This document shows positions 1 through 64,000 of a DNA stretch of 64,000 nt, piece after piece. Numbering within the stretch: the stretch's first letter is position 1; each line of letters begins with the position of its first letter. Both the position numbers and the translations under genes were made by a program. The notes beneath the pieces were generated by a model that made no database searches, was not told the origin of the DNA, and saw only the letters and a list, made by a program, of their open reading frames with translations. Origin of the DNA: Ruminococcus sp. (lineage in GTDB: Bacteria; Bacillota; Clostridia; Oscillospirales; Ruminococcaceae). Where the stretch lies: positions 1 to 64,000 of the forward strand of contig JAFXXD010000002.1 in NCBI GenBank assembly GCA_017542475.1, read 5' to 3'.

Positions 1-450
1 GTCAGCTTCGCTGACATCTCCCCGCACTGCGGGGAGTCACCCTGCAAAGGGGCACAGCCCCTTTGAACCCAACTACGAGCCCGCTCGCAAGCTCGCTCAG
101 TCTGTACAAAGGGCGCAGTCTGCTTTCGGCGGGAAGCAAAAGCAAAGCCATTTTTTCTTTCTAAGTCAGCCGTCGAAGGACGGCGAAGAAGAGGCAAAAG
201 TCGGCAAATGGGGGTAGGAGAGGAAGGGGGAGCGCGAGGGGGACGCCAAGCGGGCGCGCGCAGATTCGCGTCAAAGCTAAATAAAAACAGAAGTTCATTT
301 CCGCGATTCCTACCGATGACGAAAGCAGACATTGCCTTTTGTTTAAACTACATTGACATTGCCCGCAGGGGCACCCTGCCCAGTTTTTTTCTTTCCCCCG
401 ACCGAAGTGTCCCCCTCGCTCCCTCGGGCGGCGGAACGCCGCCCCTACGC
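1..450. repeat. Intergenic region with family-E hairpin repeat
   Basis: No gene is supported here. Positions 1 to about 150 hold a series of hairpins: GTCAGC/GCTGAC, CTCCCC/GGGGAG and AAAGGGG/CCCCTTT, then the words GCTCGCAAGCTCGCTCA and CTGCTTTCGGCGGG. The same order of hairpins and words occurs on the opposite strand at 19073-19275, with different but still complementary stems. Around 241-275 the words CCAAGCGGGCGC and GATTCGCG recall the repeats at 61.55 and 61.74 kb. Short open frames here are not convincing genes. Confidence 0.7.
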
Positions 451-1410
451 TTATGACGTGATAGTGAGCACCTTTACGGCGTCGGGAGTTATCTTCCTGA
501 ATCCGCAGGTAACGGAAACGGTTATCTGGTCGAGCTGGCGGTCGATGAGCTTGTCAGTCTCGAGGATAAGTCCCGTGCTGGTGATGAATTCGAGGGCGAA
601 ATCCCTGTCGATACCGATGACGGAGGCGTTGTCCACAGCGGCGGACTTCACGAGCTCCGAGCCGAAGGGAAGTATCATCTTGCCGTCAGCCTTGGCTCTT
701 GTGTCCTTGAGCTGGTCCATAGCCGCTATCTTGGAAGCGACCGCGGGAGAGGCGAGGACAGTCGTCATATTGAAGTTGTCGAACTTGCCGTAGAGGTCGG
801 CGAGGTCGGAGTAGCTGAGCGAGGAGGTCGTAACGCCCGTAGCACCTGTCTTCAGCACGGTGATAGCCTTGCTGACAACGGTGTTCGCGAGCTTCACGCC
901 TATGCTTCTGAGCATAACGCCGAACACGTCAAGTCTCTGCTTGCGGATAGCCTCATAGGAGGCGTTGATGAGTCTGCCTATCTTCTCAAGAGCAACGGCA
1001 GTAGTGCCCTCTGTCACCGTTGAAGCGGGGAGAGCCACAGTCTGTGCTGTAGTCGTATAGGCAGTGCTGTCGTCGAGCACACAGCCGAGGTACTGGCTGC
1101 TCTCGCTGACCGTTCTCACGGCTGTGATAGTGTTGAGGACAGTCTCGTCGAAGCCCTTCTTTATCGAGCGCGATACGAACTCGGGGAAGAGCACGGCTGT
1201 CTCGGTGGAAGCGAAGAACTTCTCGACCATATCGCACTCAGTGCCGCTGACTCTGATGTTGAAGCGCTTGAGCTGACGCTCATATGCGTCGAGGGAGGCG
1301 AGCTCCGTGCCGATATAAGCGGCGGACGGGTCGAGCTCCTCAAGGGCGGAAGTGAAAGACTTGCCGCTGAGATTATAGAGTCCCTTTTCCAGTTTGATGT
1401 CGTTATACAT
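451..1410 (-). CDS. Phage major capsid-like protein
   Basis: A 319-residue protein of the size and position expected for an HK97-fold capsid subunit. It follows the portal gene by 13 bases and has a GGAGG ribosome site ahead of the ATG. It has an N-terminal helical part, an Ala/Thr-rich middle and a C-terminal part ending in a hydrophobic strand (CGFRKITPDAVKVLTI). The assignment rests on gene order (terS, terL, portal, capsid) and overall composition; no hallmark motif is visible. No maturation protease or scaffold gene lies between portal and capsid, and no head-tail or tail gene follows in the 450 bases left in the window. It could form an empty shell or be a domesticated relic. Confidence 0.65.
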   Translation of the reverse strand: MYNDIKLEKGLYNLSGKSFTSALEELDPSAAYIGTELASLDAYERQLKRFNIRVSGTECDMVEKFFASTETAVLFPEFVSRSIKKGFDETVLNTITAVRTVSESSQYLGCVLDDSTAYTTTAQTVALPASTVTEGTTAVALEKIGRLINASYEAIRKQRLDVFGVMLRSIGVKLANTVVSKAITVLKTGATGVTTSSLSYSDLADLYGKFDNFNMTTVLASPAVASKIAAMDQLKDTRAKADGKMILPFGSELVKSAAVDNASVIGIDRDFALEFITSTGLILETDKLIDRQLDQITVSVTCGFRKITPDAVKVLTITS

Positions 1411-1423
1411 ATGATTTCCTCCA

Positions 1424-2563
1424 TTATTCAGATTTGGTTTTTTCTTCTATGCGCAGCTCTATCTCGCGAGCCTGCGCATTTTTGAGCCTTGCCTCTGCGA
1501 GGACAGCCTCGTCCTGCAGGTTGATGTTGTCCCAGTCTATCGAGCAGACCGCCTCCGCGCCGACCGAGCACAGGTAGGCGTCGCCGATGCTGCACAGCAC
1601 GGGTGCGAGCAGCCTGCGGTAGTAGTCGAGCTCGGACGTGAGGATATCCGCCTGCTGCGAGGACATACGCTCAGTGGAGCTCCAGTTGAGCCCGAGCAGG
1701 AAGGGCGGGATGGAGAGCTTCGAGATTATCTGCTCCATTATCTGACGGACGGGCACATTCGTGTCGAAGAGCTTGTTGTCGGCGCCGATGACGCGGATAT
1801 CCACGTCCCCGACGGCGACGAAGTCCTTGACTCTGCCGTATTTCGCCGAGTTCATACCGTCTGCCCACTCGCGGGCTATCTGCATTGCGTGCTCGCGTGT
1901 GGCGGAGATGTCACTTGCTCCGCCCTCGGGCTTGTAGGTGACGGCGTATCTGACATTGCCTGCGCGGTCGTAGTTCTGACCTATGCACTCGTATATGCGC
2001 AGGAGTATGCTGCTCATCGCGGGAAGTCCGCGCAGGAGCGAGCGTCCGCCTGTCAGCGAGGCGTAGAGTATGCGCTCGGGGTGGGCGACCTGTCTGACCG
2101 TACCGTCCTTTCCGCGGACGGAGTATCTGCGCTCAAACGGGGAAGAGCCCGCCGATACGACCGTAGCGGTCGCGTCGCCGTTCCACAAGCCCGCAATGCA
2201 GCGGTTGTCCTCGTCGATGACTATCTCGCCGACAGCACTGCCGTAGGTGAGCATACTGTCGAGGAAGGCGTCCGCGAAGCAGCCGAGCGACGTACCTGTA
2301 AGACCTACGGGAACGGTGTCGCAGAAGCGGTCGAGCTGCTCCTGATACCTTTCATCGGAGCTGACGAGCCTGAATCCGCCTGTGAGGCGTATCATCTTCA
2401 TAATAGCCGCGTCAATGACGGGTACGGCGTATCTGAGCCTGTCAAACAGCTCCTTTTCGAGCGGTCCCGCTTCGGGCGGAAGGGTCATCGAGCTGCCGCG
2501 GTCCCTGTCGGGAAGTATCATCTGCGGAGCCGCCCGCGTGTGTTTTTTCTTGAATAGCTTCAT
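1424..2563 (-). CDS. Phage portal protein
   Basis: A 379-residue portal-like protein, which would form the dodecameric ring through which the terminase pumps DNA. Recognisable features are the early helix (VPVIDAAIMKMIRLTGGF), the clip/stem region with MEQIISKLSIPPFLLGLN, then SSTERMSSQQADILTSELDYY, a conserved block of SPP1/PBSX-like portals. It lies directly upstream of the capsid gene and is separated from the large terminase by a 388-base stretch of host-type repeats, which is unusual in a working phage. The frame is intact. The start has an upstream GGAGG motif. Confidence 0.8.
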   Translation of the reverse strand: MKLFKKKHTRAAPQMILPDRDRGSSMTLPPEAGPLEKELFDRLRYAVPVIDAAIMKMIRLTGGFRLVSSDERYQEQLDRFCDTVPVGLTGTSLGCFADAFLDSMLTYGSAVGEIVIDEDNRCIAGLWNGDATATVVSAGSSPFERRYSVRGKDGTVRQVAHPERILYASLTGGRSLLRGLPAMSSILLRIYECIGQNYDRAGNVRYAVTYKPEGGASDISATREHAMQIAREWADGMNSAKYGRVKDFVAVGDVDIRVIGADNKLFDTNVPVRQIMEQIISKLSIPPFLLGLNWSSTERMSSQQADILTSELDYYRRLLAPVLCSIGDAYLCSVGAEAVCSIDWDNINLQDEAVLAEARLKNAQAREIELRIEEKTKSE

Positions 2564-2951
2564 TTTTCCTCCATTGTTGTCGGAATTGGTTTTTGCTGAT
2601 TTGTAGGGGCGAGTTCCGCTCGCCCGCGTTTTTTCGGGTGTTTGCGGGACGTCGGGGACGCCGTCCCCTACAGTTTGTCGCCGTTAGTTTTTCGGGCGCT
2701 TGCGGGCGGATGATTAAGCAGCACACCAAATCTCTGATTTGGATTGTGATGCTATATGCAGCTCTGCTGTAATCCGCCCCTACAATCAGTTGATGGAACG
2801 TATTCGTGTAGGGGCTGCCTTTGGCAGTCCGTCAATTACGCAACCGCTGCCGTATTCGGATTATGCGGACGCCCGAAGGGCGCCCCTACATCTTGTCGCC
2901 GCGGGATATTGCGGTGACTGCGGGACGCCGAGGGGGCGTCCCCTACAGCCG
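2564..2951. repeat. Cluster of family-A TGTAGGGG hairpin repeats inside phage cassette
   Basis: This 388-base gap between terL and portal is made of several TGTAGGGG...CCCCTACA elements (about 2605-2671, 2703-2790, 2806-2890, 2895-2947). Their inner stems differ between copies (CGAG/CTCG, CTGCC/GGCAG, CGCCC/GGGCG). The segment 2703-2790 is an inverted copy of 7289-7372, sharing the words AGCTGCATATAGCATCACAA and CAAAGATTTGGTGTGCTGCT, or close variants. The last element abuts the terL stop codon. No gene is supported. Confidence 0.85.
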
Positions 2952-4202
2952 TTACTCCCTCGCTACGGACATTGCGAAGAAAAAGTCCTCCGCCGCCTCC
3001 TTCATGGCGTATGCCACAAAGTATCGCATATCGTCCATAGCGTGGTCGTTCTCCTTGACGGGTACGTCCGAGCCCGCGCTGTCCCTCCAGCGGTAGAGCC
3101 CGAATTCGCGTATGATGTCCGTGCACGACTCGTGTATCATCAGCCTGCCGTCCCTGAGTGCTGCGCCTGTCCGCCTTATCCCCGTGACTACGTCGTTGTC
3201 CGCCTTTGCCGCTCTGAACCTGCCGTGTCTGCGGATACACTCGATAAAGCTTGCGGCTGACGGGTCAACGATGACGCGCTCTATTGAGCGCTCGCCTGCC
3301 AGTTCCTCGAGAGCAGTGTAGTGCTCCTCGTCTGTGCGCGAGACTCCCTCTCTCTTCGAGGAGTAGTAATACTCCTTCACGCGGTACCATACGCCCTTGT
3401 GAAGTCCCCACAGACCAAATGACGAGGGATTGACAGTTCCGTAATCGCAGGAGATGACGTAGCGCTCGCACTCGGGCTCGGCGCCGCTGTACACGTGTAC
3501 GTGCGGGTCGAACATCGGGTAGACCGTGCCCTCCGAGGCTGTCCATTTTCCGAGCACGAAGCGCTCGTAGAATGCGCCCGAGTAGAGCTTTTTGTAGCGC
3601 TCCTTCACTTCGCGGGTCAGCGAGGGATTGTCGTCCATCGTGAAGTGGAGATACAGCGCGTTCTTTTCCTCCGCCTTCTGTATCCACTCGCGGTAGAACC
3701 AGTGCGACGGGTCGTCGGGATTGCAGTTGAACCACATCCGCGAGCCCTGCACCGAGCACCTCGCAAGTGCCTGCTCGACGAAGGAGCGCGGCATAAGTGC
3801 CACCTCGTCAAGGAATACGCCCGAGAGCGTGATGCCCTGTATCAGCGCGGCGGAGCTCTCGTCCCTGCCGCCGAACAGGTAGAATCGGTTCGTTATGCCC
3901 GAGAAGGTGATGTCGATGAAGCTGTGGCTTATGCGCTCCTCGCAGGAGAAGCACATTCCCCGCAGCAGCGAAATCAGCGGGGTGGTGACGTTCCTGCGCA
4001 GGGAGGTGACGGTCTTGCCGCACATAGCAAATGTGCCGCCTTTAAAGCACGTCATCGCCCAGAATACGAAGCCGAGCGACATCGAGAGCGTCTTGCCGCT
4101 CCTTACCGCGCCGTCGCAGATTATGGCGTCCCTGCTGCGGTGCTCGGGCATATCCCACCATTTGAGGACAGTCCTCTGCTTTTCCGAAAACTTAACCACC
4201 AT
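2952..4202 (-). CDS. terL: Phage terminase large subunit (PBSX-like)
   Basis: A 416-residue packaging motor and nuclease. The ATPase half shows a Walker A-like loop (GAVRSGKTLS, about residues 31-40), Walker B VFLDEVALM and the coupling region. The nuclease half has the acidic motifs CDYGTVNPSSFGLW, VIVDPSAASF and DHAMDDMRY in the usual order. Length and motif order are complete, so it may be active. It overlaps the small-terminase gene by 11 bases, indicating translational coupling. Its partners downstream are portal and capsid. Nothing in the sequence shows when it is expressed. Confidence 0.92.
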   Translation of the reverse strand: MVVKFSEKQRTVLKWWDMPEHRSRDAIICDGAVRSGKTLSMSLGFVFWAMTCFKGGTFAMCGKTVTSLRRNVTTPLISLLRGMCFSCEERISHSFIDITFSGITNRFYLFGGRDESSAALIQGITLSGVFLDEVALMPRSFVEQALARCSVQGSRMWFNCNPDDPSHWFYREWIQKAEEKNALYLHFTMDDNPSLTREVKERYKKLYSGAFYERFVLGKWTASEGTVYPMFDPHVHVYSGAEPECERYVISCDYGTVNPSSFGLWGLHKGVWYRVKEYYYSSKREGVSRTDEEHYTALEELAGERSIERVIVDPSAASFIECIRRHGRFRAAKADNDVVTGIRRTGAALRDGRLMIHESCTDIIREFGLYRWRDSAGSDVPVKENDHAMDDMRYFVAYAMKEAAEDFFFAMSVARE

Positions 4203-4683
4203 TGCTGCCGTCCTCCTCTCCGTGTGAGGTCAGCGCCTTTATCAGCGCCTCAGCCGTACCGCTGTCCGACAGCGTCCGCTCCAGCTCGCAGAGCTTTTCG
4301 AGCGCCTTTATCCTGTCGAACACCTTGACCTCGACTCCGCCGCCGCGCACCCGCTTTATCTCGGATACGTTGTACAGGTCGAGGGTGTCGAGGACGTTCT
4401 GCGGCGGGAGCTCGTCCGAAAATGCGAGCCTTACCGCGTCGTTGCACGAGCCGAAAGCAAGGCGGCGGAGTCCCGCGAGCACCGAGCCGCTGTCGCCGAG
4501 GAGCTCCCTCAGCTCTGCGATGTGTCTGCGGCAGACGGGGCTTTTCAGACATTCCAGCGCCGCTCCGAGAGCCTCGCCGCGTGCGAAGCCCGCCTGCAGT
4601 GCCGCGCTCTCGGGGTCGCCGAGCACCGCGTACATATAGCAGAACCGCTTCCTCTTCTGTTTGAGTTCATCCTTCTCTGACAT
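4192..4683 (-). CDS. terS: Phage terminase small subunit
   Basis: A 163-residue protein starting at the ATG at 4683, preceded by a GGAGGA ribosome site. The open frame extends to 5106, but that extension is made of intergenic repeats and is rejected as coding. The N-terminus (KRKRFCYMYAVLGDPESAALQAGF) is the helix-turn-helix typical of PBSX/Xtm-type small terminases that choose the packaging site. The C-terminal helix would contact the large subunit. It is the first gene of the cassette and overlaps terL. Confidence 0.8.
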   Translation of the reverse strand: MSEKDELKQKRKRFCYMYAVLGDPESAALQAGFARGEALGAALECLKSPVCRRHIAELRELLGDSGSVLAGLRRLAFGSCNDAVRLAFSDELPPQNVLDTLDLYNVSEIKRVRGGGVEVKVFDRIKALEKLCELERTLSDSGTAEALIKALTSHGEEDGSNGG

Positions 4684-5185
4684 AAGTCCTCCGTTTCTGA
4701 GAGGGAATGTTGTCCGTCCTGAACAACGCCTCTCATAAGGGGTGCGGAAAAGGCATTTTTTCAATGGAAAACCGTTGATTATTGGAAAAATTATTTTTAT
4801 CTTTGTTGGGTTGCACAAATTTGGTGGTACGGATTTGTACGGAAGTAACAAAAACTGTAGGGGCGGCGGAACGTCGCCCGTATAAACGGCATTGTAATAC
4901 CGTGCGGAGATAACTCCGCAGGCAAGCAACTGCGGAGCGGCAGAAGGGAACGCCCTATCTTGCAGGGCGTTCCCTCTCTGAAAACAGCCCACTGGGCTGT
5001 TTTCAGATTCACCCTTTGCGGAGCGCACTTCGTACCCAAGGGCTCTGCCCTTGGAACCCGCAAGGGCGCTGCCCTTGACCCGCGGGGCGCTGCCCTCGAC
5101 CCGCAAGCCTTTGAAAAGGCTTGAGCGAAACTTTCGGATTCGCGCTGTAGTTGTTCTGAGGCGGAAGATGTCCCCGCGCCGTGGC
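4684..5185. repeat. Intergenic region: AT-rich leader, family-A repeat, family-D structured element copy 1
   Basis: From 4740 to 4850 the sequence is AT-rich and probably holds the terS promoter, though no clear boxes are visible. A family-A hairpin lies near 4857-4890. From about 4893 to 5155 runs a roughly 260-base multi-hairpin element (family D). In order it has CGGAGATAACTCCG, a long hairpin GGGAACGCCCT/AGGGCGTTCCC around the loop ATCTTGC, AACAGCCCACTGGGCTGTT, GAGCGCACTTCGT, CCAAGGGCTCTGCCCTTGG and AAGCCTTTGAAAAGGCTT. An inverted copy is at 29085-29345. Confidence 0.85.
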
Positions 5186-5215
5186 TTGACATACGCGGCG
5201 GAATTGCGCTATAAT
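5186..5215 (+). promoter_or_regulatory. SigA-type promoter of recG
   Basis: TTGACA at 5186-5191 and TATAAT at 5210-5215, separated by 18 bases. An AAAGGAG ribosome site follows before the ATG at 5251. This is a near-consensus vegetative promoter. Confidence 0.85.
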
Positions 5216-5250
5216 AAATAAGTTACTATTATTAAAGAAAGGAGCCCGCT

Positions 5251-7287
5251 ATGTCCGCTGACCTTTTTTCCGAGATAGAATACCTCAAGGGCGTGGGTAA
5301 GGCGAGAGGTGAGAAGTACCGAAAGCTCGGCATCTGCTCGCCATATGACCTCATCTACCACATCCCCCGCGCCTACCTCGACTTCCGCGCACACGTCCCG
5401 ATATGTCAGACCGTGCTCGGCGACTACAACGTGCTCAAGCTCACCGTGATAAAAAAAAACCGCCCTCAGCGCGTGAGAGGCGGGCTCATTATTTGCAACG
5501 CCATCGCGACGGACGGCTCCGACAGCATCGTCATTGTCATCTATAACAACATCTACGGCTTTCAGGCTTTGCAGGAGGGGCAGACCTATTATATGTACGG
5601 CAAGGTCAACGGCAGTATGCTCCGCCGCGAGATAAGCGCTCCCGTCTTTATCAAGGCGGAGGAGAGCGTGCTGATACAGCCGATATACCGCCTTACGCAG
5701 GGACTCTCCGTCAATATGGTGCGCACCAATATGCGGCAGGCTCTCGGCATTATGGAGAAGTTCCCGTTTGAGACGCTCCCGCAGGAGATACTCGACGGCT
5801 ATCAGTTCAAGCCGCTGATGTGGTCGCTCGAAAACATACACTTCCCCGAGAGCGACCAAGCCGCCGAGGACGCCCGCCGACGTCTCGCCTTCGACGAGCT
5901 GCTGAAGCTCCAGCTCGGTATGACGATGATGAAGCTCCGACGCCGCAAGACTACCGCCTTCGCGATGGACAGCGAGGTCAGCATTGACGATTTCACGGCG
6001 AATCTGCCGTTTGAGTTCACTCAGGGACAAGCTGACGCCGTCGCCGATATCCTCCGCGACCTCTGCCGCAATACACCCATGAACCGCCTGTTACAGGGCG
6101 ATGTCGGCAGCGGAAAGACCGCAGTTGCCGCCGCAGCCTGCTGCTTTGCGGCGAAAAACGGCGTGCAGTCGGCGCTTATGGCTCCGACGGAGATACTTGC
6201 CACGCAGCATTACAACACGCTCTCGGAGCTCCTTGAGCCGCTCGGCGTGAGGGTCTGCCTGCTGACGGGCTCGTCTACCGCAAAGAAAAAAGCCGACATA
6301 CGCGCACGTCTCGCCGCGGGCGAGATAGACGTGATGGTCGGCACTCATGCTATTATTCAGAAGGACGTGGAGTATAAGTCGCTCGGGCTCGTCATCACCG
6401 ACGAGCAGCACCGCTTCGGCGTGAATCAGCGTGCCGCGCTCGCGGAAAAGGGCGATTCTCCGCACAGGCTCGTTATGTCCGCGACACCTATCCCGCGCAC
6501 CCTCGCACTGATGATTTACGGCGACCTCGATATCTCCGTGATATCGCAGCTCCCCAAGGGCAGGCAGCCCGTCAAGACCTACGCCGTCACGGGAAAGAAG
6601 CGCGCGGACGCGTTCGGCTTCGTGCGCAGGCTCATCGACGAGGGACGGCAGGCGTATGTGGTCTGCCCGATGATAGAGGACAGCGACAGCGACCTCTTCG
6701 CCGTCAAGTCCTATGCCGAGGACGCCGCAAACGGCAGTCTGAAGGGCTATTCCACGGCTCTGCTGCACGGCAGGATGAAAGCCTCCGAGAAGGAAAAGAT
6801 GATGAAGCGATTCCGCGACGGCGAGATACAGGCGCTGATATGTACGACCGTCGTGGAGGTAGGCGTGGACGTCCCGAATGCGGCTGTTATGGTCATCGAG
6901 AACGCCGAGCGCTTCGGGCTCTCGCAGCTCCATCAGCTGCGCGGACGTGTCGGGCGAGGGGAGTTCCTCAGCTACTGCATACTCATCACCGACAACACCA
7001 ACGAGGACTGCCTCAGGCGTATGAAGATTATGACCCACACCACCGACGGCTTCAAGATAGCCGAGGAGGACCTCAAAATGCGCGGTCCCGGAGACTTCTT
7101 CGGCAGCGCTCAGCACGGTCTGCCGCCGCTGAAAATTGCCGACGTCGCGTGCAGCATGGAGCTCTCGGGCAAGGCGCAGGAGTGCGCTCAGCGCATACTC
7201 GCCAACGACCCGACCCTCTCCAAGCCTCAGCACCGCGCCCTCAAGCTCGATACGATGAGGCTGTTTAACAAGGATATAATTGGTTAG
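5251..7287 (+). CDS. recG: ATP-dependent DNA helicase RecG
   Basis: A 678-residue branch-migration helicase that remodels stalled forks and Holliday junctions. The N-terminal wedge/OB domain (about residues 1-230) begins with EIEYLKGVGKARGEKYRKLG. The helicase motor follows with Walker A GDVGSGKTAVAA (about 286-297), DEQHRFGV (motif II), SATPIPRT (motif III) and QLRGRVGRG (motif VI). The C-terminal FFGSAQHGLPPLKIAD is the RecG-specific block. Full length for the family. It has its own promoter and is not in an operon with the phage genes behind it or the divergent nfn genes ahead. Confidence 0.97.
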   Translation: MSADLFSEIEYLKGVGKARGEKYRKLGICSPYDLIYHIPRAYLDFRAHVPICQTVLGDYNVLKLTVIKKNRPQRVRGGLIICNAIATDGSDSIVIVIYNNIYGFQALQEGQTYYMYGKVNGSMLRREISAPVFIKAEESVLIQPIYRLTQGLSVNMVRTNMRQALGIMEKFPFETLPQEILDGYQFKPLMWSLENIHFPESDQAAEDARRRLAFDELLKLQLGMTMMKLRRRKTTAFAMDSEVSIDDFTANLPFEFTQGQADAVADILRDLCRNTPMNRLLQGDVGSGKTAVAAAACCFAAKNGVQSALMAPTEILATQHYNTLSELLEPLGVRVCLLTGSSTAKKKADIRARLAAGEIDVMVGTHAIIQKDVEYKSLGLVITDEQHRFGVNQRAALAEKGDSPHRLVMSATPIPRTLALMIYGDLDISVISQLPKGRQPVKTYAVTGKKRADAFGFVRRLIDEGRQAYVVCPMIEDSDSDLFAVKSYAEDAANGSLKGYSTALLHGRMKASEKEKMMKRFRDGEIQALICTTVVEVGVDVPNAAVMVIENAERFGLSQLHQLRGRVGRGEFLSYCILITDNTNEDCLRRMKIMTHTTDGFKIAEEDLKMRGPGDFFGSAQHGLPPLKIADVACSMELSGKAQECAQRILANDPTLSKPQHRALKLDTMRLFNKDIIG

Positions 7288-7674
7288 ATGTAGGGGCGCA
7301 TTACAGCAGAGCTGCATATAGCATCACAATCCAAATCAAAGATTTGGTGTGCTGCTTATCCGTGCGCCCGTTTAATTCGGAATTATATGTTTCGCCTGCG
7401 GCGATGATTTGTAGGGGCGGATATTATCCGCCCGAAAAAAATGCGAAAAACAACGGGCGAGCGGAACTCGCCCCTACATAGAATCCTTGTAGGGACGACC
7501 ATCGGTCGTCCGCAGTTACGAAAACGGTAATTGATTCGTTTATTCGCGGACGCGCAATGCGCGTCCCTACACGATGTTATTCCATACCGTTTCGGCAATT
7601 GACGGGCGCACGGAATGCGCCCCCTACAAAAGAAGGAGCGTGCTTTTTGCACGCTCCTTCTTATATATCAGCTA
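7288..7674. repeat. Cluster of family-A repeats between convergent recG and nfnB
   Basis: About 340 bases of TGTAGGGG/CCCCTACA elements, including a near-complete inverted copy of 2703-2790 at 7289-7372 and units with stems CGGAT/ATCCG, GACC/GGTC and CGCGCA/TGCGCG. The region ends at a terminator hairpin. No gene is supported. Confidence 0.85.
7631..7661. terminator. Hairpin terminator at convergent recG/nfnB ends
   Basis: A perfect 13-base stem, AGAAGGAGCGTGC at 7631-7643 and its complement at 7649-7661, with a TTTTT loop. It lies just after the nfnB stop on the minus strand and could also stop read-through from recG. Confidence 0.8.
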
Positions 7675-9060
7675 TTACTTGTTCTGAAGGTACTCGTCCA
7701 TAGCTGCGGCAGCCTTCTTGCCTGCGCCCATTGCGAGGATAACTGTAGCCGCGCCTGTTACGGCGTCGCCGCCCGCATATACGCCCTCCTTCGAGGTAAG
7801 ACCGTCCTCGTCCGCGATGATGCCGCCCCACTTCTGGGTGTCAAGTCCCGCTGTGGTTGCCTTGATGAGCGGGTTCGGAGACGTGCCTATCGACATAATT
7901 ACGCAGTCTGCCTTTATCTCGAAGAATGCGCCGTCTATCGGTACAGGCTTAGCTCTGCCCGAAGCGTCGGGCTCGGAGAGCTCCATCTGCTGGCAGATAA
8001 CGCCCTTTACCCAGCCGTCCTCGGTAGCGGTTATCTCTGTCGGATTCGTCAGGAACTTGAAGTTGATGCCCTCCTCCATTGCGTGCTCGACTTCCTCTGC
8101 ACGCGCGGGGAGCTCCTTCTCTGTACGGCGGTATACGATAGTAACATCAGCGCCGAGACGCTTTGCACAGCGGGCAGCGTCCATAGCAACGTTTCCGCCG
8201 CCGACGATGACTGCGCTCGTGCCTGCCTTGATAGGAGTTGCACTGCCTTCCTTGTATGCCTTCATAAGGTTGATACGTGTGAGGAACTCGTTCGCGGAGT
8301 ATACGCCGCTGAGGTTCTCACCCGGGATATTCATAAATCTGGGGAGTCCTGCGCCCGAGCCGATGAATACGCTCTCGAAGCCCTCCTCCTTCATAAGCTC
8401 GTCAACGGAAACGGTTCTGCCGACTACTGTATTCGTCTCGACCTTTACGCCGAGAGCCTTCAGTCCCTCTATCTCCTTCTGCACGATAGCCTTGGGGAGA
8501 CGGAACTCGGGGATACCGTAGGAGAGAACGCCGCCTGCAACGTGGAGAGCCTCGAATATGGTAACGTCGTAGCCCTTCTTGATGAGGTCGCCTGCGCACG
8601 CAAGTCCCGACGGACCCGAGCCGATGACAGCTACCTTGTGGCCGTTGGAAGCGGGCTTCTCAACGGGAGCCTCGGGCTGTGCGTTGTGCCAGTCGGCAAC
8701 GAAGCGCTCAAGGCGTCCGATAGCTACGGGCTCGCCCTTGATTCCGCGGACGCACTTGCCCTCGCACTGGTTCTCCTGCGGACATACTCTGCCGCAGACA
8801 GCGGGCAGTGAGCTCGACTGTGTGATTATCTTATAAGCCTCGGCGAAATTGCCCTCGGCAACCTGCGCGATGAAGGCGGGGATATCTATCTGCACGGGAC
8901 AGCCCGTTGTGCAGGGCTTGTTCTTGCAGTTGAGGCAGCGCTTTGCCTCGTCTATCGCCTGTTCCTCGGTGTAGCCGAGAGCTACCTCCGAGAAGTTCTT
9001 GTTTCTTACGTCGGGAGCCTGTACGGGCATCTCGTTTTTCTTCAAAGACATATTAGCCAT
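7675..9060 (-). CDS. nfnB: NfnB-like flavoprotein (NADPH-dependent glutamate synthase small-subunit family)
   Basis: A 461-residue iron-sulfur flavoprotein. The N-terminal CLNCKNKPCTTGCPV and CGRVCPQENQCEGKC hold two 4Fe-4S clusters. FAD and NADPH Rossmann folds follow (GSGPSGLACAGDL near residue 148, VVGGGNVAMDAARCAKRLGA near 290). The gene starts one base after the stop of the NfnA-like subunit. In this pairing the complex couples reduced ferredoxin and NADH to NADPH formation by flavin-based electron bifurcation. Alone the family is often annotated GltA/SudA. The adjacent ferredoxin-reductase-like subunit makes Nfn (or a sulfide dehydrogenase-type SudAB) more likely than glutamate synthase, as no large gltB subunit is present. 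Confidence 0.87.
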   Translation of the reverse strand: MANMSLKKNEMPVQAPDVRNKNFSEVALGYTEEQAIDEAKRCLNCKNKPCTTGCPVQIDIPAFIAQVAEGNFAEAYKIITQSSSLPAVCGRVCPQENQCEGKCVRGIKGEPVAIGRLERFVADWHNAQPEAPVEKPASNGHKVAVIGSGPSGLACAGDLIKKGYDVTIFEALHVAGGVLSYGIPEFRLPKAIVQKEIEGLKALGVKVETNTVVGRTVSVDELMKEEGFESVFIGSGAGLPRFMNIPGENLSGVYSANEFLTRINLMKAYKEGSATPIKAGTSAVIVGGGNVAMDAARCAKRLGADVTIVYRRTEKELPARAEEVEHAMEEGINFKFLTNPTEITATEDGWVKGVICQQMELSEPDASGRAKPVPIDGAFFEIKADCVIMSIGTSPNPLIKATTAGLDTQKWGGIIADEDGLTSKEGVYAGGDAVTGAATVILAMGAGKKAAAAMDEYLQNK

Positions 9061-9061
9061 T

Positions 9062-9901
9062 TCACTTTACCTCCTTGAACAGATTGCACGCTTCCTCGTG
9101 GGCATGGCGCTCGAACTGCTTGTACATAGCACCTCTTGCCATAGCCTCGTCGAAGTCGATGAGGTGACCGTCGAACTCGGGTCCGTCAACGCACGCGAAC
9201 TTTGTCTCGCCGCCGACAGTCAGACGACAGCCGCCGCACATTCCTGTGCCGTCTATCATTATGGGGTTCATGGAAGCAACAGTGGGTATCTCGTACTCCT
9301 TTGTAAGGCGACAGACGAACTTCATCATTATCAGCGGTCCGATAGTGATGACGCGGTCGTACTTTTCGCCGCTCTCGATGAGCTTTTTCAGAGCGTCGGT
9401 AACGAGACCCTTCTCGCCCGCAGTGCCGTCGTCGCTCATAAGCACGAACTTCGAGCTTGCGGCTCTGAACTCGTCCTCAAGGATAACGAGGTCCTTGTTT
9501 CTGAAGCCGACGATGGAGTGCACCTCAACGCCGAGCTCGTGGAGCTTCTTTGCTACAGGGTAGGCGATAGCACAGCCTACGCCTCCGCCGACAACAGCGA
9601 CCTTTTTGAGTCCCTCTGTCTCGGTGGGACGTCCGAGAGGACCTACGAAGTCCTGTAAGCAGTCGCCCTCGTTCATATGGTTGAGCTTTTCTGTTGTGCC
9701 GCCGACTATCTGGAAGATGATAGTGATAGTGCCCTTCTCGCGGTCGTAATCGGCAACTGTGAGCGGTATGCGCTCGCCCTCGCTGTCTGTTCTGAGGATG
9801 ATGAACTGACCGGGCTCAGCCTTCTTGGCAACTCTCGGCGCGTATATCTTCATCAGTGTTACAGTAGGGTTGAGACTTTTCTTTTCAAGAATTTCAAACA
9901 T
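9062..9901 (-). CDS. nfnA: NfnA-like ferredoxin-NADP reductase subunit
   Basis: A 279-residue FAD/NAD-binding subunit of the dihydroorotate-dehydrogenase electron-transfer family. It has the FAD-binding barrel with GQFIILR and IPLTVADYD, the NAD-binding half with VGGGVGCAIAYPVAK, and a C-terminal 2Fe-2S motif in DGTGMCGGCRLTVGG...FACVDGPEF. It is translated just ahead of NfnB, with one base between stop and next start. Two near-identical promoters precede it. The pair would act in the cytoplasm balancing ferredoxin, NADH and NADPH pools in a fermenting anaerobe. Confidence 0.88.
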   Translation of the reverse strand: MFEILEKKSLNPTVTLMKIYAPRVAKKAEPGQFIILRTDSEGERIPLTVADYDREKGTITIIFQIVGGTTEKLNHMNEGDCLQDFVGPLGRPTETEGLKKVAVVGGGVGCAIAYPVAKKLHELGVEVHSIVGFRNKDLVILEDEFRAASSKFVLMSDDGTAGEKGLVTDALKKLIESGEKYDRVITIGPLIMMKFVCRLTKEYEIPTVASMNPIMIDGTGMCGGCRLTVGGETKFACVDGPEFDGHLIDFDEAMARGAMYKQFERHAHEEACNLFKEVK

Positions 9902-10003
9902 TGTCTTTTACCTTCTAACAAATGGATTTGCAATGCGGGGTGGGATACTCCTCACCGTCGCCGTTGACGGCTTCGGATACAGGCATTGCATAGCATACAC
10001 CTT

Positions 10004-10032
10004 ATTATAACATATTATTATAGAAAAAGCAA
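10004..10032 (-). promoter_or_regulatory. Proximal nfnAB promoter
   Basis: On the minus strand TTGCTT (10032-10027) and TATAAT (10009-10004) are separated by 17 bases. They sit in a 37-base sequence (10005-10041) that is repeated exactly at 10100-10136. Confidence 0.8.
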
Positions 10033-10041
10033 CAGGCGCGG

Positions 10042-10099
10042 GGGGAAAATTTGTGTTTTTGGTATCTTTGCCGCGAAATCGGCGGCGCGGACACCGCGC
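10042..10099. repeat. Family-B hairpin element between duplicated nfn promoters
   Basis: The spacer between the two identical 37-base promoter repeats contains, on the minus strand, AGCGCGGTGTCCGCGC followed by a GATTTCGCGG-like word. This matches family B at 19.02, 28.95, 40.38 and 40.58 kb. The arrangement looks like an element flanked by direct repeats of its target. Confidence 0.7.
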
Positions 10100-10127
10100 T
10101 TATAACATATTATTATAGAAAAAGCAA
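10099..10127 (-). promoter_or_regulatory. Distal duplicated nfnAB promoter
   Basis: TTGCTT (10127-10122), a 17-base spacer and TATAAG (10104-10099) on the minus strand. Identical to the proximal copy except for the last base of the -10 box. Confidence 0.65.
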
Positions 10128-10148
10128 CAGGCGCGGCGGAAAAAATCA

Positions 10149-10184
10149 CGAAAAAACAGCGCAGCCTTTGCGGACTGCGCTGTT
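10149..10184 (-). terminator. Terminator of the secreted dockerin protein
   Basis: AACAGCGCAG at 10155-10164 pairs with CTGCGCTGTT at 10175-10184. On the minus strand the stem is followed by TTTTTT. It lies 18 bases past the stop codon. Confidence 0.9.
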
Positions 10185-10202
10185 CGTGTATGCTGTTTGC
10201 TT

Positions 10203-13085
10203 TTACTTTGCGAGGTATTCCTCAAGGCTGCCCTTACCGCCCGTCGAGAGGAAGGAGTAGTACGCAAGGATAGCGGAAGCGTCCTTGGCGTCGGTGTTGC
10301 CGTCGTTGTTTACGTCGGCTGCCTTCTTCTGCGCGTCGGTGAAGGTCGGGTCTGCATTGGTCGAGAGACGCGAATATTCGGCAAGTATCGCCGAGGCGTC
10401 CTTCGCGTCTACCGCGCCGTCGCCGTTGACGTCGCCAAGCTTGGAAGCGGAGCTGCCCTCCTTGTTGAAGTGGATGGTGCCGTCCTCTCTCTCGAAGGTG
10501 AGCTCGCCGTCCTTATATGTGAAGAAGATCATATTCGCATCGTCATCGGCGTTGTCGAAGATAACTGTAACGGTATCGTCCTCGGCTGTCCATGTGAAGG
10601 TGTCGTTTTCGGATGCGACGTCGGTGCTTACAACTGTGAACTTGCCTGTGCCGTCGGCGCTGAAGACGAGATCGGAGGAGGTGTTGCTGAACATATCGCT
10701 CGGCTTGCCCTCGGTGTCGGTGAAGCCCGAGAACTTCCATGTGCCGGCGATCTCGTCGCTTACAGAAGCGGGAGTTGTCGAGGTCGTCTCGGGAGCTGTG
10801 GTCGAAGCCTCTGTTGTTGAAGTCTCGGAAGCTGTTGTTGTCGTCTCTGTCGCTGTCTCTGTCTCTGCGGACGCTGACGTCGTTGTTGACGCGGTCTCTG
10901 CCGAGGTGGTCGTCTGCGCCGATTTGCCGCGGACAAATACGAGCTCGACACCGCCGACTGATACGCGTGCGCTGTCTGTCTCGCTGTCGTACTTCGCAGA
11001 GTAGGGGACTCCGCTGACCGTTGCGGTCACGTTATCGCCGTCGCTCTTCCATGTCATATTGTATACCGAGCGTGCGCCGTCGGTGTATGCCAGCACAATG
11101 CTGCCTGCGCCGTTATTGCTTGCTGTTGCGTCCATGCTTGCGAGGCTGTAGGGAAGCGTGCCTGTTGTCTGTAAGTGCCAGTCGCCGACATAAAGGGGAT
11201 TGTACGGGTCGGGGCTGGTGGTTGTTGCTGTGGTCGTCTCCGATGAGGAAGCGGTGGTCGCCTCTGTTGTCGTCTCGGGAGCGGCTGTGGTAGTTGTTGC
11301 GGTCGTTGTAGTGCCTTCCGACACAGACGTGGTCGTCTCGGAGGACTGACGGGGATTCAAATATGCAGTACCGTCCTTGGCTATATAGATACTCATTACA
11401 AGGTCGCTGACGGTCTCTGTTGTGAAGGTGGTGGTTTTAAGCGGACTGTAGCCCGCGGGGATAGCAACTATCGTGAGCGTGAACTTGTCGCCGTAGCCCT
11501 GAAGCGTGGTATAAGCGCCTTCTGAGGCAACAGTGCCGTAATCTCCGTCTCTCTCATCGTTGGTCCTGATAGTGAACTGCACCCCGTTGATGTACGTTTT
11601 GGTATCAGCGTCAACGAACTGTATCGCGTAGATGAATTTTCTCGCGTCAATGCCTGTGCGTGTGGTGGTCGCTACAGAAGCGGTTGATGTAGCTGTTGTT
11701 GTGGTGGTGACAGCGGAAGTGGTAGTTGCGCCCGTAACTACGGAAGCAGCCTGCTCGCTGACGGTAAAGCTCTTTATCGAGAGCGCGGTCAGCTTATAGC
11801 CTGTTAAAGAGGCGTAGTTATCGTTGAACCACGAAATAGCCTTCTCCTCTATGAAAGGGATCGCAGCTGCCTGCGTAGGCTCTGAGGCGGCGAAGTCAAC
11901 GTCCTGTGCTGCACGTGTCAGCGATGCGATAACGCCGCTCTTGATATCGGCTACCTTTCCCGCGTCCACTGACTCGTCGAGCACCTTTGCGCCCGATACT
12001 GAGTAGAGACCTGCGAGCCTTACCTCATACGGCTTGTCGCCGATGATCTTTTGGATAGGATAATATGTGGCGTATTTGAGGTCCAGTGTCTCCGCGGACA
12101 GAGCAGCAGAGGTAGTTGTTGTTGCAGCCGCTGTTGCTGTGGTCGAGGCAGCTGTAGTTGTAGCAGCTACAGGCGGCTCGCCGCTGATCACCTCAAATGT
12201 GAGCCCGTTCTTCTCGGCGTAAGCCTGAGCTGTAGAGCCCTCATAGCCGTGTATGACAACATCGTCATTGGGCTTGAAGTCCGCGATCTTGCAGTTGGGG
12301 TTGTTAATGGTCAGCGTTTTCATCGCGGTGCAGCTGGCGAAAGCACTTGTTCCGAGCTTCTCCACAGAAGCGGGAACGTCCGCACTCTCGAGTGATTTGC
12401 AGTTGCCGAAGCTGCTGTAGCCGATAGACTTGAGATTCTTGGAGAGCTTAATGCTCTTGAGCTGCTTGCAGTAGGTATATGCAAAGTTCTCGACCTCGGT
12501 AACGCTGTCGGGGAGGATAAGGCTCTCTATATCCGAGGTATAAGCCGAACCGTCACCGATAGTCTCTACGCCGTCGGGGACGGTATAGGTCTTGGTATTG
12601 TACGATGTAGGATATGCCACGAGCTTCTTCATATCCTTTGTGAAAATCACGCCGTCCACGGAGCAGAATGTCTTGCTGTTTCCGTCAATGAGGTACTTTT
12701 CAATGTGGGTATAGCCTGCAAGGTGACCGCCTATCTCGGTTACTGTCGCAGGGAAAGTGACAGAGACGATTTCTGACTGTCCGCTGAATGCGCGCTCCTC
12801 TATTTTTGTAACAGGAACGCCGTTTACCTCTGCGGGGATGACAAAGTCACCTTTGATGTTGGGGCAGTTTGTGAATACCGCGTGGTCTTCATACACCGAA
12901 TACTTGCAGCCATCGACCTCAGCCTCTATGGGGTAGGTCACGGTATTGTCCTCGGTGGTTTCCTCGGGCTCCTCAGCTACAGGGTCCGCGGCATATGCCG
13001 TTACGGGAGCATAGCTGAGCGTTGTCGCCGCTGAGCACACCATCGTCAGCGAGAGTGCGGCGGCTAAGATTTTTCTCAGATCCAT
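10203..13085 (-). CDS. Secreted multidomain protein: leucine-rich repeats, Thr-rich linkers, C-terminal dockerin
   Basis: A 960-residue exported protein. A signal peptide (residues 1-33, ending AYAADP) leads into BspA-type leucine-rich repeats (about 55-290; units such as ITKIEERAFSGQ and LKSIGYSSFGNCKSLE). Thr/Ala/Ser linkers then separate four further modules: about 325-450; about 476-575 (Ig-like KFIYAIQFVDAD...); about 630-720; and about 780-880 (lipocalin-like IAGTWKFSGFTDTEG). Two calcium-loop repeats at the C-terminus (GDVNGDGAVDAKDASAILA and ADVNNDGNTDAKDASAILA) form a type I dockerin. It is therefore likely docked on a cohesin scaffold or used as a surface binder. No catalytic motif was recognised, so a substrate or host-protein-binding role is only inferred. 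A terminator follows. Confidence 0.88.
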   Translation of the reverse strand: MDLRKILAAALSLTMVCSAATTLSYAPVTAYAADPVAEEPEETTEDNTVTYPIEAEVDGCKYSVYEDHAVFTNCPNIKGDFVIPAEVNGVPVTKIEERAFSGQSEIVSVTFPATVTEIGGHLAGYTHIEKYLIDGNSKTFCSVDGVIFTKDMKKLVAYPTSYNTKTYTVPDGVETIGDGSAYTSDIESLILPDSVTEVENFAYTYCKQLKSIKLSKNLKSIGYSSFGNCKSLESADVPASVEKLGTSAFASCTAMKTLTINNPNCKIADFKPNDDVVIHGYEGSTAQAYAEKNGLTFEVISGEPPVAATTTAASTTATAAATTTTSAALSAETLDLKYATYYPIQKIIGDKPYEVRLAGLYSVSGAKVLDESVDAGKVADIKSGVIASLTRAAQDVDFAASEPTQAAAIPFIEEKAISWFNDNYASLTGYKLTALSIKSFTVSEQAASVVTGATTTSAVTTTTTATSTASVATTTRTGIDARKFIYAIQFVDADTKTYINGVQFTIRTNDERDGDYGTVASEGAYTTLQGYGDKFTLTIVAIPAGYSPLKTTTFTTETVSDLVMSIYIAKDGTAYLNPRQSSETTTSVSEGTTTTATTTTAAPETTTEATTASSSETTTATTTSPDPYNPLYVGDWHLQTTGTLPYSLASMDATASNNGAGSIVLAYTDGARSVYNMTWKSDGDNVTATVSGVPYSAKYDSETDSARVSVGGVELVFVRGKSAQTTTSAETASTTTSASAETETATETTTTASETSTTEASTTAPETTSTTPASVSDEIAGTWKFSGFTDTEGKPSDMFSNTSSDLVFSADGTGKFTVVSTDVASENDTFTWTAEDDTVTVIFDNADDDANMIFFTYKDGELTFEREDGTIHFNKEGSSASKLGDVNGDGAVDAKDASAILAEYSRLSTNADPTFTDAQKKAADVNNDGNTDAKDASAILAYYSFLSTGGKGSLEEYLAK

Positions 13086-13261
13086 CTATAATTTACCTCC
13101 TAAGAATTGGATAGCTTGATTTTACCACATATTTTTAAAAATAGCAACTGATTCACGGATAATTCAGATTAATGCACAAAAAAACCGACCGCCAAAGTCC
13201 TGCCTTCTAACCGCCCGTTTTGGGATTTTCGCCGTTTCCGAGGTTTATTTCAGCCAAAGTC

Positions 13262-13290
13262 TTGAAAAAAACGCCGCGGTGTGGTATACT
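13262..13290 (+). promoter_or_regulatory. Promoter of lipoprotein gene at 13.3 kb
   Basis: TTGAAA 13262-13267 and TATACT 13285-13290 with a 17-base spacer. A possible GTG start at 13279 lies inside this promoter, so the ATG at 13321 is preferred. Confidence 0.75.
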
Positions 13291-13320
13291 GTTCCTATAA
13301 TGCTTTTTTGGAGAGATAAT

Positions 13321-14352
13321 ATGAAAATATCAAGGATAATTGCGGCAGCTGCCGCCGCGGGAGCTCTGCTCGCGCTGTGCGGCTGCTCCGACAGCGGCGG
13401 GAGCTCGTCCGAGAGCGCGGTGACCTCCTCAAATGAGGTCGTTCAGCCCGCCTCAAAGCAGACGGACTTCACCACCGAGGACGGGCTGTTCACGCTGGAG
13501 CTGAACGAGCGCTTCTCGAAGTACGAGGGCGTATACCCCGCGGAATTCGAGTTCCTCTTCGTCGATAACGAGAGCGATACCACCGTGGGTATCCTCGAGA
13601 TGAGCGGTCTGCACATCACGCCCGCCTACTACTGCGATACCATAAAGAGCCACTACGACGAGCTCTACGGAAGCGTCACGAGCTCCGAGGACGAGTGGAA
13701 GGGTCTGCCCGCGCACCTGCTTGAGGCGAAGTTCACCGACGAGGAGAGCGAGACGCACGGCGAGTACCTGTTCTACCACAAGGCGATAGGCTACGGGAAC
13801 GGCGACCTGCTCGTGCTGGTGGTGACTGTCCCCGCGGACAAGCCCGAGGACAGGGAGCAGGCTGTCAGCGATATAATGGAGGGTATGACCTACCTCGGCG
13901 ACCCGATAAAGGCGGAGACTGAGGTGCACGATACCGAGTTCTTTACGGTCAGTGCCGACAAGGACTGGTACTTCCACTCGAAGGACGAGGCGGAGGCTAC
14001 TCTGCGCCCGAATATCGCGGATTCGACCGTTGACCACTTCGGCTCGCTGAAAATATCGGCGCAGAAGTCGGGCAGCAGTGCGAAGGAGCTCGCCGACAAG
14101 GACGCCGAGGAGTTCGCGGCAAAGGAAAAGATAACGAACGTCGTGACCGCCGAGGGCGTGCAGTGTCTCGGCAGGGACGCGGTGTGTGTATCGTGCGTGC
14201 TCGAATCTGACTATATGAACCTGAGACGCGATATCTGCTACTTCGACGAGAACGGCGTAAACTATCAGGTGCAGATTCTCGCGCCCGAGGACGGCTTTGA
14301 CGGCTTCACCGACGAGCTCGGTGCGGTCTATGATTCGATAGAGATAAAATAA
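13321..14352 (+). CDS. Lipoprotein of unknown function
   Basis: 343 residues from the ATG at 13321, which has a GGAGAG ribosome site. A lipobox (LLALCGC) follows a poly-Ala signal, then a Ser-rich tether. The mature part seems to contain two similar alpha/beta modules: one beginning FTTEDGLFTLEL and ending in DIMEGMTYLGD, the other beginning DTEFFTVSADKDWYF and ending in ELGAVYDSIEIK. This resembles PsbP/DcrB-like single-domain lipoproteins, but family membership is not certain. It lies 14 bases ahead of purD, probably only by proximity. Confidence 0.75.
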   Translation: MKISRIIAAAAAAGALLALCGCSDSGGSSSESAVTSSNEVVQPASKQTDFTTEDGLFTLELNERFSKYEGVYPAEFEFLFVDNESDTTVGILEMSGLHITPAYYCDTIKSHYDELYGSVTSSEDEWKGLPAHLLEAKFTDEESETHGEYLFYHKAIGYGNGDLLVLVVTVPADKPEDREQAVSDIMEGMTYLGDPIKAETEVHDTEFFTVSADKDWYFHSKDEAEATLRPNIADSTVDHFGSLKISAQKSGSSAKELADKDAEEFAAKEKITNVVTAEGVQCLGRDAVCVSCVLESDYMNLRRDICYFDENGVNYQVQILAPEDGFDGFTDELGAVYDSIEIK

Positions 14353-14366
14353 CGGAGGAATTTATT

Positions 14367-15653
14367 ATGAAGAATGTACTTGTTGTAGGCGGAGGCGGAC
14401 GCGAGCACGCCATTATTATGAAGCTCGCAGAGAGCAGTCACGTGGGCAAGCTGTGGTGTGCGCCCGGAAACGGCGGCATTTCCAAGTTCGCGGAGTGCTT
14501 CAATGTCGGTGCGACTGATATCGACGGCATCGTCGAGCTCGCGAAGAAGCTCCGACCCGATATGGTGGTCGTAGCTCCCGACGACCCGCTCGTGCTCGGT
14601 ATGGTCGATAAGCTTCAGGCTGAGGGCTTCATGACCTTCGGTCCGAAGGCGAATGCCGCTATAATCGAGGGCTCGAAGGTGTTCTCGAAGGAGCTGATGA
14701 AGAAGTACAATATCCCTACCGCTTTCTATGAGGTCTTCACCGAGAGCGACAAGGCTATCGCTTACTTAAAGGAGCAGAACAGCTATCCCGCAGTAATCAA
14801 GGCTGACGGTCTCGCGCTCGGAAAGGGCGTTATCATCGCGCAGAACGAGGACGAGGCGGTCAAGGCTGTGCACGATATGATAGACGAGCTCAAATTCGGC
14901 AAGAGCTCAGCAAGAATAGTAATCGAGGAGTTCCTCACGGGTCCCGAGGTGTCCGTCCTCTCGTTCACGGACGGCAAGACTATGGTACCTATGATATCCT
15001 CTATGGACCACAAGCGTGCTCTCGACGGCGATATGGGTCTGAATACCGGCGGTATGGGCACGGTCTCCCCGAACCCCTACTATACCGAGGACATCGCAAA
15101 GGAGTGTATGGAGAAGATCTTCCTCCCCACAATGAACGCTATGAACGCCGAGGGACGCACCTTCGAGGGCTGCCTCTACTTCGGACTTATGCTCACTCCC
15201 AAGGGACCCAAGGTCATCGAGTACAACTGCCGCTTCGGCGACCCTGAGACACAGGTGGTGCTCCCGATGCTCGACGCCGACCTCTATGAGGTGTTCGAGG
15301 CTATCTACAAGCACGAGCTCGACAAGGTCGATATCAGGTGGCACAAGGGAAGCTGTGCGTGCGTCGTTATGGCGAGCGGCGGCTATCCCGAGAGCTATCC
15401 CAAGGGCATAAAGATGAACGGCTTCGACGAGAAGGGTCAGGTCGCGAACTGCTTCGTTTACCATGCGGGCACGAAGCTCGGTGAGGACGGCAGCTTCCTC
15501 ACCAACGGCGGACGCGTCATCGGCGTGACTGCAAAGGGCGACACCCTGCCCGACGCTCTCGCGACCGCTTACAAGGGCGTTGAGGCGATAAGCTTCGAGG
15601 GCGCTCACTACAGAAAAGATATCGGTCAGAGAGCTCTCAGGGCGCTCGGTTAA
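14367..15653 (+). CDS. purD: Phosphoribosylamine-glycine ligase
   Basis: A 428-residue ATP-grasp enzyme of purine synthesis, joining glycine to phosphoribosylamine (GAR formation). The N-terminal VLVVGGGGREHAII is the family signature. The ATP-grasp core shows SYPAVIKADGLALGKGV, the GAR-synthetase block NTGGMGTVSP and metal-binding FEGCLYFGLM...EYNCRFGDPETQ. Full length. GGAGG lies 8 bases before the ATG. No other purine genes are adjacent; purB is 11 kb away. Confidence 0.97.
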   Translation: MKNVLVVGGGGREHAIIMKLAESSHVGKLWCAPGNGGISKFAECFNVGATDIDGIVELAKKLRPDMVVVAPDDPLVLGMVDKLQAEGFMTFGPKANAAIIEGSKVFSKELMKKYNIPTAFYEVFTESDKAIAYLKEQNSYPAVIKADGLALGKGVIIAQNEDEAVKAVHDMIDELKFGKSSARIVIEEFLTGPEVSVLSFTDGKTMVPMISSMDHKRALDGDMGLNTGGMGTVSPNPYYTEDIAKECMEKIFLPTMNAMNAEGRTFEGCLYFGLMLTPKGPKVIEYNCRFGDPETQVVLPMLDADLYEVFEAIYKHELDKVDIRWHKGSCACVVMASGGYPESYPKGIKMNGFDEKGQVANCFVYHAGTKLGEDGSFLTNGGRVIGVTAKGDTLPDALATAYKGVEAISFEGAHYRKDIGQRALRALG

Positions 15654-15664
15654 GGGGTACAGCC

Positions 15665-16405
15665 ATGCACGAAAAGCTACATAAGGGGCTGTTCTTCGGA
15701 TTCGTCGGCAATGTGCTCTTCGTTGCCTTCGGTCTGATATGTGCGCTCTACTATTTCACATACGACTACGACTCCCTCCATTCGAGGCTGATAGAGACTA
15801 TCGCCTACTGCGTGGAATTCCTCGGCTTCGGTCTGCTCGTATACTCCGACGTGCTGCTCTGTATGAGCCTGCGCCTGAGAAGAATGCTGAAAATATGCTA
15901 CAGCCTGTATATCGTGCTCGAGGCGCTGATGATGGTGCTCGAGCTCAACAGCGCCTACCTCGACTTCTACGAGCCGTATTCGCTGCCGCTGTCGATAGTG
16001 CACGCGGTGATTTCCGCGGCTGCCTGCTTCGCGTTTTTGCAGCTCGACCCCGACAATACGAAGTACGAGATAACGGTCACCGTCTGCATAGGAATGGTGC
16101 TCTTCGGTATGCTCGGCACTATCTTCGGAGTGCGTGCGTATTTCGGCGTGCTCATCAACGCCGTGAGCTTCTCGGTGCTCTTCGGTATGATACGCTTCCT
16201 GCTGAAGCGCGAGGATATCGAGATAGACTGCTACGGCGACAGAGCCCGTGTGGCTGAGTACAAGAGCACGATGTTCACAGAGGCGAGGATACCCGCAAGG
16301 GCTGAGAAGGAAGAGCCCGCCGATGAGGAGGAAGGCTCCGAGGACGAGAGCCCCGCGGACAGCAAAGATATGCCCTCCGAGACAGAGAACGAACAGAAAG
16401 AATAG
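15665..16405 (+). CDS. Multi-pass membrane protein with acidic tail
   Basis: 246 residues with about six predicted membrane helices (for example LFFGFVGNVLFVAFGLICALYY near residue 9, and a pair at about 130-180). A Glu/Asp/Ser-rich C-terminal tail of about 40 residues is probably cytoplasmic. It begins 11 bases after purD and is followed by a terminator, so the two may be co-transcribed. No family was recognised. Confidence 0.75.
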   Translation: MHEKLHKGLFFGFVGNVLFVAFGLICALYYFTYDYDSLHSRLIETIAYCVEFLGFGLLVYSDVLLCMSLRLRRMLKICYSLYIVLEALMMVLELNSAYLDFYEPYSLPLSIVHAVISAAACFAFLQLDPDNTKYEITVTVCIGMVLFGMLGTIFGVRAYFGVLINAVSFSVLFGMIRFLLKREDIEIDCYGDRARVAEYKSTMFTEARIPARAEKEEPADEEEGSEDESPADSKDMPSETENEQKE

Positions 16406-16413
16406 TACTGTAC

Positions 16414-16456
16414 AAGTCCCGTATACCGCAAGGTATCGGGACTTTTTGCTTTTTTT
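16414..16456 (+). terminator. Rho-independent terminator after purD operon
   Basis: AAGTCCCG...ATACC pairs with GGTAT...CGGGACTT, closed by a GCAA loop and followed by TTTTGC and a run of seven T. Confidence 0.9.
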
Positions 16457-16479
16457 CGACAACCGCCCGCACTTTTTTG

Positions 16480-16508
16480 TTGACAAAAAATATCGGATAC
16501 ATTATGAT
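16480..16508 (+). promoter_or_regulatory. Promoter of Spo0A-like gene
   Basis: TTGACA 16480-16485 and TATGAT 16503-16508, with 17 bases between. The transcript would have a leader of about 150 bases before the ATG at 16663, with no obvious riboswitch. Confidence 0.75.
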
Positions 16509-16662
16509 AAAATCAGATTAGTATGCGTGCACGTCGGACTGCTTAACTACGCGGGAAAACGGACTGCTCCGATACGGGTACGCGGCTCCTGCGGCAGCGC
16601 TGACGGGGCGGCACTCTGTATGCCTGATACGATTACACACAGAGAAAGAGTGACTGAGAAAA

Positions 16663-17370
16663 ATGAGATATAAACTCCTTACGGGAGATAATATAGACGG
16701 GCTTGGCTGGACTCTTTCCGATGCGCTGAAATCGTTGGGAGCAAGGGTCATACGGTGCAGCAACTCACTGTCCGCCCTTGAGGCGGGCTGCGCGGAGCAC
16801 AAGCCCGATGCGCTGATATTCTTTATTACTGTCGTCCGCGACGAGCACTTCGCCTTCGTGGAGAAAATGGTCGGGCAGTATCCGAAAATGAAGATATTCG
16901 TCCTCTCGTATGTCAAGTCCTACGGGCTGAGGAGAAGGCTTGAGGATATCGGGATAACGAACTATTTCCTGATGCCCGACCTGCTGAGCGAGATATGCAA
17001 GTATATCATCGTTGACCTCCTGCCCGAGGACGAGCAGGAGCTGACGTTCGATATCATAAGCTATCTCGAATCAAAGGGGATACAGCGCAAGAATGCGGGT
17101 TTTTACTATTTCTGCACCGCGATAAAGATCAGCCTGCTCAAGCCCGAGCTGCTTGTGCCGATGACACTCAGATTCTATCCGTATATCGCGTACCTGTTTG
17201 ACACGTCGGAGCTCTCGGTGGAGCCGAGGCTGCGGCGCTTCAGCAGCAGTATCGCCGAGGACGGCGTGCGGTTCGCGAGGTATAAGGGCGAGTATCCTAT
17301 AAACAACGCGAATCTGATAAGTCTCGCAGCGGACGAATTCGCGGAGCTGTACGACCTGTCGAAGTATTAG
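16663..17370 (+). CDS. Divergent Spo0A-like regulator with degenerate receiver
   Basis: 235 residues. The C-terminal half (about 120-232) follows the Spo0A DNA-binding domain: KGIQRKNAGFYYFCTAI matches the IGxPxHxKGYxYLxxAI helix block, FYPYIAYLFDTSELSVEPRL matches the LYPxIAxxFxTxxxxVERxIR recognition region, and INNANLISLAADEF matches the terminal TNSEFIAMVADKL block. The N-terminal half looks like a CheY-type receiver, but the phosphoacceptor Asp position (KPDALIFFI) is hydrophobic and the conserved Lys is replaced (FLMPDL). It is therefore probably not controlled by phosphorelay. It has its own promoter and no partner kinase nearby. Confidence 0.75.
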   Translation: MRYKLLTGDNIDGLGWTLSDALKSLGARVIRCSNSLSALEAGCAEHKPDALIFFITVVRDEHFAFVEKMVGQYPKMKIFVLSYVKSYGLRRRLEDIGITNYFLMPDLLSEICKYIIVDLLPEDEQELTFDIISYLESKGIQRKNAGFYYFCTAIKISLLKPELLVPMTLRFYPYIAYLFDTSELSVEPRLRRFSSSIAEDGVRFARYKGEYPINNANLISLAADEFAELYDLSKY

Positions 17371-17512
17371 CTGCACCTTGTCATATGCCACAAAAGCGGC
17401 AGGCTTTGTTTGTGCATATATACAAAGATTCTTTACAATTCGGTTTCTTTGACCTCCGAAGCTGCCCGTATGTGGTACTATGGGTGTATGAACTCTAAAA
17501 GGAGGTCATTTT

Positions 17513-18973
17513 ATGAGAAAAATTATCGCTGTCCTTGCCGCCGCTGCTCTGCTCGGGACGCTGTGTGCCTGCGAGGACAAGCCTGCTGACAGCGAATCCG
17601 TGGGCGATTTCACAGTCCCCGCGGTGACGGAAGCTGCTCCCGAGCCCGAGCCCGAGGTCGCGACCGAGCTGCCCTTCCGCGAGCTCACCGAGGACGACTT
17701 CGAGCACGTGGATATGCTCCTCGACAATACGGACACCGCTCCGCCGCTGGATATACACGAGGCTGACCTCAGCGGGCTCGACTTCGGGGAGAGGCTCTCT
17801 CCGTGCAAGGCGGAGGACGTGTACGAGAACTACATTGAGAACACCTACGTTGACGGCGAGTGGATAGCTCAGTATAACGCAAAGCTCGAAGAGTGCCTCT
17901 CGACGCCGTGCAGGGGGATGCTCGAAAATGCGGAGTTCGCCGACGGCAAATGCTATATGCTCGTCAATTACGACAACCTCTGCGGCAGCCACGACTGGTC
18001 GATTTTTTCCTATGACATAGGCACGGGCGACCTGAAGGAGCTCGTCAGACACAGCGGGATAGACGATATCCCCAAGTGCCTCACCCTTTCCTATGCACGC
18101 GGAAGGCTGTATTACGACAGCGTCTATCACGTCGATGAGGACGGGAACAAGGTCGAGATATCCTTCAAAGGCAGCTCAAACGGGGCGGGCTATGCTGTAT
18201 TCGGAAGCGGCGAGGCACAGGGACTGAAGAATATGTCCGAGCTCCGTTCCGTGGACGTTGAAAGCGGAGAAGAGGTCAAGGAATGTACGGTCGATGGCGT
18301 TGCTATACTCGGGAGCGAGACCGAAAAAGGGCTTGTAGTGCAGAGATTCGCCGATGACGACACGACTTATTATCAGGAGTTCAACGTCACGACCAAGGAG
18401 CTCGGCGAATGTGACGATTCGGTCCATACGCCCGTGTCAGGAGTAAGATTCTACTGCGACGGCGTGCCCGCCGAGGTGACGGGCGGCTATGTGGACGGCA
18501 AGTACGAGAACGTGGTCATAAAAACGCAGTATTACACCATTCAGACCGACCTCATCAATTTCGACAACGCCTTCCTGTGGAAGGACAGGGCGTGCATCGT
18601 CAGCACGGAGTATGTCGGCACGCAGAACCTGTATACATACGACCTCACCACGGGTGAGCGCCTGAAAATGAGGTGTGACGGCTTCAGTTACAGTAATACC
18701 ATTCAGCTGGAGGACGGTCTGCTGATGGTGAACGCTACCCTCGACGGCTTCTCGAATACGCTCGGGGAGAGGATAGAGTACGTCGAGCCTACGCTCGGTA
18801 TGATATTCCGTATGCAGTCGGGTACGCACTTCCTGTTCGGCAACACCGACGATACCGTCTGCTACATCGCCCTCTCGGGCGAGCCCGACAACTACGCGGG
18901 CAATTACGGCTTCTACAGCAGCCCCGAACAGGGCTTGCCCGATAAGCTGTACTGGTTTAAGACGAAAAAGTGA
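17513..18973 (+). CDS. Large lipoprotein of unknown function
   Basis: 486 residues with a strong AAAGGAGG ribosome site. The signal peptide ends in a lipobox (LGTLCAC), followed by a Pro/Glu-rich tether (PEPEPEVATELP). The rest is rich in beta-strand-like segments with repeated Tyr-Asp words (NYDNLCGSHDWSIFSYDIGTGD, LYTYDLTTGERL), suggesting a six- or seven-bladed propeller. No catalytic motif was seen. It is monocistronic, bounded by repeat-filled spacers. A DUF5050-like propeller is possible but not established. Confidence 0.7.
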   Translation: MRKIIAVLAAAALLGTLCACEDKPADSESVGDFTVPAVTEAAPEPEPEVATELPFRELTEDDFEHVDMLLDNTDTAPPLDIHEADLSGLDFGERLSPCKAEDVYENYIENTYVDGEWIAQYNAKLEECLSTPCRGMLENAEFADGKCYMLVNYDNLCGSHDWSIFSYDIGTGDLKELVRHSGIDDIPKCLTLSYARGRLYYDSVYHVDEDGNKVEISFKGSSNGAGYAVFGSGEAQGLKNMSELRSVDVESGEEVKECTVDGVAILGSETEKGLVVQRFADDDTTYYQEFNVTTKELGECDDSVHTPVSGVRFYCDGVPAEVTGGYVDGKYENVVIKTQYYTIQTDLINFDNAFLWKDRACIVSTEYVGTQNLYTYDLTTGERLKMRCDGFSYSNTIQLEDGLLMVNATLDGFSNTLGERIEYVEPTLGMIFRMQSGTHFLFGNTDDTVCYIALSGEPDNYAGNYGFYSSPEQGLPDKLYWFKTKK

Positions 18974-19312
18974 ATATGAACTGTAGGGGGCGGATATTAT
19001 CCGCCCCTTTCTTTGTGGCGCGGTGTCCGCGCTGCCGATTCGCGCTGTCGCTCGTAAACTCGCTTATTGAAATGAGTGGCGAGTTTATCTCCGCGATTGT
19101 TACCCGCCGAAAGCAGAGTGAGCCGTTTGTACGAAGTGAGCGAGCTTGCGAGCGGCAACGTAGTTCGGGGTTCGGGGAGTGCGCTCCCCGACAGGGTCTG
19201 GGGTGACTCCCCACAGTGTGGGGAGATGTCGCGGAGCGACAGAGGGGACGGGCTGTTCAGCCGCCCCAGCGGAGTCCAGAGGCAGAGCCTCTGGAAAATT
19301 GGTGCAAAATAA
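18974..19312. repeat. Intergenic region with family-A, family-B and family-E elements
   Basis: In order: a family-A hairpin (about 18982-19010, stem GGCGGATA/TATCCGCC); a family-B element (about 19017-19072, hairpin GCGCGG-TGT-CCGCGC then GATTCGCG and CTCGTAAACTCGCTTA); and a family-E element (about 19073-19275) that is the inverted counterpart of 1-150. No gene is supported. Confidence 0.8.
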
Positions 19313-19341
19313 TTGACAGGCGTAATGCGTTATGCTATAAT
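19313..19341 (+). promoter_or_regulatory. Near-consensus promoter of hydrolase-murF-ddl operon
   Basis: TTGACA 19313-19318, a 17-base spacer and TATAAT 19336-19341 with an extended TG motif just before the -10 box. Confidence 0.9.
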
Positions 19342-19407
19342 AAATATGTATATGCGGTCACGCATACATCATATTATATGATACAAAGAGAAAATCGGAG
19401 ACAAGCA

Positions 19408-20181
19408 ATGGTTAAAACTGTTAACGGACTCAACATAAACTACGAGGAAAAGGGCGAGGGCGACCTCATCGTCCTCCTCCACGGCTGGGGCAGCAATATA
19501 AAGCTCTTCGCCAACCTCATCGACCTCCTCGCCAAGAAGTACAAGGTAGTCGCTATGGATATGCCCGGCTTCGGCGGAAGCGACGAGCCGAAAGAGGTCT
19601 GGGACGTCGGCAGCTACGTCGATTTCGTCATCGACTTCATCAAGGACTACGGCGTCAGCGAGGTAATGCTGCTCGGACACAGCTTCGGCGGACGTGTCAT
19701 CATCAAAATGCACAGCCGCGATGACCTGCCCTTCAAGGTGACGAAGGTCATTCTCGTGGACAGCGCGGGCATACTCCCGCCCAAGACCAAGAAAAAGAGC
19801 TGGCGCACGCGCTACTACAAAATGGGCAAGGCGGTGCTCTCGACGGGGATAGCGAAGAAGATCGCTCCCGACGCGCTCGAAAACTTCCGCAAGAAGATGG
19901 GCAGCGCCGACTACGCCGCCGCTTCGCCGATGATGAGACAGGTAATGGTCAAGGTCGTCAACGAGGACCTCGAGCCCTATCTGCCGAATATTAAGTGTCC
20001 CACGCTGCTCGTGTGGGGCGTCAACGACACGGCAACGCCGCTCTCGGACGGCGAGAAAATGGAGAAGCTCATTCCCGACGCGGGACTGGTAAAGCTCGAA
20101 AATGCGGGACATTACTCCTTCCTCGAGCAGCAGTTCATCTTCAACCGTGTGATGTGCTCGTTCATGAAAATTGACCAATAA
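19408..20181 (+). CDS. Alpha/beta-fold hydrolase
   Basis: 257 residues from the ATG at 19408 (CGGAG upstream). A longer frame beginning at 19216 runs through the promoter and is rejected. The fold is clear: HGWGSN oxyanion region (about residue 25), MDMPGFGGSDEP, nucleophile elbow GHSFGG (Ser near 92), acid in LLVWGVNDTATPLSD and the catalytic His in ENAGHYSFLE. It is cytoplasmic and its substrate is unknown. It sits 11 bases before murF, so it may process a cell-wall intermediate, but this is inferred from position only. Confidence 0.88.
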   Translation: MVKTVNGLNINYEEKGEGDLIVLLHGWGSNIKLFANLIDLLAKKYKVVAMDMPGFGGSDEPKEVWDVGSYVDFVIDFIKDYGVSEVMLLGHSFGGRVIIKMHSRDDLPFKVTKVILVDSAGILPPKTKKKSWRTRYYKMGKAVLSTGIAKKIAPDALENFRKKMGSADYAAASPMMRQVMVKVVNEDLEPYLPNIKCPTLLVWGVNDTATPLSDGEKMEKLIPDAGLVKLENAGHYSFLEQQFIFNRVMCSFMKIDQ

Positions 20182-20192
20182 GGAGACTTTTG

Positions 20193-21884
20193 ATGAATAC
20201 GGTCATTTGGCTGATATACGCGGCAGTTACGCTGCTCGCGATAATATTCCTCGGGCTGCGGGAGTTCCATATGCTCCAGCTCAACGGCTACAAGACGCCC
20301 GAGCATTCGTGGTGGATGAAGAAAAACTTCAAGCGCTACATTCTGCCGATAGCGCTGTTTATCGGGCAGTTCGCGCTGCTGATATTCCCGCCGCTGTACA
20401 AGGGAAAGACAGCCCTTGATGAGGCTGTCACCGACGGCAGCGCTCATATCGTCGGCTGGGTGATGAACGACACCAACAAGGCGATATGCTCTGTTATCAT
20501 CGGAGTGCTCTTCGCCGCGAATCTGTTTATCGCTTTTGCGAACAAGCCCGGCAAGAAGTTCAAGAAGCCGTTCAAGTACACGGCGCGCGTGAAGCGTATG
20601 CTCACGACGTTCTTCATTCTCATTGCGATAATCATTGTCGGAGCGTTCTTCGCAGCTGACAGGGTGAACTTCGAGGGAACGCTGAGATTTACGAATGTGC
20701 TGCCGTTCATCTTCGTCGGCTCGGCTCTGTACCTCACGCCTATACTTGTGCCGCTCTCGAACCTCATAAACAAGCCCATTGAAACAGCTATCAACAACTG
20801 GTACATCAACGATGCGAAGAAGAAGCTCGCCGCCATGCCCGACCTCCACAAGGTCGGAATCACGGGCAGCTACGGCAAGACCTCGATGAAGTTCTACCTC
20901 AGCGAGCTGCTGTCCTCGCAGTACGAGACGCTCAAAACGCCCGAGAGCTTCAACACTCCCATGGGCGTGACGATAACCGTCCGCCGCGACTTAAAGCCTA
21001 CGCACGAATACTTCATCTGCGAAATGGGTGCGAGACGCGTACACGAGATAAAGGAGCTCTGCGGGATAGCGAACCCGCACGACGGCATAATCACCTCCGT
21101 CGGACCGCAGCACCTCGAAACGTTCGGCTCTATTGAGAACGTCGTGAATACGAAGTTCGAGCTCGCCGACTGCGTGAAGGCTAACGGCGGCAAAATTTAC
21201 CTCAACTACGACAACGAGCTCATACGCGCGAAGGTCGCTGACTACCCGAACGCCGTCACCTACGGCACGACCGAGGGCAGTATGTGGCGCGGCAGCGACG
21301 TTACCGTTTCCGACCGCGGCACCGAGTTCACGGTGACTGCTCCCGACGGCAAGAGCTGCCGCTTCGGCACGAAGCTCCTCGGCGAGCACAGCGTGCAGAA
21401 TCTCCTCGGAGCTATCGCCTACGCCTGCGGCACGGGAATACCCATGGAAAAGCTCGTTCTTCCCGTCAAGCGTATCGCGGCTGTACCCCATAGATTGCAG
21501 CTCCTCGACAAGGGCGGCGGTGTGACCTACATCGACGACGCCTACAACTCCAACCCGAGCGGCTGCAGAGCGGCTCTCGCGGTGCTCGGGCTGTTCGACG
21601 CCTGCCGCATACTCGTCACCCCGGGAATGGTGGAGCTCGGTGCAAAGCAGGCGGAGCTCAACTTCGAGTTCGGACAGGAAGCCGCGAAGGCTTGCGATTA
21701 TATCGTCCTCGTCGGCAAGGCGCAGACCCAGCCGATATACGACGGTATCAGGGATGCAGGCTTCGATATGGAGAAGGTATACGTCGCGGACGGGCTCAAT
21801 GACGCCCTCGCAAAGGCGAATTCCTACCCCACGGACAAGAAGAAGGTCGTGCTCCTCGAGAACGATTTGCCCGATAATTATTGA
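20193..21884 (+). CDS. murF: Membrane-anchored MurF-type ligase (UDP-MurNAc-tripeptide:D-Ala-D-Ala ligase)
   Basis: 563 residues. An N-terminal part of about 190 residues carries several hydrophobic helices. The Mur ligase core follows, with the ATP loop GITGSYGKTS (near 223), CEMGARRVHEIKELCGIANP, VGPQHLETFGS and the C-terminal DDAYNSNPSG and NDLPDNY motifs. It adds D-Ala-D-Ala to the peptidoglycan precursor. Immediate linkage to ddl supports this. The membrane region is unlike classical soluble MurF but is known from a Firmicute subgroup. The upstream TTG at 20190 is ignored in favour of the ATG at 20193, which has GGAG at a good distance. Confidence 0.88.
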   Translation: MNTVIWLIYAAVTLLAIIFLGLREFHMLQLNGYKTPEHSWWMKKNFKRYILPIALFIGQFALLIFPPLYKGKTALDEAVTDGSAHIVGWVMNDTNKAICSVIIGVLFAANLFIAFANKPGKKFKKPFKYTARVKRMLTTFFILIAIIIVGAFFAADRVNFEGTLRFTNVLPFIFVGSALYLTPILVPLSNLINKPIETAINNWYINDAKKKLAAMPDLHKVGITGSYGKTSMKFYLSELLSSQYETLKTPESFNTPMGVTITVRRDLKPTHEYFICEMGARRVHEIKELCGIANPHDGIITSVGPQHLETFGSIENVVNTKFELADCVKANGGKIYLNYDNELIRAKVADYPNAVTYGTTEGSMWRGSDVTVSDRGTEFTVTAPDGKSCRFGTKLLGEHSVQNLLGAIAYACGTGIPMEKLVLPVKRIAAVPHRLQLLDKGGGVTYIDDAYNSNPSGCRAALAVLGLFDACRILVTPGMVELGAKQAELNFEFGQEAAKACDYIVLVGKAQTQPIYDGIRDAGFDMEKVYVADGLNDALAKANSYPTDKKKVVLLENDLPDNY

Positions 21885-22010
21885 TAATAAGCCGTTAGCT
21901 AATAGCCTTTAGCCATTAGCTTGCGGTATCGCTTCGCGATAAAATCTGAAAATGTATCGAGGAACTATAGCTAACGGCTAATGGCTAACGGCTAAAGGCT
22001 CGAATTATAA
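21885..22010. repeat. Family-C long hairpin (AGCC-TTAGC repeats)
   Basis: Left arm: tandem variants of AGCCGTTAGCTAAT/AGCCATTAGC. Right arm (about 21967-22002): the complementary GCTAACGGCTAATGGCTAAC words. The arms surround a loop with a small hairpin (TATCGCTTCGCGATA). It lies between murF and ddl and may attenuate transcription. Related copies are at 26.75 and 37.73 kb. Confidence 0.85.
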
Positions 22011-22024
22011 AGGAGAGGTTACTT

Positions 22025-23209
22025 ATGAAGATAAACTTAGCGGTAATTTTCGGCGGAAGAAGCGTCGAGCATGAGGTCTCGGTCATCTCCGCAGTTCAGG
22101 CTATGGCAAGCATGGACAAGGAAAAGTACAACATCATCCCCGTCTATATGACCAAGAAGAGCGAATTCTGGACGGGCGAGAAGCTCATGGACATCAACAG
22201 CTTCAAGGATATCCCCGCCCTGCTGAAGGAGTGCACCGAGTGCGTATTCGTCCGCAGCGAGGGCAAGGTCCAGCTCATTCGCCAGAAGATAAAGAAGTTC
22301 GGCTCGAACCTCATCTCCGACGTTGATATCGCGTTCCCGATAGTTCACGGCACCAACGTCGAGGACGGCGCATTGCAAGGTTACCTCCAGACCCTCGACC
22401 TCCCGTATGTGGGCTGCGACGTGCTCGCGAGCGCTGTTGGTATGGACAAATTCGTTATGAAGATACTGCTCAAGGACGCGGGCTTCCCCGTGCTCGACTG
22501 CTGCCGCTTCTCGTCGTTCGACCTCGACAAGATGGACGATATGGTCGCGCAGGTGGAGAGCAAGTTCGGCTACCCCGTGATCGTAAAGCCGATAAACCTC
22601 GGTTCAAGCGTCGGCATCTCCAAGGGCAAGGACAGGGACAGCCTCATCAAGTCCATCGAGGAGGCGTTTGAGTTCGCTGACCGTATCCTCATCGAGCCCT
22701 GCGTCACCAACCTCAAGGAGATAAACTGCTCCGTGCTCGGAGACAGCGAAGCCGCTGAGGCTTCCGTCTGCGAGGAGCCCGTACAGGCGAGCGACGACGA
22801 TATCCTCAGCTATGAGCAGAAGTACGTCGGCGGCGGCAAGGGCGGCAGCAAGGGTATGGCTACGCTGAAGAGAAAGATACCCGCTGACATCACTCCCGAG
22901 CAGGACGAGTTCATCAGAAAGACCGCGGTTGACGCCTTCCGCTACCTCGGCTGCAACGGCGTTACGCGTATCGACTTCATGATAGATATGGACTCCGACA
23001 AGGTCTACATCAACGAGATAAACACGATACCGGGCTCGCTCGCGTTCTACCTGTGGGAGCCCAAGGGCGTGAAGTACCGCGAGCTCCTCGAGCGTATGAT
23101 ACAGCTCGCTATGAAGCGCCACAGACAGTCCGCGAAGATAAACTACACATTCGACACGAATATCCTCTCTATGGGAGGAAGCTTCGGCTCGAAGGGAAGC
23201 AAGAGATAA
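22025..23209 (+). CDS. ddl: D-alanine-D-alanine ligase
   Basis: A 394-residue ATP-grasp ligase that makes the D-Ala-D-Ala used by the MurF just upstream. It contains VIFGGRSVEHEVSVISA (N-terminal signature), GCDVLASAVGMDK, IVKPINLGSSVGISK, the omega-loop EQKYVGGG (the Lys-Tyr expected for D-Ala rather than D-lactate specificity) and INEINTIPGSLAFYLW. A Ser/Gly-rich C-terminal tail exceeds the usual length by about 25 residues. GAGAGG lies upstream of the ATG. Confidence 0.96.
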   Translation: MKINLAVIFGGRSVEHEVSVISAVQAMASMDKEKYNIIPVYMTKKSEFWTGEKLMDINSFKDIPALLKECTECVFVRSEGKVQLIRQKIKKFGSNLISDVDIAFPIVHGTNVEDGALQGYLQTLDLPYVGCDVLASAVGMDKFVMKILLKDAGFPVLDCCRFSSFDLDKMDDMVAQVESKFGYPVIVKPINLGSSVGISKGKDRDSLIKSIEEAFEFADRILIEPCVTNLKEINCSVLGDSEAAEASVCEEPVQASDDDILSYEQKYVGGGKGGSKGMATLKRKIPADITPEQDEFIRKTAVDAFRYLGCNGVTRIDFMIDMDSDKVYINEINTIPGSLAFYLWEPKGVKYRELLERMIQLAMKRHRQSAKINYTFDTNILSMGGSFGSKGSKR

Positions 23210-23216
23210 AGCTCAG

Positions 23217-23420
23217 GTGTAGGGGCTGATGCCCACATCAGCCCGTAAAAAATGTGGGCTGCCAACATCAACCTGTTGATAATTTGCGGGTCGATGAGGG
23301 CATCGACCCCTACAAAACAGGACTGTAGGAGCGCATTCCGTGCGCCCGAATAAAGCGGAAATTAAAACCGACGGGCGAGCGGAACTCGCCCCTACATTAA
23401 ATTCCGAATTCCGCATTCCG
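23217..23420. repeat. Cluster of family-A hairpin repeats
   Basis: At least four units with distinct stems (GGCTGATG/CATCAGCC, GGGTCGATG/CATCGACCC, GGAGCGCA/TGCGCCC, GGGCGAG/CTCGCCC), several sharing the TGTAGGGG/CCCCTACA ends. They are followed by a short repeated AATTCCG word before the acetyltransferase ribosome site. Confidence 0.8.
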
Positions 23421-23449
23421 AATTACGAATCAATAAAGGAGGGTTAATT

Positions 23450-24097
23450 ATGACCGAAAAGGAAAAACAGCAGGCAGGAGAGCTCTACCTCTCTGCCGAC
23501 CCCGAGCTCAAAGCAGAGCGCGTAAAGGCTAAGAAGCTCTGTGCCGACTACAACGCAATTGAGTACAACGACTACCAGAAGAGAGAGCGTCTGCTCGACA
23601 GGCTCGTTGCTCTGCGCGGCGAGAACACCGTCATCGAGGCGAATTTCTTCTGCGACTACGGCTACAACATCATCATCGGCGACAACTTCTACGCCAATCA
23701 CAACCTCGTTATCCTTGACTGCGCGGAGGTCACATTCGGCAACAACGTGTTCATCGGTCCGAACTGCGGCTTCTATACGGCGGGACATCCTATCGATGCG
23801 GCTCAGCGCAACAGCGGACTTGAGTACGCGAAGCCGATAAAGGTCGGCAGCGACGTGTGGATAGGCGGAAATGTCTGCGTTATGCCCGGCGTTACAATCG
23901 GCGATAACGTTGTTATCGGCGGCGGAAGCGTCGTTACCGAGGATATACCCTCGGGAGTGGTCGCTGCGGGCAATCCGTGCAGGGTCATAAGAAAGATAGA
24001 CGGCGAAAAGCCCTCCGAGGCAAAGGCTGAGGCTGCCGAGCAGTCCGCAAAGCCCGCCGAGAAGAAGGTCATCGTAAAGAAGGCTGAAAAGAAGTAA
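23450..24097 (+). CDS. Maltose/galactoside-type O-acetyltransferase
   Basis: 215 residues. The N-terminal Mac domain (KQQAGELYLSADPEL) leads into a left-handed beta-helix of hexapeptide repeats (IIIGDNFYANHNLVILDCA, VFIGPNCGFYTAGH, DVWIGGNVCVMPGVTIGDN) with the acetyl-CoA site and catalytic His in YTAGHPID. It would be cytoplasmic, active on sugars or sugar nucleotides. The last 35 residues are a Lys/Ala/Glu-rich extension not needed for the fold. It has a GGAGG ribosome site. Confidence 0.9.
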   Translation: MTEKEKQQAGELYLSADPELKAERVKAKKLCADYNAIEYNDYQKRERLLDRLVALRGENTVIEANFFCDYGYNIIIGDNFYANHNLVILDCAEVTFGNNVFIGPNCGFYTAGHPIDAAQRNSGLEYAKPIKVGSDVWIGGNVCVMPGVTIGDNVVIGGGSVVTEDIPSGVVAAGNPCRVIRKIDGEKPSEAKAEAAEQSAKPAEKKVIVKKAEKK

Positions 24098-24138
24098 GGG
24101 ACTTGACAGGCTGTGCGTCCGCGAGCGAAAACGCCGCG

Positions 24139-24180
24139 CACCTGACGGTCATCAATTAGTATTTATCCGAAAAAAACGAC
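24139..24180 (+). promoter_or_regulatory. Bipartite motif upstream of lysR, shared with purB
   Basis: CACCTGACG (24139-24147), ten bases, then AGTATTTATCCGAAAAAAAC (24158-24177). The same two blocks with an eleven-base gap lie upstream of purB at 25193-25232. The position suits an operator. Confidence 0.5.
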
Positions 24181-24200
24181 AGCGTACAGAGAGGATCACT

Positions 24201-25142
24201 ATGAATACTCTGCACTTCAAATATGCGGTCGAGATAGAGAAAACACGCTCTATCACGCAGGCTGCCGAAAATCTCTATATGGCTCAGCCGAACCTCAGCA
24301 AGGCTATCAAGGAGCTCGAAAACTCGCTCGGTATCACGATATTCAGACGCACCTCCAAGGGCGTCATACCGACCGATCAGGGTATGAAGTTCCTTGCCTG
24401 CGCAAAGCAGGTGCTTATGCAGATTGACAATATGGAGGCTATCGGCTCGCCCGACAAGCCGAAAGAGCGCAAAATGCGCATATCCGTGCCCCGCGCGGGC
24501 TACATCTCGAAGGCTTTGTCGGAGTTCATCGCCGCGTCGGACGCCTCCGACGATATGGAGGTCTACTTCTGCGAGACGAATTCCCTGCGCACGATAGAGA
24601 ACGTCCGCGAAAACGGCTATAACTTTGGCATAATCCGCTTCAATGCGGCTCACGAGAAATACTTCACCGACTACCTCGCCGAGAAGAACATCGAGGCTCA
24701 GCTTCTGTGGGAGTTCGAGGCGCTGGCGGTGATGTCCGCCGAGCACCCCGCCGCGAATGACGAGCTCAGCTACGGCGAGCTCTCGGCGCACTATGCCGAG
24801 GTCGCTCAGGGCGACGACGCTGTGCCCTATCTGCCGAGCGCCGCCGAGAAGCTCTTCGAGCGCAACCGTCCCGCCGATACGAAGGTGAGGCGCGTGTATA
24901 TGTTCGACCGCGGAAGTGCGCTCGATTTCCTGCTGACAGTGCCGACCTCGTTTATGCTCGATTCGCCCGTTCCCGAAAGCCTCTGCGGCAAGTACGGGCT
25001 CGTGCAGAAGAGGTGCGGATTCGCGGACAACTGCTTCCGCGATATGCTGATATTCTCAGCGGGCAGGAAGCTGTCACAGAGCGAGCTCGCGCTTGTCAAC
25101 AAGCTCTACGAAGCCCGCAACGAAGCGGCTTATATGAGATGA
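24201..25142 (+). CDS. LysR-family transcriptional regulator
   Basis: 313 residues. The N-terminal winged helix-turn-helix (residues 3-62: FKYAVEIEKTRSITQAAENL then QPNLSKAIKELENSLGI and FRRTSKGVIPTDQG) is the family signature. An effector-binding periplasmic-protein-like domain follows (about 90-300). It may control itself and the following purB through the duplicated motif at 24139 and 25193. The effector is unknown. Confidence 0.92.
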   Translation: MNTLHFKYAVEIEKTRSITQAAENLYMAQPNLSKAIKELENSLGITIFRRTSKGVIPTDQGMKFLACAKQVLMQIDNMEAIGSPDKPKERKMRISVPRAGYISKALSEFIAASDASDDMEVYFCETNSLRTIENVRENGYNFGIIRFNAAHEKYFTDYLAEKNIEAQLLWEFEALAVMSAEHPAANDELSYGELSAHYAEVAQGDDAVPYLPSAAEKLFERNRPADTKVRRVYMFDRGSALDFLLTVPTSFMLDSPVPESLCGKYGLVQKRCGFADNCFRDMLIFSAGRKLSQSELALVNKLYEARNEAAYMR

Positions 25143-25192
25143 GCCGAGAAATACGGGTATCTGAGTTTCGGGGCAATTACACGAATGTCCGA

Positions 25193-25237
25193 CACCTGAC
25201 GACCGCCCCAAAAGTTATTTATCCGAAAAAACAACAG
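25193..25237 (+). promoter_or_regulatory. Bipartite motif upstream of purB, shared with lysR
   Basis: CACCTGACG (25193-25201), eleven bases, then AGTTATTTATCCGAAAAAAC (25213-25232). Compare 24139-24180. It lies about 45 bases ahead of the purB start. Confidence 0.5.
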
Positions 25238-25277
25238 ATATTTATGCGCGTATGCGCTGAAAAGGAGTTTTTATAAA

Positions 25278-26717
25278 ATGAGCGATAACAAGAACAGCTA
25301 CGAGAGTCCATTCTGCACACGCTATGCAAGTGAGGAGATGCAGTACATCTTCTCCGCAGACAAGAAATTCACCACATGGCGCAAGCTGTGGGTCGCACTG
25401 GCAAGAGCCGAGATGAAGCTCGGTCTGCCCGTGACGGAGGCGCAGGTGAAGCAGCTCGAGGAGCATATCAACGACATAGACTACGAAGCTGCCGAGGCGA
25501 GAGAGCGTATCACCCGCCACGACGTTATGGCTCACGTGTTCACATACGGACAGGCTTGTCCCGACGCTGCGGGCATTATCCACCTCGGTGCGACGTCCTG
25601 CTATGTCGGCGACAACACCGACGTCATCATCATGCGCGACGCGCTCTATGTGGTGCGCCGCAAGCTCCTCAACGTAATGAGCAACCTCGCAAAGTTCGCG
25701 GACGAGTACAAGAATATGCCCTGTCTCGCTTATACTCACCTCCAGCCCGCACAGCTCACAACTGTCGGCAAGAGAGCGACACTGTGGCTCAATGAGCTCC
25801 TTATGGACTTCCAAGATCTCGAATACCGTATCTCGACCCTCAAGCTCCTCGGAAGCAAGGGCACGACGGGTACGCAGGCTTCGTTTATGGAGCTCTTCGA
25901 GGGCGATACCGATAAGATAAAGCAGCTCGAGAAGATGATAGCCGAGGAAATGGGCTTTGATGCGGTAGTTCCCGTGTCGGGACAGACCTACTCGCGCAAG
26001 ATGGATTCAAAGGTTCTCGAAGTCCTCAGCGATATAGCGCAGTCCGCGAGCAAGTTCTCGAACGATATGCGCATACTCCAGTCCTTCAAGGAGATGGAGG
26101 AGCCCCGCGAGAAGAAGCAGATAGGCTCGTCCGCGATGGCATACAAGCGCAATCCCATGCGCTGTGAGCGTATAACCTCGCTCGCACGCTACGTGATGAT
26201 AGACAGCCTCAATCCTGCATTCACGGCGGGTACCCAGTGGTTCGAGAGAACGCTCGACGACTCCGCAAACAAGCGTATCAGCGTTGCCGAGGCTTTCCTC
26301 GGAGTTGACGCTATCCTCAACATTATGATGAACGTCACCGACGGTCTTGTTGTCTACCCCGAGATGATCCGCCGCCGCGTTATGGCGGAGCTCCCCTTTA
26401 TGGCGAGCGAGAACATTATGATGGACGCCGTAAAGAAGGGCGGCAACCGTCAGGAGCTCCACGACCGCATTATGGATTACTCAATGGAGGCGGGCGCGAA
26501 TGTAAAGGTTCGCGGACTGGACAACAACCTCTGCGAGCTCATCGAGGCTGACCCGATGTTTATGGTCACGAAGGAGGAGCTGGAGGCTGTGCTCAAGCCC
26601 GAGAATTACGTCGGCAGAAGCCCTCAGCAGGTGGACGAGTTCCTCGCGGAGTGCATCAACCCCATTCTTGAAGCGAACAAGGACCTCCTCGGCGAGAACT
26701 TCGAGATGAAGAACTGA
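25278..26717 (+). CDS. purB: Adenylosuccinate lyase
   Basis: A 479-residue fumarase/aspartase-superfamily enzyme that cleaves SAICAR and adenylosuccinate in purine synthesis. Key blocks: ERITRHDVMAHV (catalytic His region), HLGATSCYVGDNTD, YTHLQPAQLTTVGKR and the flexible signature loop GSSAMAYKRNPMRCERI. Full length. AAAGGAG ribosome site. Preceded by a motif also present upstream of the LysR gene. Confidence 0.97.
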   Translation: MSDNKNSYESPFCTRYASEEMQYIFSADKKFTTWRKLWVALARAEMKLGLPVTEAQVKQLEEHINDIDYEAAEARERITRHDVMAHVFTYGQACPDAAGIIHLGATSCYVGDNTDVIIMRDALYVVRRKLLNVMSNLAKFADEYKNMPCLAYTHLQPAQLTTVGKRATLWLNELLMDFQDLEYRISTLKLLGSKGTTGTQASFMELFEGDTDKIKQLEKMIAEEMGFDAVVPVSGQTYSRKMDSKVLEVLSDIAQSASKFSNDMRILQSFKEMEEPREKKQIGSSAMAYKRNPMRCERITSLARYVMIDSLNPAFTAGTQWFERTLDDSANKRISVAEAFLGVDAILNIMMNVTDGLVVYPEMIRRRVMAELPFMASENIMMDAVKKGGNRQELHDRIMDYSMEAGANVKVRGLDNNLCELIEADPMFMVTKEELEAVLKPENYVGRSPQQVDEFLAECINPILEANKDLLGENFEMKN

Positions 26718-26749
26718 GCGGGGAGCGCTCAGAGCTCAGAAATGAGGTT

Positions 26750-26918
26750 TGAGCCGTTAGCCATTAGCCGTTAGCTGTGGTATCGCCTTCGGCGATGTAT
26801 CTGAATGTAGGGGCGCCCTTTGGGCGTCCGCTGATTTGAGATTGTTTGACGGGCTGCCAAAGGCAGCCCCTACAAATAACCAATGTAGGGGACGCCGCCC
26901 TCGGCGTCCCGTTTTGAA
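26750..26918. repeat. Half family-C hairpin joined to family-A repeats
   Basis: AGCCGTTAGCCATTAGCCGT (26753 onward) and a small hairpin (TATCGCCTTCGGCGAT) form the left part of family C. The right arm is missing and replaced by family-A units (stems CGCCC/GGGCG, GGGCTGCC/GGCAGCCC, GGGACGCCG/CGGCGTCCC). This looks like insertion of one repeat into another. Confidence 0.75.
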
Positions 26919-26928
26919 AGGTCATAAT

Positions 26929-27744
26929 ATGAAAAAAGGCAAGAAAATTGCTGCCATCGCGGCTGCGGCGGCAGTTGTACTGGGCGGCGCGGGCTTCTAC
27001 CTCTCGCAGACCCTCGTCAAGTGGAAGATGATGGAATACTACATCATGCCCTCCTTTGCTGACGGCGCCGATGTTATCGAGGAGTACCCCTACGCGGATA
27101 TAGAAGTCCCCGACGAGTTCAGAGCGTGCTCGATAAAGGGCATCGACTTCGAGGCTCCCGACGGGCTCGACTGGATGTATCCCGACGCTACAGAGGGCGT
27201 GAAGTCGGGCATAATCGTCGATAATGCCGACGTCTCGAAGCGTACACTGCTCGTCTGCGTTATGGACAAGGAGGAACCCGCCGTTTCAGCGGAGCACTTC
27301 GAGGAGATAGGTTATTTCGACAAGCGTATGCTCAGGGGAATGAAGAAGCTCGGATATGAGAAGCCCGAAAATGCTTATGAGCTGCTCCGCCTGTGCTATA
27401 CCTTCGACTACAGAAAATGCAATAAGCTATCGCCGTCCGAGGTAAATGCGACCTATAATATTATGGAGCTGAAGGCTATATTAGAGCCTGCTTATCTCTC
27501 ATACAAGCTCGGCGGCGAGGAAGTCGAGCCCGCAGTAGACGTTGAATCCGAGACGTACCGGTACGATAACGGCAATATGAAGTCGTTCATTCAGCAGGGA
27601 CCTGCCCAGAACGGCGCTTATGAGCTGATACTCGACGTGTACGCTGCGGACGACCTGAATATGCACCAGTCGGTAATGATAATCGGCAATGATATCGACA
27701 CAGTGCGTCAAATAGCCAAATCCGTTGATATTTCGGAGGACTGA
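26929..27744 (+). CDS. Membrane-anchored extracytoplasmic protein of unknown function
   Basis: 271 residues from the ATG at 26929; an upstream extension reads through repeats and is rejected. Lys-rich N-terminus and one hydrophobic anchor (about residues 6-26), then an exported domain with acidic surface. The segment near residue 60-210 alternates strands and helices, with an end (LDVYAADDLNMHQSVMIIGND) resembling the 13.3-kb lipoprotein modules. It is translated just before rimM (one base between stop and next ATG), so it may be in the rimM-trmD transcript. Confidence 0.7.
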   Translation: MKKGKKIAAIAAAAAVVLGGAGFYLSQTLVKWKMMEYYIMPSFADGADVIEEYPYADIEVPDEFRACSIKGIDFEAPDGLDWMYPDATEGVKSGIIVDNADVSKRTLLVCVMDKEEPAVSAEHFEEIGYFDKRMLRGMKKLGYEKPENAYELLRLCYTFDYRKCNKLSPSEVNATYNIMELKAILEPAYLSYKLGGEEVEPAVDVESETYRYDNGNMKSFIQQGPAQNGAYELILDVYAADDLNMHQSVMIIGNDIDTVRQIAKSVDISED

Positions 27745-27745
27745 G

Positions 27746-28249
27746 ATGAAAAAGGAATTCCTTGAAGCGGGCAAGATAGTCACGACCCACGGCATTCGCG
27801 GCGAGGTCAAGATAATGCCCTACACCGACACACCCGAGCTCCTCGCGGAGTTCGACCGCCTGTTCATCGGCAAGAACAGGGACGAGGTCGCGATAGAGCG
27901 CTCGCGCGTGTTCAAGAATATGGTCATCGCCAAGATCGAGGACATAGATACGCCCGAGGACGCGGAAAAGCTCCGCAACAAGGTGCTGTATATGCACCGC
28001 GACGACCTTGAGCTCGACGACGACACCTATTTTATACAGGACCTCATCGGTATGGAGGTGCGCGATGCCGACTCCGACGAGCTGTACGGCACTATCGACG
28101 ACGTTATGCAGACGGGTGCGAACGACATCTACGTCGTAAAATCGGGGGAGAGGGAGCTCCTCGTCCCTGCGATAGCGGACGTGGTCGTATCCACCGACAT
28201 CGACGGCAATGTGATGACGATACGCCCTCTCGACGGGCTTTTCGACTGA
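27746..28249 (+). CDS. rimM: Ribosome maturation factor RimM
   Basis: 167 residues. The N-terminal RimM barrel (EAGKIVTTHGIRGEVKIMPYTDTPE) and PRC-barrel C-terminal half (YFIQDLIGMEVRD...GANDIYVVKSGERELLVPAI) are both complete. It binds the 30S head (S19) during maturation. GGAGGA lies 5 bases before the ATG. It is followed after 10 bases by trmD, its usual partner; rpsP is not adjacent here. Confidence 0.95.
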   Translation: MKKEFLEAGKIVTTHGIRGEVKIMPYTDTPELLAEFDRLFIGKNRDEVAIERSRVFKNMVIAKIEDIDTPEDAEKLRNKVLYMHRDDLELDDDTYFIQDLIGMEVRDADSDELYGTIDDVMQTGANDIYVVKSGERELLVPAIADVVVSTDIDGNVMTIRPLDGLFD

Positions 28250-28259
28250 CGGAGGACGC

Positions 28260-28952
28260 ATGAAAATAGAAATTGCTACACTTTTCCCCGAGATGTGCGA
28301 GGCTGTGCTCGGTGAGAGCATCGTCGGCAGAGCCCGTAAGGCGGGCAAGATCGAGGTGCACTGCCGACAGATACGCGAGTACACGCAGGACAAGCACCGC
28401 CGCGTGGACGATACTCCCTACGGCGGCGGAATGGGCATGGTGATGCAGTGCGAGCCCATATATAACTGCTATATGGCGGTCTGCGAGGAGCTCGGAGGCA
28501 AGCCGCATACTATTTATATGTCCCCGAAGGGAAAGATACTCACCCAGCAGAGAGCCGTCGAGCTCTCGAAAATGGACAATATCCTCATAATCTGCGGGCA
28601 CTACGAGGGCGTGGATCAGCGCGTCATCGACAGGATAGTCGATGAGGAGCTGTCTATCGGCGATTACGTGCTCACGGGCGGGGAGCTCCCCGCCATGGTG
28701 CTCACCGACTGCGTGGCGCGTATGTGCGAGGGCGTGCTCTCGGACGATGTGTGCTTCGAGGAGGAGAGCATATACAGCGGGCTGCTCGAATATCCCCATT
28801 ACACGCGCCCCGAGGTGTGGGAAGGGGAGAGCGTGCCGCCTGTGCTGCTGTCGGGACACCACGCCAACATCGAGAAGTGGCGTCACGAGCAGAGCGTGGA
28901 GCTCACCAAGGAGCGCCGCCCCGACCTCTACGAGGAATATATGAAGAAATAA
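28260..28952 (+). CDS. trmD: tRNA (guanine37-N1)-methyltransferase TrmD
   Basis: A 230-residue SPOUT-class enzyme methylating G37 of tRNAs to prevent frameshifting. Motifs: IEIATLFPEMCEAVLGESIVG at the N-terminus, DDTPYGGGMGMVM, the trefoil-knot SAM site (YMSPKGKILTQ, ICGHYEGVDQRVID, GDYVLTGGELPAMV) and the C-terminal helical domain with HYTRPEVWEGESVPPVLLSGHH. Co-transcribed with rimM. Confidence 0.97.
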   Translation: MKIEIATLFPEMCEAVLGESIVGRARKAGKIEVHCRQIREYTQDKHRRVDDTPYGGGMGMVMQCEPIYNCYMAVCEELGGKPHTIYMSPKGKILTQQRAVELSKMDNILIICGHYEGVDQRVIDRIVDEELSIGDYVLTGGELPAMVLTDCVARMCEGVLSDDVCFEEESIYSGLLEYPHYTRPEVWEGESVPPVLLSGHHANIEKWRHEQSVELTKERRPDLYEEYMKK

Positions 28953-29012
28953 GGACGGCGCGGTGTCCGCGCTGCCAATTCGCGTTGTCGCTTGTAAACG
29001 CGCTTACACCAT

Positions 29013-29073
29013 AAAAAGGCAAGTTTGCTTTCGCGGTTGTAACAATCGCGGAGACAGACTTGCCTTTTATTTT
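29013..29073 (+). terminator. Terminator of rimM-trmD operon
   Basis: AAAAGGCAAGTTTG (29014-29027) pairs with CAGACTTGCCTTTT (29055-29068), with a nested inner hairpin CGCGGTTGT/ACAATCGCG, then ATTTTT. Confidence 0.85.
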
Positions 29074-29084
29074 TCTTCCGCGCG

Positions 29085-29345
29085 AAACCGAAAGTTTCGC
29101 TCAAGCCTTTTCAAAGGCTTGCGGGTCGAGGGCGGAGCCCCGCAGGTTCCAAGGGCAGAGCCCTTGGCAGGGCGTGGGACAGCGTCCCACACACGAAGTG
29201 CGCTCTGAGAGGGGATGAATTCAAAAACAGCCCAGTGGGCTGTTTTTGAAGAGGGGAGGCTCTGCAAGAGAGAGCCTCCCCTTGTTTCGTTTCACAGTTG
29301 CTCGCCTGCGGAGTTACCTCCGCACGAAATTGCAATACCGTTTGG
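29085..29345 (-). repeat. Family-D structured element, copy 2
   Basis: Read on the minus strand it has the same order as copy 1: GCGGAGGTAACTCCGC, a hairpin AGGGGAGGCTCT/AGAGCCTCCCCT around a loop ending TCTTGC, AACAGCCCACTGGGCTGTT, GAGCGCACTTCGT, CCAAGGGCTCTGCCCTTGG, then AAGCCTTTGAAAAGGCTT and GAGCGAAACTTTCGG. The second stem has changed on both sides relative to copy 1, but pairing is kept. Such covariation supports a folded RNA or single-strand DNA form. Confidence 0.85.
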
Positions 29346-29809
29346 AAACATTAAAAAAAGCCGCGGGATAATTCTGCACAATACAACTCGAGTGCGGGGA
29401 GTCGTTTAAGTGTGGGCTATCACAGTGATAGACGCTCTATCAGTCGATTCTATGGGCTTTGCGGATAATTTAAGCAGAATCATTTAGCTAAATTCAAACC
29501 TCTCAAACCCTGCTTTCCACAATGCTTTAAAAATAAAAACTATTACTAAATTTTCATATCGGTAACATTTTGGATATATAATCCTAATATAAGGCTATTG
29601 CAAATGCACATAAACAGCGCGTATAGTCGGAAACGCTTTTTCCTTTTGGCAATAGTAGACATATTCTCACGGGGAAACTATACAGATTGAACAACAAAAA
29701 CTAACGCTGATTTGTAGTGATAATTCACAAGCAAGCTGTATAAATCTATCGGTCATTTAATCTAAATGTAGAATTTGAGGAAAAGATACGATTTTGAGTT
29801 CAAAATGCG

Positions 29810-29838
29810 TTGACTATGAAAAAAAATGAATGTATAAT
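29810..29838 (+). promoter_or_regulatory. Promoter of ptsH
   Basis: TTGACT 29810-29815, a 17-base spacer and TATAAT 29833-29838. The leader contains a hairpin CCCGC/GCGGG near 29870-29890 before the AGGAG ribosome site. Confidence 0.88.
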
Positions 29839-29917
29839 AAATTACAGCAACTGAAATAATTTGCATGAACTCCCGCATAGCACAGCGGGGGACTACAGAG
29901 AATAGGAGAGTTGTAAT

Positions 29918-30190
29918 ATGTTTGTCAGAGAAGTAATGGTAAAAAATCAGGTAGGTCTCCACGCAAGACCCGCAACATTCTTCATTCAGAAGGCTAACGA
30001 GTTCAAGTCGTCTATCTGGATCGAGAAGGAAGAGCGCAGAGTCAATGCAAAGAGCCTCCTCGGAATCCTTTCCCTCGGTATCGTAGGCGGTACAAATGTC
30101 AAGGTAATCGCTGACGGTGCTGACGAGAGAGCTGCTGTTGACGCTCTTATCGAGCTCGTAGACAGCGGTTTCAGCGAGGAAAACAGATAA
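29918..30190 (+). CDS. ptsH: Phosphocarrier protein HPr
   Basis: 90 residues. His15 in VGLHARPATFF is the phosphorylation site used by enzyme I. Ser46 in RRVNAKSLLGILSLGI is the HPr-kinase site that, in Firmicutes, lets HPr act with CcpA in carbon catabolite repression. A complete family member with its own strong promoter and terminator. No enzyme I gene follows, so it is a stand-alone HPr; a Crh-like role is less likely because His15 is kept. Confidence 0.96.
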   Translation: MFVREVMVKNQVGLHARPATFFIQKANEFKSSIWIEKEERRVNAKSLLGILSLGIVGGTNVKVIADGADERAAVDALIELVDSGFSEENR

Positions 30191-30212
30191 AGATATCCTT
30201 TGGCACAAAATC

Positions 30213-30245
30213 GGGGCGTTACAGATGTAACGCCCACTTTTATTA
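30213..30245. terminator. Bidirectional terminator between ptsH and spoIVB
   Basis: GGGCGTTAC (30214-30222), loop AGAT, GTAACGCCC (30227-30235), then ACTTTTATT on the plus strand and a short GATTTT on the minus strand. Confidence 0.85.
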
Positions 30246-30260
30246 TATTGCGTCAGTGCT

Positions 30261-31448
30261 TCACTCAAGCATATTTTCAGCGAATATCGCATAGCCGCGC
30301 GTCGGGTCGGAGACGAATACGTGCGTGACCGCTCCGATGAGCCTGCCATCCTGTATTATAGGGCTGCCGCTCATGCCCTGTACTATGCCACCTGTCTCGG
30401 AGATGAGGTCGGGGTCGGTGATGTGGATCACCATATTTTTGGCGGAGTCCGCGCCGCTGAGGTCGATGTTCTCTATCTCAGCTGCGTATTTCTTCGGGAC
30501 TGAGCCGCTCACCGTCGCGCAGACCTGCACCTCGCCCGTCGTTATCTCCTGTCGGTAGCCGAGAGGGTATTCCTCCGCGCCGTCAGCGAGGGCGCTCATA
30601 GCGTCGGCTGACAGCCTGCCGTAGATACCGCTCGCGCAGTTGCGGTCGAGCACACCTATCACAGGTTCGCGCGTGAACCGCCCGCGGAGCTCGCCCGCCT
30701 TGCCCGTGATACCCTTGCGAGCGCCCATTATTTCCACGGGGACGGCTTCACCGCTCTGTATTGGGATAATTTCGCCCGTGTCGGAGTCGCAGACAGGGTG
30801 TCCGAGACCCGCAAATTCGCCCGTAGCCTTGTTGATGAAGGTCATCGTGCCGATACCCGCGATGCTGTCGCGCACCCACATACCGCCGCGCCACGTTCCC
30901 GCGCTCTCGGAGTAGACGGGGCGGAGGCAGGCGGTCAGCTCGGCGCTTCCGCGGGTGAGCGAGAGGGTCACATCGCGTCCGCCGCTGTCGGAGATGACCT
31001 GCTGTAGGTCTGCGTTGGAGCTCAGGCGCACATCGTCGGCGAGACGTATGATGTCGCCGACCTCCACGCCCGCAAGCTCGGCGGGGCAGACGTCCTCGCC
31101 CGCGCAGTCAACCTTGCCTGTCGCAGTCACCATTACGCCCTCCATAAGGAGCTTCACGCCGAAGGGAGCGCCGCTCGCGATGAGGGTGGGAGGCTCCTCA
31201 CGGCGCACGCTGACGCTCTTGACGGGTATCGCTCCGAATAGCGAGAGGGTAGTCCTTTCGCGCGGCTCGGAGACGCTCCCGATACAGCGGAGCTCGGGGT
31301 ACTGCGCAAACTGCACGCAGCCCGTGCTCCCGACGGTGACGCTCTCGGGCAGACGCAGCGAATAATAGCCCGCTGTGCCGAATAAGCCGAAAACTGCCGC
31401 AGATAATATAATTGCAGTCGTTTTTTTGATTTTTCCGATAAATTGCAT
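30261..31448 (-). CDS. spoIVB: SpoIVB-type S55 peptidase
   Basis: 395 residues with an N-terminal membrane anchor, a PDZ domain (about 90-170: GVMVTATGKVDCAGEDVCPAEL...VEVGDIIRLADDVRL) and the S55 serine-protease domain: GLGHPVCD carries the catalytic His and IVQGMSGSPIIQDGRLIGAVTH the catalytic Ser. In sporulating Firmicutes SpoIVB is secreted into the intermembrane space and triggers SpoIVFB to activate SigK. All key residues are present. Its neighbours are not sporulation genes. Together with the Spo0A-like gene at 16.7 kb it suggests a spore-forming ancestry or capacity. Confidence 0.95.
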   Translation of the reverse strand: MQFIGKIKKTTAIILSAAVFGLFGTAGYYSLRLPESVTVGSTGCVQFAQYPELRCIGSVSEPRERTTLSLFGAIPVKSVSVRREEPPTLIASGAPFGVKLLMEGVMVTATGKVDCAGEDVCPAELAGVEVGDIIRLADDVRLSSNADLQQVISDSGGRDVTLSLTRGSAELTACLRPVYSESAGTWRGGMWVRDSIAGIGTMTFINKATGEFAGLGHPVCDSDTGEIIPIQSGEAVPVEIMGARKGITGKAGELRGRFTREPVIGVLDRNCASGIYGRLSADAMSALADGAEEYPLGYRQEITTGEVQVCATVSGSVPKKYAAEIENIDLSGADSAKNMVIHITDPDLISETGGIVQGMSGSPIIQDGRLIGAVTHVFVSDPTRGYAIFAENMLE

Positions 31449-31570
31449 TTTTCTGGTTCCTTTCAGTCGGATCTCCCGACTAAAAATAGTATGTATCGCA
31501 GCGGCGGCGATATGATTGTGAATTACTCACAGTCCGCGCCGCTCCGCAACAGTAAAGCAGGAGTAAAATA

Positions 31571-32086
31571 ATGGAAAAAAAGCGCCAAAATCCGCTCATT
31601 ATCGCCGCAAAAGCGGTAATGCTCGCCCTCACAGCCGTGTACCCGCTCTTTATGGTGTGTATGTCGGGAGCGGGGCTCATCTACAATAAGGACAGCTACG
31701 GCAGCGAGCTCGCGACCGTGGGCGTTTTTCTCATAATATCGGGACTTGTCACCGCTCTCGGAGCTGTGCTGTGCCTCTCGCGGAGGAATCTGCCGAATAT
31801 TCTGTCGGTGGTGTGCACGCTCGGAGGGCTGGCTCTGTGCCTGTTTATGATGTATAAGCTCTGCTCGCACGCCGACGCCGCGGGCTGGACGGATAAGTTC
31901 GCGATGACGCCGATAAGTGATATGTACCGCGCGAGGATAATGCCGACTATTGCTCCCGCGGCGACAGCTGTCGTGGTGGCGGTCGTGCAGCTTTTCTCCT
32001 ATGAAGCCGCCGAGGAGCGCCGCAGACGCCGCCTGCGCCGTCAGGAGCGCGAGGATGCTCCCGCGCCGAAGATAATCGACGAATAA
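31571..32086 (+). CDS. Small membrane protein, four predicted helices
   Basis: 171 residues: a hydrophobic helix near 10-35, others near 47-66, 75-95 and 120-142, and a very basic cytoplasmic tail (EERRRRRLRRQERED). No family recognised. Divergent from spoIVB with about 120 bases between. The terminator at 32.1 kb follows. Confidence 0.7.
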   Translation: MEKKRQNPLIIAAKAVMLALTAVYPLFMVCMSGAGLIYNKDSYGSELATVGVFLIISGLVTALGAVLCLSRRNLPNILSVVCTLGGLALCLFMMYKLCSHADAAGWTDKFAMTPISDMYRARIMPTIAPAATAVVVAVVQLFSYEAAEERRRRRLRRQEREDAPAPKIIDE

Positions 32087-32095
32087 TATTGTAAC

Positions 32096-32126
32096 ACAAA
32101 AAGGACGCGATATGCGTCTTTTTTTG
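32096..32126 (+). terminator. Terminator after membrane protein gene
   Basis: GACGC (32104-32108) pairs with GCGTC (32114-32118), flanked by AAAAAG and CTTTTTTT that extend the stem. Confidence 0.8.
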
Positions 32127-32164
32127 TTGGTCGGCTCAGATAAAAAAGAACTCAGAGCTCAGAA

Positions 32165-32255
32165 CTCAGAGCTCAGATGTAGGGGCGACGTTTCGCCGCC
32201 CGCTGTTTTACCGATAAACCTGCGGTAATGCAATGTAGAGGCGCACGGAATGCGC
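32165..32255. repeat. Family-A repeat and CTCAGA direct repeats
   Basis: Tandem AACTCAGAGCTCAGA words (32149-32173) precede TGTAGGGGCGACGTTTCGCC. A GTAGAGGCGCACGGAATGCG unit follows near 32233. No gene. Confidence 0.65.
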
Positions 32256-32271
32256 CCTACACCCCGCCAAA

Positions 32272-32303
32272 AGAAACAGGCTGCCCTTTCGGACAGCCTG
32301 TTC
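32272..32303 (-). terminator. Terminator of solute-binding protein operon
   Basis: AACAGGCTG...CAGCCTGTT stem (32274-32301). On the minus strand it is followed by TCTTTT. It lies about 45 bases beyond the stop codon. Confidence 0.8.
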
Positions 32304-32346
32304 CCTCATAAGGAGGTGGAGTTTATGAAATTGGGGATAGCGTTGG

Positions 32347-34788
32347 TTATGACTGCTCGCTCACCAGTATGGATACGCGGTTCTGGATGATCTCAGCAGT
32401 CTGCTTGGCTGTCTTCTCGCCCGAGAAGTATGCCTGTATCTCTTCATTGACTATGTTGTTTACATCCTCGTCCCATACCTGCATGCCGTGTGTCTTGGCA
32501 TTGCAGATGATGTCTCTGATGAATTCAACGTCCGCGTCGGAGAGATTGGGTATCTTTATGGTCTTGTCGCCGATAGTTGTTTCGTTGTCGTAATACTGCT
32601 TCTCGCCGTTTTCGTCAGTCCAGTAGGGGTCTTCCTTGCACTCTTCGAGCTTCTGATCCAGTACGGACTTGAGAGCAGGTATGCCCCAGATATACTTGTT
32701 GCCTGTCTGGCTCTGATAATCCTCGGTGAAGAACTTGCTGATGAACTTCCAGCACTCGTCCTTGTTGGGCGAATCGCTGAGGATAGAGAACGCACCGCCC
32801 GACTGATTTACCATCATTCCGCAGCCGTCTGTGGAGGGATAGCCGACGAGTGTGATATCCTCGCCGAAGGTGACTGTCTTTTCCTGCATATAGCTTCTTA
32901 AGTCGTAGAAGTCGATAGTGGAGAGGAGCGCCTTGTCCTTTCTTACGGCGTTCTGCTGGTCGTCGTAATACTTCTGATACTCGTCATCGGTCATATGCTC
33001 CCAGTCGGGCTCTTCCTCCTCGTCGGGGAACTGATTGCAGAATTCGAGTATCTTTACAAATTCATCTGTATCGTAATTGCAGGTGCCCTTGTTGAAGTCA
33101 ACGAAGTTCATATTCTGTGTGAGGAGGCTGAATGCACCTGATTTTGAATTGTCCCACATTGTGAGCTTTGCACCCTCGGGGAGCTTGTTGTATGCCTCGA
33201 TGAGGTCATCGACTGTCCAGTTTTCCTTGTCGCTGTACTTCGCCTTTACTGCGGCAGTGCTAAGGCTGAATGTGGGAGAGATAGAGTAGAGCTTGCCGTT
33301 CTCCTCGCAGGCACTGAGGAGCGAGGGAACGATCTCGTCCTTGGAGACAGAGCCGTCCTTGCCGAGGTAGTCGTAGAGGTCAACGAAGGTGCCCTTGTTG
33401 GAGAGTCCCTTTATTGCGGAGGAGCTGTCGAAGTATATCATATCGGGCGAGTTGCCTGCGATGATGTCGAGCTTGAACTGCTTTGCGGGAGTGTTGAGGT
33501 ATGTCTCGCTCGACTCGTCCCAGTCATAGTATTTGCTGTAATCGGTGACCTTTATGCGGTACTCGTCGCTTGATCTGTTGAAGCTGTTGACCTCGTTCAT
33601 AATGCCCGTGTCGCTGTATATTACCGCAAGGGTGATGAGGGTCTTGTCTGCGAGCTCCGAGGCGTCACGCTCGGAGATGCGGTAGAAGCCGCTGGCGGAC
33701 TGGTCGGAGTAATCGTATACATAGATGATGAACTCATTGTTGCCGAGGCTCATCATGCTGCGGACGTTGTCGCCGCTGAGGTCGGAGTCTACCCATGAGG
33801 TGAGCTCATCACAGCTGCCGTCAGCCTTGATACCGTACAAGCCGCTGTATGTGGAGGCGTAGAAATCATAGTCTCCGTCGCCTGTTACGAGGGTCGTGAG
33901 GCTTTCGTTGTCCATATCCTTCAGCACGATGTCCTTCGTATTGACCTTGAGTGTATCGGTGTTGATAGTGCCGATGCAGGCGTGGTCGTCTGCCCATGTG
34001 GAGAAGGCGATATTGCCGTCGGTGGTCGCGCAGAACGCGTAGAGCCATACGTCGTCGGGGAAGTTTACCTCATTTCCGAAGGTGCCGTCAGCGTTGAGGA
34101 TGTAGTAGCTCTCCTTCTCTCCGCCGATCTGTATGAGAGCGTGCTCGCTGTCGATGGGCGTTAAGCTTCCGAGGTAGGGAGTTACCATATCATCTTCTGC
34201 GCCGTCCATAAAGCGGTCCATATTTATCTCGGCGTGATTGAGCTCCTTGCCCGTTGAGTCGAAGGTGTAGAGGAAGTATGATGTTTCGGCGGCTTCCTGA
34301 TATGCGTCCCAGTCGAAGCTGTCATAGTCAAAGTTGGGATCCTTCCAGTCGGGACGCTCATAATCGCCGTAGTCGGTGATCGTTGCGATATCGAAGATAG
34401 TGCCGTCGAGAGCCGCGGTGATGTTGCAGTAGAGGTCTGCGTTGTCGCCCTTATTGTAATCGGGCTTTATCTCATTGTAGCTTTCAAAGTTTGTGTCCGT
34501 GAGGAACATATGCGACGAGCCTTCATTGTCGCTGCCGACAACGAGGACATTGTCGGTGTCGCCGAGGCGTGTCATACTGTTTACATAGGTCGCATCGGGC
34601 TGGCTGCCGATGGATGTGGCTGCGTAGGAGTGCTTGATGACGTCCGAAGCCGTCTGCTTGGGCTTTTCACCCTTGCTGCTGCCGTCACCGCCGCCGTTCT
34701 GTCCGGGGAGCGAGCAGGATACCGCTGAGAGCAGGCAGACTGCTCCGAGTGAAGCTGCCATTGTTCTGAGAGCTGTGTTTCTTTTCAT
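32347..34788 (-). CDS. Large solute-binding lipoprotein (ABC family 1) with N-terminal propeller-like region
   Basis: 813 residues, about twice the usual size. The signal peptide ends in a lipobox (LLSAVSC), followed by a Gly/Ser tether. Residues about 50-390 are strand-rich with repeated units (ILNADGTFGNEVNFPDD, LYGIKADGSCDELTSW), suggesting a propeller-like sensor or binding module. The C-terminal 400 residues are an extracellular solute-binding fold (LDIIAGNSPDMIYF, GTFVDLYDYLGKDG, NKDECWKFISKFFTEDYQ). It is the last gene of an operon with two CUT1 permeases, an adaptor and a MacB-like ectodomain. The ligand is probably an oligosaccharide, but no substrate-specific motif is seen. Confidence 0.85.
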   Translation of the reverse strand: MKRNTALRTMAASLGAVCLLSAVSCSLPGQNGGGDGSSKGEKPKQTASDVIKHSYAATSIGSQPDATYVNSMTRLGDTDNVLVVGSDNEGSSHMFLTDTNFESYNEIKPDYNKGDNADLYCNITAALDGTIFDIATITDYGDYERPDWKDPNFDYDSFDWDAYQEAAETSYFLYTFDSTGKELNHAEINMDRFMDGAEDDMVTPYLGSLTPIDSEHALIQIGGEKESYYILNADGTFGNEVNFPDDVWLYAFCATTDGNIAFSTWADDHACIGTINTDTLKVNTKDIVLKDMDNESLTTLVTGDGDYDFYASTYSGLYGIKADGSCDELTSWVDSDLSGDNVRSMMSLGNNEFIIYVYDYSDQSASGFYRISERDASELADKTLITLAVIYSDTGIMNEVNSFNRSSDEYRIKVTDYSKYYDWDESSETYLNTPAKQFKLDIIAGNSPDMIYFDSSSAIKGLSNKGTFVDLYDYLGKDGSVSKDEIVPSLLSACEENGKLYSISPTFSLSTAAVKAKYSDKENWTVDDLIEAYNKLPEGAKLTMWDNSKSGAFSLLTQNMNFVDFNKGTCNYDTDEFVKILEFCNQFPDEEEEPDWEHMTDDEYQKYYDDQQNAVRKDKALLSTIDFYDLRSYMQEKTVTFGEDITLVGYPSTDGCGMMVNQSGGAFSILSDSPNKDECWKFISKFFTEDYQSQTGNKYIWGIPALKSVLDQKLEECKEDPYWTDENGEKQYYDNETTIGDKTIKIPNLSDADVEFIRDIICNAKTHGMQVWDEDVNNIVNEEIQAYFSGEKTAKQTAEIIQNRVSILVSEQS

Positions 34789-34812
34789 TTCTTTCTTTCC
34801 TTTCGATGATGT

Positions 34813-35943
34813 TTATTCGTTGTTTATATTAGCTTTCTTTTGTCTGCGGTCATAAGCCGTTTTTTTCTTTTTTTCTATCAGAGCCGATATCAGCGACAGC
34901 CCGCGCTTCTTTATAAAGCGTGCGCCCGCCCATATCAGCCATATAGCTGTGATAAGCGGTATGATGAAGCATACCGTACGGTGGAAGTATATCGGTGCGA
35001 GCTTGAACTCCGCTATCCGCGAGGCGTTCTCCCAGTAGGGGAGGACCACCGTGTCCTTGCGGACTGCGAGGTCGGAGCGGTGCCTGTAAGCCTTTGCCAT
35101 CACCGAGGGCTTGAAGCGCTCGGTGTTGTTGACTAAGACGAGCTTGCCCTTGTAGGTGTCGCCGAAGTGCTTCTCTATCGTGCCGTAGCCGAAATTCTCG
35201 ACGGGGTCGTAGGTCATACACTCGTAGCAGGTTATCCTGGTGAGCTTTGTCTGTCCTTCCATACCTTCGCCGTAGCTGCCCGATGCCGAATACATCACCT
35301 GCGGCAGGCTCTCCGCGCCCTTGTATGAGACGTACACACGCGGGGCTTCGTCCGCTGTGCGCTTCTGGTATTTATCTGTCGGGTCGTCGATGACTCCCGA
35401 GATGTAGTATTGCACGCCGTCGATGTAGATGAGCTGCCCCGCGACGTTTGACGAGCCGTACAGCGTGAATGCGAGCGAGCGCTCGATGACCGCGCCGTCC
35501 TGCATTATATCGTCGTCGGAGAAGTAGGCGCCGCTCAGCAGCCTGAAATCGCGGAAGAGGAAGAAGTCTCCGCCCACCGCGGTGAGGTCGGCTTCACCCT
35601 TGCCTGTTGAGTCGCAGGTGACGTAAGCCGAGCCTATCGGCGTGCTGTATGCATCGGCTATCTCGGGCACCTTTCCGTTCGGACTTGACACGGCGGCTGT
35701 CAGCTCGCTGTTGAGCTTTGCCCTCAGCGCGTACATACCGTCGGTGTTGAAGCCCGCGTCGTCGGAGAAGAAGCAGCTTATCTGCGAGCTCTCTCCGTCG
35801 CGGTCCCATCTCTGCGCCGCGCTGTTGTAGGTCTGCGAGCGGGCTATCGCTCCGCCTGCGAGAGTCAGCGCGAGAGCCGCGGTCAGCGAGACTGCGTTCA
35901 CGCCCGCGATGACGGCGTACAGCAGTGGTTTCTTTACTTTCAT
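34813..35943 (-). CDS. MacB-like periplasmic-core membrane protein without permease domain
   Basis: 376 residues. An N-terminal hydrophobic segment (AVSLTAALALTLAGGAIA), an extracellular domain of about 280 residues with MacB periplasmic-core-like words (LSGAYFSDDDIMQDGAVIERSLA, GQLIYIDGVQYYISGVIDD), and one C-terminal helix (VCFIIPLITAIWLIWAGARF) with a basic tail. The usual three extra helices of an FtsX/MacB permease are absent. It lies between the adaptor gene and the solute-binding protein in one operon, 12 bases after the adaptor. It may be a scaffold that joins adaptor and binding protein, which is inference. Confidence 0.65.
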   Translation of the reverse strand: MKVKKPLLYAVIAGVNAVSLTAALALTLAGGAIARSQTYNSAAQRWDRDGESSQISCFFSDDAGFNTDGMYALRAKLNSELTAAVSSPNGKVPEIADAYSTPIGSAYVTCDSTGKGEADLTAVGGDFFLFRDFRLLSGAYFSDDDIMQDGAVIERSLAFTLYGSSNVAGQLIYIDGVQYYISGVIDDPTDKYQKRTADEAPRVYVSYKGAESLPQVMYSASGSYGEGMEGQTKLTRITCYECMTYDPVENFGYGTIEKHFGDTYKGKLVLVNNTERFKPSVMAKAYRHRSDLAVRKDTVVLPYWENASRIAEFKLAPIYFHRTVCFIIPLITAIWLIWAGARFIKKRGLSLISALIEKKKKTAYDRRQKKANINNE

Positions 35944-35955
35944 CGCCGCACCGCC

Positions 35956-37701
35956 TTATTTATCCTTCATTCTGACTTGGTCCTTGGGCTCGACGGGCTT
36001 GCTTGAGGCTGTGATGACGTATTCGTTGTAGCCGAGGTTGCCCGATACGGCGCTCGATGTCTCGTCCGAGGCAAGCACCTCAACTGCTACGCGTTCTGCG
36101 TAGTAGCGGTTGCCGAGCGGCGAGTTCTTGGATACGACCACGAGCACGAAGTCACCGTCCTTGTCGTGACCTATGGCGTTCTTGGGTACTATTGAATCGT
36201 AGTTGCCGCCGCCGCAGGGAATGGAGAGCTCGAGGTACGAGCCCGAGTCAACGTCTCCCGTCAGCGCGAATACGAGTATCTTGCTCTTCGAGCCTGCCAC
36301 GGTGTCGCTCTTTATATCGGTGAGGGTGGCTTCTATGCCGCCGAACCAGTTGTTCACGACCTCTGCCTGCGTGCCCTTCTTGACCTTCTTTGCCTTGTCG
36401 GCTTCGACCGTTATCTCCATCGTGTAGCCCTCATCTGCGAGGTCTACCGTCATAACGGGATTGTCGGGGAGTGTGGTGTCGCCGACCTTTACGGTGATGT
36501 TCGATATAACGCCGCTGTACTTGGATATTACCTCGGTCGAGCCCGTCTCTGATCTGAGCTTATCCACCTTTTCGCGAGCCTTATCGACCTCCTTCTTCTT
36601 TGCCTGAAGGTCGAGGTCGCTCATCTTCTTGGTGTTCTCGTCCGTTTTCTGAGTCTTGCTGAGGGTGGTTATGAGGTCCTCGAGCGTGCGCTGCTTTGCG
36701 GTCACGTCGGCGTTGAGGTCGTCTATGCTCAGACCGCCGCCGTTGTTCTCGGATTCGTAAGCTGCAACGCGAGCCGCGTATAGCTCCGCCTCTGTCTCCG
36801 CATCTGCGAGTTTGCCTGCTATGTCCGCACGGAGCCCGAACTTCTCTGTCTCGTACTTCTCGCGAGCCTCGTTGCGGGCTGTCTCCTTAGCCTCCATATC
36901 TTCTCTTGCGGCGGCTATCTCAGCCTCTGTGGCGGTCGAGCCCTCGGCTGTGAGAGCCGTGTATATCGTGCAGGAGGCGGTGTAGTCCTGCTCTGCTGTG
37001 TCAGCCTCGCTCTTGACTGCGAGGATATCGTTCGTGTACTCGGCGGGAGCCATACTGTATTCGTCCGAATCTATCGCCGCGATGACTGTCTGGAGCTTGG
37101 TCTGGAGCTTCGTGTAGTAAGCCTGTTCCTGCTTGTCGCTCTCGTACTTCTCCTTTGCAGCCTTAGCGCCGCTCTGTCCCGCGACAGCCGCATCACGCTT
37201 GGCTATCGCTGTCTGGAGGTCCTCACGCGCACGCTGTATGCTCTGATTCTCGCTGGAGTAGTCAGCGGCGGGAGTGAGTATCGCCTTCTGGTAGTCGAGC
37301 TCAAGCGCCGCGAGTGCGTCCTCGGCGGCGGTGAGGGCTTCGTTGTCGCCCGCGGACACCGTCATGAGCACGTCGCCCTTCTTGACCTCCTTGCCGTTCT
37401 TGACATTGAGGGACTCAATGGTCTTGTTGCCGTCAACGGTCACGTCCCACGACTGGTTCGACATAACCATTCCGCTTCCGCGGATACGCTCGGTGAGCTT
37501 GCCCGAGGTCGCACGCTCGGAGGTTATCTCCGCGAGTGACCTGTTCATTATGGTGTTCGAGAAGAAGGTCAGCACCAGCAGCACCGCGAGGAACACGATG
37601 ATGATGGTCTTGATGATATCGCGCCTTTTTCTCGGGTCTTTTACTTCTTCGTCGCCCTTTATCTCACTGGCGGTCTTTATATGTTCTGTATTTTCAGCCA
37701 T
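35956..37701 (-). CDS. HlyD/membrane-fusion-type adaptor protein
   Basis: 581 residues. One N-terminal membrane helix (IIKTIIIVFLAVLLVLTFF, about 29-48), a biotinyl-lipoyl-like strand region (IESLNVKNGKEVKKGDVLMTV), a long coiled coil of about 230 residues (DYSSENQSIQRAREDLQTAI to KKKEVDKAREKVDKLRSE), then the second half-motif SKYSGVISNITVKVGDTTLP and beta-barrel domains. Such adaptors normally work with MacB-type efflux ABC transporters. Here the neighbours are sugar-import permeases and there is no efflux ATPase. It lies downstream of a family-C hairpin. Confidence 0.85.
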   Translation of the reverse strand: MAENTEHIKTASEIKGDEEVKDPRKRRDIIKTIIIVFLAVLLVLTFFSNTIMNRSLAEITSERATSGKLTERIRGSGMVMSNQSWDVTVDGNKTIESLNVKNGKEVKKGDVLMTVSAGDNEALTAAEDALAALELDYQKAILTPAADYSSENQSIQRAREDLQTAIAKRDAAVAGQSGAKAAKEKYESDKQEQAYYTKLQTKLQTVIAAIDSDEYSMAPAEYTNDILAVKSEADTAEQDYTASCTIYTALTAEGSTATEAEIAAAREDMEAKETARNEAREKYETEKFGLRADIAGKLADAETEAELYAARVAAYESENNGGGLSIDDLNADVTAKQRTLEDLITTLSKTQKTDENTKKMSDLDLQAKKKEVDKAREKVDKLRSETGSTEVISKYSGVISNITVKVGDTTLPDNPVMTVDLADEGYTMEITVEADKAKKVKKGTQAEVVNNWFGGIEATLTDIKSDTVAGSKSKILVFALTGDVDSGSYLELSIPCGGGNYDSIVPKNAIGHDKDGDFVLVVVSKNSPLGNRYYAERVAVEVLASDETSSAVSGNLGYNEYVITASSKPVEPKDQVRMKDK

Positions 37702-37728
37702 AGTGTCGTTCTCCTTATCTATTATTTT

Positions 37729-37856
37729 GAGCCGTCAGCCGTTAGCCATTAGCCGTTAGCTAATGGTATTGCCTGTCGGCGATGAAGCATAATAGCTGTC
37801 CGCGTCGGCGGACACCATTAGCTAAAGGCTAAAGGCTGATAGCTAAAGGCTTCATT
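37729..37856. repeat. Family-C long hairpin inside transporter operon
   Basis: AGCCGTTAGCCATTAGCCGT on one side and TTAGCTAAAGGCTAAAGGCT on the other, with an inner TGTCCGCGTCGGCGGACA hairpin. It lies between the second permease and the adaptor gene and could reduce expression of the downstream three genes. Confidence 0.85.
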
Positions 37857-38808
37857 ATCCCTTGATACCGCCCGAATAGGTGATACCCTCAACGAGGTAA
37901 TCCTCGCCGTAGAGGAACATCAGTATCGTGGGTATCATATACACCGTTCCGACCGCGAACGCGAGTCCGATATCGCCCGCGTTTATCTGCGACAGGAACA
38001 CAGACAGCGGGTGCAGCTCGGTATCCTTCATCAGCACGAGCGGCTGCTCGACCATATTCCAGTAGTCGATGAAGACGAGCATCGCGATAGAGACTATCGC
38101 TCCCTTGCACAGCGGCATATGGATCTTTGCGAGTATCTGAAGCTCGCTCGCTCCGTCGAGCTTTGCAGCCTCGACGTAGGAGACGGGTATGCGCTTCATT
38201 ACCTTCGTCAGCAGGAATATGCTGAACGGCGAGAATATGCCGGGCAGTATCACCGCCCACCGCATATTTTCTATCGACTTGTTTATCCTCGCTCCTATCG
38301 CCGCGGGAGCAAGGTCAACGACCGATGAGGCGTTGTCCTTGATGAAGTCGGCAACGAGGAAGTTCGGCACGAGCGTAACCTGATACGGCATTATCATAAG
38401 TATGATATACGCGAAGAAGATGATGCTCTTGAATTTGTTGGGGTAGCGCGAGAAGCCGTATGCAGTGAGTATCGCGAGGAGCACCTGAAATACCGTTATA
38501 GGCACGGTGAGTATCACCGAGTTCCAGAACTTTATCAGGTAATCGGGGCTCTTGAAGAGCACGCTCGCGTACTGGTCGAAGGTGACCTTGTCGGGAATGA
38601 ATTTGAGGTTGACGTTCTCGGAGATGAACGTCTTCTTGTCGTCCGTGATATTGCCTATCATAGCGCCGTAGTTGGCGGTTATCTCGTTGGACGTCATAAA
38701 CGAGTTGGCTATGGTGAGCACCGTCGGCATAAGGAAGGTCACGGCGACGATATCCGTGAACAGCATTATCATAATGTTGAATATGCGCTTTTTTGTATGT
38801 CTGCTCAT
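37855..38808 (-). CDS. Carbohydrate ABC transporter permease (MalG-type)
   Basis: 317 residues from the ATG at 38808, which overlaps the stop of the upstream permease (TGATG). A longer frame to 39198 is rejected because it lies within the other permease gene. Six helices; the ATPase-contacting EAA loop reads YVEAAKLDGASELQILAKIHMPLCK. It is the MalG/MsmG half of a CUT1 sugar importer. The ATPase is absent, as often in Firmicutes where one shared MsmK-type ATPase serves several importers. Confidence 0.92.
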   Translation of the reverse strand: MSRHTKKRIFNIMIMLFTDIVAVTFLMPTVLTIANSFMTSNEITANYGAMIGNITDDKKTFISENVNLKFIPDKVTFDQYASVLFKSPDYLIKFWNSVILTVPITVFQVLLAILTAYGFSRYPNKFKSIIFFAYIILMIMPYQVTLVPNFLVADFIKDNASSVVDLAPAAIGARINKSIENMRWAVILPGIFSPFSIFLLTKVMKRIPVSYVEAAKLDGASELQILAKIHMPLCKGAIVSIAMLVFIDYWNMVEQPLVLMKDTELHPLSVFLSQINAGDIGLAFAVGTVYMIPTILMFLYGEDYLVEGITYSGGIKG

Positions 38809-39692
38809 CAGCTCTCCACGTCCTTTCCGAAAATTTCCTCGGCAATAAGGAGAGCCGCGATTATCACTATCATCACAGCCGAGAACAGCACCGCCGCGGC
38901 TGAAAGCTTCTGGTAGTCGAGGCTGTTGAAGGTGTTGTTCATAAAGTGCTGGAGCATATACATCTTGTCGTATGGGTGGTCGCCCGTCAGCAGGTAGACC
39001 TCGCGGAATATCTTGAACGAGTTTATCAGCGAGAGTATCAGTACGAACAATATGGTAGGCGAGAGGTATCTCAGCTTGATGTGGAAGAACTGGTATATCC
39101 TTCCCGCGCCCTCGAGCTCCGCTACCTCGAGGATATCCCGCGGTACTGCCGCGAGTGCCGACATAAACAGTATCATATTGTAGCCGATGTTCTTCCACAG
39201 GAACATCACGATGATGATGAGCTGTCCGTGGCTGGACTTCATCCAGTCAACGCCCTCAACGCCGAAGAGGTCGAGTATCTGGTTTATCGTGCCGTGGTTG
39301 TGGAAGAGTACCTGCCACACCAGTACGACCGACGCCGTCGGTACCATTATCGGGCTGAGGAAGAAGGTGCGTATCACGCTCTTGTAGGGGATATTGCGTT
39401 CGAGCAGAGTCGCGAGCCACAGTGATATCACGAGTACCAGCGGTACGGATATCAGCGAGAAGGTCGAGGTGTTGAGCGCCGCGCGTCGGAAAGCCGCCGC
39501 CTGAAAGAGGCGCCTGAAGTTCTCCAGCCCCACGAACTGTCCAGATATGGGGTTATTTATCACGGAATAGTAGATAACTATGCAGAACGGTATCAGGAAG
39601 AATATGAGCACTCCCGCAAGGCTTGGCAGTACGCACACGTTGCTGAAAATGCGCTCGCCTCTCCTGCCGCACTGGCTGTTTGGTTTCTTCAT
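38808..39692 (-). CDS. Carbohydrate ABC transporter permease (MalF-type)
   Basis: 294 residues, six helices, EAA loop ILEVAELEGAGRIYQFFHIKLRYLSPT. First gene of the minus-strand operon, coupled to the MalG-type permease by a one-base overlap. The start has a weak AAGGA ribosome site. Two promoters with palindromic operators lie upstream. Confidence 0.93.
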   Translation of the reverse strand: MKKPNSQCGRRGERIFSNVCVLPSLAGVLIFFLIPFCIVIYYSVINNPISGQFVGLENFRRLFQAAAFRRAALNTSTFSLISVPLVLVISLWLATLLERNIPYKSVIRTFFLSPIMVPTASVVLVWQVLFHNHGTINQILDLFGVEGVDWMKSSHGQLIIIVMFLWKNIGYNMILFMSALAAVPRDILEVAELEGAGRIYQFFHIKLRYLSPTILFVLILSLINSFKIFREVYLLTGDHPYDKMYMLQHFMNNTFNSLDYQKLSAAAVLFSAVMIVIIAALLIAEEIFGKDVES

Positions 39693-39834
39693 CGTATCAC
39701 TATCCTTTGTTGAAATTTCTCTTGTTCTCCGTGAGAAGTGCTTCTATATATAAGTGACTTTCGGAGGCAAAAAAGTTGATGTTTTCAGAAATTTTTATCT
39801 TTTAACATTTGCAAACACATTCTTTACGTATATT

Positions 39835-39863
39835 ATGATACAACGTTAACAATAAAGTGTCAA
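39835..39863 (-). promoter_or_regulatory. Proximal promoter of transporter operon
   Basis: Minus strand TTGACA (39863-39858), 17 bases, TATCAT (39840-39835). Confidence 0.8.
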
Positions 39864-40060
39864 TGCTTTTTGCAAATATTTTGCATTTCTTTTCCCGATT
39901 TTTCGCATTTTTCACTTCTGAGCCCACATCCGCTCCGATATCATTCTTACCGCTCGGGCAAGCCGAAAACGTGCGGACGCTTTGTTAACCTTGGTTAACA
40001 TAAAACTGCGTTAGCCTTTGAAATTGTACTAATGATGATAGTACAGCTCCTACGGTTAAT

Positions 40061-40089
40061 ATGATATCACTTTGACAACCGTTTGTCAA
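40061..40089 (-). promoter_or_regulatory. Distal promoter of transporter operon
   Basis: Minus strand TTGACA (40089-40084), 17 bases, TATCAT (40066-40061). Its boxes, spacing and upstream TGCAAAATATTTGCA palindrome match the proximal one 226 bases downstream. Confidence 0.78.
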
Positions 40090-40254
40090 TAGCTTTTGCA
40101 AATATTTTGCAGTTTCCGAACAAGTGCGCAAAATCTGACGGATTCGCTATTTTTTGGTCAGTCCTCTGCCTGTCGGGACGATTGTTTTTACGCTCAAAAG
40201 CCGCTTTATGAGCCTGCGTTTTTTGTGCACTTTGACTTTTTTCAGCGCGCGCTA

Positions 40255-40283
40255 TTGACTTCTTTTTTTCACCGTGGTATAAT
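40255..40283 (+). promoter_or_regulatory. Promoter of tRNA cluster
   Basis: TTGACT 40255-40260, 17 bases, TATAAT 40278-40283. It ends 22 bases before tRNA-Gly. Confidence 0.85.
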
Positions 40284-40305
40284 ATCATCTGTTGAAACTC
40301 TGTAC

Positions 40306-40379
40306 GCGGGTGTAGTTCAATGGTAGAATGTCAGCCTTCCAAGCTGAACACGTGGGTTCGATTCCCATCACCCGCTCCA
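40306..40379 (+). tRNA. tRNA-Gly(TCC)
   Basis: 74 bases with encoded CCA. Acceptor GCGGGTG/CACCCGC, anticodon loop CTTCCAA (TCC), T-arm GTGGGTTCGATTCCCAT. All stems pair. Confidence 0.97.
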
Positions 40380-40503
40380 GCACGGTGTCCGTGCAGCCGA
40401 TTCGCGTCGCCGCTCGCAAAGATCGCTTACAAGTACGAAACGGAAGCTTGCTCCCGCGAATGGTACAAAGCGAGTGCGGCACTATTATACTATTAATGTT
40501 TAT
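40380..40503 (+). repeat. Family-B element between tRNAs
   Basis: It begins directly after the CCA: GCACGG-TGT-CCGTGC hairpin, GCCGATTCGCG, CTCGCAAAGATCGCTTA, then GAAGCTTGCTCCCGCGAA. The hairpin stem differs from the GCGCGG/CCGCGC stem of other copies by paired changes. Confidence 0.8.
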
Positions 40504-40580
40504 GCGCCTTTAACTCAGCTGGATAGAGTAACTGCCTTCTAAGCAGTAAGCCGCTGGTTCGAATCCAGCAAGGCGCGCCA
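40504..40580 (+). tRNA. tRNA-Arg(TCT)
   Basis: 77 bases with encoded CCA. Acceptor GCGCCTT/AAGGCGC, anticodon stem-loop ACTGC-CTTCTAA-GCAGT (TCT), T-arm CTGGTTCGAATCCAG. Confidence 0.97.
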
Positions 40581-40701
40581 GCACGGTGTCCGTGCAGCCG
40601 ATTCGCGGGGTCGCTCGCAAAGCTCGCTTAATCTGCGTGGAACAGTAGTTTGTTATCGCGGACGATAGCAATGCCGAATATGGCAACAACTTAATATTGA
40701 T
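40581..40701 (+). repeat. Second family-B element between tRNAs
   Basis: Again immediately after the CCA: GCACGG-TGT-CCGTGC, GCCGATTCGCGG, CTCGCAAAGCTCGCTTA, then TAGTTTGTTATCGCGGACG. It may act as a processing spacer in the tRNA precursor. Confidence 0.8.
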
Positions 40702-40779
40702 GGTGGGTGTAGCTTAGCTGGTTAAAGCGTCGGATTGTGGTCCCGAAGATCGTGGGTTCGAATCCCATCTCCCACCCCA
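40702..40779 (+). tRNA. tRNA-His(GTG)
   Basis: 78 bases counting the extra 5' G (G-1) and encoded CCA. Anticodon GTG in loop TTGTGGT, T-arm GTGGGTTCGAATCCCAT. Two mismatches are visible: a T-T pair at the sixth acceptor position and A-C at the base of the anticodon loop (TCGGA/CCCGA). Confidence 0.93.
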
Positions 40780-40810
40780 GAATGGTGAAACGGTTTAGAT
40801 CCGTTCCCGA

Positions 40811-40838
40811 AAAAGTCCGATTTATCGGACTTTTTTTA
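40811..40838 (+). terminator. Terminator of tRNA cluster
   Basis: AAAAAGTCCGAT pairs with ATCGGACTTTTT, followed by further T. Marks the end of host-type sequence before the island. Confidence 0.9.
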
Positions 40839-41135
40839 TTGTCTAATATTTCGAGTTTTCAAGGTGAAACAGTAGATCCCACCCCCAAAAAAACGTTTTT
40901 GAACGCCTCAAAATAGTTTTTTACGAGCCTTTTCAGAGCTTGAAGGGGGCTAGAGAAGGAAAACGCCACGAATAGAATGTAGAATTTTCAACTGATTTCA
41001 AAGCCGATTTTGTTGGTTTCGTACAGAAGCCATACAGGGTCGGCTTTTGTTATTAATGCTTGATTTGAACCGATTATATTTATACTCTAAAAGTGTGTAT
41101 TATATGGCGCAAACGTGTAGTTTGTGACAAGAGTG
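40839..41135. other. Left edge of AT-rich island
   Basis: About 300 bases without a gene. Around 40861-40885 the words GGTGAAACAGTAGATCC echo GGTGAAACGGTTTAGATCC just after tRNA-His (40783-40801), a possible imperfect attachment repeat. AAAGCCGA...TCGGCTTTT (about 40999-41049) is a terminator-like hairpin. Confidence 0.5.
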
Positions 41136-41164
41136 TTGACATTAATGGATGATACATATAAAAT
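41117..41164 (+). promoter_or_regulatory. Promoter and shared box upstream of island membrane protein
   Basis: GTAGTTTGTGACA (41117-41129), then TTGACA (41136-41141), 17 bases, TAAAAT (41159-41164). A near-identical GTAGTTCGTGACA box precedes the subtilisin promoter at 45.4 kb. Confidence 0.65.
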
Positions 41165-41228
41165 GTACTTAAAATTCAGTTGTTCTATGAAAGCTAATTC
41201 ATAGCATAGAAAAAGGAAAAGTAACAGG

Positions 41229-42398
41229 GTGATTAATGTGTTAAAGAAAAATATAAATACTAATCAGAACGATAATCATAGCGAAAGAAGAGGCAGACAA
41301 CAAAGCAACTCGTCTCAAAAGAAAACGAGAGGATTGTTCTTTTTATTTTTTAACAGATATACCATATGGGGAGTGCTCTTTATTCTTGTATCGATTGTTA
41401 TCAGTATGATAGATTTATATCTTCTTGATACGACGATTAAAGCAATTAGGGTTCTTAGCATTTTTATGAAGATTGTATCTGAGTTAATACAGGCAATAGG
41501 AATTGCATTTGCTGTAGGTGCGGTATTTGATTTTTCCAAAAACTCAGAAGAATTCATAAGATTTGTTTCTGGCTTACTCTCAAAAATTGTTGTATCAAAG
41601 GATTTCCTTGGTATGTTAACTGAAAATGAGAAGGAAGATGCCCTTAAATTGATTTTGAAGCCAACTAATTCACAACTAGAACAGTATTCGAGTATTAATG
41701 ATTATTTTTCAGCAAAGATTAACGAAGCGAAAGAAATGTTTGCAACAAATTTCAAATCGCATGTGACTATTACCGCGATTGCCAAAATAAAAGAAGGAAG
41801 GGTAGTTGTACATGGAACCATGCGCTATCGAATCTATAAGATTCAGGATAAATATGAACCAATCACTATCATATTTGACGATGATATGGGACGAATTGAG
41901 AGAAGAAGAATAATATCTCCGAATGGAATGGATACAATTGATTTGGAAGATGAAGACATTAAAGAGAATCAATCTGTTGAAGAAAAAGGTGGGCTAGAAT
42001 ACAATCAATATAAATTTGAAATACCAGAGAAATTATTAAGGCATAGATATTTAACCATAGAGAGTGAGTTTGAGGAACTAGGAGAAAACCATTGGGCAAC
42101 GTTTAATTGGACTTCACTCACTCCATATGATGGTGTCGTTTTTACAATTATTTGTCAAGATGGATTGATAATAAAGAAGAGAACACTTTTTGATAAAAAA
42201 GACAAGTATATTTTTACTGATTCACAAGATGGAACGAGATTAGATATTTGCTCTACAGATTGGCTAGATGCATTTACTGGTTTTTCAATCTTAATTGCAA
42301 GTAGAGAAACTACAAAACAGACAAGCGATATACAGGGTCCTACCAATGAGGATGTTTTAAAGAGCCAACCATCTGATGGTAATAATAAGCCTATATAA
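41229..42398 (+). CDS. Two-helix membrane protein with cytoplasmic domain, unknown function
   Basis: 389 residues beginning at the GTG at 41229 (AAAAAGGAAAAG lies upstream; a second GTG at 41238 is possible). A Gln/Asn/Ser-rich N-terminus, two hydrophobic helices (about 36-66 and 75-105), then about 280 residues of soluble domain with FATNFKSHVTITAIAKIKEG and a strand-rich region (HGTMRYRIYKIQDKYEPITIIFDDD). No family recognised. AT-rich codons unlike the host genes. It lies alone at the left edge of the island, which is typical of accessory or defence cargo, but nothing shows a defence role directly. Confidence 0.65.
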   Translation: MINVLKKNINTNQNDNHSERRGRQQSNSSQKKTRGLFFLFFNRYTIWGVLFILVSIVISMIDLYLLDTTIKAIRVLSIFMKIVSELIQAIGIAFAVGAVFDFSKNSEEFIRFVSGLLSKIVVSKDFLGMLTENEKEDALKLILKPTNSQLEQYSSINDYFSAKINEAKEMFATNFKSHVTITAIAKIKEGRVVVHGTMRYRIYKIQDKYEPITIIFDDDMGRIERRRIISPNGMDTIDLEDEDIKENQSVEEKGGLEYNQYKFEIPEKLLRHRYLTIESEFEELGENHWATFNWTSLTPYDGVVFTIICQDGLIIKKRTLFDKKDKYIFTDSQDGTRLDICSTDWLDAFTGFSILIASRETTKQTSDIQGPTNEDVLKSQPSDGNNKPI

Positions 42399-42783
42399 AT
42401 AGAGAGAAAGAATACAACGAGAAGCTATGATGTCTGAGGGGACTTTATTACTTGTTTTTGGCTACATTTGGTATTAAAATGTTTTTTTGTGTTTTGTAAT
42501 AAAACAAGCATTTCAAATTATTGATAATTAATAAAGTGCAATAGAAATAGCATTGCTTTAAGAAAGTCAACTGTATTATTCTTTTTAATAGAGAGAGACA
42601 GTTGACTTCGTTTATGCGGATGCGAGTTGCTCGTCTTGGCCGGTTTCAACCAATTATTGCAAATAGAAGAAATATATGCCAAGTTCAATTTTGTTAAAAA
42701 AGAAAAATATATTTTACTGCTTAGACATTTATGACTTTTATGGTACTAATATGTGAAAGGGAAATACCGGAGGAGGTATCAGC
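42399..42783. other. AT-rich gap before ECF sigma gene
   Basis: 385 bases. AGTCAACTGTATT (42567) and AGAGACAGTTGACTT (42595) form an inverted repeat with a TTCTTTTT-rich loop, a possible terminator. No gene or clear promoter consensus is seen; an ECF-type promoter would not show -35/-10 consensus boxes. Confidence 0.5.
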
Positions 42784-43335
42784 ATGGATAACGGTGCAAG
42801 TAGCTACCGCCGTTTCCTTGAGGGAGATAAACAAGGACTATATGAGCTTATCTGTGAATACCGTATCCCGCTGATGCTGTATTTGAACAGCATAGTTCAG
42901 AATATGCATACAGCCGAGGAGTTGACGGAAGATACGTTCTTTGAGCTTGCTTCCAGACGACCTTCTTTCTCGGAAAAAAGCTCTTTCAAAACGTGGTTGT
43001 TCTCAATTGGACGCAATATCGCAGCAAAGCAATTCAGGAATAATCCGAATGAAATAATCCTCTCAAGCGAAGTGTATGAACAGATACCTGACGAAGAAAG
43101 CATCGAAAGCAGCTATTTCAAAAATGAGCGTGATATCCACATACATAAGGCTTTGGATGCTCTTAATTCGGATTATCGTCAGATACTGTACCTTACCTAT
43201 TTTGAAGATCTTTCAAATGACCAAGCGGCGGCGGTAATGAAAAAGAATAAGCGTCAAATCAGAAATCTCCTTTATAATGCTAAGAAGGCGTTAAAAGCTG
43301 AGTTGGAAAGGAGTGGGTTTGATTATGAAGAATGA
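42784..43335 (+). CDS. ECF-type sigma-70 family RNA polymerase sigma factor
   Basis: 183 residues with region 2 (LMLYLNSIVQNMHTAEELTEDTFFELASRRPSF...FKTWLFSIGRNIAAKQFR) and region 4 (ALDALNSDYRQILYLTYFEDLSNDQAAAVMKKNKRQIRNLLYNAKKAL); there is no region 1 or 3. GGAGGAGG ribosome site. Its end overlaps the next gene, a membrane protein placed like an anti-sigma factor. It would direct transcription of the local secreted-protein genes or itself. Confidence 0.93.
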   Translation: MDNGASSYRRFLEGDKQGLYELICEYRIPLMLYLNSIVQNMHTAEELTEDTFFELASRRPSFSEKSSFKTWLFSIGRNIAAKQFRNNPNEIILSSEVYEQIPDEESIESSYFKNERDIHIHKALDALNSDYRQILYLTYFEDLSNDQAAAVMKKNKRQIRNLLYNAKKALKAELERSGFDYEE

Positions 43336-44251
43336 TCATGAGATGTTTAATAGTGTCCTTTCACGCTTGGAAGAATACGAAAAACAAAAGAAGCGCAAAA
43401 GAATCATCGTGCGTCGCACGGCTGTGTTGACACTTGGAACAGCCGCGGTACTTGGAATAGGCATCTTCACTCATGCTATGAAGCCTCCGAAGAAGCCAGT
43501 TCCCAATCAGTCGGGCATAATTGTTGAGACTGAGACAACCTCTGCGGAGGCTACTTCAGCTCCGAGCATGGCAAGCACTACCTCTCTGCAGATTGGGACA
43601 ACAATATTGACAACTGCTGCAACAACTGTGACAACGTCTACTTCGGTTCGTCAGATCGTGACGACAATCCGCACTACCGCGACTGCGGCTCGCACGACAA
43701 GGAATGCTACTGCCACGACAGTAACGTCAACTGCCGTGACCTCGCAGAATGTGATAACAACGACCGCTTCAACAATGACACATGGAGATTTGACTGTTTC
43801 AACCGTTCCTTTTACGGGTGAAATAACCACTGTGACAACCATTGTTTCGACAAATCCGCCTCAGAATAACCCAAAATATGTTATGATAACATATGAGGAA
43901 ATTGACCTTGAAGCAGTAAGTGCAGAGACAGAAAAAAGAGCCGATGAATACGTGAAGGAGATTGAGGAGTTCGAGTATACTGATGAAGAAATTGAATCGA
44001 TGCGTCAGAGTTACTTTGACAAGCAGTTTAGCGCAATAAGAAAGGAGTGGAACAAGGAACGTGCAAAAAGTATTATAAATGCACTTGGTGCAGACCCCTC
44101 AAAAGTTTCATACGCTATATTTGCTCCGACAGTACACTGCGAGCTCACGGATAAACAAATAGAAGCTGCCAAATCACTACCGCTTATTATTTCTATCACC
44201 CTTCAAGAGAACAATGAGCAAATCGTGATATGGTCAAGTAACACCGAGTAA
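43325..44251 (+). CDS. Membrane anti-sigma-like protein with Thr-rich linker and propeptide-like ectodomain
   Basis: 308 residues from the ATG at 43325 inside the sigma gene end (11-base overlap; a GTG at 43313 is possible). A cytoplasmic N-terminus of about 27 residues, one helix (about 30-50), a linker of about 130 residues rich in Thr/Ala/Ser, then an ectodomain of about 110 residues. The ectodomain end, SYAIFAPTVHCELTDKQIEA, matches the same segment in the next two secreted proteins. The short cytoplasmic part lacks a zinc-binding anti-sigma motif, so the anti-sigma role rests on gene order and topology. Architecture resembles RsgI-type sensors with a changed outer module. Confidence 0.7.
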   Translation: MKNDHEMFNSVLSRLEEYEKQKKRKRIIVRRTAVLTLGTAAVLGIGIFTHAMKPPKKPVPNQSGIIVETETTSAEATSAPSMASTTSLQIGTTILTTAATTVTTSTSVRQIVTTIRTTATAARTTRNATATTVTSTAVTSQNVITTTASTMTHGDLTVSTVPFTGEITTVTTIVSTNPPQNNPKYVMITYEEIDLEAVSAETEKRADEYVKEIEEFEYTDEEIESMRQSYFDKQFSAIRKEWNKERAKSIINALGADPSKVSYAIFAPTVHCELTDKQIEAAKSLPLIISITLQENNEQIVIWSSNTE

Positions 44252-44264
44252 AGGAGGTATCTTT

Positions 44265-45275
44265 ATGGAAAAAATGATGAATGCTATGCTAACCGCTTCA
44301 ATACTGGCAAGTTACAGCATTATGCCGTTTAATGTTAATGCCACGGATATTCAGGTTCCTGTTGCACAGGTAAGTGAAGCTGAAGAAGCTAACGGAATCT
44401 CTGAAAAGCTGAAAAATGATATTGAAGCAGGATTGGACAAAATCAATGTTACAATGTGGTGCGTATTCAAATACGACCATAAGTCGATAATCGCTGAGTC
44501 TCAAGCGGCGGCCGCAGAATATGAAGCTACACTGGATACATCAGTGTATTCAGCAGAGCAGATTACTGAGATGGTAGGAGAATACAAAAATATCTTTTCT
44601 GAAAACAAATACCACGAAGCAGATTTGGTGATACAAAAAGAAATATGTGATTTTATAGGTATAGACGTTTCAGATGCTGAGTTTAACGGTGCAAGGTTGA
44701 TATGCTCTCTGACTCCTGAACAAATATCCAGAATTGCAGGAACAGAATATCTCAAAGGTGAGATTATCGAGCAGTCAGAATTCGTTTCGGGCGATGAATT
44801 GGGCTATGAGCATTTTGATGTAAGTAATTCCTTAACGGTAAAGGAAGTGCAAGCATTATTCAACAAGTATTTTGAAGAAAACAACATGGATGCAAAATGT
44901 GTGACAAGCATAAACTATCCGCTCGATTATCCCTCTCTTGTTATAGAATATGTTCTTGAAACAAATACAATAACGGGTCCGCAGATAGTTGAATTCGCGG
45001 AGAAAAACAGTATAGACCGTACATTATTCACTGTTGCACCCATCGAAAACGGGGTTCCAATGATAAGAAGTGATGTCGACGTTAATGTTCATGGAGACGC
45101 AAATTGTGATGGAAAAACAACAGTTGCTGATTCGGTTGCAATATTGCAGCACATCGCTAACCGCGACAAGTATGGGCTCTCTTCGCAGGGGCTCATTAAC
45201 GCCGACGTTGATGGAGAGGCTGGCGTGACCGCAAATGACGCACGTGCTTTACAGGAATGGGACGCAAATAAATGA
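44265..45275 (+). CDS. Secreted dockerin protein with propeptide/inhibitor-like domain
   Basis: 336 residues. The signal peptide (about 1-27) is followed by a helical domain. At about 125-160, the block NGARLICSLTPEQISRIAG matches the C-terminal part of a subtilisin-type propeptide (I9-like). The C-terminus carries two calcium-loop repeats (HGDANCDGKTTVADSVAILQ and NADVDGEAGVTANDARALQE), a dockerin. GGAGG ribosome site, 13 bases after the anti-sigma-like gene. It may be a scaffold-bound inhibitor or chaperone of the subtilisin encoded next. The function is inferred from domain similarity and order. Confidence 0.75.
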   Translation: MEKMMNAMLTASILASYSIMPFNVNATDIQVPVAQVSEAEEANGISEKLKNDIEAGLDKINVTMWCVFKYDHKSIIAESQAAAAEYEATLDTSVYSAEQITEMVGEYKNIFSENKYHEADLVIQKEICDFIGIDVSDAEFNGARLICSLTPEQISRIAGTEYLKGEIIEQSEFVSGDELGYEHFDVSNSLTVKEVQALFNKYFEENNMDAKCVTSINYPLDYPSLVIEYVLETNTITGPQIVEFAEKNSIDRTLFTVAPIENGVPMIRSDVDVNVHGDANCDGKTTVADSVAILQHIANRDKYGLSSQGLINADVDGEAGVTANDARALQEWDANK

Positions 45276-45305
45276 TAATTAGAATTAATTCTCCTTATTA
45301 CCGAG

Positions 45306-45339
45306 GCAGCGGCACCCACTATTAGGTGCCGCTACTTTT
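45306..45339 (+). terminator. Terminator of sigma/anti-sigma/dockerin operon
   Basis: AGCGGCACC (45308-45316) and GGTGCCGCT (45325-45333) form the stem, followed by ACTTTTC. Its stem is nearly identical to the terminator at 48285-48319. Confidence 0.85.
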
Positions 45340-45401
45340 CATACTAAAACTAACTATTATAACAGCATTTGTCTTAGAGAAGATACATGGAGCATTTTGT
45401 G

Positions 45402-45469
45402 GTAGTTCGTGACACAAATGTGTATTTCGTGCCAATTAAGTTGACATATAAATGATATCATTACATAAT
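45402..45469 (+). promoter_or_regulatory. Promoter and shared box of subtilisin gene
   Basis: GTAGTTCGTGACA (45402-45414), a second TTTCGTGCCA (45425-45434), TTGACA 45441-45446, 17 bases, CATAAT 45464-45469. Confidence 0.65.
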
Positions 45470-45647
45470 GAAATAAACAATTATTTTTGAGAAGATAGGC
45501 TGCTAATAGAGATTAGCAGTAAATATGTTTTATAATGCCATTAATATGGAATGCTTGGAGGGGATACCAATGTATAGTAATTTAATCATATTGATCTCAT
45601 AATAGCATAATAAGATTCATGGATTTGTAATTAATCAGGAGGTTTTT

Positions 45648-48134
45648 ATGAAAGGGAAAAAATTATTTTCTAGTATTATATCTTGTTCTCTGATAAGTGC
45701 TGTTATCACAAATGGTGTTCCTTCAAACGGTATAGAAGCCGGTTATCAGCCATTTTGTGATTCGGGGAGCAAAATCACACCATTATTGTCAGAAAGAATA
45801 GCTAATTCTTCATCAGAACTCTATCCGGTAGTAATCTGGACAAATGGACTAGTTGAATCGGAGATTGAGAAGGAAATAGAAGATGAAATTGGTTATAATC
45901 GGAATGGATTGGAAGTAGATTATACTCCTCCATCAAAAGAATTGATATCAGAATTGGAAAAGGCGGCAGAGGAGTCACCAAATGAATATCTTGAAACCCT
46001 TATGAAAAAGCATTTGGAGATGACATCATCTGAAAGAAAGGTTGAAAAAGAAAAAACCAATTTGTATCGTCAAACGCGTAGAAGAATTGTTGAGGAGAAA
46101 AACACTTCTATAATAAGCGATGTATTAGATGAAATAAATATCGACGCGTCTAAAACGAGATTTATTAGTAGATATGCTCCGATGGCAGTTTGTTTTATGA
46201 CGGCAGAAGAGGTGATAACTGCAGAACAAAACGAAATGATATCAGAATTATCATTATATGAGCCGCAGGAATGGAAGGTGTGCGTTACAGATTTTGGAAC
46301 TACTAAAGCAACAATGGAAATAGATAAAATAAATAATTATCTTAACCTTACCGGGGATGGCGAAATAATTGGTATATATGAAACTGCAACGGTTAATCCA
46401 TCATATTATTCTACTTATGGATTAAATGCTTCTCAAGTTCAAATCATAGGCCCGTCATATTCAAACGGTAGTACTCATTCTACCTACTGCGCTGGCATTG
46501 CGGCGGGAAGTGGTGGCGTTGCACCAGATGCAATAATTCATTCTTCAACGTGTGAGTATGACTGGCAAAACTTTGATTGGAATAATTATGGCAATGCACA
46601 GTTATCAAATCTTGAAGCTCTGATTGATAGCGGTGTTAGTGTTATAAGTATTAGTTGGGGGTCAAGTAATTCGATTGCCTGTTATAACAATTGGGCCAAG
46701 TATACTGATTATTTAATATCTGATACAAATACTACAATAGTATGTGCAACTGGTAATAATGACGCTAATTATGTTATGAACCCGTCTTCTGCGTATAATT
46801 GTATTGCTGTAAATGGATTTGTAGATGTGTATAATGGACAATCGCAAAAAGTATTGAACGATTATTCATATAACAATGGAAATGGTTGCTTAAAACCCGA
46901 TGTTATAGGACCTTCACTTAATAACGGAACGAGCACAGCAACTCCATATATTGCAGGAATGCTTGCTCTTATGTATCAATACAAACCTGGTCTTGCTGCT
47001 TCCCCTGAGTTGTCAAAAGCGATCTTAATGGCTTCTTGTCATCAAAAGTGTTCTAAAGTAATCACTGGTAATACTGTATCTAATCTGTCTGAAACCATGC
47101 AACAAGGGCTCACAGATAGGCAGGGAGCTGGTATTCCAAGCTTGTACAGAATGATTAGCATAATATCACAGCATACTTACGGAAAAGGAATACTTAAATC
47201 CGATAATTCTTATGAAAGAATTGTAAACTTTGTACAGCCTCAATATAATTCTGAAAACATAAATGTTGTAATGACCTATTTACAGAACAATGTTCCCACA
47301 GCTTCCACAACAGGTGTAAAAGATGATTACAATATTTCACTTACAAATGATAATACCACCACGCAATCGACTTTATCAAATAGTTCAGCAGAAATGATAT
47401 ACCAATCATTATCTGATGAGGAAGATTATTCTTTAAGGATTTACAAGAATTCTGGACAATCATCAGAAGTTAGATATGCTTATGCATGGTCAACGGATAT
47501 GGAGCATTTTAATAGAAATGTTAAGGATGAGGGTATTTATTATTTGCGGAATAAGAAAAGCGGTTTATATTTAACTAAAAATCAGTATGATAATAAGAGC
47601 ACACAAACAAGTTTTATCGCATCATATAGGGCTTTATGGATTGTTGACTACATCTCGGCGACAAATAAATACACTATAAAAAATGGTTCCATTACATCAT
47701 ATGGACTTTGTTTGGATTCGATTATAAACGGTAGCAATTATTATGCTGTAGATAACACACTTTCAAACGTTAACCCTATTTCTGTTCTTGAGAACAATGA
47801 TGGAACTTACACCTTTACTCAAGTAGTGGGCGGAAATACATATGCCTTGAGCGTATATCAAAATTCAACTTCGACTGGAGCAATAATATGTTGGTCACCA
47901 TATAGTTCAAACAACAACTCACAAAGATGGTATTTTGAAGCCGCAAATTACAGAATAGGAGATGTTCATTTCGATAGAATAATCGACAATAGTGATGTGT
48001 ATTATATCCAAGCATATGATGCGGGTTCAATAAGTTTAAATAATATCGGAATGTATTTGGCTGATGTGAATAAAAATGATGTTGTTACCGTTGCAGATGC
48101 AGTAGCTCTACAAAGCATAATAGCTAATCCTTAA
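45648..48134 (+). CDS. Secreted subtilisin-like protease with dockerin; Asp-to-Glu catalytic change
   Basis: 828 residues. Signal peptide, propeptide region with a helix and the I9-like block ISRYAPMAVCFMTAEEVITA (near 180), S8 catalytic domain, a ricin-like or beta-trefoil-like region (about 620-760: NKKSGLYLTKNQYDN, NSQRWYFEA), and a C-terminal dockerin-like pair (GDVHFDRIIDNSDVYYIQ, ADVNKNDVVTVADAVALQ). Catalytic His277 (STHSTYCAGIAAG), oxyanion Asn (CATGNNDAN) and Ser429 (NNGTSTATPYIAGM) are present. The position of the catalytic Asp reads GIYETA, giving Glu245. GGAGG ribosome site. Confidence 0.88.
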   Translation: MKGKKLFSSIISCSLISAVITNGVPSNGIEAGYQPFCDSGSKITPLLSERIANSSSELYPVVIWTNGLVESEIEKEIEDEIGYNRNGLEVDYTPPSKELISELEKAAEESPNEYLETLMKKHLEMTSSERKVEKEKTNLYRQTRRRIVEEKNTSIISDVLDEINIDASKTRFISRYAPMAVCFMTAEEVITAEQNEMISELSLYEPQEWKVCVTDFGTTKATMEIDKINNYLNLTGDGEIIGIYETATVNPSYYSTYGLNASQVQIIGPSYSNGSTHSTYCAGIAAGSGGVAPDAIIHSSTCEYDWQNFDWNNYGNAQLSNLEALIDSGVSVISISWGSSNSIACYNNWAKYTDYLISDTNTTIVCATGNNDANYVMNPSSAYNCIAVNGFVDVYNGQSQKVLNDYSYNNGNGCLKPDVIGPSLNNGTSTATPYIAGMLALMYQYKPGLAASPELSKAILMASCHQKCSKVITGNTVSNLSETMQQGLTDRQGAGIPSLYRMISIISQHTYGKGILKSDNSYERIVNFVQPQYNSENINVVMTYLQNNVPTASTTGVKDDYNISLTNDNTTTQSTLSNSSAEMIYQSLSDEEDYSLRIYKNSGQSSEVRYAYAWSTDMEHFNRNVKDEGIYYLRNKKSGLYLTKNQYDNKSTQTSFIASYRALWIVDYISATNKYTIKNGSITSYGLCLDSIINGSNYYAVDNTLSNVNPISVLENNDGTYTFTQVVGGNTYALSVYQNSTSTGAIICWSPYSSNNNSQRWYFEAANYRIGDVHFDRIIDNSDVYYIQAYDAGSISLNNIGMYLADVNKNDVVTVADAVALQSIIANP

Positions 48135-48267
48135 TATGAGGTAATCACGCTTGTAAACTATGATACTTGTAAGAGATATGGGGAATATCTTAACGGCGAC
48201 GGAAAAGGTTGATCCCTCCGCTACTTCATTTGAACTTGTTGAGTATCCCCCAAAAGCTACCGAATAA
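48135..48267 (+). pseudogene. Frameshifted coding remnant
   Basis: Reading from just after the subtilisin stop gives YEVITLVNYDTCKRYGEYL then NGDGK. Shifting frame at about 48208 continues as DPSATSFELVEYPPKATE and a stop. The NGDGK word recalls a dockerin loop. It looks like the tail of a second secreted protein lost by deletion and frameshift. Confidence 0.45.
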
Positions 48268-48284
48268 CTCTCCTCCATATTACC

Positions 48285-48322
48285 AAAACAGCGGCACCTA
48301 TTTCGGGTGCCGCTGTTTTATA
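48285..48322 (+). terminator. Terminator after subtilisin region
   Basis: AAAACAGCGGCACC (48285-48298) pairs with GGTGCCGCTGTTTT (48306-48319). A duplicate of the terminator at 45306. Confidence 0.9.
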
Positions 48323-48409
48323 GCCGACTCTTTGACTTCTCGTATTGAGAAGCCCAAGAGTCAGCTTTTTTGCACATATATTTTTTTATTAGACAAGGAG
48401 GTCGATAAT

Positions 48410-49405
48410 ACGGCATGGAAGAAAAAGCTCACGACGCAGCAGAAAGCTGAGTACAAGGCTGAGAAGCGTGAGGAGATGCAAGAGATGTTCAAACAGATTG
48501 ATGACGGCGTTAAGGCTGTTTTCGAGTCTGATAAATACAAGGAATGCCTGCGATATATGAGTAAGTTCACGAATTACTCCGCAGGCAATTGTATTCTCAT
48601 TATGCTCCAGAAACCCGATGCAAGCCTTGTTGCGGCGTTCGGCAAGTGGAAGGAGCTCGGCAGGACTATCAACAAAGGAGAAAAAGGCATAGCGATACTT
48701 GCTCCGATGAAGTTTAAGTCCAAAGAAGTCGAGGAACAGTTCGTCAAGGACAGCAGTGGAAATCAGATTTACAACGCTGACTGTTCTGAGAAAAAGGAAA
48801 AGGTCGAGGTAGAGCAAACCTCCATAGGCTTCAAAAAGGTATATGTTTTTGACGTATCACAGACCAGCGGTGAGCCAATACCCGAATACGTCCACGAACT
48901 GAACGAGGACATCGAGGACGAACACGTTGAGGCAGTTATATGTGCTGTACGAAGCGTTACAGGGCTTCCTGTCGGGTTTGAGGACATCGACAGCGGCGCA
49001 AAGGGATATTACAGCTACAGTGAGCACCGAATAGCGATACAAAGCGGTATGAGCGGCGCACAAGCCGTTAAAACTGCTATTCACGAATGCGCTCACGCCC
49101 TGCTGCACGATCCCGATAAGAAGCTCCCGACTGCCAACTCCACCCGAAGTGATAAGGAGGTTCAGGCTGAATCGGTGGCATATATCGTGGCTTCAAGGTA
49201 TGGGATAGACACAAGCGAATACAGCTTCCCATATATAGCCTCATGGAGTCAGGGAAAGCAGCTTGAACAGCTCAACCGCTTTTTGAATGAGATTCAGGAG
49301 ATTGCAAGGACGATATGTGATGCCATATACACAGAGCTTCAAGCTCTGTCAGAAAATCAAACAGAAGAACTGACCGAGGACGAGTTTCTCGGTCTTGCTA
49401 TGTAA
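48410..49405 (+). CDS. ArdC-like antirestriction/metalloprotease protein, non-ATG start
   Basis: About 331 residues if it starts at the ACG at 48410, nine bases after AAGGAGG. No in-frame ATG/GTG/TTG lies at a suitable distance; the nearest upstream frame runs through a terminator. The N-terminal half (KKLTTQQKAEYKAEKREEMQ...NYSAGNCILIMLQKPDASLVAAFGKW...KGEKGIAILAPM) is the ArdC ssDNA-binding domain. The C-terminal half carries the zinc motif HECAHALLH and QAESVAYIVASRYGID, as in ArdC/IrrE-like peptidases that help conjugative elements evade restriction. First gene of the conjugative-element remnant. Its base composition is closer to the host than its neighbours. Confidence 0.82.
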   Translation, partial: TAWKKKLTTQQKAEYKAEKREEMQEMFKQIDDGVKAVFESDKYKECLRYMSKFTNYSAGNCILIMLQKPDASLVAAFGKWKELGRTINKGEKGIAILAPMKFKSKEVEEQFVKDSSGNQIYNADCSEKKEKVEVEQTSIGFKKVYVFDVSQTSGEPIPEYVHELNEDIEDEHVEAVICAVRSVTGLPVGFEDIDSGAKGYYSYSEHRIAIQSGMSGAQAVKTAIHECAHALLHDPDKKLPTANSTRSDKEVQAESVAYIVASRYGIDTSEYSFPYIASWSQGKQLEQLNRFLNEIQEIARTICDAIYTELQALSENQTEELTEDEFLGLAM

Positions 49406-49417
49406 GGAGATGAGAAA

Positions 49418-49750
49418 ATGAAGATCGAAACCGTGAAAGCTCCTGTCACAGCGAGCGAAAAGCGACTGCTTGATGTCATATCCAAAGCCGCGGACAGGAT
49501 AGCTACCTTTGCACATCTCGGACAAAGGGAATTTTCCATAGAAGATGTGCTCGATGAACTGGACTGCGGCTACCACGATATAAAGAGGATGATACGGGAT
49601 TCAGCCGCGGAAATACTGAAAGAAAAGCCCGATATATCCGCTGTTGTGGTGAGCGACTTGGATCTCCCCTGTCAGCCTGATATTACAGTAACAATAAAAG
49701 AGGAACAGGAAATGACCGCTGATGAGGATATCGGCGGTCTATCTTTTTAG
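49418..49750 (+). CDS. Conjugative-element protein of unknown function
   Basis: 110 residues, starting 12 bases after the ArdC-like gene with AAGGAG. Helical N-terminal half (ASEKRLLDVISKAADRIATFAHLGQREFSIEDVLDEL) and an acidic C-terminus. Unknown; judged real from spacing and ribosome site. Confidence 0.65.
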   Translation: MKIETVKAPVTASEKRLLDVISKAADRIATFAHLGQREFSIEDVLDELDCGYHDIKRMIRDSAAEILKEKPDISAVVVSDLDLPCQPDITVTIKEEQEMTADEDIGGLSF

Positions 49751-49759
49751 GAGGAATTA

Positions 49760-50218
49760 ATGAAAGCAAGATTACTGAAACTGAAGCTCTTCTCCCCGAT
49801 AATTGTAAAGGGAGAAGTTCCATACGAAAACCCGTGGGACGGCGGCGATGACTACCGCGTACTTGTGGAAACGGAAAAGAGAAAGTGCAGGGACGAGATA
49901 TATGTGAACGCCTGTGAAGCCCTCGCTCCTGTTGTTCTGCCGCATCCCTTTGAACGCCGCATTTTCTCTGCCGTTCCCGTCGTTGAAGAAAAGGACGGGA
50001 GGCTCATGCTGTTGCTCAACTGTGAATGCTACCGCCGCCTTTCCGAGGCGGAGCTCGACGAGCTGTGCGACTGGTGGGAGAATACAGTCGCGGAAGCAAG
50101 CGAGGAGCTCAGCAAGAGGCGTATCAAGACCAAAAAACTCGGCGGAATATTCATTTACCTGTGGTTTATGAGCGGCTGGGCAATAGAGCCGGTGTACCCC
50201 GAAAAGGAAGGAGACTGA
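49760..50218 (+). CDS. DUF6329-like conjugative-element protein
   Basis: 152 residues, N-terminus MKARLLKLKLFSPIIVKGEV resembling a family of small proteins found beside DUF4314 in Firmicute integrative elements. No catalytic motif. GGAGG ribosome site, 9 bases after the previous gene. Confidence 0.6.
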   Translation: MKARLLKLKLFSPIIVKGEVPYENPWDGGDDYRVLVETEKRKCRDEIYVNACEALAPVVLPHPFERRIFSAVPVVEEKDGRLMLLLNCECYRRLSEAELDELCDWWENTVAEASEELSKRRIKTKKLGGIFIYLWFMSGWAIEPVYPEKEGD

Positions 50219-50221
50219 TAT

Positions 50222-50491
50222 ATGAGAGTACCAAGCAGAAATGAAGTTGAAAGCTATCGCAGTCGTTACCCTGTAGGAACAAGAATATGCTGCGACAGTA
50301 TGTCCGATGATCCAAGACCTGTTCCTTCGGGAACTATGGGAACTGTTATCGGAGTTGATGATATGTGCAGCATTATGGTGAAGTGGGATAACGGGCAAGG
50401 GCTTTCCCTTGTTCCCGGAGTTGACAGCTTCCATGTCATATCTCAGGAGGAAAGCGAATCCGAGGAAGCAGATATGGAGATGCAGATATGA
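50222..50491 (+). CDS. DUF4314 domain protein
   Basis: 89 residues. RVPSRNEVESYRSRYPVGTR, PSGTMGTVIGVDD and IMVKWDNGQGLSLVPGVDSF match the small SH3-like DUF4314 family of conjugative elements. The end overlaps the next start by 4 bases. Confidence 0.85.
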   Translation: MRVPSRNEVESYRSRYPVGTRICCDSMSDDPRPVPSGTMGTVIGVDDMCSIMVKWDNGQGLSLVPGVDSFHVISQEESESEEADMEMQI

Positions 50492-50838
50492 AGGTCAATG
50501 CCCAGGAAGAAAGCTTCGAGCTTATGGAAATGCTCGGACAGCGCGTGCTGTTCACGAATATGAGGGTCGACCGCGATACCGTCCCTCAAGACCTCTATGT
50601 ATATGAGGTCAGGCACGACGATGACTGTACAGGAGAGATATGTGAAATAAAGCCGTCTGTAATGGTCAATCACTGGGGAACGATGATCTGTAAAGAGCCC
50701 ATTGAACTTGACACCAAATGGAACAGCAGATTCGTCGATAAGAACGACTACAGCTATCTCGGCGACGATGTTAAGCTTGATGAATATATAAATACGGACT
50801 GCTGTGAAGCTGAGTCCGAGGAAATGAAGATGATATAA
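50488..50838 (+). CDS. LPD28-like protein
   Basis: 116 residues. LYVYEVRHDDDCTGEICEI and VMVNHWGTMICKEPIEL resemble the LPD28 (large polyvalent protein associated) domain, a module of mobile elements. Overlaps DUF4314 by 4 bases and the next gene by one base, so translation is coupled. Confidence 0.75.
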   Translation: MKVNAQEESFELMEMLGQRVLFTNMRVDRDTVPQDLYVYEVRHDDDCTGEICEIKPSVMVNHWGTMICKEPIELDTKWNSRFVDKNDYSYLGDDVKLDEYINTDCCEAESEEMKMI

Positions 50839-51077
50839 TGGCAGAGAAGAACAGACCGCTATGCCCGATAATAGGGGCTGACGGCAACATATTCAATATC
50901 CTTGGAATGGCTTCAAGGACGCTGAGACGAAACGGTATGGCTGATGAGGCACAGGAGATGTACAGCCGCGTGACTTCATCGGGCAGTTATGAGCAGGCGC
51001 TCTGTATCATTACCGAATACATAACGCCATGCAGTCAGGAAGAACTCGAAGAGGACAGCCTATCCCAGCAGTATTAG
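50838..51077 (+). CDS. Small mobile-element protein
   Basis: 79 residues with CPIIGADGNIFNILGMASRT LRRNGM-type sequence, found next to LPD domains in Firmicute elements. Start overlaps the stop of the previous gene (TAATG). Function unknown. Confidence 0.7.
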   Translation: MAEKNRPLCPIIGADGNIFNILGMASRTLRRNGMADEAQEMYSRVTSSGSYEQALCIITEYITPCSQEELEEDSLSQQY

Positions 51078-51198
51078 GCTGCTGTTAATATAAATATTTC
51101 AAAAACAGCGACGGCTCGGCATTTATGCCAATCTCGGAGCGATAAAGGAGGAATGAAATATGAATACGTCCTGATAACCTTTGAGGGAAGGAGGTCGT

Positions 51199-51396
51199 AT
51201 GCAGACACGCAAAAGATACGAAAAAGCAAGCGTTGTGCTCGGCGGTGATATACCGTCTATGCTGAGAAAGGCAAAGACTGTCCTGTCGCATAAGCAGTAC
51301 CACGAGCTTTGTATCGCCGTTGACGACGCGGCAGACTATACTACAAAGAAAGGAATGATAATCGCCTGTTTACAGGCAAAGAAAAATAATTTTTGA
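51199..51396 (+). CDS. Small mobile-element protein
   Basis: 65 residues from the ATG at 51199 (AAGGAGG upstream); basic, helical (RKAKTVLSHKQYHELCIAVD). Unknown. It lies just before the chimeric methylase. Confidence 0.6.
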   Translation: MQTRKRYEKASVVLGGDIPSMLRKAKTVLSHKQYHELCIAVDDAADYTTKKGMIIACLQAKKNNF

Positions 51397-51487
51397 GCCG
51401 CTTGCCGGGAGCAGAAATGTTCCGAGTAAGCGGCTTTTTCTGTTTCCGGCGCTTCATTTTTGATAAAAAGCGGCGGAAAGGAGATGT

Positions 51488-52285
51488 ATGAATAGTTTCA
51501 TGTCGTGGGTGGGAGGCAAGAAGTCTCTCCGTGACGAGATATTGATACGTTTTCCGCTTGACTATGAGCGGTATATTGAGGTTTTCGGCGGTGCAGGCTG
51601 GGTGTTGTTTCACAAAACGCCCGAAGCGTTCGAGGTTTTCAACGATGCAAACAGCAATCTTGTCAATCTCTATCGCTGTGTACGCAAGAATCCCCGAAAA
51701 CTCATTAAAAAGCTCATGTTTATGATAAATGCGCGTGATGACTTCCGCTGTATCGTTGAACAGCGCAGGAGAGGTCTTTTCGCCCGTTTCCGCGATTACG
51801 ACCGAGCCGCGAAGTTCTATTACCTCATACAGTACAGCTACGGTCATAAGACAGACCAGTACTGCTGCAAGCCTGTTTCGATGTGGAAGAAGTTTCCACT
51901 TATCGAACGAGCCGCGGCACGACTGCAAAGCGTAGCCATAGAGAACAGGGACTTCGAGGCGCTCATCAAGCTCTATGACAGACCGAACAGCTTCTTTTAT
52001 GAAACTGCAGGCACGTATGCAAGCCAAGGAACTAGCGAGTTTGCAAAGCTGTTTGATGAGGAAGAACAGCTCAGTCAGACGCTGATTTCGCTTAAATCAA
52101 AGGCTGATTTCGAGCAAAATAAGCTCGCCGAGGAATTAAAAGCTGAAATTGGTAACACGCCTTTCCGACTTGAAGAATATGATGATGTCCTTGTACGGAA
52201 GGTTGTTGAATGTGTAAAAGTGCTAAATATTGAGGAGATATCGGTTACTTTCAAGGGCGGGTACGAGATAAAGTCCAATTTATAG
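51488..52285 (+). pseudogene. Chimera of Dam-type adenine methylase N-half and serine-recombinase C-terminus
   Basis: 265 residues in one frame. Residues 1 to about 170 follow D12-class DNA adenine methylases (SWVGGKKSLRDEILIRFP, YIEVFGGAGWVLFHK, FNDANSNLVNLYRCVR, YDRPNSFFY). The catalytic DPPY that should come next is missing. From about residue 171 the sequence changes to EFAKLFDEEEQLSQTLISLK...EYDDVLVRKVVECVKVLN and EISVTFKGGYEI, the C-terminus of large serine recombinases. The methylase is therefore dead, and the recombinase that mobilised the element is reduced to its tail. This is best explained by one deletion joining the two genes. Confidence 0.82.
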
Positions 52286-52646
52286 GCTTGTTATAATTAT
52301 AAGCACTCGCCCTGAGGACAGGCATTGTTTTTAGAAGAAAAATCCAAATCTCAGCGAATACAGCTGCTTTTGATGCGATATGCCTACAAGAAGATTGGAT
52401 ACCACTAACAGGGCCAAAATAGCCAAATAAAAGATGTCAGTGCAGCGAAATATAGCTTGTCATATCGATATGAGTAGTACAAATACTTATTATTTATCAA
52501 AACGGTTGATTTTTTCTTTGGAATATAGTATAATAGAAAATGGATAAGTGTATTACTTTCTTCAATATAGCGTATAATTACAGTATTTAATATGATTTGT
52601 AAAAAATATAAAGAAATTATGATTGTATAGAAAAGGAGTTAATACT
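52286..52646. other. AT-rich gap after conjugative-element remnant
   Basis: 361 bases with no gene. A promoter lies at 52506-52534. The left part may contain the far end of the deleted element, but no inverted repeat or attachment site is visible. Confidence 0.5.
52506..52534 (+). promoter_or_regulatory. Promoter of AAA-ATPase/nuclease gene
   Basis: TTGATT 52506-52511, 17 bases, TATAAT 52529-52534. Confidence 0.75.
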
Positions 52647-54203
52647 ATGGGTATATACCTTAATCCTGATAATATAGATTTTCAGGAAGCTTTGAATTCA
52701 AGGATATATATTGATAAAACAGGATTAATGAAGTATACGAACAGTGTAATTAGAACGGAAGATAAATATATTTGCGTTAGCAGACCAAGAAGATTTGGAA
52801 AATCAATGGCGGCAAATATGCTTGTTGCTTATTATAGCAAAGGCTGTGACTCTAAAGAGATGTTCAGCAGTTATAATATTTCTAAAGATACATCATTTGA
52901 AAAGCACCTAAACAAATATAATGTGATTCATATTAACATGGTCAATTTTATAGATAGAAAGAAATCAATATCCGAATCACTTTTAAATCTGAATAATAAG
53001 ATTATTCGGGAACTAAAGAAGGAAAATGATAACGTTGACTGTTCAGACTGGAACGATTTGGTTTCTGTTTTGGGTGAAATATTCAATGAGAAACGTATTC
53101 CATTTGTATTTGTAATTGATGAATGGGATTGTGTTTTTAGAATGTTTAAGGATAGTAGCGCCGAACAAACAGAATATCTTGATTATCTTCGTAATCTTCT
53201 AAAGAACCAGAAATACGTTGCTCTGGCATATATGACAGGAATACTGCCAATAAAGAAATACGGTGAGCATTCAGCTCTTAATATGTTTACAGAGATTTCG
53301 ATGACAAATGCAGCTCCGATGCAAGAATTTACTGGCTTTACAGAGAAAGAAGTTTATTCTCTTTGTCAAGTGTATAAAAAGGATTTTAATGAGATTAAGC
53401 TATGGTATGACGGGTATAATGTTGATGGAATATCAATATACAATCCTAAATCAGTTGTAGAATGCATTTCAAGGGGAACATTCAGAAATTACTGGTCTTC
53501 AACAGAGACCTATGAAGCACTTCAAGTATACATTCAAATGAATTATGACGGGCTTCGTAAAAAAGTTGTTGATATGATAGGCGAAGAAAAAGTAAAAGTC
53601 AATATTGGAAAGTTTCAGAATGATATGACTACTTTTAATAGTGCTGATGATGTTATAACTCTTCTTGTGCATCTTGGATATCTTACCTACCATGAAAGCG
53701 AAGTTTGGATTCCTAATAGTGAGGTCAGACAGGAGTTTATTAATTCTATTGAGGATGGCGGTTGGGAGACCGTTATGAATGCAATACGTTCCTCGGACGA
53801 GTTGGTTGATGCAACGATCAATGGCGATGAAGAGAAAGTTGCTCAGATGATTGAAAAGGTTCACGATGAAAATGCTTCTATCCTAGGATATAATAATGAA
53901 ACATCGTTGAGCTGCGTCGTTTCGCTTGCTTACTATTCGGCAAGAAAAGAATATACAATTCACAGGGAACTTGCGACAGGAAAAGGTTTTGCTGATCTCG
54001 TTTTTATACCACGAAAGACATCTAATAAGCCTGCAATGGTCATAGAACTTAAGTGGGATAAGTCTGCTGATACTGCGATAGAGCAGATAAAACGCAAGCA
54101 ATATTCAGATAAGATTTCAGAATATGCTGGAGAAATTCTTCTTGTAGGCATAAACTATGATGTTGATAATAAAAAACACACTTGCATAATTCAAAATTTG
54201 TAA
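52647..54203 (+). CDS. AAA-ATPase-like/PD-(D/E)XK nuclease-like protein
   Basis: 518 residues from the ATG at 52647 (AAAGGAG upstream). The N-terminal AAA-ATPase-like domain has YIDKTGLMKYTN, a Walker A-like PRRFGKSMAANML and Walker B FVFVIDEWDCVF. The C-terminal part carries a PD-(D/E)XK core (GKGFADLVFIPRK...MVIELKWDKSADTAIEQI). The family is very common in gut anaerobes and mobile islands, and its role is not settled. Monocistronic with its own promoter. Confidence 0.9.
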   Translation: MGIYLNPDNIDFQEALNSRIYIDKTGLMKYTNSVIRTEDKYICVSRPRRFGKSMAANMLVAYYSKGCDSKEMFSSYNISKDTSFEKHLNKYNVIHINMVNFIDRKKSISESLLNLNNKIIRELKKENDNVDCSDWNDLVSVLGEIFNEKRIPFVFVIDEWDCVFRMFKDSSAEQTEYLDYLRNLLKNQKYVALAYMTGILPIKKYGEHSALNMFTEISMTNAAPMQEFTGFTEKEVYSLCQVYKKDFNEIKLWYDGYNVDGISIYNPKSVVECISRGTFRNYWSSTETYEALQVYIQMNYDGLRKKVVDMIGEEKVKVNIGKFQNDMTTFNSADDVITLLVHLGYLTYHESEVWIPNSEVRQEFINSIEDGGWETVMNAIRSSDELVDATINGDEEKVAQMIEKVHDENASILGYNNETSLSCVVSLAYYSARKEYTIHRELATGKGFADLVFIPRKTSNKPAMVIELKWDKSADTAIEQIKRKQYSDKISEYAGEILLVGINYDVDNKKHTCIIQNL

Positions 54204-54290
54204 TATATAAAACCATAAACATCTATAATTATTAAGAATGTTCCAACTTTAATATAAATCCGAAAAATGTATTATTAATAGGAGGCAAAT

Positions 54291-54914
54291 ATGAACATTA
54301 TAAATCCTTCTTTTTCCTTTAATGACAAGATTGATGGAACTGAAATATTAAAAAAAATTGAAAAAGCGGCTCGCATATGTTATAAGAGCGAAGATATGAT
54401 TACTGATGATTCTGCATATAGATTAATTAGTAATATTATAAAACGTGAGCATGAATCTGTCTTAGAACATGAGAAAATTACTGTTACCATTGTTTGTGAT
54501 AGAGGAATATCACATGAAATAGTTAGGCATAGGATTGCAAGTTATAGTCAGGAAAGTACAAGATATTGTAATTATACTGATGGTAAGTTTGGAAGTGAAC
54601 TTACTTTTATTAAACCTTGTTTCTGGAATGAATCAGATGAGAGATATCGGATTTGGTTTGAGCAAATGGAACAAATTGAAAAGAATTATTTCAGAATAAT
54701 AGAAATGGGGGCAACTCCACAGGAGGCAAGGAGCGTATTGCCTAATAGTTTAAAAACCGAGATTGTTGTAACAATGAATATTAGAGAATGGAGACACTTT
54801 TTCAAACTTAGGTGTTCAAAAGCTGCCCATCCTCAAATGAGAGAAATTGCTATAAACATGCTCGAGGAATTCAAACGTATTATCCCCATATTATTCGATG
54901 ATATCATTGAATAA
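54291..54914 (+). CDS. thyX: Flavin-dependent thymidylate synthase ThyX
   Basis: 207 residues. The ThyX motif RHRIASYSQESTRY (about 78-91) and the C-terminal FKLRCSKAAHPQMREIA are intact, with FAD/dUMP-binding residues in EHEKITVTIVCDRGISHEI. It makes dTMP from dUMP using FAD, NADPH and methylene-THF. It lies 29 bases ahead of a GNAT-methyltransferase fusion and in line with four further genes. It may serve as the cell's thymidylate synthase or supply a modified pyrimidine to this cluster; the sequence alone cannot tell. Confidence 0.93.
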   Translation: MNIINPSFSFNDKIDGTEILKKIEKAARICYKSEDMITDDSAYRLISNIIKREHESVLEHEKITVTIVCDRGISHEIVRHRIASYSQESTRYCNYTDGKFGSELTFIKPCFWNESDERYRIWFEQMEQIEKNYFRIIEMGATPQEARSVLPNSLKTEIVVTMNIREWRHFFKLRCSKAAHPQMREIAINMLEEFKRIIPILFDDIIE

Positions 54915-54943
54915 TCCACTTTCCTTTTATGGAGGTAGTTAAT

Positions 54944-56467
54944 ATGTCAATAGAATACCATTGGATGTGCGGTAATTTAGTAGAAGATGAATTATTATCA
55001 AAATGTTCCGATTTATATTCAACACAATACGGAAAATGGAGTGAAAGCTTTGGGAGTAAAGCAGGTGACAGTATTAAATTATCGGTTGATGCAATAAAAA
55101 GGTGGTTTGAAAACAATAATTCGGATTTATATTGGGCGTGTGATAAGGGCGTAATGATCGGGTACGCCATTGCTCTTAGAATTGTAACAAAGAACGGAAC
55201 AATTTCGTGGGTAACACAATTAGTGGTTCACGAGAATTATCGACATAGGAATATTGCGAAAACTATTTTACATTCTATATGGGGATTTTCAAATCATTTT
55301 GCATGGGGAATTGTCAGCGCTAATCCTTATGCAATTAGAGCTTTGGAGAAAACTACTAGAAGACGAAGTGACCCAATTAGAATTAAGCACAACATTAAGA
55401 AATTGCTCAATATTGGAATCGAGAACATTCCATATATTACAAGTGATACTGAATATGATATAAAAGATGGATTATCAGCGATAAATACTTGTTTCTATGT
55501 GGATCATTCCAATGTCGATGATATGATAGAAAGTGTGGTATCTGATACTGTTCCTTGGAAATTAGGAAGCCTTAAAGAAGGGTGGGAATGGATAGCGTTT
55601 ACATTTAATGATCAATTACCTTTCGAATTATCCGAAGAAGAGATTAATAACCTTCTTAATTCAAGCGATAAAGTTGTTCATACGGCTTATTCAAGAATGG
55701 CATTGACTCCCTCACAAAAATGGATGAATCATACGGTTAATAACGTGGATTACATTCTTGAAAACTATAATTCTGCTCCTAATGCTAAAATAATAGATTG
55801 GGGGTGTGGACAGGGAAGACACGCAATAGAATTTGCTAAAAGAGGATATAATGTAACCGCAATTGATTATATTGAAAAAAATATTGAAAACGCTTCAAAA
55901 AATGCGAATGATTCTTTAAAAATTACTTGGCTTTATGATGATTGCAGGAAAGTTGATTTACATCAACAATTCGATTTGGCGTTATGTTTATATGATGTAG
56001 TTGGAACATATACAGACGTTGAAAACAATTTATTAATACTAAAAAATATTTTTAATCATTTAAAAAAAGGGGGAGTTGCTTTTATTTCTGTAATGAATCG
56101 ACATCTAACAGAAGTGAATGCGAAGAATACTTTTATTCTGAAAGACGAACCTAACAAATTACTATCTCTTCAGCCAAGTCAAACAATGGAACAAACTGGA
56201 GATGTATTTAATCCAGATTATTATCTATTAGATACGGATACTGGCATTGTATACAGACGTGAACAATTCAGAACAGGACGTTCACTTCCTGTTGAATTAA
56301 TAGTAAGAGATAAACGTTTTTTTGATTATGAAATAGTCGGTTTATGTAAGTCGGTTGGGTTTATTGTAAATGAAGTAAGATTTGTTAATGCTGCAAGATG
56401 GGAGCAATCATTAAGTCCAATTGATCATAAAGCAAAAGAAATACTAATTAAGCTTTCTAGAGAATGA
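54944..56467 (+). CDS. GNAT acetyltransferase-SAM methyltransferase fusion
   Basis: 507 residues from the ATG at 54944, eight bases after GGAGG (an upstream ATG at 54929 overlaps that site). The N-terminal domain (about 1-180) is GNAT-like, with WVTQLVVHENYRHRNIAKTIL as acetyl-CoA-binding motif. The C-terminal domain (about 270-507) is a class I methyltransferase: IIDWGCGQGRHAIEFAKRGY as motif I, then LALCLYDVVGTY and LKKGGVAFISVM. The fusion is unusual and its substrate is unknown. Confidence 0.85.
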   Translation: MSIEYHWMCGNLVEDELLSKCSDLYSTQYGKWSESFGSKAGDSIKLSVDAIKRWFENNNSDLYWACDKGVMIGYAIALRIVTKNGTISWVTQLVVHENYRHRNIAKTILHSIWGFSNHFAWGIVSANPYAIRALEKTTRRRSDPIRIKHNIKKLLNIGIENIPYITSDTEYDIKDGLSAINTCFYVDHSNVDDMIESVVSDTVPWKLGSLKEGWEWIAFTFNDQLPFELSEEEINNLLNSSDKVVHTAYSRMALTPSQKWMNHTVNNVDYILENYNSAPNAKIIDWGCGQGRHAIEFAKRGYNVTAIDYIEKNIENASKNANDSLKITWLYDDCRKVDLHQQFDLALCLYDVVGTYTDVENNLLILKNIFNHLKKGGVAFISVMNRHLTEVNAKNTFILKDEPNKLLSLQPSQTMEQTGDVFNPDYYLLDTDTGIVYRREQFRTGRSLPVELIVRDKRFFDYEIVGLCKSVGFIVNEVRFVNAARWEQSLSPIDHKAKEILIKLSRE

Positions 56468-56530
56468 AGATGCAAATGGCTGCATTTATTGTTAAACTGT
56501 TCAATTTTGCTAACAGAAAGGAACATCGTA

Positions 56531-57463
56531 ATGGAGGACTTATATATTAATAGATGCAAAGCTTTTATCGATTTTATGCTTTCGCAACAGCAATGGTCTG
56601 GATTAACAAAATCAAATATAGATTCTTGGCTGAATAATTTTAAGGACTTAAATGTGTCCGAACAAGAATTGATTTATAAGTTATTAACAAATATTATATA
56701 TTTTTCCGAAAACGATGTTACCGAAACACTAAAGGAAGGAGTTTTTAACTGTTTATCCTACAATGAGATTCTAAAAGAACAAATTAACTCTGGTTTTTCT
56801 GTAACCGAGCATAATTTGCAATATACTCATAGAAAAAGGATTAATGAATCTTGTTTTGTTCCGTTGTTAGATAAAGACGCACCGCATGAAAGTGGTAATA
56901 ATATATGCCGAATATTGGTGCAACAAGGGATTGTTCCACAGGATAGATCCGTATTTATACATAAAGTTCCTAAATTACTTGTAGATAACCAGATAAAAAG
57001 AATAATTATAGTAGATGATTGTGTAGGTAGCGGAGACCAACTTAGAAGTTTTTGGGAAGAAACTAAAATCGAAGACAATGATGCAACATTATCTATTAAG
57101 GAATTATGCCAAAAACATGGTATTCAAGCATATTATTTAACCCTGTTTGGGTATAATAAGAGTATTGATAGGCTAAAAAAGGAATTTCCAGACCTAATTA
57201 TTCATTGTGTTCGTGAACTAAATGATAAACATAAAGTTTTCTCAGATTATTCTTACATATGGAAAGATAAATCTGAAAGGGATGAAGCTTTTAATCTAAT
57301 AGATTCACTTGCTAAAAATGCAGAGATACCTACATATGGGTATGCTTGCTTGGATTTTGCATTCATTATGCATAAAACGATTCCTGATTGGTCGTTACCG
57401 ATTTTTTGGATGGAAAGTAGTGAATGGATTTGTTTGTTGAGGAGGAAAAACTCAAATGGATAA
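56531..57463 (+). CDS. Phosphoribosyltransferase-like protein (PRTase-CE type)
   Basis: 310 residues from the ATG at 56531; an in-frame start at 56489 lies before the ribosome site and is rejected. The PRPP-loop-like RIIIVDDCVGSGDQLRSF (about 156-173) is preceded by a hydrophobic strand as in PRTases. The N-terminal about 110 residues are helical. It overlaps the ATPase gene by 8 bases. Such PRTase-like proteins have been noted beside ORC/CDC6-like ATPases in predicted conflict systems. Whether it binds PRPP or a nucleotide signal is unknown. Confidence 0.78.
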   Translation: MEDLYINRCKAFIDFMLSQQQWSGLTKSNIDSWLNNFKDLNVSEQELIYKLLTNIIYFSENDVTETLKEGVFNCLSYNEILKEQINSGFSVTEHNLQYTHRKRINESCFVPLLDKDAPHESGNNICRILVQQGIVPQDRSVFIHKVPKLLVDNQIKRIIIVDDCVGSGDQLRSFWEETKIEDNDATLSIKELCQKHGIQAYYLTLFGYNKSIDRLKKEFPDLIIHCVRELNDKHKVFSDYSYIWKDKSERDEAFNLIDSLAKNAEIPTYGYACLDFAFIMHKTIPDWSLPIFWMESSEWICLLRRKNSNG

Positions 57464-59381
57464 TCAATATAATCCTTTTAAAGAAAATAGAACAGAACAA
57501 ATGCGGGATTTGTGGAAGTACTATGTCCCTTTTTGTTGTATGGAAAGTGCTGGAAAACCATTAGTTGTAGAAGGCGGGCGCGGTAGTGGAAAGACGATGT
57601 TTTTTCAATGCAATTCATGGAGACAAAAAATACTCGAACTTAAAAAAAACAATCAATCTATAACGCTTTTTCTTGAAAATGAAGAATTTATTGGTATCTA
57701 TTATCGTGTTGATACCACATTTGTTTCTTCAATGCGAAATAGGGAAGAAGAAAATTGGAAAGGAATTTTTGAAACATATTTAGGAATATGTATAACACAA
57801 GAGATACTTGACTTGATAATTCAGTTGAGTGATTCGATGAATCTAGATTTTAAAAGATTATCAGATTTTTCATTGCGTTTTTCAAAAAAAATAAATCCAG
57901 GTAGTACTACAAATACTATCGAATCATTTCGAAATGATTGTGATACTTTTTTGGATGTAATTGAAGACAAAATAAATGGGGAAGCAAATTTAGAACATTT
58001 AAGACTTATCAATGTAAATCGGTATATTACGGATGTCTGCGCTGAAATTAGTAAAATACTAGGAAAAGAAAACCTGATTTTCAAAATATTCATTGATGAA
58101 TATGAGACGTTACAAGAATATCAACAGAGAATTGTTAATACTCTCATCAAGCATAGCACCCTTCCAGTTATTTTTAATATTGGATTGCGCCCGAAGGGGA
58201 TGAAGACTTCTGAAACTATTTCAGAAACAGAAACAATAGAAGCTCCACATGATTATGAATTGTTGTTAATTGGTTTTGAACAAAAGCAATATCCATACAT
58301 TATTAAATCGATTTGCAAAAAAAGAATTGCTCTTGGGAAAGAACAAGGTAGAATCCCAGCAAATGCTTCAGAAGACATTGAGTTTTACTTGAAATCATAT
58401 TCAATTGATTTTGAATTGGAAAAGATTTCTTCATCCAAAAATGTAATTTCTCATTTAGAAAAGTTAGAAAAGCTAATAAAAGAAAGAGCCATAGAAGAGG
58501 GTTGTACTAAAGTCGAAACGGATGAATACTGCCAGGTGCTGTGTCATAAAGCGCCCTTACTTAATTCAAGAGTGCATTATGCAATATTATGTAAGCGGAC
58601 GCCATACACTCCAAAACTTAAGGAGTTATATACATCGTATATAGCTAAGGATCGTAAATATGATGATTGGTTTCACAATAGAAAGAACGGCGCTATTTAC
58701 TTGCTATGTAAAGAATCAAAACGTGAAAAAATGTATTTTGGATTTGACGTTTTTTTGGCGCTTTCTTCTAATATAGTAAGATACTTTTTGGAGCTCTGTG
58801 AGCATTCGTTTAAATTTGCTTTTTTAAACTCTTGGGATTGGGATTCTCCAATCGCACCTGAAATTCAAACGGAAGCAGCCAAATATGTTAGTGAATATAA
58901 AATTACTGATATTGCTGGATATGAGCCTTACGGAAGAGAACTTCGTATATTTGTTCAGTATCTCGGACAAATATTTTACAGATTACACACGGTCGAAGAT
59001 AACACGCTTGGAGAACCTGAACCCAACCATTTCAACACTAAGGATTTATCAATGAAAGAAGGGACAAAAAAAATAATAGCATCTGCTATTATGTGGAATG
59101 TTCTTCAAGAAGGTGAAACAACCAAGAGAAAACGGTCTATGCTTTCTCCTGAAACAGTTGATTATTATTTGAACAAGATTTACGTTCCGTATTTTGGTAT
59201 TTCATATCGTAATCAAAGAAAAATAACGCTTTCAGTTGAAATATTAAATGGATTATTATCCGGGGATGAGGATGAAGCTCTAGGCGCATTTAGGAAATTC
59301 TTTAGAGAAAACAATTCGCCAAGTGATTATAAATATCAGCTTTCCCTTATTGACTTAGATACGGAGGAGAATGATGATTAA
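57456..59381 (+). CDS. ORC/CDC6-like P-loop ATPase
   Basis: 641 residues. Walker A GGRGSGKTMFF (40-50), Walker B FKIFIDEYETL (about 207-217), a sensor-like Asn in PVIFNIGLRPKG, then a large helical region with a winged-helix-like C-terminal part (SMLSPETVDYYLNKIYVPYFGISYRNQRKITLS). It overlaps both its neighbours, so the four genes 56.5-61.4 kb are translated as a unit. Likely the energy-using sensor or switch of the cluster. Family membership is inferred from motif spacing. Confidence 0.8.
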   Translation: MDNQYNPFKENRTEQMRDLWKYYVPFCCMESAGKPLVVEGGRGSGKTMFFQCNSWRQKILELKKNNQSITLFLENEEFIGIYYRVDTTFVSSMRNREEENWKGIFETYLGICITQEILDLIIQLSDSMNLDFKRLSDFSLRFSKKINPGSTTNTIESFRNDCDTFLDVIEDKINGEANLEHLRLINVNRYITDVCAEISKILGKENLIFKIFIDEYETLQEYQQRIVNTLIKHSTLPVIFNIGLRPKGMKTSETISETETIEAPHDYELLLIGFEQKQYPYIIKSICKKRIALGKEQGRIPANASEDIEFYLKSYSIDFELEKISSSKNVISHLEKLEKLIKERAIEEGCTKVETDEYCQVLCHKAPLLNSRVHYAILCKRTPYTPKLKELYTSYIAKDRKYDDWFHNRKNGAIYLLCKESKREKMYFGFDVFLALSSNIVRYFLELCEHSFKFAFLNSWDWDSPIAPEIQTEAAKYVSEYKITDIAGYEPYGRELRIFVQYLGQIFYRLHTVEDNTLGEPEPNHFNTKDLSMKEGTKKIIASAIMWNVLQEGETTKRKRSMLSPETVDYYLNKIYVPYFGISYRNQRKITLSVEILNGLLSGDEDEALGAFRKFFRENNSPSDYKYQLSLIDLDTEENDD

Positions 59382-60291
59382 GGAAGAATACAATTTTTCA
59401 GATATAGATGATTATTTATATAATAATATTGATATTCTCATAGCAGGATTTCCTGGATGTGAAGAACGAAGCAAGTTTTTTTCCGATTTATGGAATAAAA
59501 AGAACAAAGAAATTCTATATCTGAAAGTAGATGGCTCCGAAAAAGTTATATTAAGGTATTTGAAAAAAGACGGAACTGAAATAAATGACCAATGCGACCT
59601 TTGTGTCGAACTTCAAACTCGGTTGCGTTTCTTGGGTGTATCTGAAAAAAATGTTTTGCTTGATATTTCAAGTTTAGATAACGTTTTAATAATGTTTTTG
59701 ACAAAGCAGTTGCTTACAAAAGTGATACCAAAATTGTTATTTGCATCTTACATTAGGCCACAAAAATATAGCAGTGAGTCTGAAAACATGGGATATAAAC
59801 TCTGCCAACAGATTGGAGCTATTAACGCAGTACCAGGTTTTGCGAAAAGAGAAGCAGAGAAACAAACACTTTGTGCTTTCCTTGGATTTGAAGGAGTTCG
59901 ATTAAAAGGAATCCTTGAAACCGTACAGGGATTTGATAAACTGATTCCTATTGTTGCGTTCCCCTCTGGAAGTCCTCAGTGGTATAATATAACTATGTGG
60001 AACATTATGGATGTGTTGCAAAGCGAAGGCAAAAATACTTCTGTTTATAAATGTTATTCCGAAAGTATTTTTGATGCTGTTAAGCTTCTTGAGAAAACCA
60101 TTACTTCAGATGAAACTGTAATATTAGCTCCTCTTGGAACTCGTCCGCATTCTTTGGCATGTGCAATTTTTGCCTGCAAACATAAACGTACAAGAATACT
60201 GTATGATTTTGTTGTAGAAAATGACGACCGAGCAATTGGAATTGCAGAAATAAAAATATATCATCTTTCTTCGTTTATTATAGAACAATAG
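59371..60291 (+). CDS. Rossmann-like protein of unknown function in conflict cluster
   Basis: 306 residues; starts at tandem ATGs (59371, 59374) within the end of the ATPase gene. Alternating strands and helices: IDILIAGFPGCEERSKFF, NVLLDISSLDNVLIMFL, PIVAFPSGSPQWYNITMW, TVILAPLGTRPHSLACAIFA, TRILYDFVVENDDR. The APLGTRPHS turn after a strand recalls nucleotide- or ligand-binding Rossmann (CARF-like) folds. No known family can be named with confidence. Coupled to the methyltransferase gene by a nine-base gap. Confidence 0.7.
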   Translation: MMIKEEYNFSDIDDYLYNNIDILIAGFPGCEERSKFFSDLWNKKNKEILYLKVDGSEKVILRYLKKDGTEINDQCDLCVELQTRLRFLGVSEKNVLLDISSLDNVLIMFLTKQLLTKVIPKLLFASYIRPQKYSSESENMGYKLCQQIGAINAVPGFAKREAEKQTLCAFLGFEGVRLKGILETVQGFDKLIPIVAFPSGSPQWYNITMWNIMDVLQSEGKNTSVYKCYSESIFDAVKLLEKTITSDETVILAPLGTRPHSLACAIFACKHKRTRILYDFVVENDDRAIGIAEIKIYHLSSFIIEQ

Positions 60292-60300
60292 GAGTGGAAA

Positions 60301-61362
60301 ATGGACTATAGTAAGTTTTATACACCTCCAATTATTGCTACTGCATTAATTAATGAATTATGTATATCGGAGCCACATAAAGTAATCGATATTTGTTGCG
60401 GAAGTTGTAATTTGCTTTTGGCCGCAAAAAAAAAATGGAATAAAGTGTTACTATATGGTGTAGATCTATTTCAAAATTCTTCAGTAAAAAATGTGACATT
60501 TGAGAAAAATGATGGAAGAAAATACGCAGTTGATCATTCAAATGAGTATGAACTTGTACTAGCCAATCCTCCATTCGATTCTGTAAACAGTAAAAGGCAA
60601 TTTCCAGACTTGTTTGTTGATGAGTTTAAGAATATAACCACGTCTCGTCTCGAAATTGAAATGTTTATTGCTAATTTGAAACTCTTACAGACCGGTGGAG
60701 TGTTACTGATTATAATGCCTAGTAGCTTTGTTGAGGCTGAAAAATTTAGAAAAATAAGAGCTATTATTGCAGAAAAGTATTATATTGAAAGCATTATAAA
60801 ACTTGATGAAAATACATTTGGTTCTTCTAAAATCAATAGCTATGCCCTAATAATACATAACGAATTGCAACAAAACCGTTATACCAAAACAGCAAATGTA
60901 GTTGATAACCGATTTTACTATAAAAAGAGAATTAGTAGTCAAAGAATAAGAAATGGAACATGGAATAATGATACTATTTATACTTCTAATATACATTTGA
61001 ACATAAAAAGAGGAAATATCTCAAGTGCTTTGTTTATTTCACGAGGACAGCCCGTTTTACATACTTCCAAGTATAGTAATACATGGCAGCCAAGTATAAG
61101 GTATATTTCAAAAAAAGCTAATCCTACTGTTTGGGCTGAGGCAGGAGATATTATCGTAAGCCGAATAGGTAAATCTGCAGGGCAATGGTGTATATACAAC
61201 GGAGAAAAGACCCCAATATCCGATTGTTTGTACTGTATTAAATCTCCAGACCCATTAATTGTTGATAAAATGAAAGAAAAAAAATATAACAAAGACTTGA
61301 AAGGCGTGGCAACAAGGTATATCACCATTTCAGATTTTTATTCTTGGCTGAATTCACTGTGA
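60301..61362 (+). CDS. N6-adenine DNA methyltransferase with target-recognition domain
   Basis: 353 residues. The N-terminal methyltransferase has PPIIATALINELC, motif I VIDICCGSCNLLLAAK and motif IV LANPPFDS (NPPF, adenine N6 type). A second strand-rich block follows (GGVLLIIMPSSFVEAEKF). The C-terminal about 110 residues (WQPSIRYISKKANPTVW, GDIIVSRIGKSAGQW) resemble a type I specificity-type target-recognition domain. No restriction nuclease lies beside it. It could mark host DNA as self for the upstream ATPase. AGGAG ribosome site. Confidence 0.85.
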   Translation: MDYSKFYTPPIIATALINELCISEPHKVIDICCGSCNLLLAAKKKWNKVLLYGVDLFQNSSVKNVTFEKNDGRKYAVDHSNEYELVLANPPFDSVNSKRQFPDLFVDEFKNITTSRLEIEMFIANLKLLQTGGVLLIIMPSSFVEAEKFRKIRAIIAEKYYIESIIKLDENTFGSSKINSYALIIHNELQQNRYTKTANVVDNRFYYKKRISSQRIRNGTWNNDTIYTSNIHLNIKRGNISSALFISRGQPVLHTSKYSNTWQPSIRYISKKANPTVWAEAGDIIVSRIGKSAGQWCIYNGEKTPISDCLYCIKSPDPLIVDKMKEKKYNKDLKGVATRYITISDFYSWLNSL

Positions 61363-62087
61363 TTTTATAGTTTCTATAACTCAAAAGAGGCGTGTTTCTA
61401 TGTAGGCGGTAATTATTTTTGTGTGTTAACCACATTTGATAAGTCTTGATTTTTAACAAATTTAGATGCGATATGTGACAAAAAGTGCTACTAAGCTATC
61501 ACAAATAGGTGAGATTTGTTAGGGATTCATATCATTTCATCTCGCAGCGCCAAGCGGGCGCACGCAGTTCGCGGTTCAGTTGTTCTGAGCTGCGATTTTT
61601 TTTCCGCGCTCCAAAGCGGGTCTAAACCGTTCCACATACACAGGCGGCGTGTCGCCGCTTCCAATTCGCGCTCCACTTAATTGTGGAGCGTTAGTTTTTA
61701 TCCGCGCCTCACACCTAAAAAACGTTACGTGTCTGCTTCGAGCGGGCGCACGCAGTTCGCGGTTCAGTAGTTCTGAGCCGCGAATTTTTTTCCGCGCTCC
61801 AAAGCGGGTCTAAACCGTTCCACATACACAGAAACGCCCGATACTGATGTATCGGGCTCAATTTATAATGAATAGTGAATAATGTATAGTGAAGAGTAAA
61901 TGCTCGGAGGGCGTTTCTGTATTATTCGTTATTCACTATTCATTTTTCATTATTCACTAAAAATGCAGTCGGGTTCGCGTTTCCGTTTTTATGAAGCGCG
62001 ATTTTTATTATTTAGGGTTGCTATGAGCCGCGATTTTTTTCCTGAAGCCGCGGCGTGACTCAGCGTTGATAATAATTGGCACTTCGG
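61363..62087. repeat. Intergenic repeats at right edge of island
   Basis: 61363-61540 is AT-rich with no gene. Two direct repeats of about 91 bases follow (61553-61643 and 61741-61831), sharing AGCGGGCGCACGCAGTTCGC and TCTAAACCGTTCCACATACA and differing at a few positions. Between them lies a divergent family-B hairpin (GGCGGCGTGTCGCCGC, then CCAATTCGCG). At 61829-61965 AGAAACGCCC and GGGCGTTTCT enclose GCCCGATAC/GTATCGGGC. AATAGTGAATAATG and CATTATTCACTATT-type arms form another large hairpin. Host-like base composition resumes here. Confidence 0.8.
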
Positions 62088-62116
62088 TTGAAATACGTGC
62101 TGAAAAATGGTATAAT
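62088..62116 (+). promoter_or_regulatory. Promoter of DUF3795-GNAT operon
   Basis: TTGAAA 62088-62093, 17 bases, TATAAT 62111-62116. Confidence 0.85.
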
Positions 62117-62153
62117 AGCCATAATAAAGCTCGGAATAAAAGGAGGTACAAAA

Positions 62154-62555
62154 ATGAAACGTGAATTGGGAATAGCACGCTGCGGACTTGCCTGCTGCCT
62201 GTGCTCGGAGAATGTTAAGTGTAAGGGCTGCGGACAGGACGGCTTCCTCGAGCTGGACTGGTGCAGGGACGCAGAGTGGTGCGAGAACAGGAAGTGCTGC
62301 ATAGCGAAGGGCATAGTGAGCTGCTATGAGTGCGCGGACAGCGATTGCAGGAAGGGACTGTTCGGCGACAAGATAAAGCCGCTGGCGTTCACGGAATTTG
62401 CCCGCAGATACGGCGTCGGGGAGCTCCTCGACTGCCTTGAGCGCAACGAAAAGGCGGGGATAGTATACCACCGCGAGGGCATTATCGGCGACTACGACGA
62501 CTTCGGCGATGTTGAGGCGCTGATAGACTTCATAAGGAGCGGGAATAGACAATGA
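62154..62555 (+). CDS. DUF3795 cysteine-rich protein
   Basis: 133 residues from the ATG at 62154 (AAAGGAGGT upstream; an earlier frame start at 62076 lies before the promoter). About a dozen Cys (RCGLACCLCSENVKCKGCGQ, CIAKGIVSCYECADSDC) suggest metal binding, followed by a helical tail. The family's role is unknown. Overlaps the GNAT gene by 4 bases. Confidence 0.88.
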   Translation: MKRELGIARCGLACCLCSENVKCKGCGQDGFLELDWCRDAEWCENRKCCIAKGIVSCYECADSDCRKGLFGDKIKPLAFTEFARRYGVGELLDCLERNEKAGIVYHREGIIGDYDDFGDVEALIDFIRSGNRQ

Positions 62556-62989
62556 ATATAACGGTTATGAGAGCGACCGAAACGTGGCAGCAGGCTGGTG
62601 CGTACTATGTCCGCATACAGGGAATGGCGAAGCAGCACAATATCACCCTGCGCCGCGAGTTCGACGGGCACGATACGCCAGACACGAAGTACATAGTCCT
62701 GCTCGACGGCGATTTCCCCGTTGCGACGGCGCGATTCTACCCGATAGACGGCGCCTCTGCGATGATAGGGCGGGTAGTCGTGCTGCCCGAATACCGCGGG
62801 AAGGGGCTGGGGGAGCAGGTCGTGGCGGAAGCCGAGAAATGGCTCCGCGAGCTCGGTTACAGCGTCGCCGTGGTCGAGAGCCGCGACACCGCTACGGGCT
62901 TCTACGGGAAGCTCGGCTACGCTGTCACGGACAGCAGTATCATCTACGGCGACACCTTCGACTGCATAAGAATGGAAAAGGCACTGTAA
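62552..62989 (+). CDS. GNAT-family N-acetyltransferase
   Basis: 145 residues. Acetyl-CoA motif IGRVVVLPEYRGKGLGEQVV and end motif GFYGKLGYAVTDSSIIYGD. Substrate unknown; translationally coupled to DUF3795 (ATGA). Confidence 0.93.
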   Translation: MNITVMRATETWQQAGAYYVRIQGMAKQHNITLRREFDGHDTPDTKYIVLLDGDFPVATARFYPIDGASAMIGRVVVLPEYRGKGLGEQVVAEAEKWLRELGYSVAVVESRDTATGFYGKLGYAVTDSSIIYGDTFDCIRMEKAL

Positions 62990-63002
62990 TACTTCAACGG
63001 TA

Positions 63003-63034
63003 AGTCCTCACGGTCACGGCTGTGAGGGCTTTTC
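63003..63034 (+). terminator. Terminator of DUF3795-GNAT operon
   Basis: CCTCAC and GTGAGG stem around GGTCACGGCT, followed by GCTTTTC. Confidence 0.7.
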
Positions 63035-63064
63035 TTGACTAACAGCACCGTTTTGTGATAAAAT
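63035..63064 (+). promoter_or_regulatory. Promoter of O-antigen-ligase-like gene
   Basis: TTGACT 63035-63040 and TAAAAT 63059-63064 with an 18-base spacer; a TG lies upstream of the -10 box. Confidence 0.6.
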
Positions 63065-63117
63065 GGGAGAAGGTATCCATATGCCTGCACAGGATGAAAT
63101 TGAGACGGAGTGATATA

Positions 63118-64000
63118 ATGGCTCAGAAAAAGAAAAAGGCTTCACCGATTGCCGAGCTCCCGCGGTATCGCGTCATATTCACGGGCGTGATAATGTGCGC
63201 GGTCATGCTCGGCGTATTCGCGGTGAGGCTCCATATAGAGACGCTGACGGGGCGCTCGCTCGGGATATTTGCCCACACGGACGGTATGTACGCGGACTGG
63301 TTCCTCTATTGCAAGGAGATATTCTACCTCGTCATCGCCTGCGCGATATGCCTGTACGCCGCAGGAGAGCGGCTCTTCCCCGACAAGCCCTACCGTGACG
63401 GACGTCTGCACAGCAGGCGGGTGATACTGCCCGTCGCGTGTGCGGGAGCATATCTGCTGTTTGCGGGACTGTCGGCGCTGTTCTCGCAGAACAAGGAGGT
63501 CGTGCTGTTCGGCGTCTGCACCGAATTCGAGGGACTTGCCGCCGTGTTCTCCTACTGTGTGATATTCCTTTTCGGCTTCATATTCATAAACGGCAAAAAG
63601 CTGACGAAGCTCTTCCGCCGCGCTCTTATCGGACTTGCGGCGGTATCGGCATTGCTCGCGGTGTTTGAGTACGCGGTAAAGCCGCTTATGGAGCTGCCGT
63701 TTATGAAGTACCTGATAGCGCCCGCGGAGTACCGCGCGGCGGCGGAGACGCTCGCGATAGCGAACGACTACCGCGAATCGGTGCTGACCTTTCACAACTC
63801 CAACTATACGGGCGAATTCTTCGCGCTGATATTCCCCGTATCGGTATACGCGGTATTCGCGGCAAAGAAGGTTTATTCGCGCATAGCTGCGGGAGCCCTC
63901 GCGGCGGCAGTATTCGCTGCCTGCATTATGACCAACGCGACAGCGGCATTCTACGTTGCGGCGGCGGAGCTCGTCTGCCTGCTCGTATTTTTCATCGTGA
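63118..64000 (+). CDS. O-antigen ligase-like membrane protein, 3' truncated by window end
   Basis: At least 294 residues, open to the last base. Lys-rich N-terminus, then about seven hydrophobic helices (YRVIFTGVIMCAVMLGVFAV, FYLVIACAICLYAAG, RVILPVACAGAYLLFAGLSA and others). FHNSNYTGEFFALIFPVSVY is the loop-helix typical of the Wzy_C/O-antigen ligase family, which joins polysaccharide or teichoic-type chains at the outer membrane face. GACGGAG ribosome site. Function at family level only. Confidence 0.8.
   Translation, partial: MAQKKKKASPIAELPRYRVIFTGVIMCAVMLGVFAVRLHIETLTGRSLGIFAHTDGMYADWFLYCKEIFYLVIACAICLYAAGERLFPDKPYRDGRLHSRRVILPVACAGAYLLFAGLSALFSQNKEVVLFGVCTEFEGLAAVFSYCVIFLFGFIFINGKKLTKLFRRALIGLAAVSALLAVFEYAVKPLMELPFMKYLIAPAEYRAAAETLAIANDYRESVLTFHNSNYTGEFFALIFPVSVYAVFAAKKVYSRIAAGALAAAVFAACIMTNATAAFYVAAAELVCLLVFFIV

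What the first reader, a model, noticed from the sequence alone, without database searches (positions are those of the whole stretch)
54291..61362. Compact six-gene cluster: ThyX, GNAT-methyltransferase, PRTase-like, ORC/CDC6-like ATPase, Rossmann protein, N6-MTase with TRD
Seen: six same-strand genes with gaps of 29 and 63 bases, then overlaps of 8 and 11 bases and a 9-base gap, all AT-rich and inside an accessory island. Known: PRTase-like and ORC/CDC6-like ATPases have been paired in predicted conflict systems, and solitary MTases with a TRD often supply a self mark. Inference: a defence system in which the ATPase, PRTase-like and Rossmann proteins sense and act, and the methylase marks self. 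ThyX and the GNAT-methyltransferase fusion may be extra nucleotide-modifying parts, for example acting on thymine, or mere passengers. I know of no described system with all six.
Basis: partly seen in the sequence, partly recalled or inferred. Interest (0 to 1): 0.88.

Follow-up and report, generated by a model that had tools for sequence, protein, structure and literature searches.

The report
Methylase-linked nucleotide-attacking immune operon
A bacterium carries, on an accessory island, a four-gene operon also found in distant bacteria and archaea that looks like an antiviral system joining a DNA-marking methylase to an enzyme expected to destroy nucleotides, and such operons sometimes sit beside a gene that makes the DNA building block thymidylate.

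Summary
The six genes are present with the stated spacing. In 90 tabulated ORC loci from bacteria and archaea, CARF6 adjoins in 83, a PRTase in 71, and a DNA methyltransferase lies within three genes in 78. Separate PRTase genes are directly upstream of ORC (70 of 70), CARF6 directly downstream (85 of 85), median overlap 4 bases. The methyltransferase is exchanged among unrelated classes; in 4 loci a phosphoesterase or HD-CE protein replaces the PRTase. I read this as methylation-linked, nucleotide-depleting abortive defence; nothing was tested at the bench. ThyX is neither core nor a general accident: ThyX, ThyA or dUTPase lies within three genes in 15 of 90 loci (16 of 480 near ORFs, 0 of 712 farther), yet only the window has it in its nine-member clade. 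The GNAT-methyltransferase was seen nowhere else searched and is probably a passenger. The effectors, and probably the ORC pairing, were named in print before (recalled; paper not held). The recurrent thymidylate link may be new.

The parts
56489..57463 (+). PRTase-CE predicted effector (core gene 1; likely start ATG 56531)
   Evidence: Pfam PF24390 1.2e-49; PADLOC PRTase_III-A models, best 1.4e-20; PRPP-type motif IIIVDDCVGSG at residues 172-182, both Asp invariant in 10 of 10 aligned
57456..59381 (+). ORC-CDC6-like AAA+ ATPase (core gene 2)
   Evidence: Pfam PF24389 7e-105; Walker A residues G40, R42, G43, G45, K46, T47 and Asp214 invariant in 57 of 57, Glu215 in 55 of 57
59371..60291 (+).
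   Evidence: PADLOC CARF6 1.8e-37; D/E98 in 67 of 67, T/S100 in 65 of 67, basic residue 258 in 66 of 67
60301..61362 (+). gamma-class N6-adenine DNA methyltransferase with a C-terminal region that reads like a target recognition domain (core gene 4)
   Evidence: Pfam N6_Mtase 5e-14; NPPF at residue 89 and DICCGSC; mean pairwise identity 56% for residues 1-215 and 58% for 216-353 in 7 sequences, window included
54291..54914 (+). ThyX, a second thymidylate synthase of the genome; recurrent optional partner of such systems
   Evidence: Pfam Thy1 3e-55, TIGR02170 147.7 bits over cut-off 87.9; motif RHRIASYSQESTR; another ThyX at G000:C2 and no ThyA match in this 94% complete genome
54929..56467 (+). 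GNAT-methyltransferase fusion, probably passenger
   Evidence: Pfam Acetyltransf_1 1.6e-5 and Methyltransf_25 5.6e-15; at E 1e-15 the 6 other of 297 family genomes with a match share only the methyltransferase domain at 31-37%
40780..61544 (.). accessory island next to tRNA-His that carries the operon (left end approximate)
   Evidence: G+C drop; same-genus locus L195 joins tRNA-His 3' sequence to window 61545 onward; ArdC N-domain, LPD28 and DUF4314 genes inside

Best explanation
The four genes at 56489-61362 are one operon for an antiviral complex. SHOWN by sequence and conservation: fixed gene order PRTase - ORC ATPase - CARF6, a neighbouring DNA methyltransferase of exchangeable class, and intact PRPP, Walker and methyltransferase motifs. 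INFERRED: the methyltransferase marks host DNA. The ORC-type ATPase, of a clade thought to ring DNA, works with CARF6 and is held off on marked DNA or by a resting nucleotide. Unmarked invading DNA, or a nucleotide change during infection that CARF6 reads, switches the ATPase. That unleashes the PRTase, which breaks or consumes nucleotides and stops phage growth, probably at the cost of the infected cell. ThyX most likely tunes or restores the thymidylate pool that the effector or the sensor depends on; in this window it is an added part, not core.
For: 90 ORC loci: CARF6 adjoins in 83, PRTase in 71, DNA methyltransferase within 3 genes in 78 (67 of 72 loci not cut by a contig end). Separate PRTase directly upstream of ORC in 70 of 70, CARF6 directly downstream in 85 of 85, median gap -4 bases. 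PRTase fused to ORC in L093. Methyltransferase classes by profiles seeded with Pfam-checked members: gamma, beta, split beta, C5, D12; at least 10 label changes on the ORC tree, loci without a methyltransferase counted as a class. The PRTase is replaced by Metallophos (L128, L053 by Pfam; L054 by similarity) or HD-CE (L129), types that fit attack on small nucleotides. HhH-GPD DNA glycosylases among the neighbours (4 of 49 scanned), which by an Fe-S motif I place beside three of the four C5 loci and the cut locus L078, fit methylated cytosine in host DNA. Scattered spread: 49 of 297 family genomes gave some match, 6 over the cut-off; 151 plasmid records; 9 viral contigs. Neighbours of some loci include NACHT, TIR, WYL, type I R-M and SspB-like genes. 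ORC/Cdc6 ATPases recur in defence systems and are predicted to ring DNA (passages of PMC10853773).
Against: No bench data. No solved relative of CARF6; only marginal ones of ORC and PRTase, and no structure could be predicted. The strict CARF signature [DN]x[ST]xxx[RK] is not met in the window (N at the last place), and only 9 of 67 aligned have K there. 5 of 72 loci not cut by a contig end have no recognised methyltransferase. 19 of 90 loci lack a recognised PRTase, 15 of them with no effector identified. The Metallophos and HD-CE loci are long branches of a quick tree, so their place is unsure. Some of the 90 loci are close kin (20 pairs over 70% identical in ORC, three pairs over 92%). No experiment links methylation to effector control. 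PADLOC neighbour hits had no control set.
Confidence: 0.6

Rival explanations
1. Metabolite guard: CARF6 senses a thymidylate-type nucleotide whose level rises in infection and drives the effector through the ATPase; the methyltransferase only helps, and ThyX or dUTPase sets the resting level.
For: Thymidylate genes within 3 genes in 15 of 90 loci, 16 of 480 near versus 0 of 712 farther ORFs; at least 10 label changes on the tree; near-invariant basic residue in CARF6. Precedent: Clover, an HD dGTPase switched on by dTTP (PMC12265719, abstract and passages).
Against: 75 of 90 loci have no such gene found within three genes; a methyltransferase is far more constant. The Clover paper does not mention CARF, PRTase or phosphoribosyl (0 occurrences each).
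Confidence: 0.2
2. DNA modification system: PRTase and ORC act on DNA or its precursors to build a protective mark together with the methylase; no toxic effector.
For: PRTases and thymidylate synthases are base- and nucleotide-handling enzymes (general knowledge); methylase near constant.
Against: The PRTase place is taken by Metallophos or HD-CE proteins in 4 of 90 loci, which a base-modification step would hardly tolerate.
Confidence: 0.07
3. Selfish stabiliser: methylase as antidote and PRTase as toxin that kills cells which lose the element, as selfish restriction-modification does.
For: Many plasmid copies (151 records, 134 typed conjugative); island location.
Against: Found on large, chromosome-like contigs in several phyla as well; stabilisation and defence are not exclusive.
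Confidence: 0.1
4. All six genes are one functional unit in this genome.
For: Short gaps and one strand; no terminator match on the + strand between the genes.
Against: 8 of 8 clade members lack both genes in the stretch held; the GNAT-methyltransferase fusion was seen nowhere else searched. Promoter-like matches occur within the stretch, at a rate about 2 SD above shuffles for the region (58 against 45.9), so separate transcription is not excluded.
Confidence: 0.05

Closest known systems
Predicted conflict systems with PRTase-CE, HD-CE and Calcineurin-CE effectors (Nicastro, Burroughs, Iyer, Aravind, Nucleic Acids Res 2023, gkad879)
   Same: PRTase-CE (PF24390), HD-CE (PF24391) and ORC-CDC6-like (PF24389) bear neighbouring Pfam numbers and all appear in this one system. 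The predicted chemistry, breaking free nucleotides, is recalled from that abstract.
   Different: The paper is not held, so whether it already describes the CARF6, the methylase swaps or the thymidylate link is unknown to me.
CARF6 family (class name as in PADLOC; the source classification, Makarova et al. 2020, is recalled and not held)
   Same: Gene 5 and the relatives scanned match PADLOC CARF6 models, the best at 8.9e-126 in L033.
   Different: No Csm1 or Cmr2 (Cas10) match in this genome; the strict CARF signature is changed.
BREX
   Same: An ORC/Cdc6-clade ATPase with an adenine methyltransferase that marks self (passages of PMC12839542).
   Different: None of the 8 window proteins scanned against Pfam matched PglZ; the methylase scores 31.3 bits against a cut-off of 500 for BREX-1 PglX.
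Clover
   Same: Nucleotide-destroying effector under nucleotide control, thymidine nucleotide as cue.
   Different: Two genes, HD dGTPase plus nucleotidyltransferase; no methylase, ORC or CARF component in the abstract and passages I saw.
Retron type III-A effector PRTase
   Same: Same PRTase kind (PADLOC PRTase_III-A 1.4e-20).
   Different: None of the window proteins scanned matches a reverse transcriptase; Rfam finds only tRNAs in the window.

Membership tests
PRTase-CE / ORC-CDC6-like predicted system | PRTase-CE next to ORC-CDC6-like ATPase | tested here: met
   Pfam 1.2e-49 and 7e-105, overlap of 8 bases
PRTase-CE / ORC-CDC6-like predicted system | effector destroys nucleotides | not testable with these tools
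   active-site motif present only
CARF superfamily | similarity to CARF family profiles | tested here: met
   PADLOC CARF6 1.8e-37, ten more CARF6 models below 0.01
CARF superfamily | [DN]x[ST]xxx[RK] signature after strand 4 (PMC4012209, passages) | tested here: inconclusive
   window reads D-I-S-S-L-D-N, so the final K/R is missing; a second motif PLGT[KR]P keeps a basic residue in 66 of 67; strand assignment untested
CARF superfamily | Rossmann-like fold and ligand pocket | not tested
BREX | PglZ and BrxX/PglX-type methylase | tested here: not met
   no PglZ among 8 window proteins scanned against Pfam; 31.3 bits against cut-off 500
MADS | MAD2 equivalog | tested here: not met
   NCBIfam 13.3 bits against cut-off 720; PADLOC mad2 does match the methylase domain at 4e-15
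Retron type III | reverse transcriptase and msr/msd RNA | tested here: not met
   no RT match among the window proteins scanned; no such RNA above Rfam gathering scores
Type III CRISPR signalling | Cas10 in the genome | tested here: not met
   no Csm1 or Cmr2 match in G000, which is 94% complete
Type I restriction-modification | HsdR nuclease with HsdM and HsdS | tested here: not met
   no HsdR-type family in the lists shown for the six genes
Thymidylate synthase X | RHR-x7-S-x-R motif and equivalog score | tested here: met
   RHRIASYSQESTR; 147.7 bits over 87.9

The most novel reading that the evidence does not exclude
A widespread class of methylation-licensed immunity in which the thymidylate pool is part of the circuit: an ORC ATPase with a CARF6 sensor reads both the methyl mark and a thymidine nucleotide, and releases an exchangeable nucleotide-destroying effector (PRTase, HD or phosphoesterase), while co-opted ThyX, ThyA or dUTPase holds the set-point or rescues the host. 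No such coupling of DNA marking and thymidylate supply turned up in the listings and passages of my paper searches; the nearest prior paper was not held.
Probability: 0.2. Interest if true: 0.85.

Novelty: new variant of a known kind. Interest (0 to 1): 0.62.

Why it matters
If right, one switch (ORC ATPase plus CARF6) is fitted with interchangeable weapons and interchangeable DNA marks across bacteria and archaea, which makes the link between self-marking and nucleotide depletion directly testable. It also gives CARF6 proteins outside CRISPR a predicted role, and it singles out thymidylate as a candidate signal or target, in parallel with Clover.

Tried and rejected
Considered and rejected: BREX, MADS, retron III, type III CRISPR and type I R-M membership (features missing, see table). 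ThyX as pure chance passenger in general: rejected by 16 of 480 near versus 0 of 712 farther ORFs. Limits of that test: neighbouring ORFs and related loci are not independent; the ThyA and dUTPase profiles were built from near-core genes, so other forms could be missed on both sides; L086 gives two ORFs for one split ThyX; 3 of the 15 loci (window, L044, L050) were seeds of the genome scan, and without the five seeds it is 12 of 85. ThyX phylogeny as proof of co-evolution: rejected; the window ThyX groups with six system-linked ones, but also with three ThyX of contigs with no system in the stretch held (L169, L176, L177), and 11 other family genomes carry a similar ThyX. Hypervariable target recognition domain in the methylase: not seen over residues 216-353, though residues 201-250 are the least alike (36-42% to the window). 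Viral scan with the single window protein: nothing. CRISPR-like repeat array in 40,000-64,000: none among the 7 repeat families listed.

Rows chosen or dropped: of 153 plasmid and phage records with an ORC match, 6 were fetched for the table; of the G genomes, 7 loci. L109 and L115 were left out (same contigs as L044 and L040). Weak ORC matches (L005-L030, L036, L057, L058; mostly P-loop-sized stretches, two somewhat longer) and those without a locus were never tabulated. L041 and L127 were left out of the tree as fragments. CARF6 counts differ (83, 85) because opposite-strand ORFs masked two.
Full report
OBSERVATION. The six genes and their spacing are as stated (Pfam). The fifth gene has no Pfam match, but it matches PADLOC CARF6 models, best 1.8e-37. 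The stretch 52,001-62,000 has 31-36% G+C. It lies in an accessory island next to a tRNA-His gene. In same-genus genome G1072 (L195) a tRNA-His 3' fragment abuts the sequence that follows window position 61,544. The 5' part of that tRNA is missing in L195, so another insertion at the same place there is possible. Island genes include ArdC N-domain, LPD28 and DUF4314 proteins.

RELATED LOCI. The PF24389 search gave 49 of 297 family genomes with some match, 6 over the curated cut-off; the strong ones beside the window's own are G008, G157 (contig end) and G148. Other draws gave 4 of 398 phylum genomes and 5 of 391 class genomes at 1e-8, the window's own genome included in each. 151 plasmid records match, 130 from Klebsiella, plus 2 records filed as phage. 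One scan of genome contigs with a five-sequence ORC alignment gave 69 loci, and one of viral contigs with a ten-sequence alignment gave 9. The table of 90 ORC loci is the window, 7 loci of G genomes, 6 of the 153 plasmid and phage records, the 9 viral contigs and 67 of the 69 genome contigs, two being duplicates.

ARCHITECTURE. CARF6 adjoins ORC in 83 of 90, PRTase in 71 (one fused, L093), and a DNA methyltransferase lies within three genes in 78; among 72 loci not cut by a contig end the methyltransferase count is 67. Separate PRTase genes are directly upstream of ORC in 70 of 70 and CARF6 directly downstream in 85 of 85, both with a median gap of -4 bases. Methyltransferase classes were called by profiles built here from Pfam-checked seeds: in the 88 loci of the tree gamma N6_Mtase 54, beta N6_N4 11, a split beta form 6, C5 4, D12 2; 5 have none and 6 are cut by contig ends. 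Pfam finds HhH-GPD glycosylases in 4 of 49 neighbours scanned; by an Fe-S motif I place them at L077, L078, L086 and L096, that is beside three of the four C5 loci and at one cut locus; L129, also C5, has none within three genes. The effector is Metallophos in L128 and L053 by Pfam and in L054 by similarity, and HD-CE in L129. In 15 loci no effector was identified; 8 of these have ORC proteins above 900 residues, and the one examined, L108, has a ParA/MinD-like P-loop in front.

THYMIDYLATE LINK. ThyX (12 loci), ThyA (L072; Pfam count, protein read) or dUTPase (L033, L037) lies within three genes of the core in 15 of 90 loci. That is 16 of 480 near ORFs and 0 of 712 farther ORFs in the same stretches (Fisher p = 4e-7). 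The label needs at least 10 changes on the ORC tree, a quick tree without bootstrap and with seven long branches. It is commoner with non-gamma methylases (11 of 23) than with gamma ones (4 of 54). The window's genome has another ThyX and no ThyA match, so this ThyX is a second copy. It is the only one in the window's clade of nine, and tblastn finds none in the eight others (four of those stretches, L060-L063, end within 1 kb after the last core gene held, but reach about 9 kb upstream of the PRTase). Its tree position does not settle whether it came from another system or from a chromosomal ThyX.

GNAT-METHYLTRANSFERASE. In 297 family genomes at E 1e-15, the 6 others with a match share only a 116-162-residue methyltransferase stretch at 31-37%. 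One weak hit near a system (L067) is a plain methyltransferase. Probably a passenger.

RESIDUES. PRPP-type motif IIIVDDCVGSG, methylase NPPF, ThyX RHR motif. ORC Walker A and Asp214 invariant in 57 of 57. CARF6 keeps D/E98 in 67 of 67, T/S100 in 65 of 67 and a basic residue at 258 in 66 of 67, but the strict CARF signature is not met. Solved structures: none for CARF6; marginal matches for ORC (12 chains, best E 0.077) and PRTase (3 chains, the best two orotate and uracil PRTases, E 0.04 and 0.09).

DEFENCE CONTEXT. Neighbouring genes at some loci: NACHT and TIR, TIR, WYL and ThiF, HsdM, HsdS and YhcG. Of 143 flanking proteins found (120 printed) I chose 70; at 1e-10 they matched 139 PADLOC families, 25 of them shown, among these SspB, TIR-TM, HsdS, RtcR-CARF and PDC-S models. 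No control set was run. No Csm1 or Cmr2 match in the genome. The Klebsiella form is in 4 of 5,426 E. coli genomes, all on plasmids.

LITERATURE. Nicastro et al. 2023 was seen only in reference lists and as a citation; its abstract and the names of the effectors are recalled. Clover (PMC12265719): abstract and passages. DefensePredictor (PMC13092281): passages; it counts a thymidylate synthase among newly validated defence domains, and the legend of its figure of validated systems lists PRTase; the architectures were not seen, so a PRTase system may already be validated there. BREX survey (PMC12839542) and Dnd survey (PMC10853773): passages on ORC/Cdc6 ATPases in defence. CARF and WYL (PMC4012209): passages. 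Searches whose listings showed no paper on ORC with PRTase, CARF and methylase.

MECHANISM AND VERDICT. The order, overlaps and exchange pattern point to a complex in which ORC and CARF6 are the fixed switch, the upstream gene is the weapon and the methylase is the mark. Nucleotide attack is inferred from the effector types; control by methylation is inferred from the methylase's constancy. New, as far as I could see: the window instance, the tabulated methylase and effector exchange, and the thymidylate link, all subject to reading the 2023 paper.

Noticed in passing
window 61553-61643 and 61741-61831: Two 91-base near-identical repeats (97%) with a terminator-like hairpin, just right of the island end; similar sequence is present in same-genus locus L195.
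   Followed up: partly
window 41229-48134: Left part of the island: sigma factor, Thr-rich protein, weak dockerin match and a subtilase with lectin-like domain, not obviously related to defence.
   Followed up: partly
window 51488-52285 and 52623-54203: Dam-like D12 DNA methyltransferase and an AAA-ATPase_like / PDDEXK_9 protein upstream of the cluster; an AAA-ATPase_like / PDDEXK_9 gene also follows CARF6 in L110.
   Followed up: partly
L108:9071-11887, L097, L100, L104, L112, L116, L118, L120: ORC proteins above 900 residues with no PRTase gene found; L108 has an N-terminal ParA/MinD-like P-loop, and a related helical-looking protein is encoded upstream in several: a possible separate subtype.
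   Followed up: partly
L086:14481-15105: ThyX in an archaeal locus is split over two overlapping frames (broken gene or sequencing error).
   Followed up: no
L169: A record filed as 'Bacteriophage sp.' (MT837074) reads by eye as bacterial chromosome (cmk-like and ispH-like genes).
   Followed up: partly
L122:3315-4157: Directly upstream of an ORC without PRTase: a protein that is probably the one neighbour matching ThsA_Macro, a possible further effector type; the assignment is by guess.
   Followed up: no
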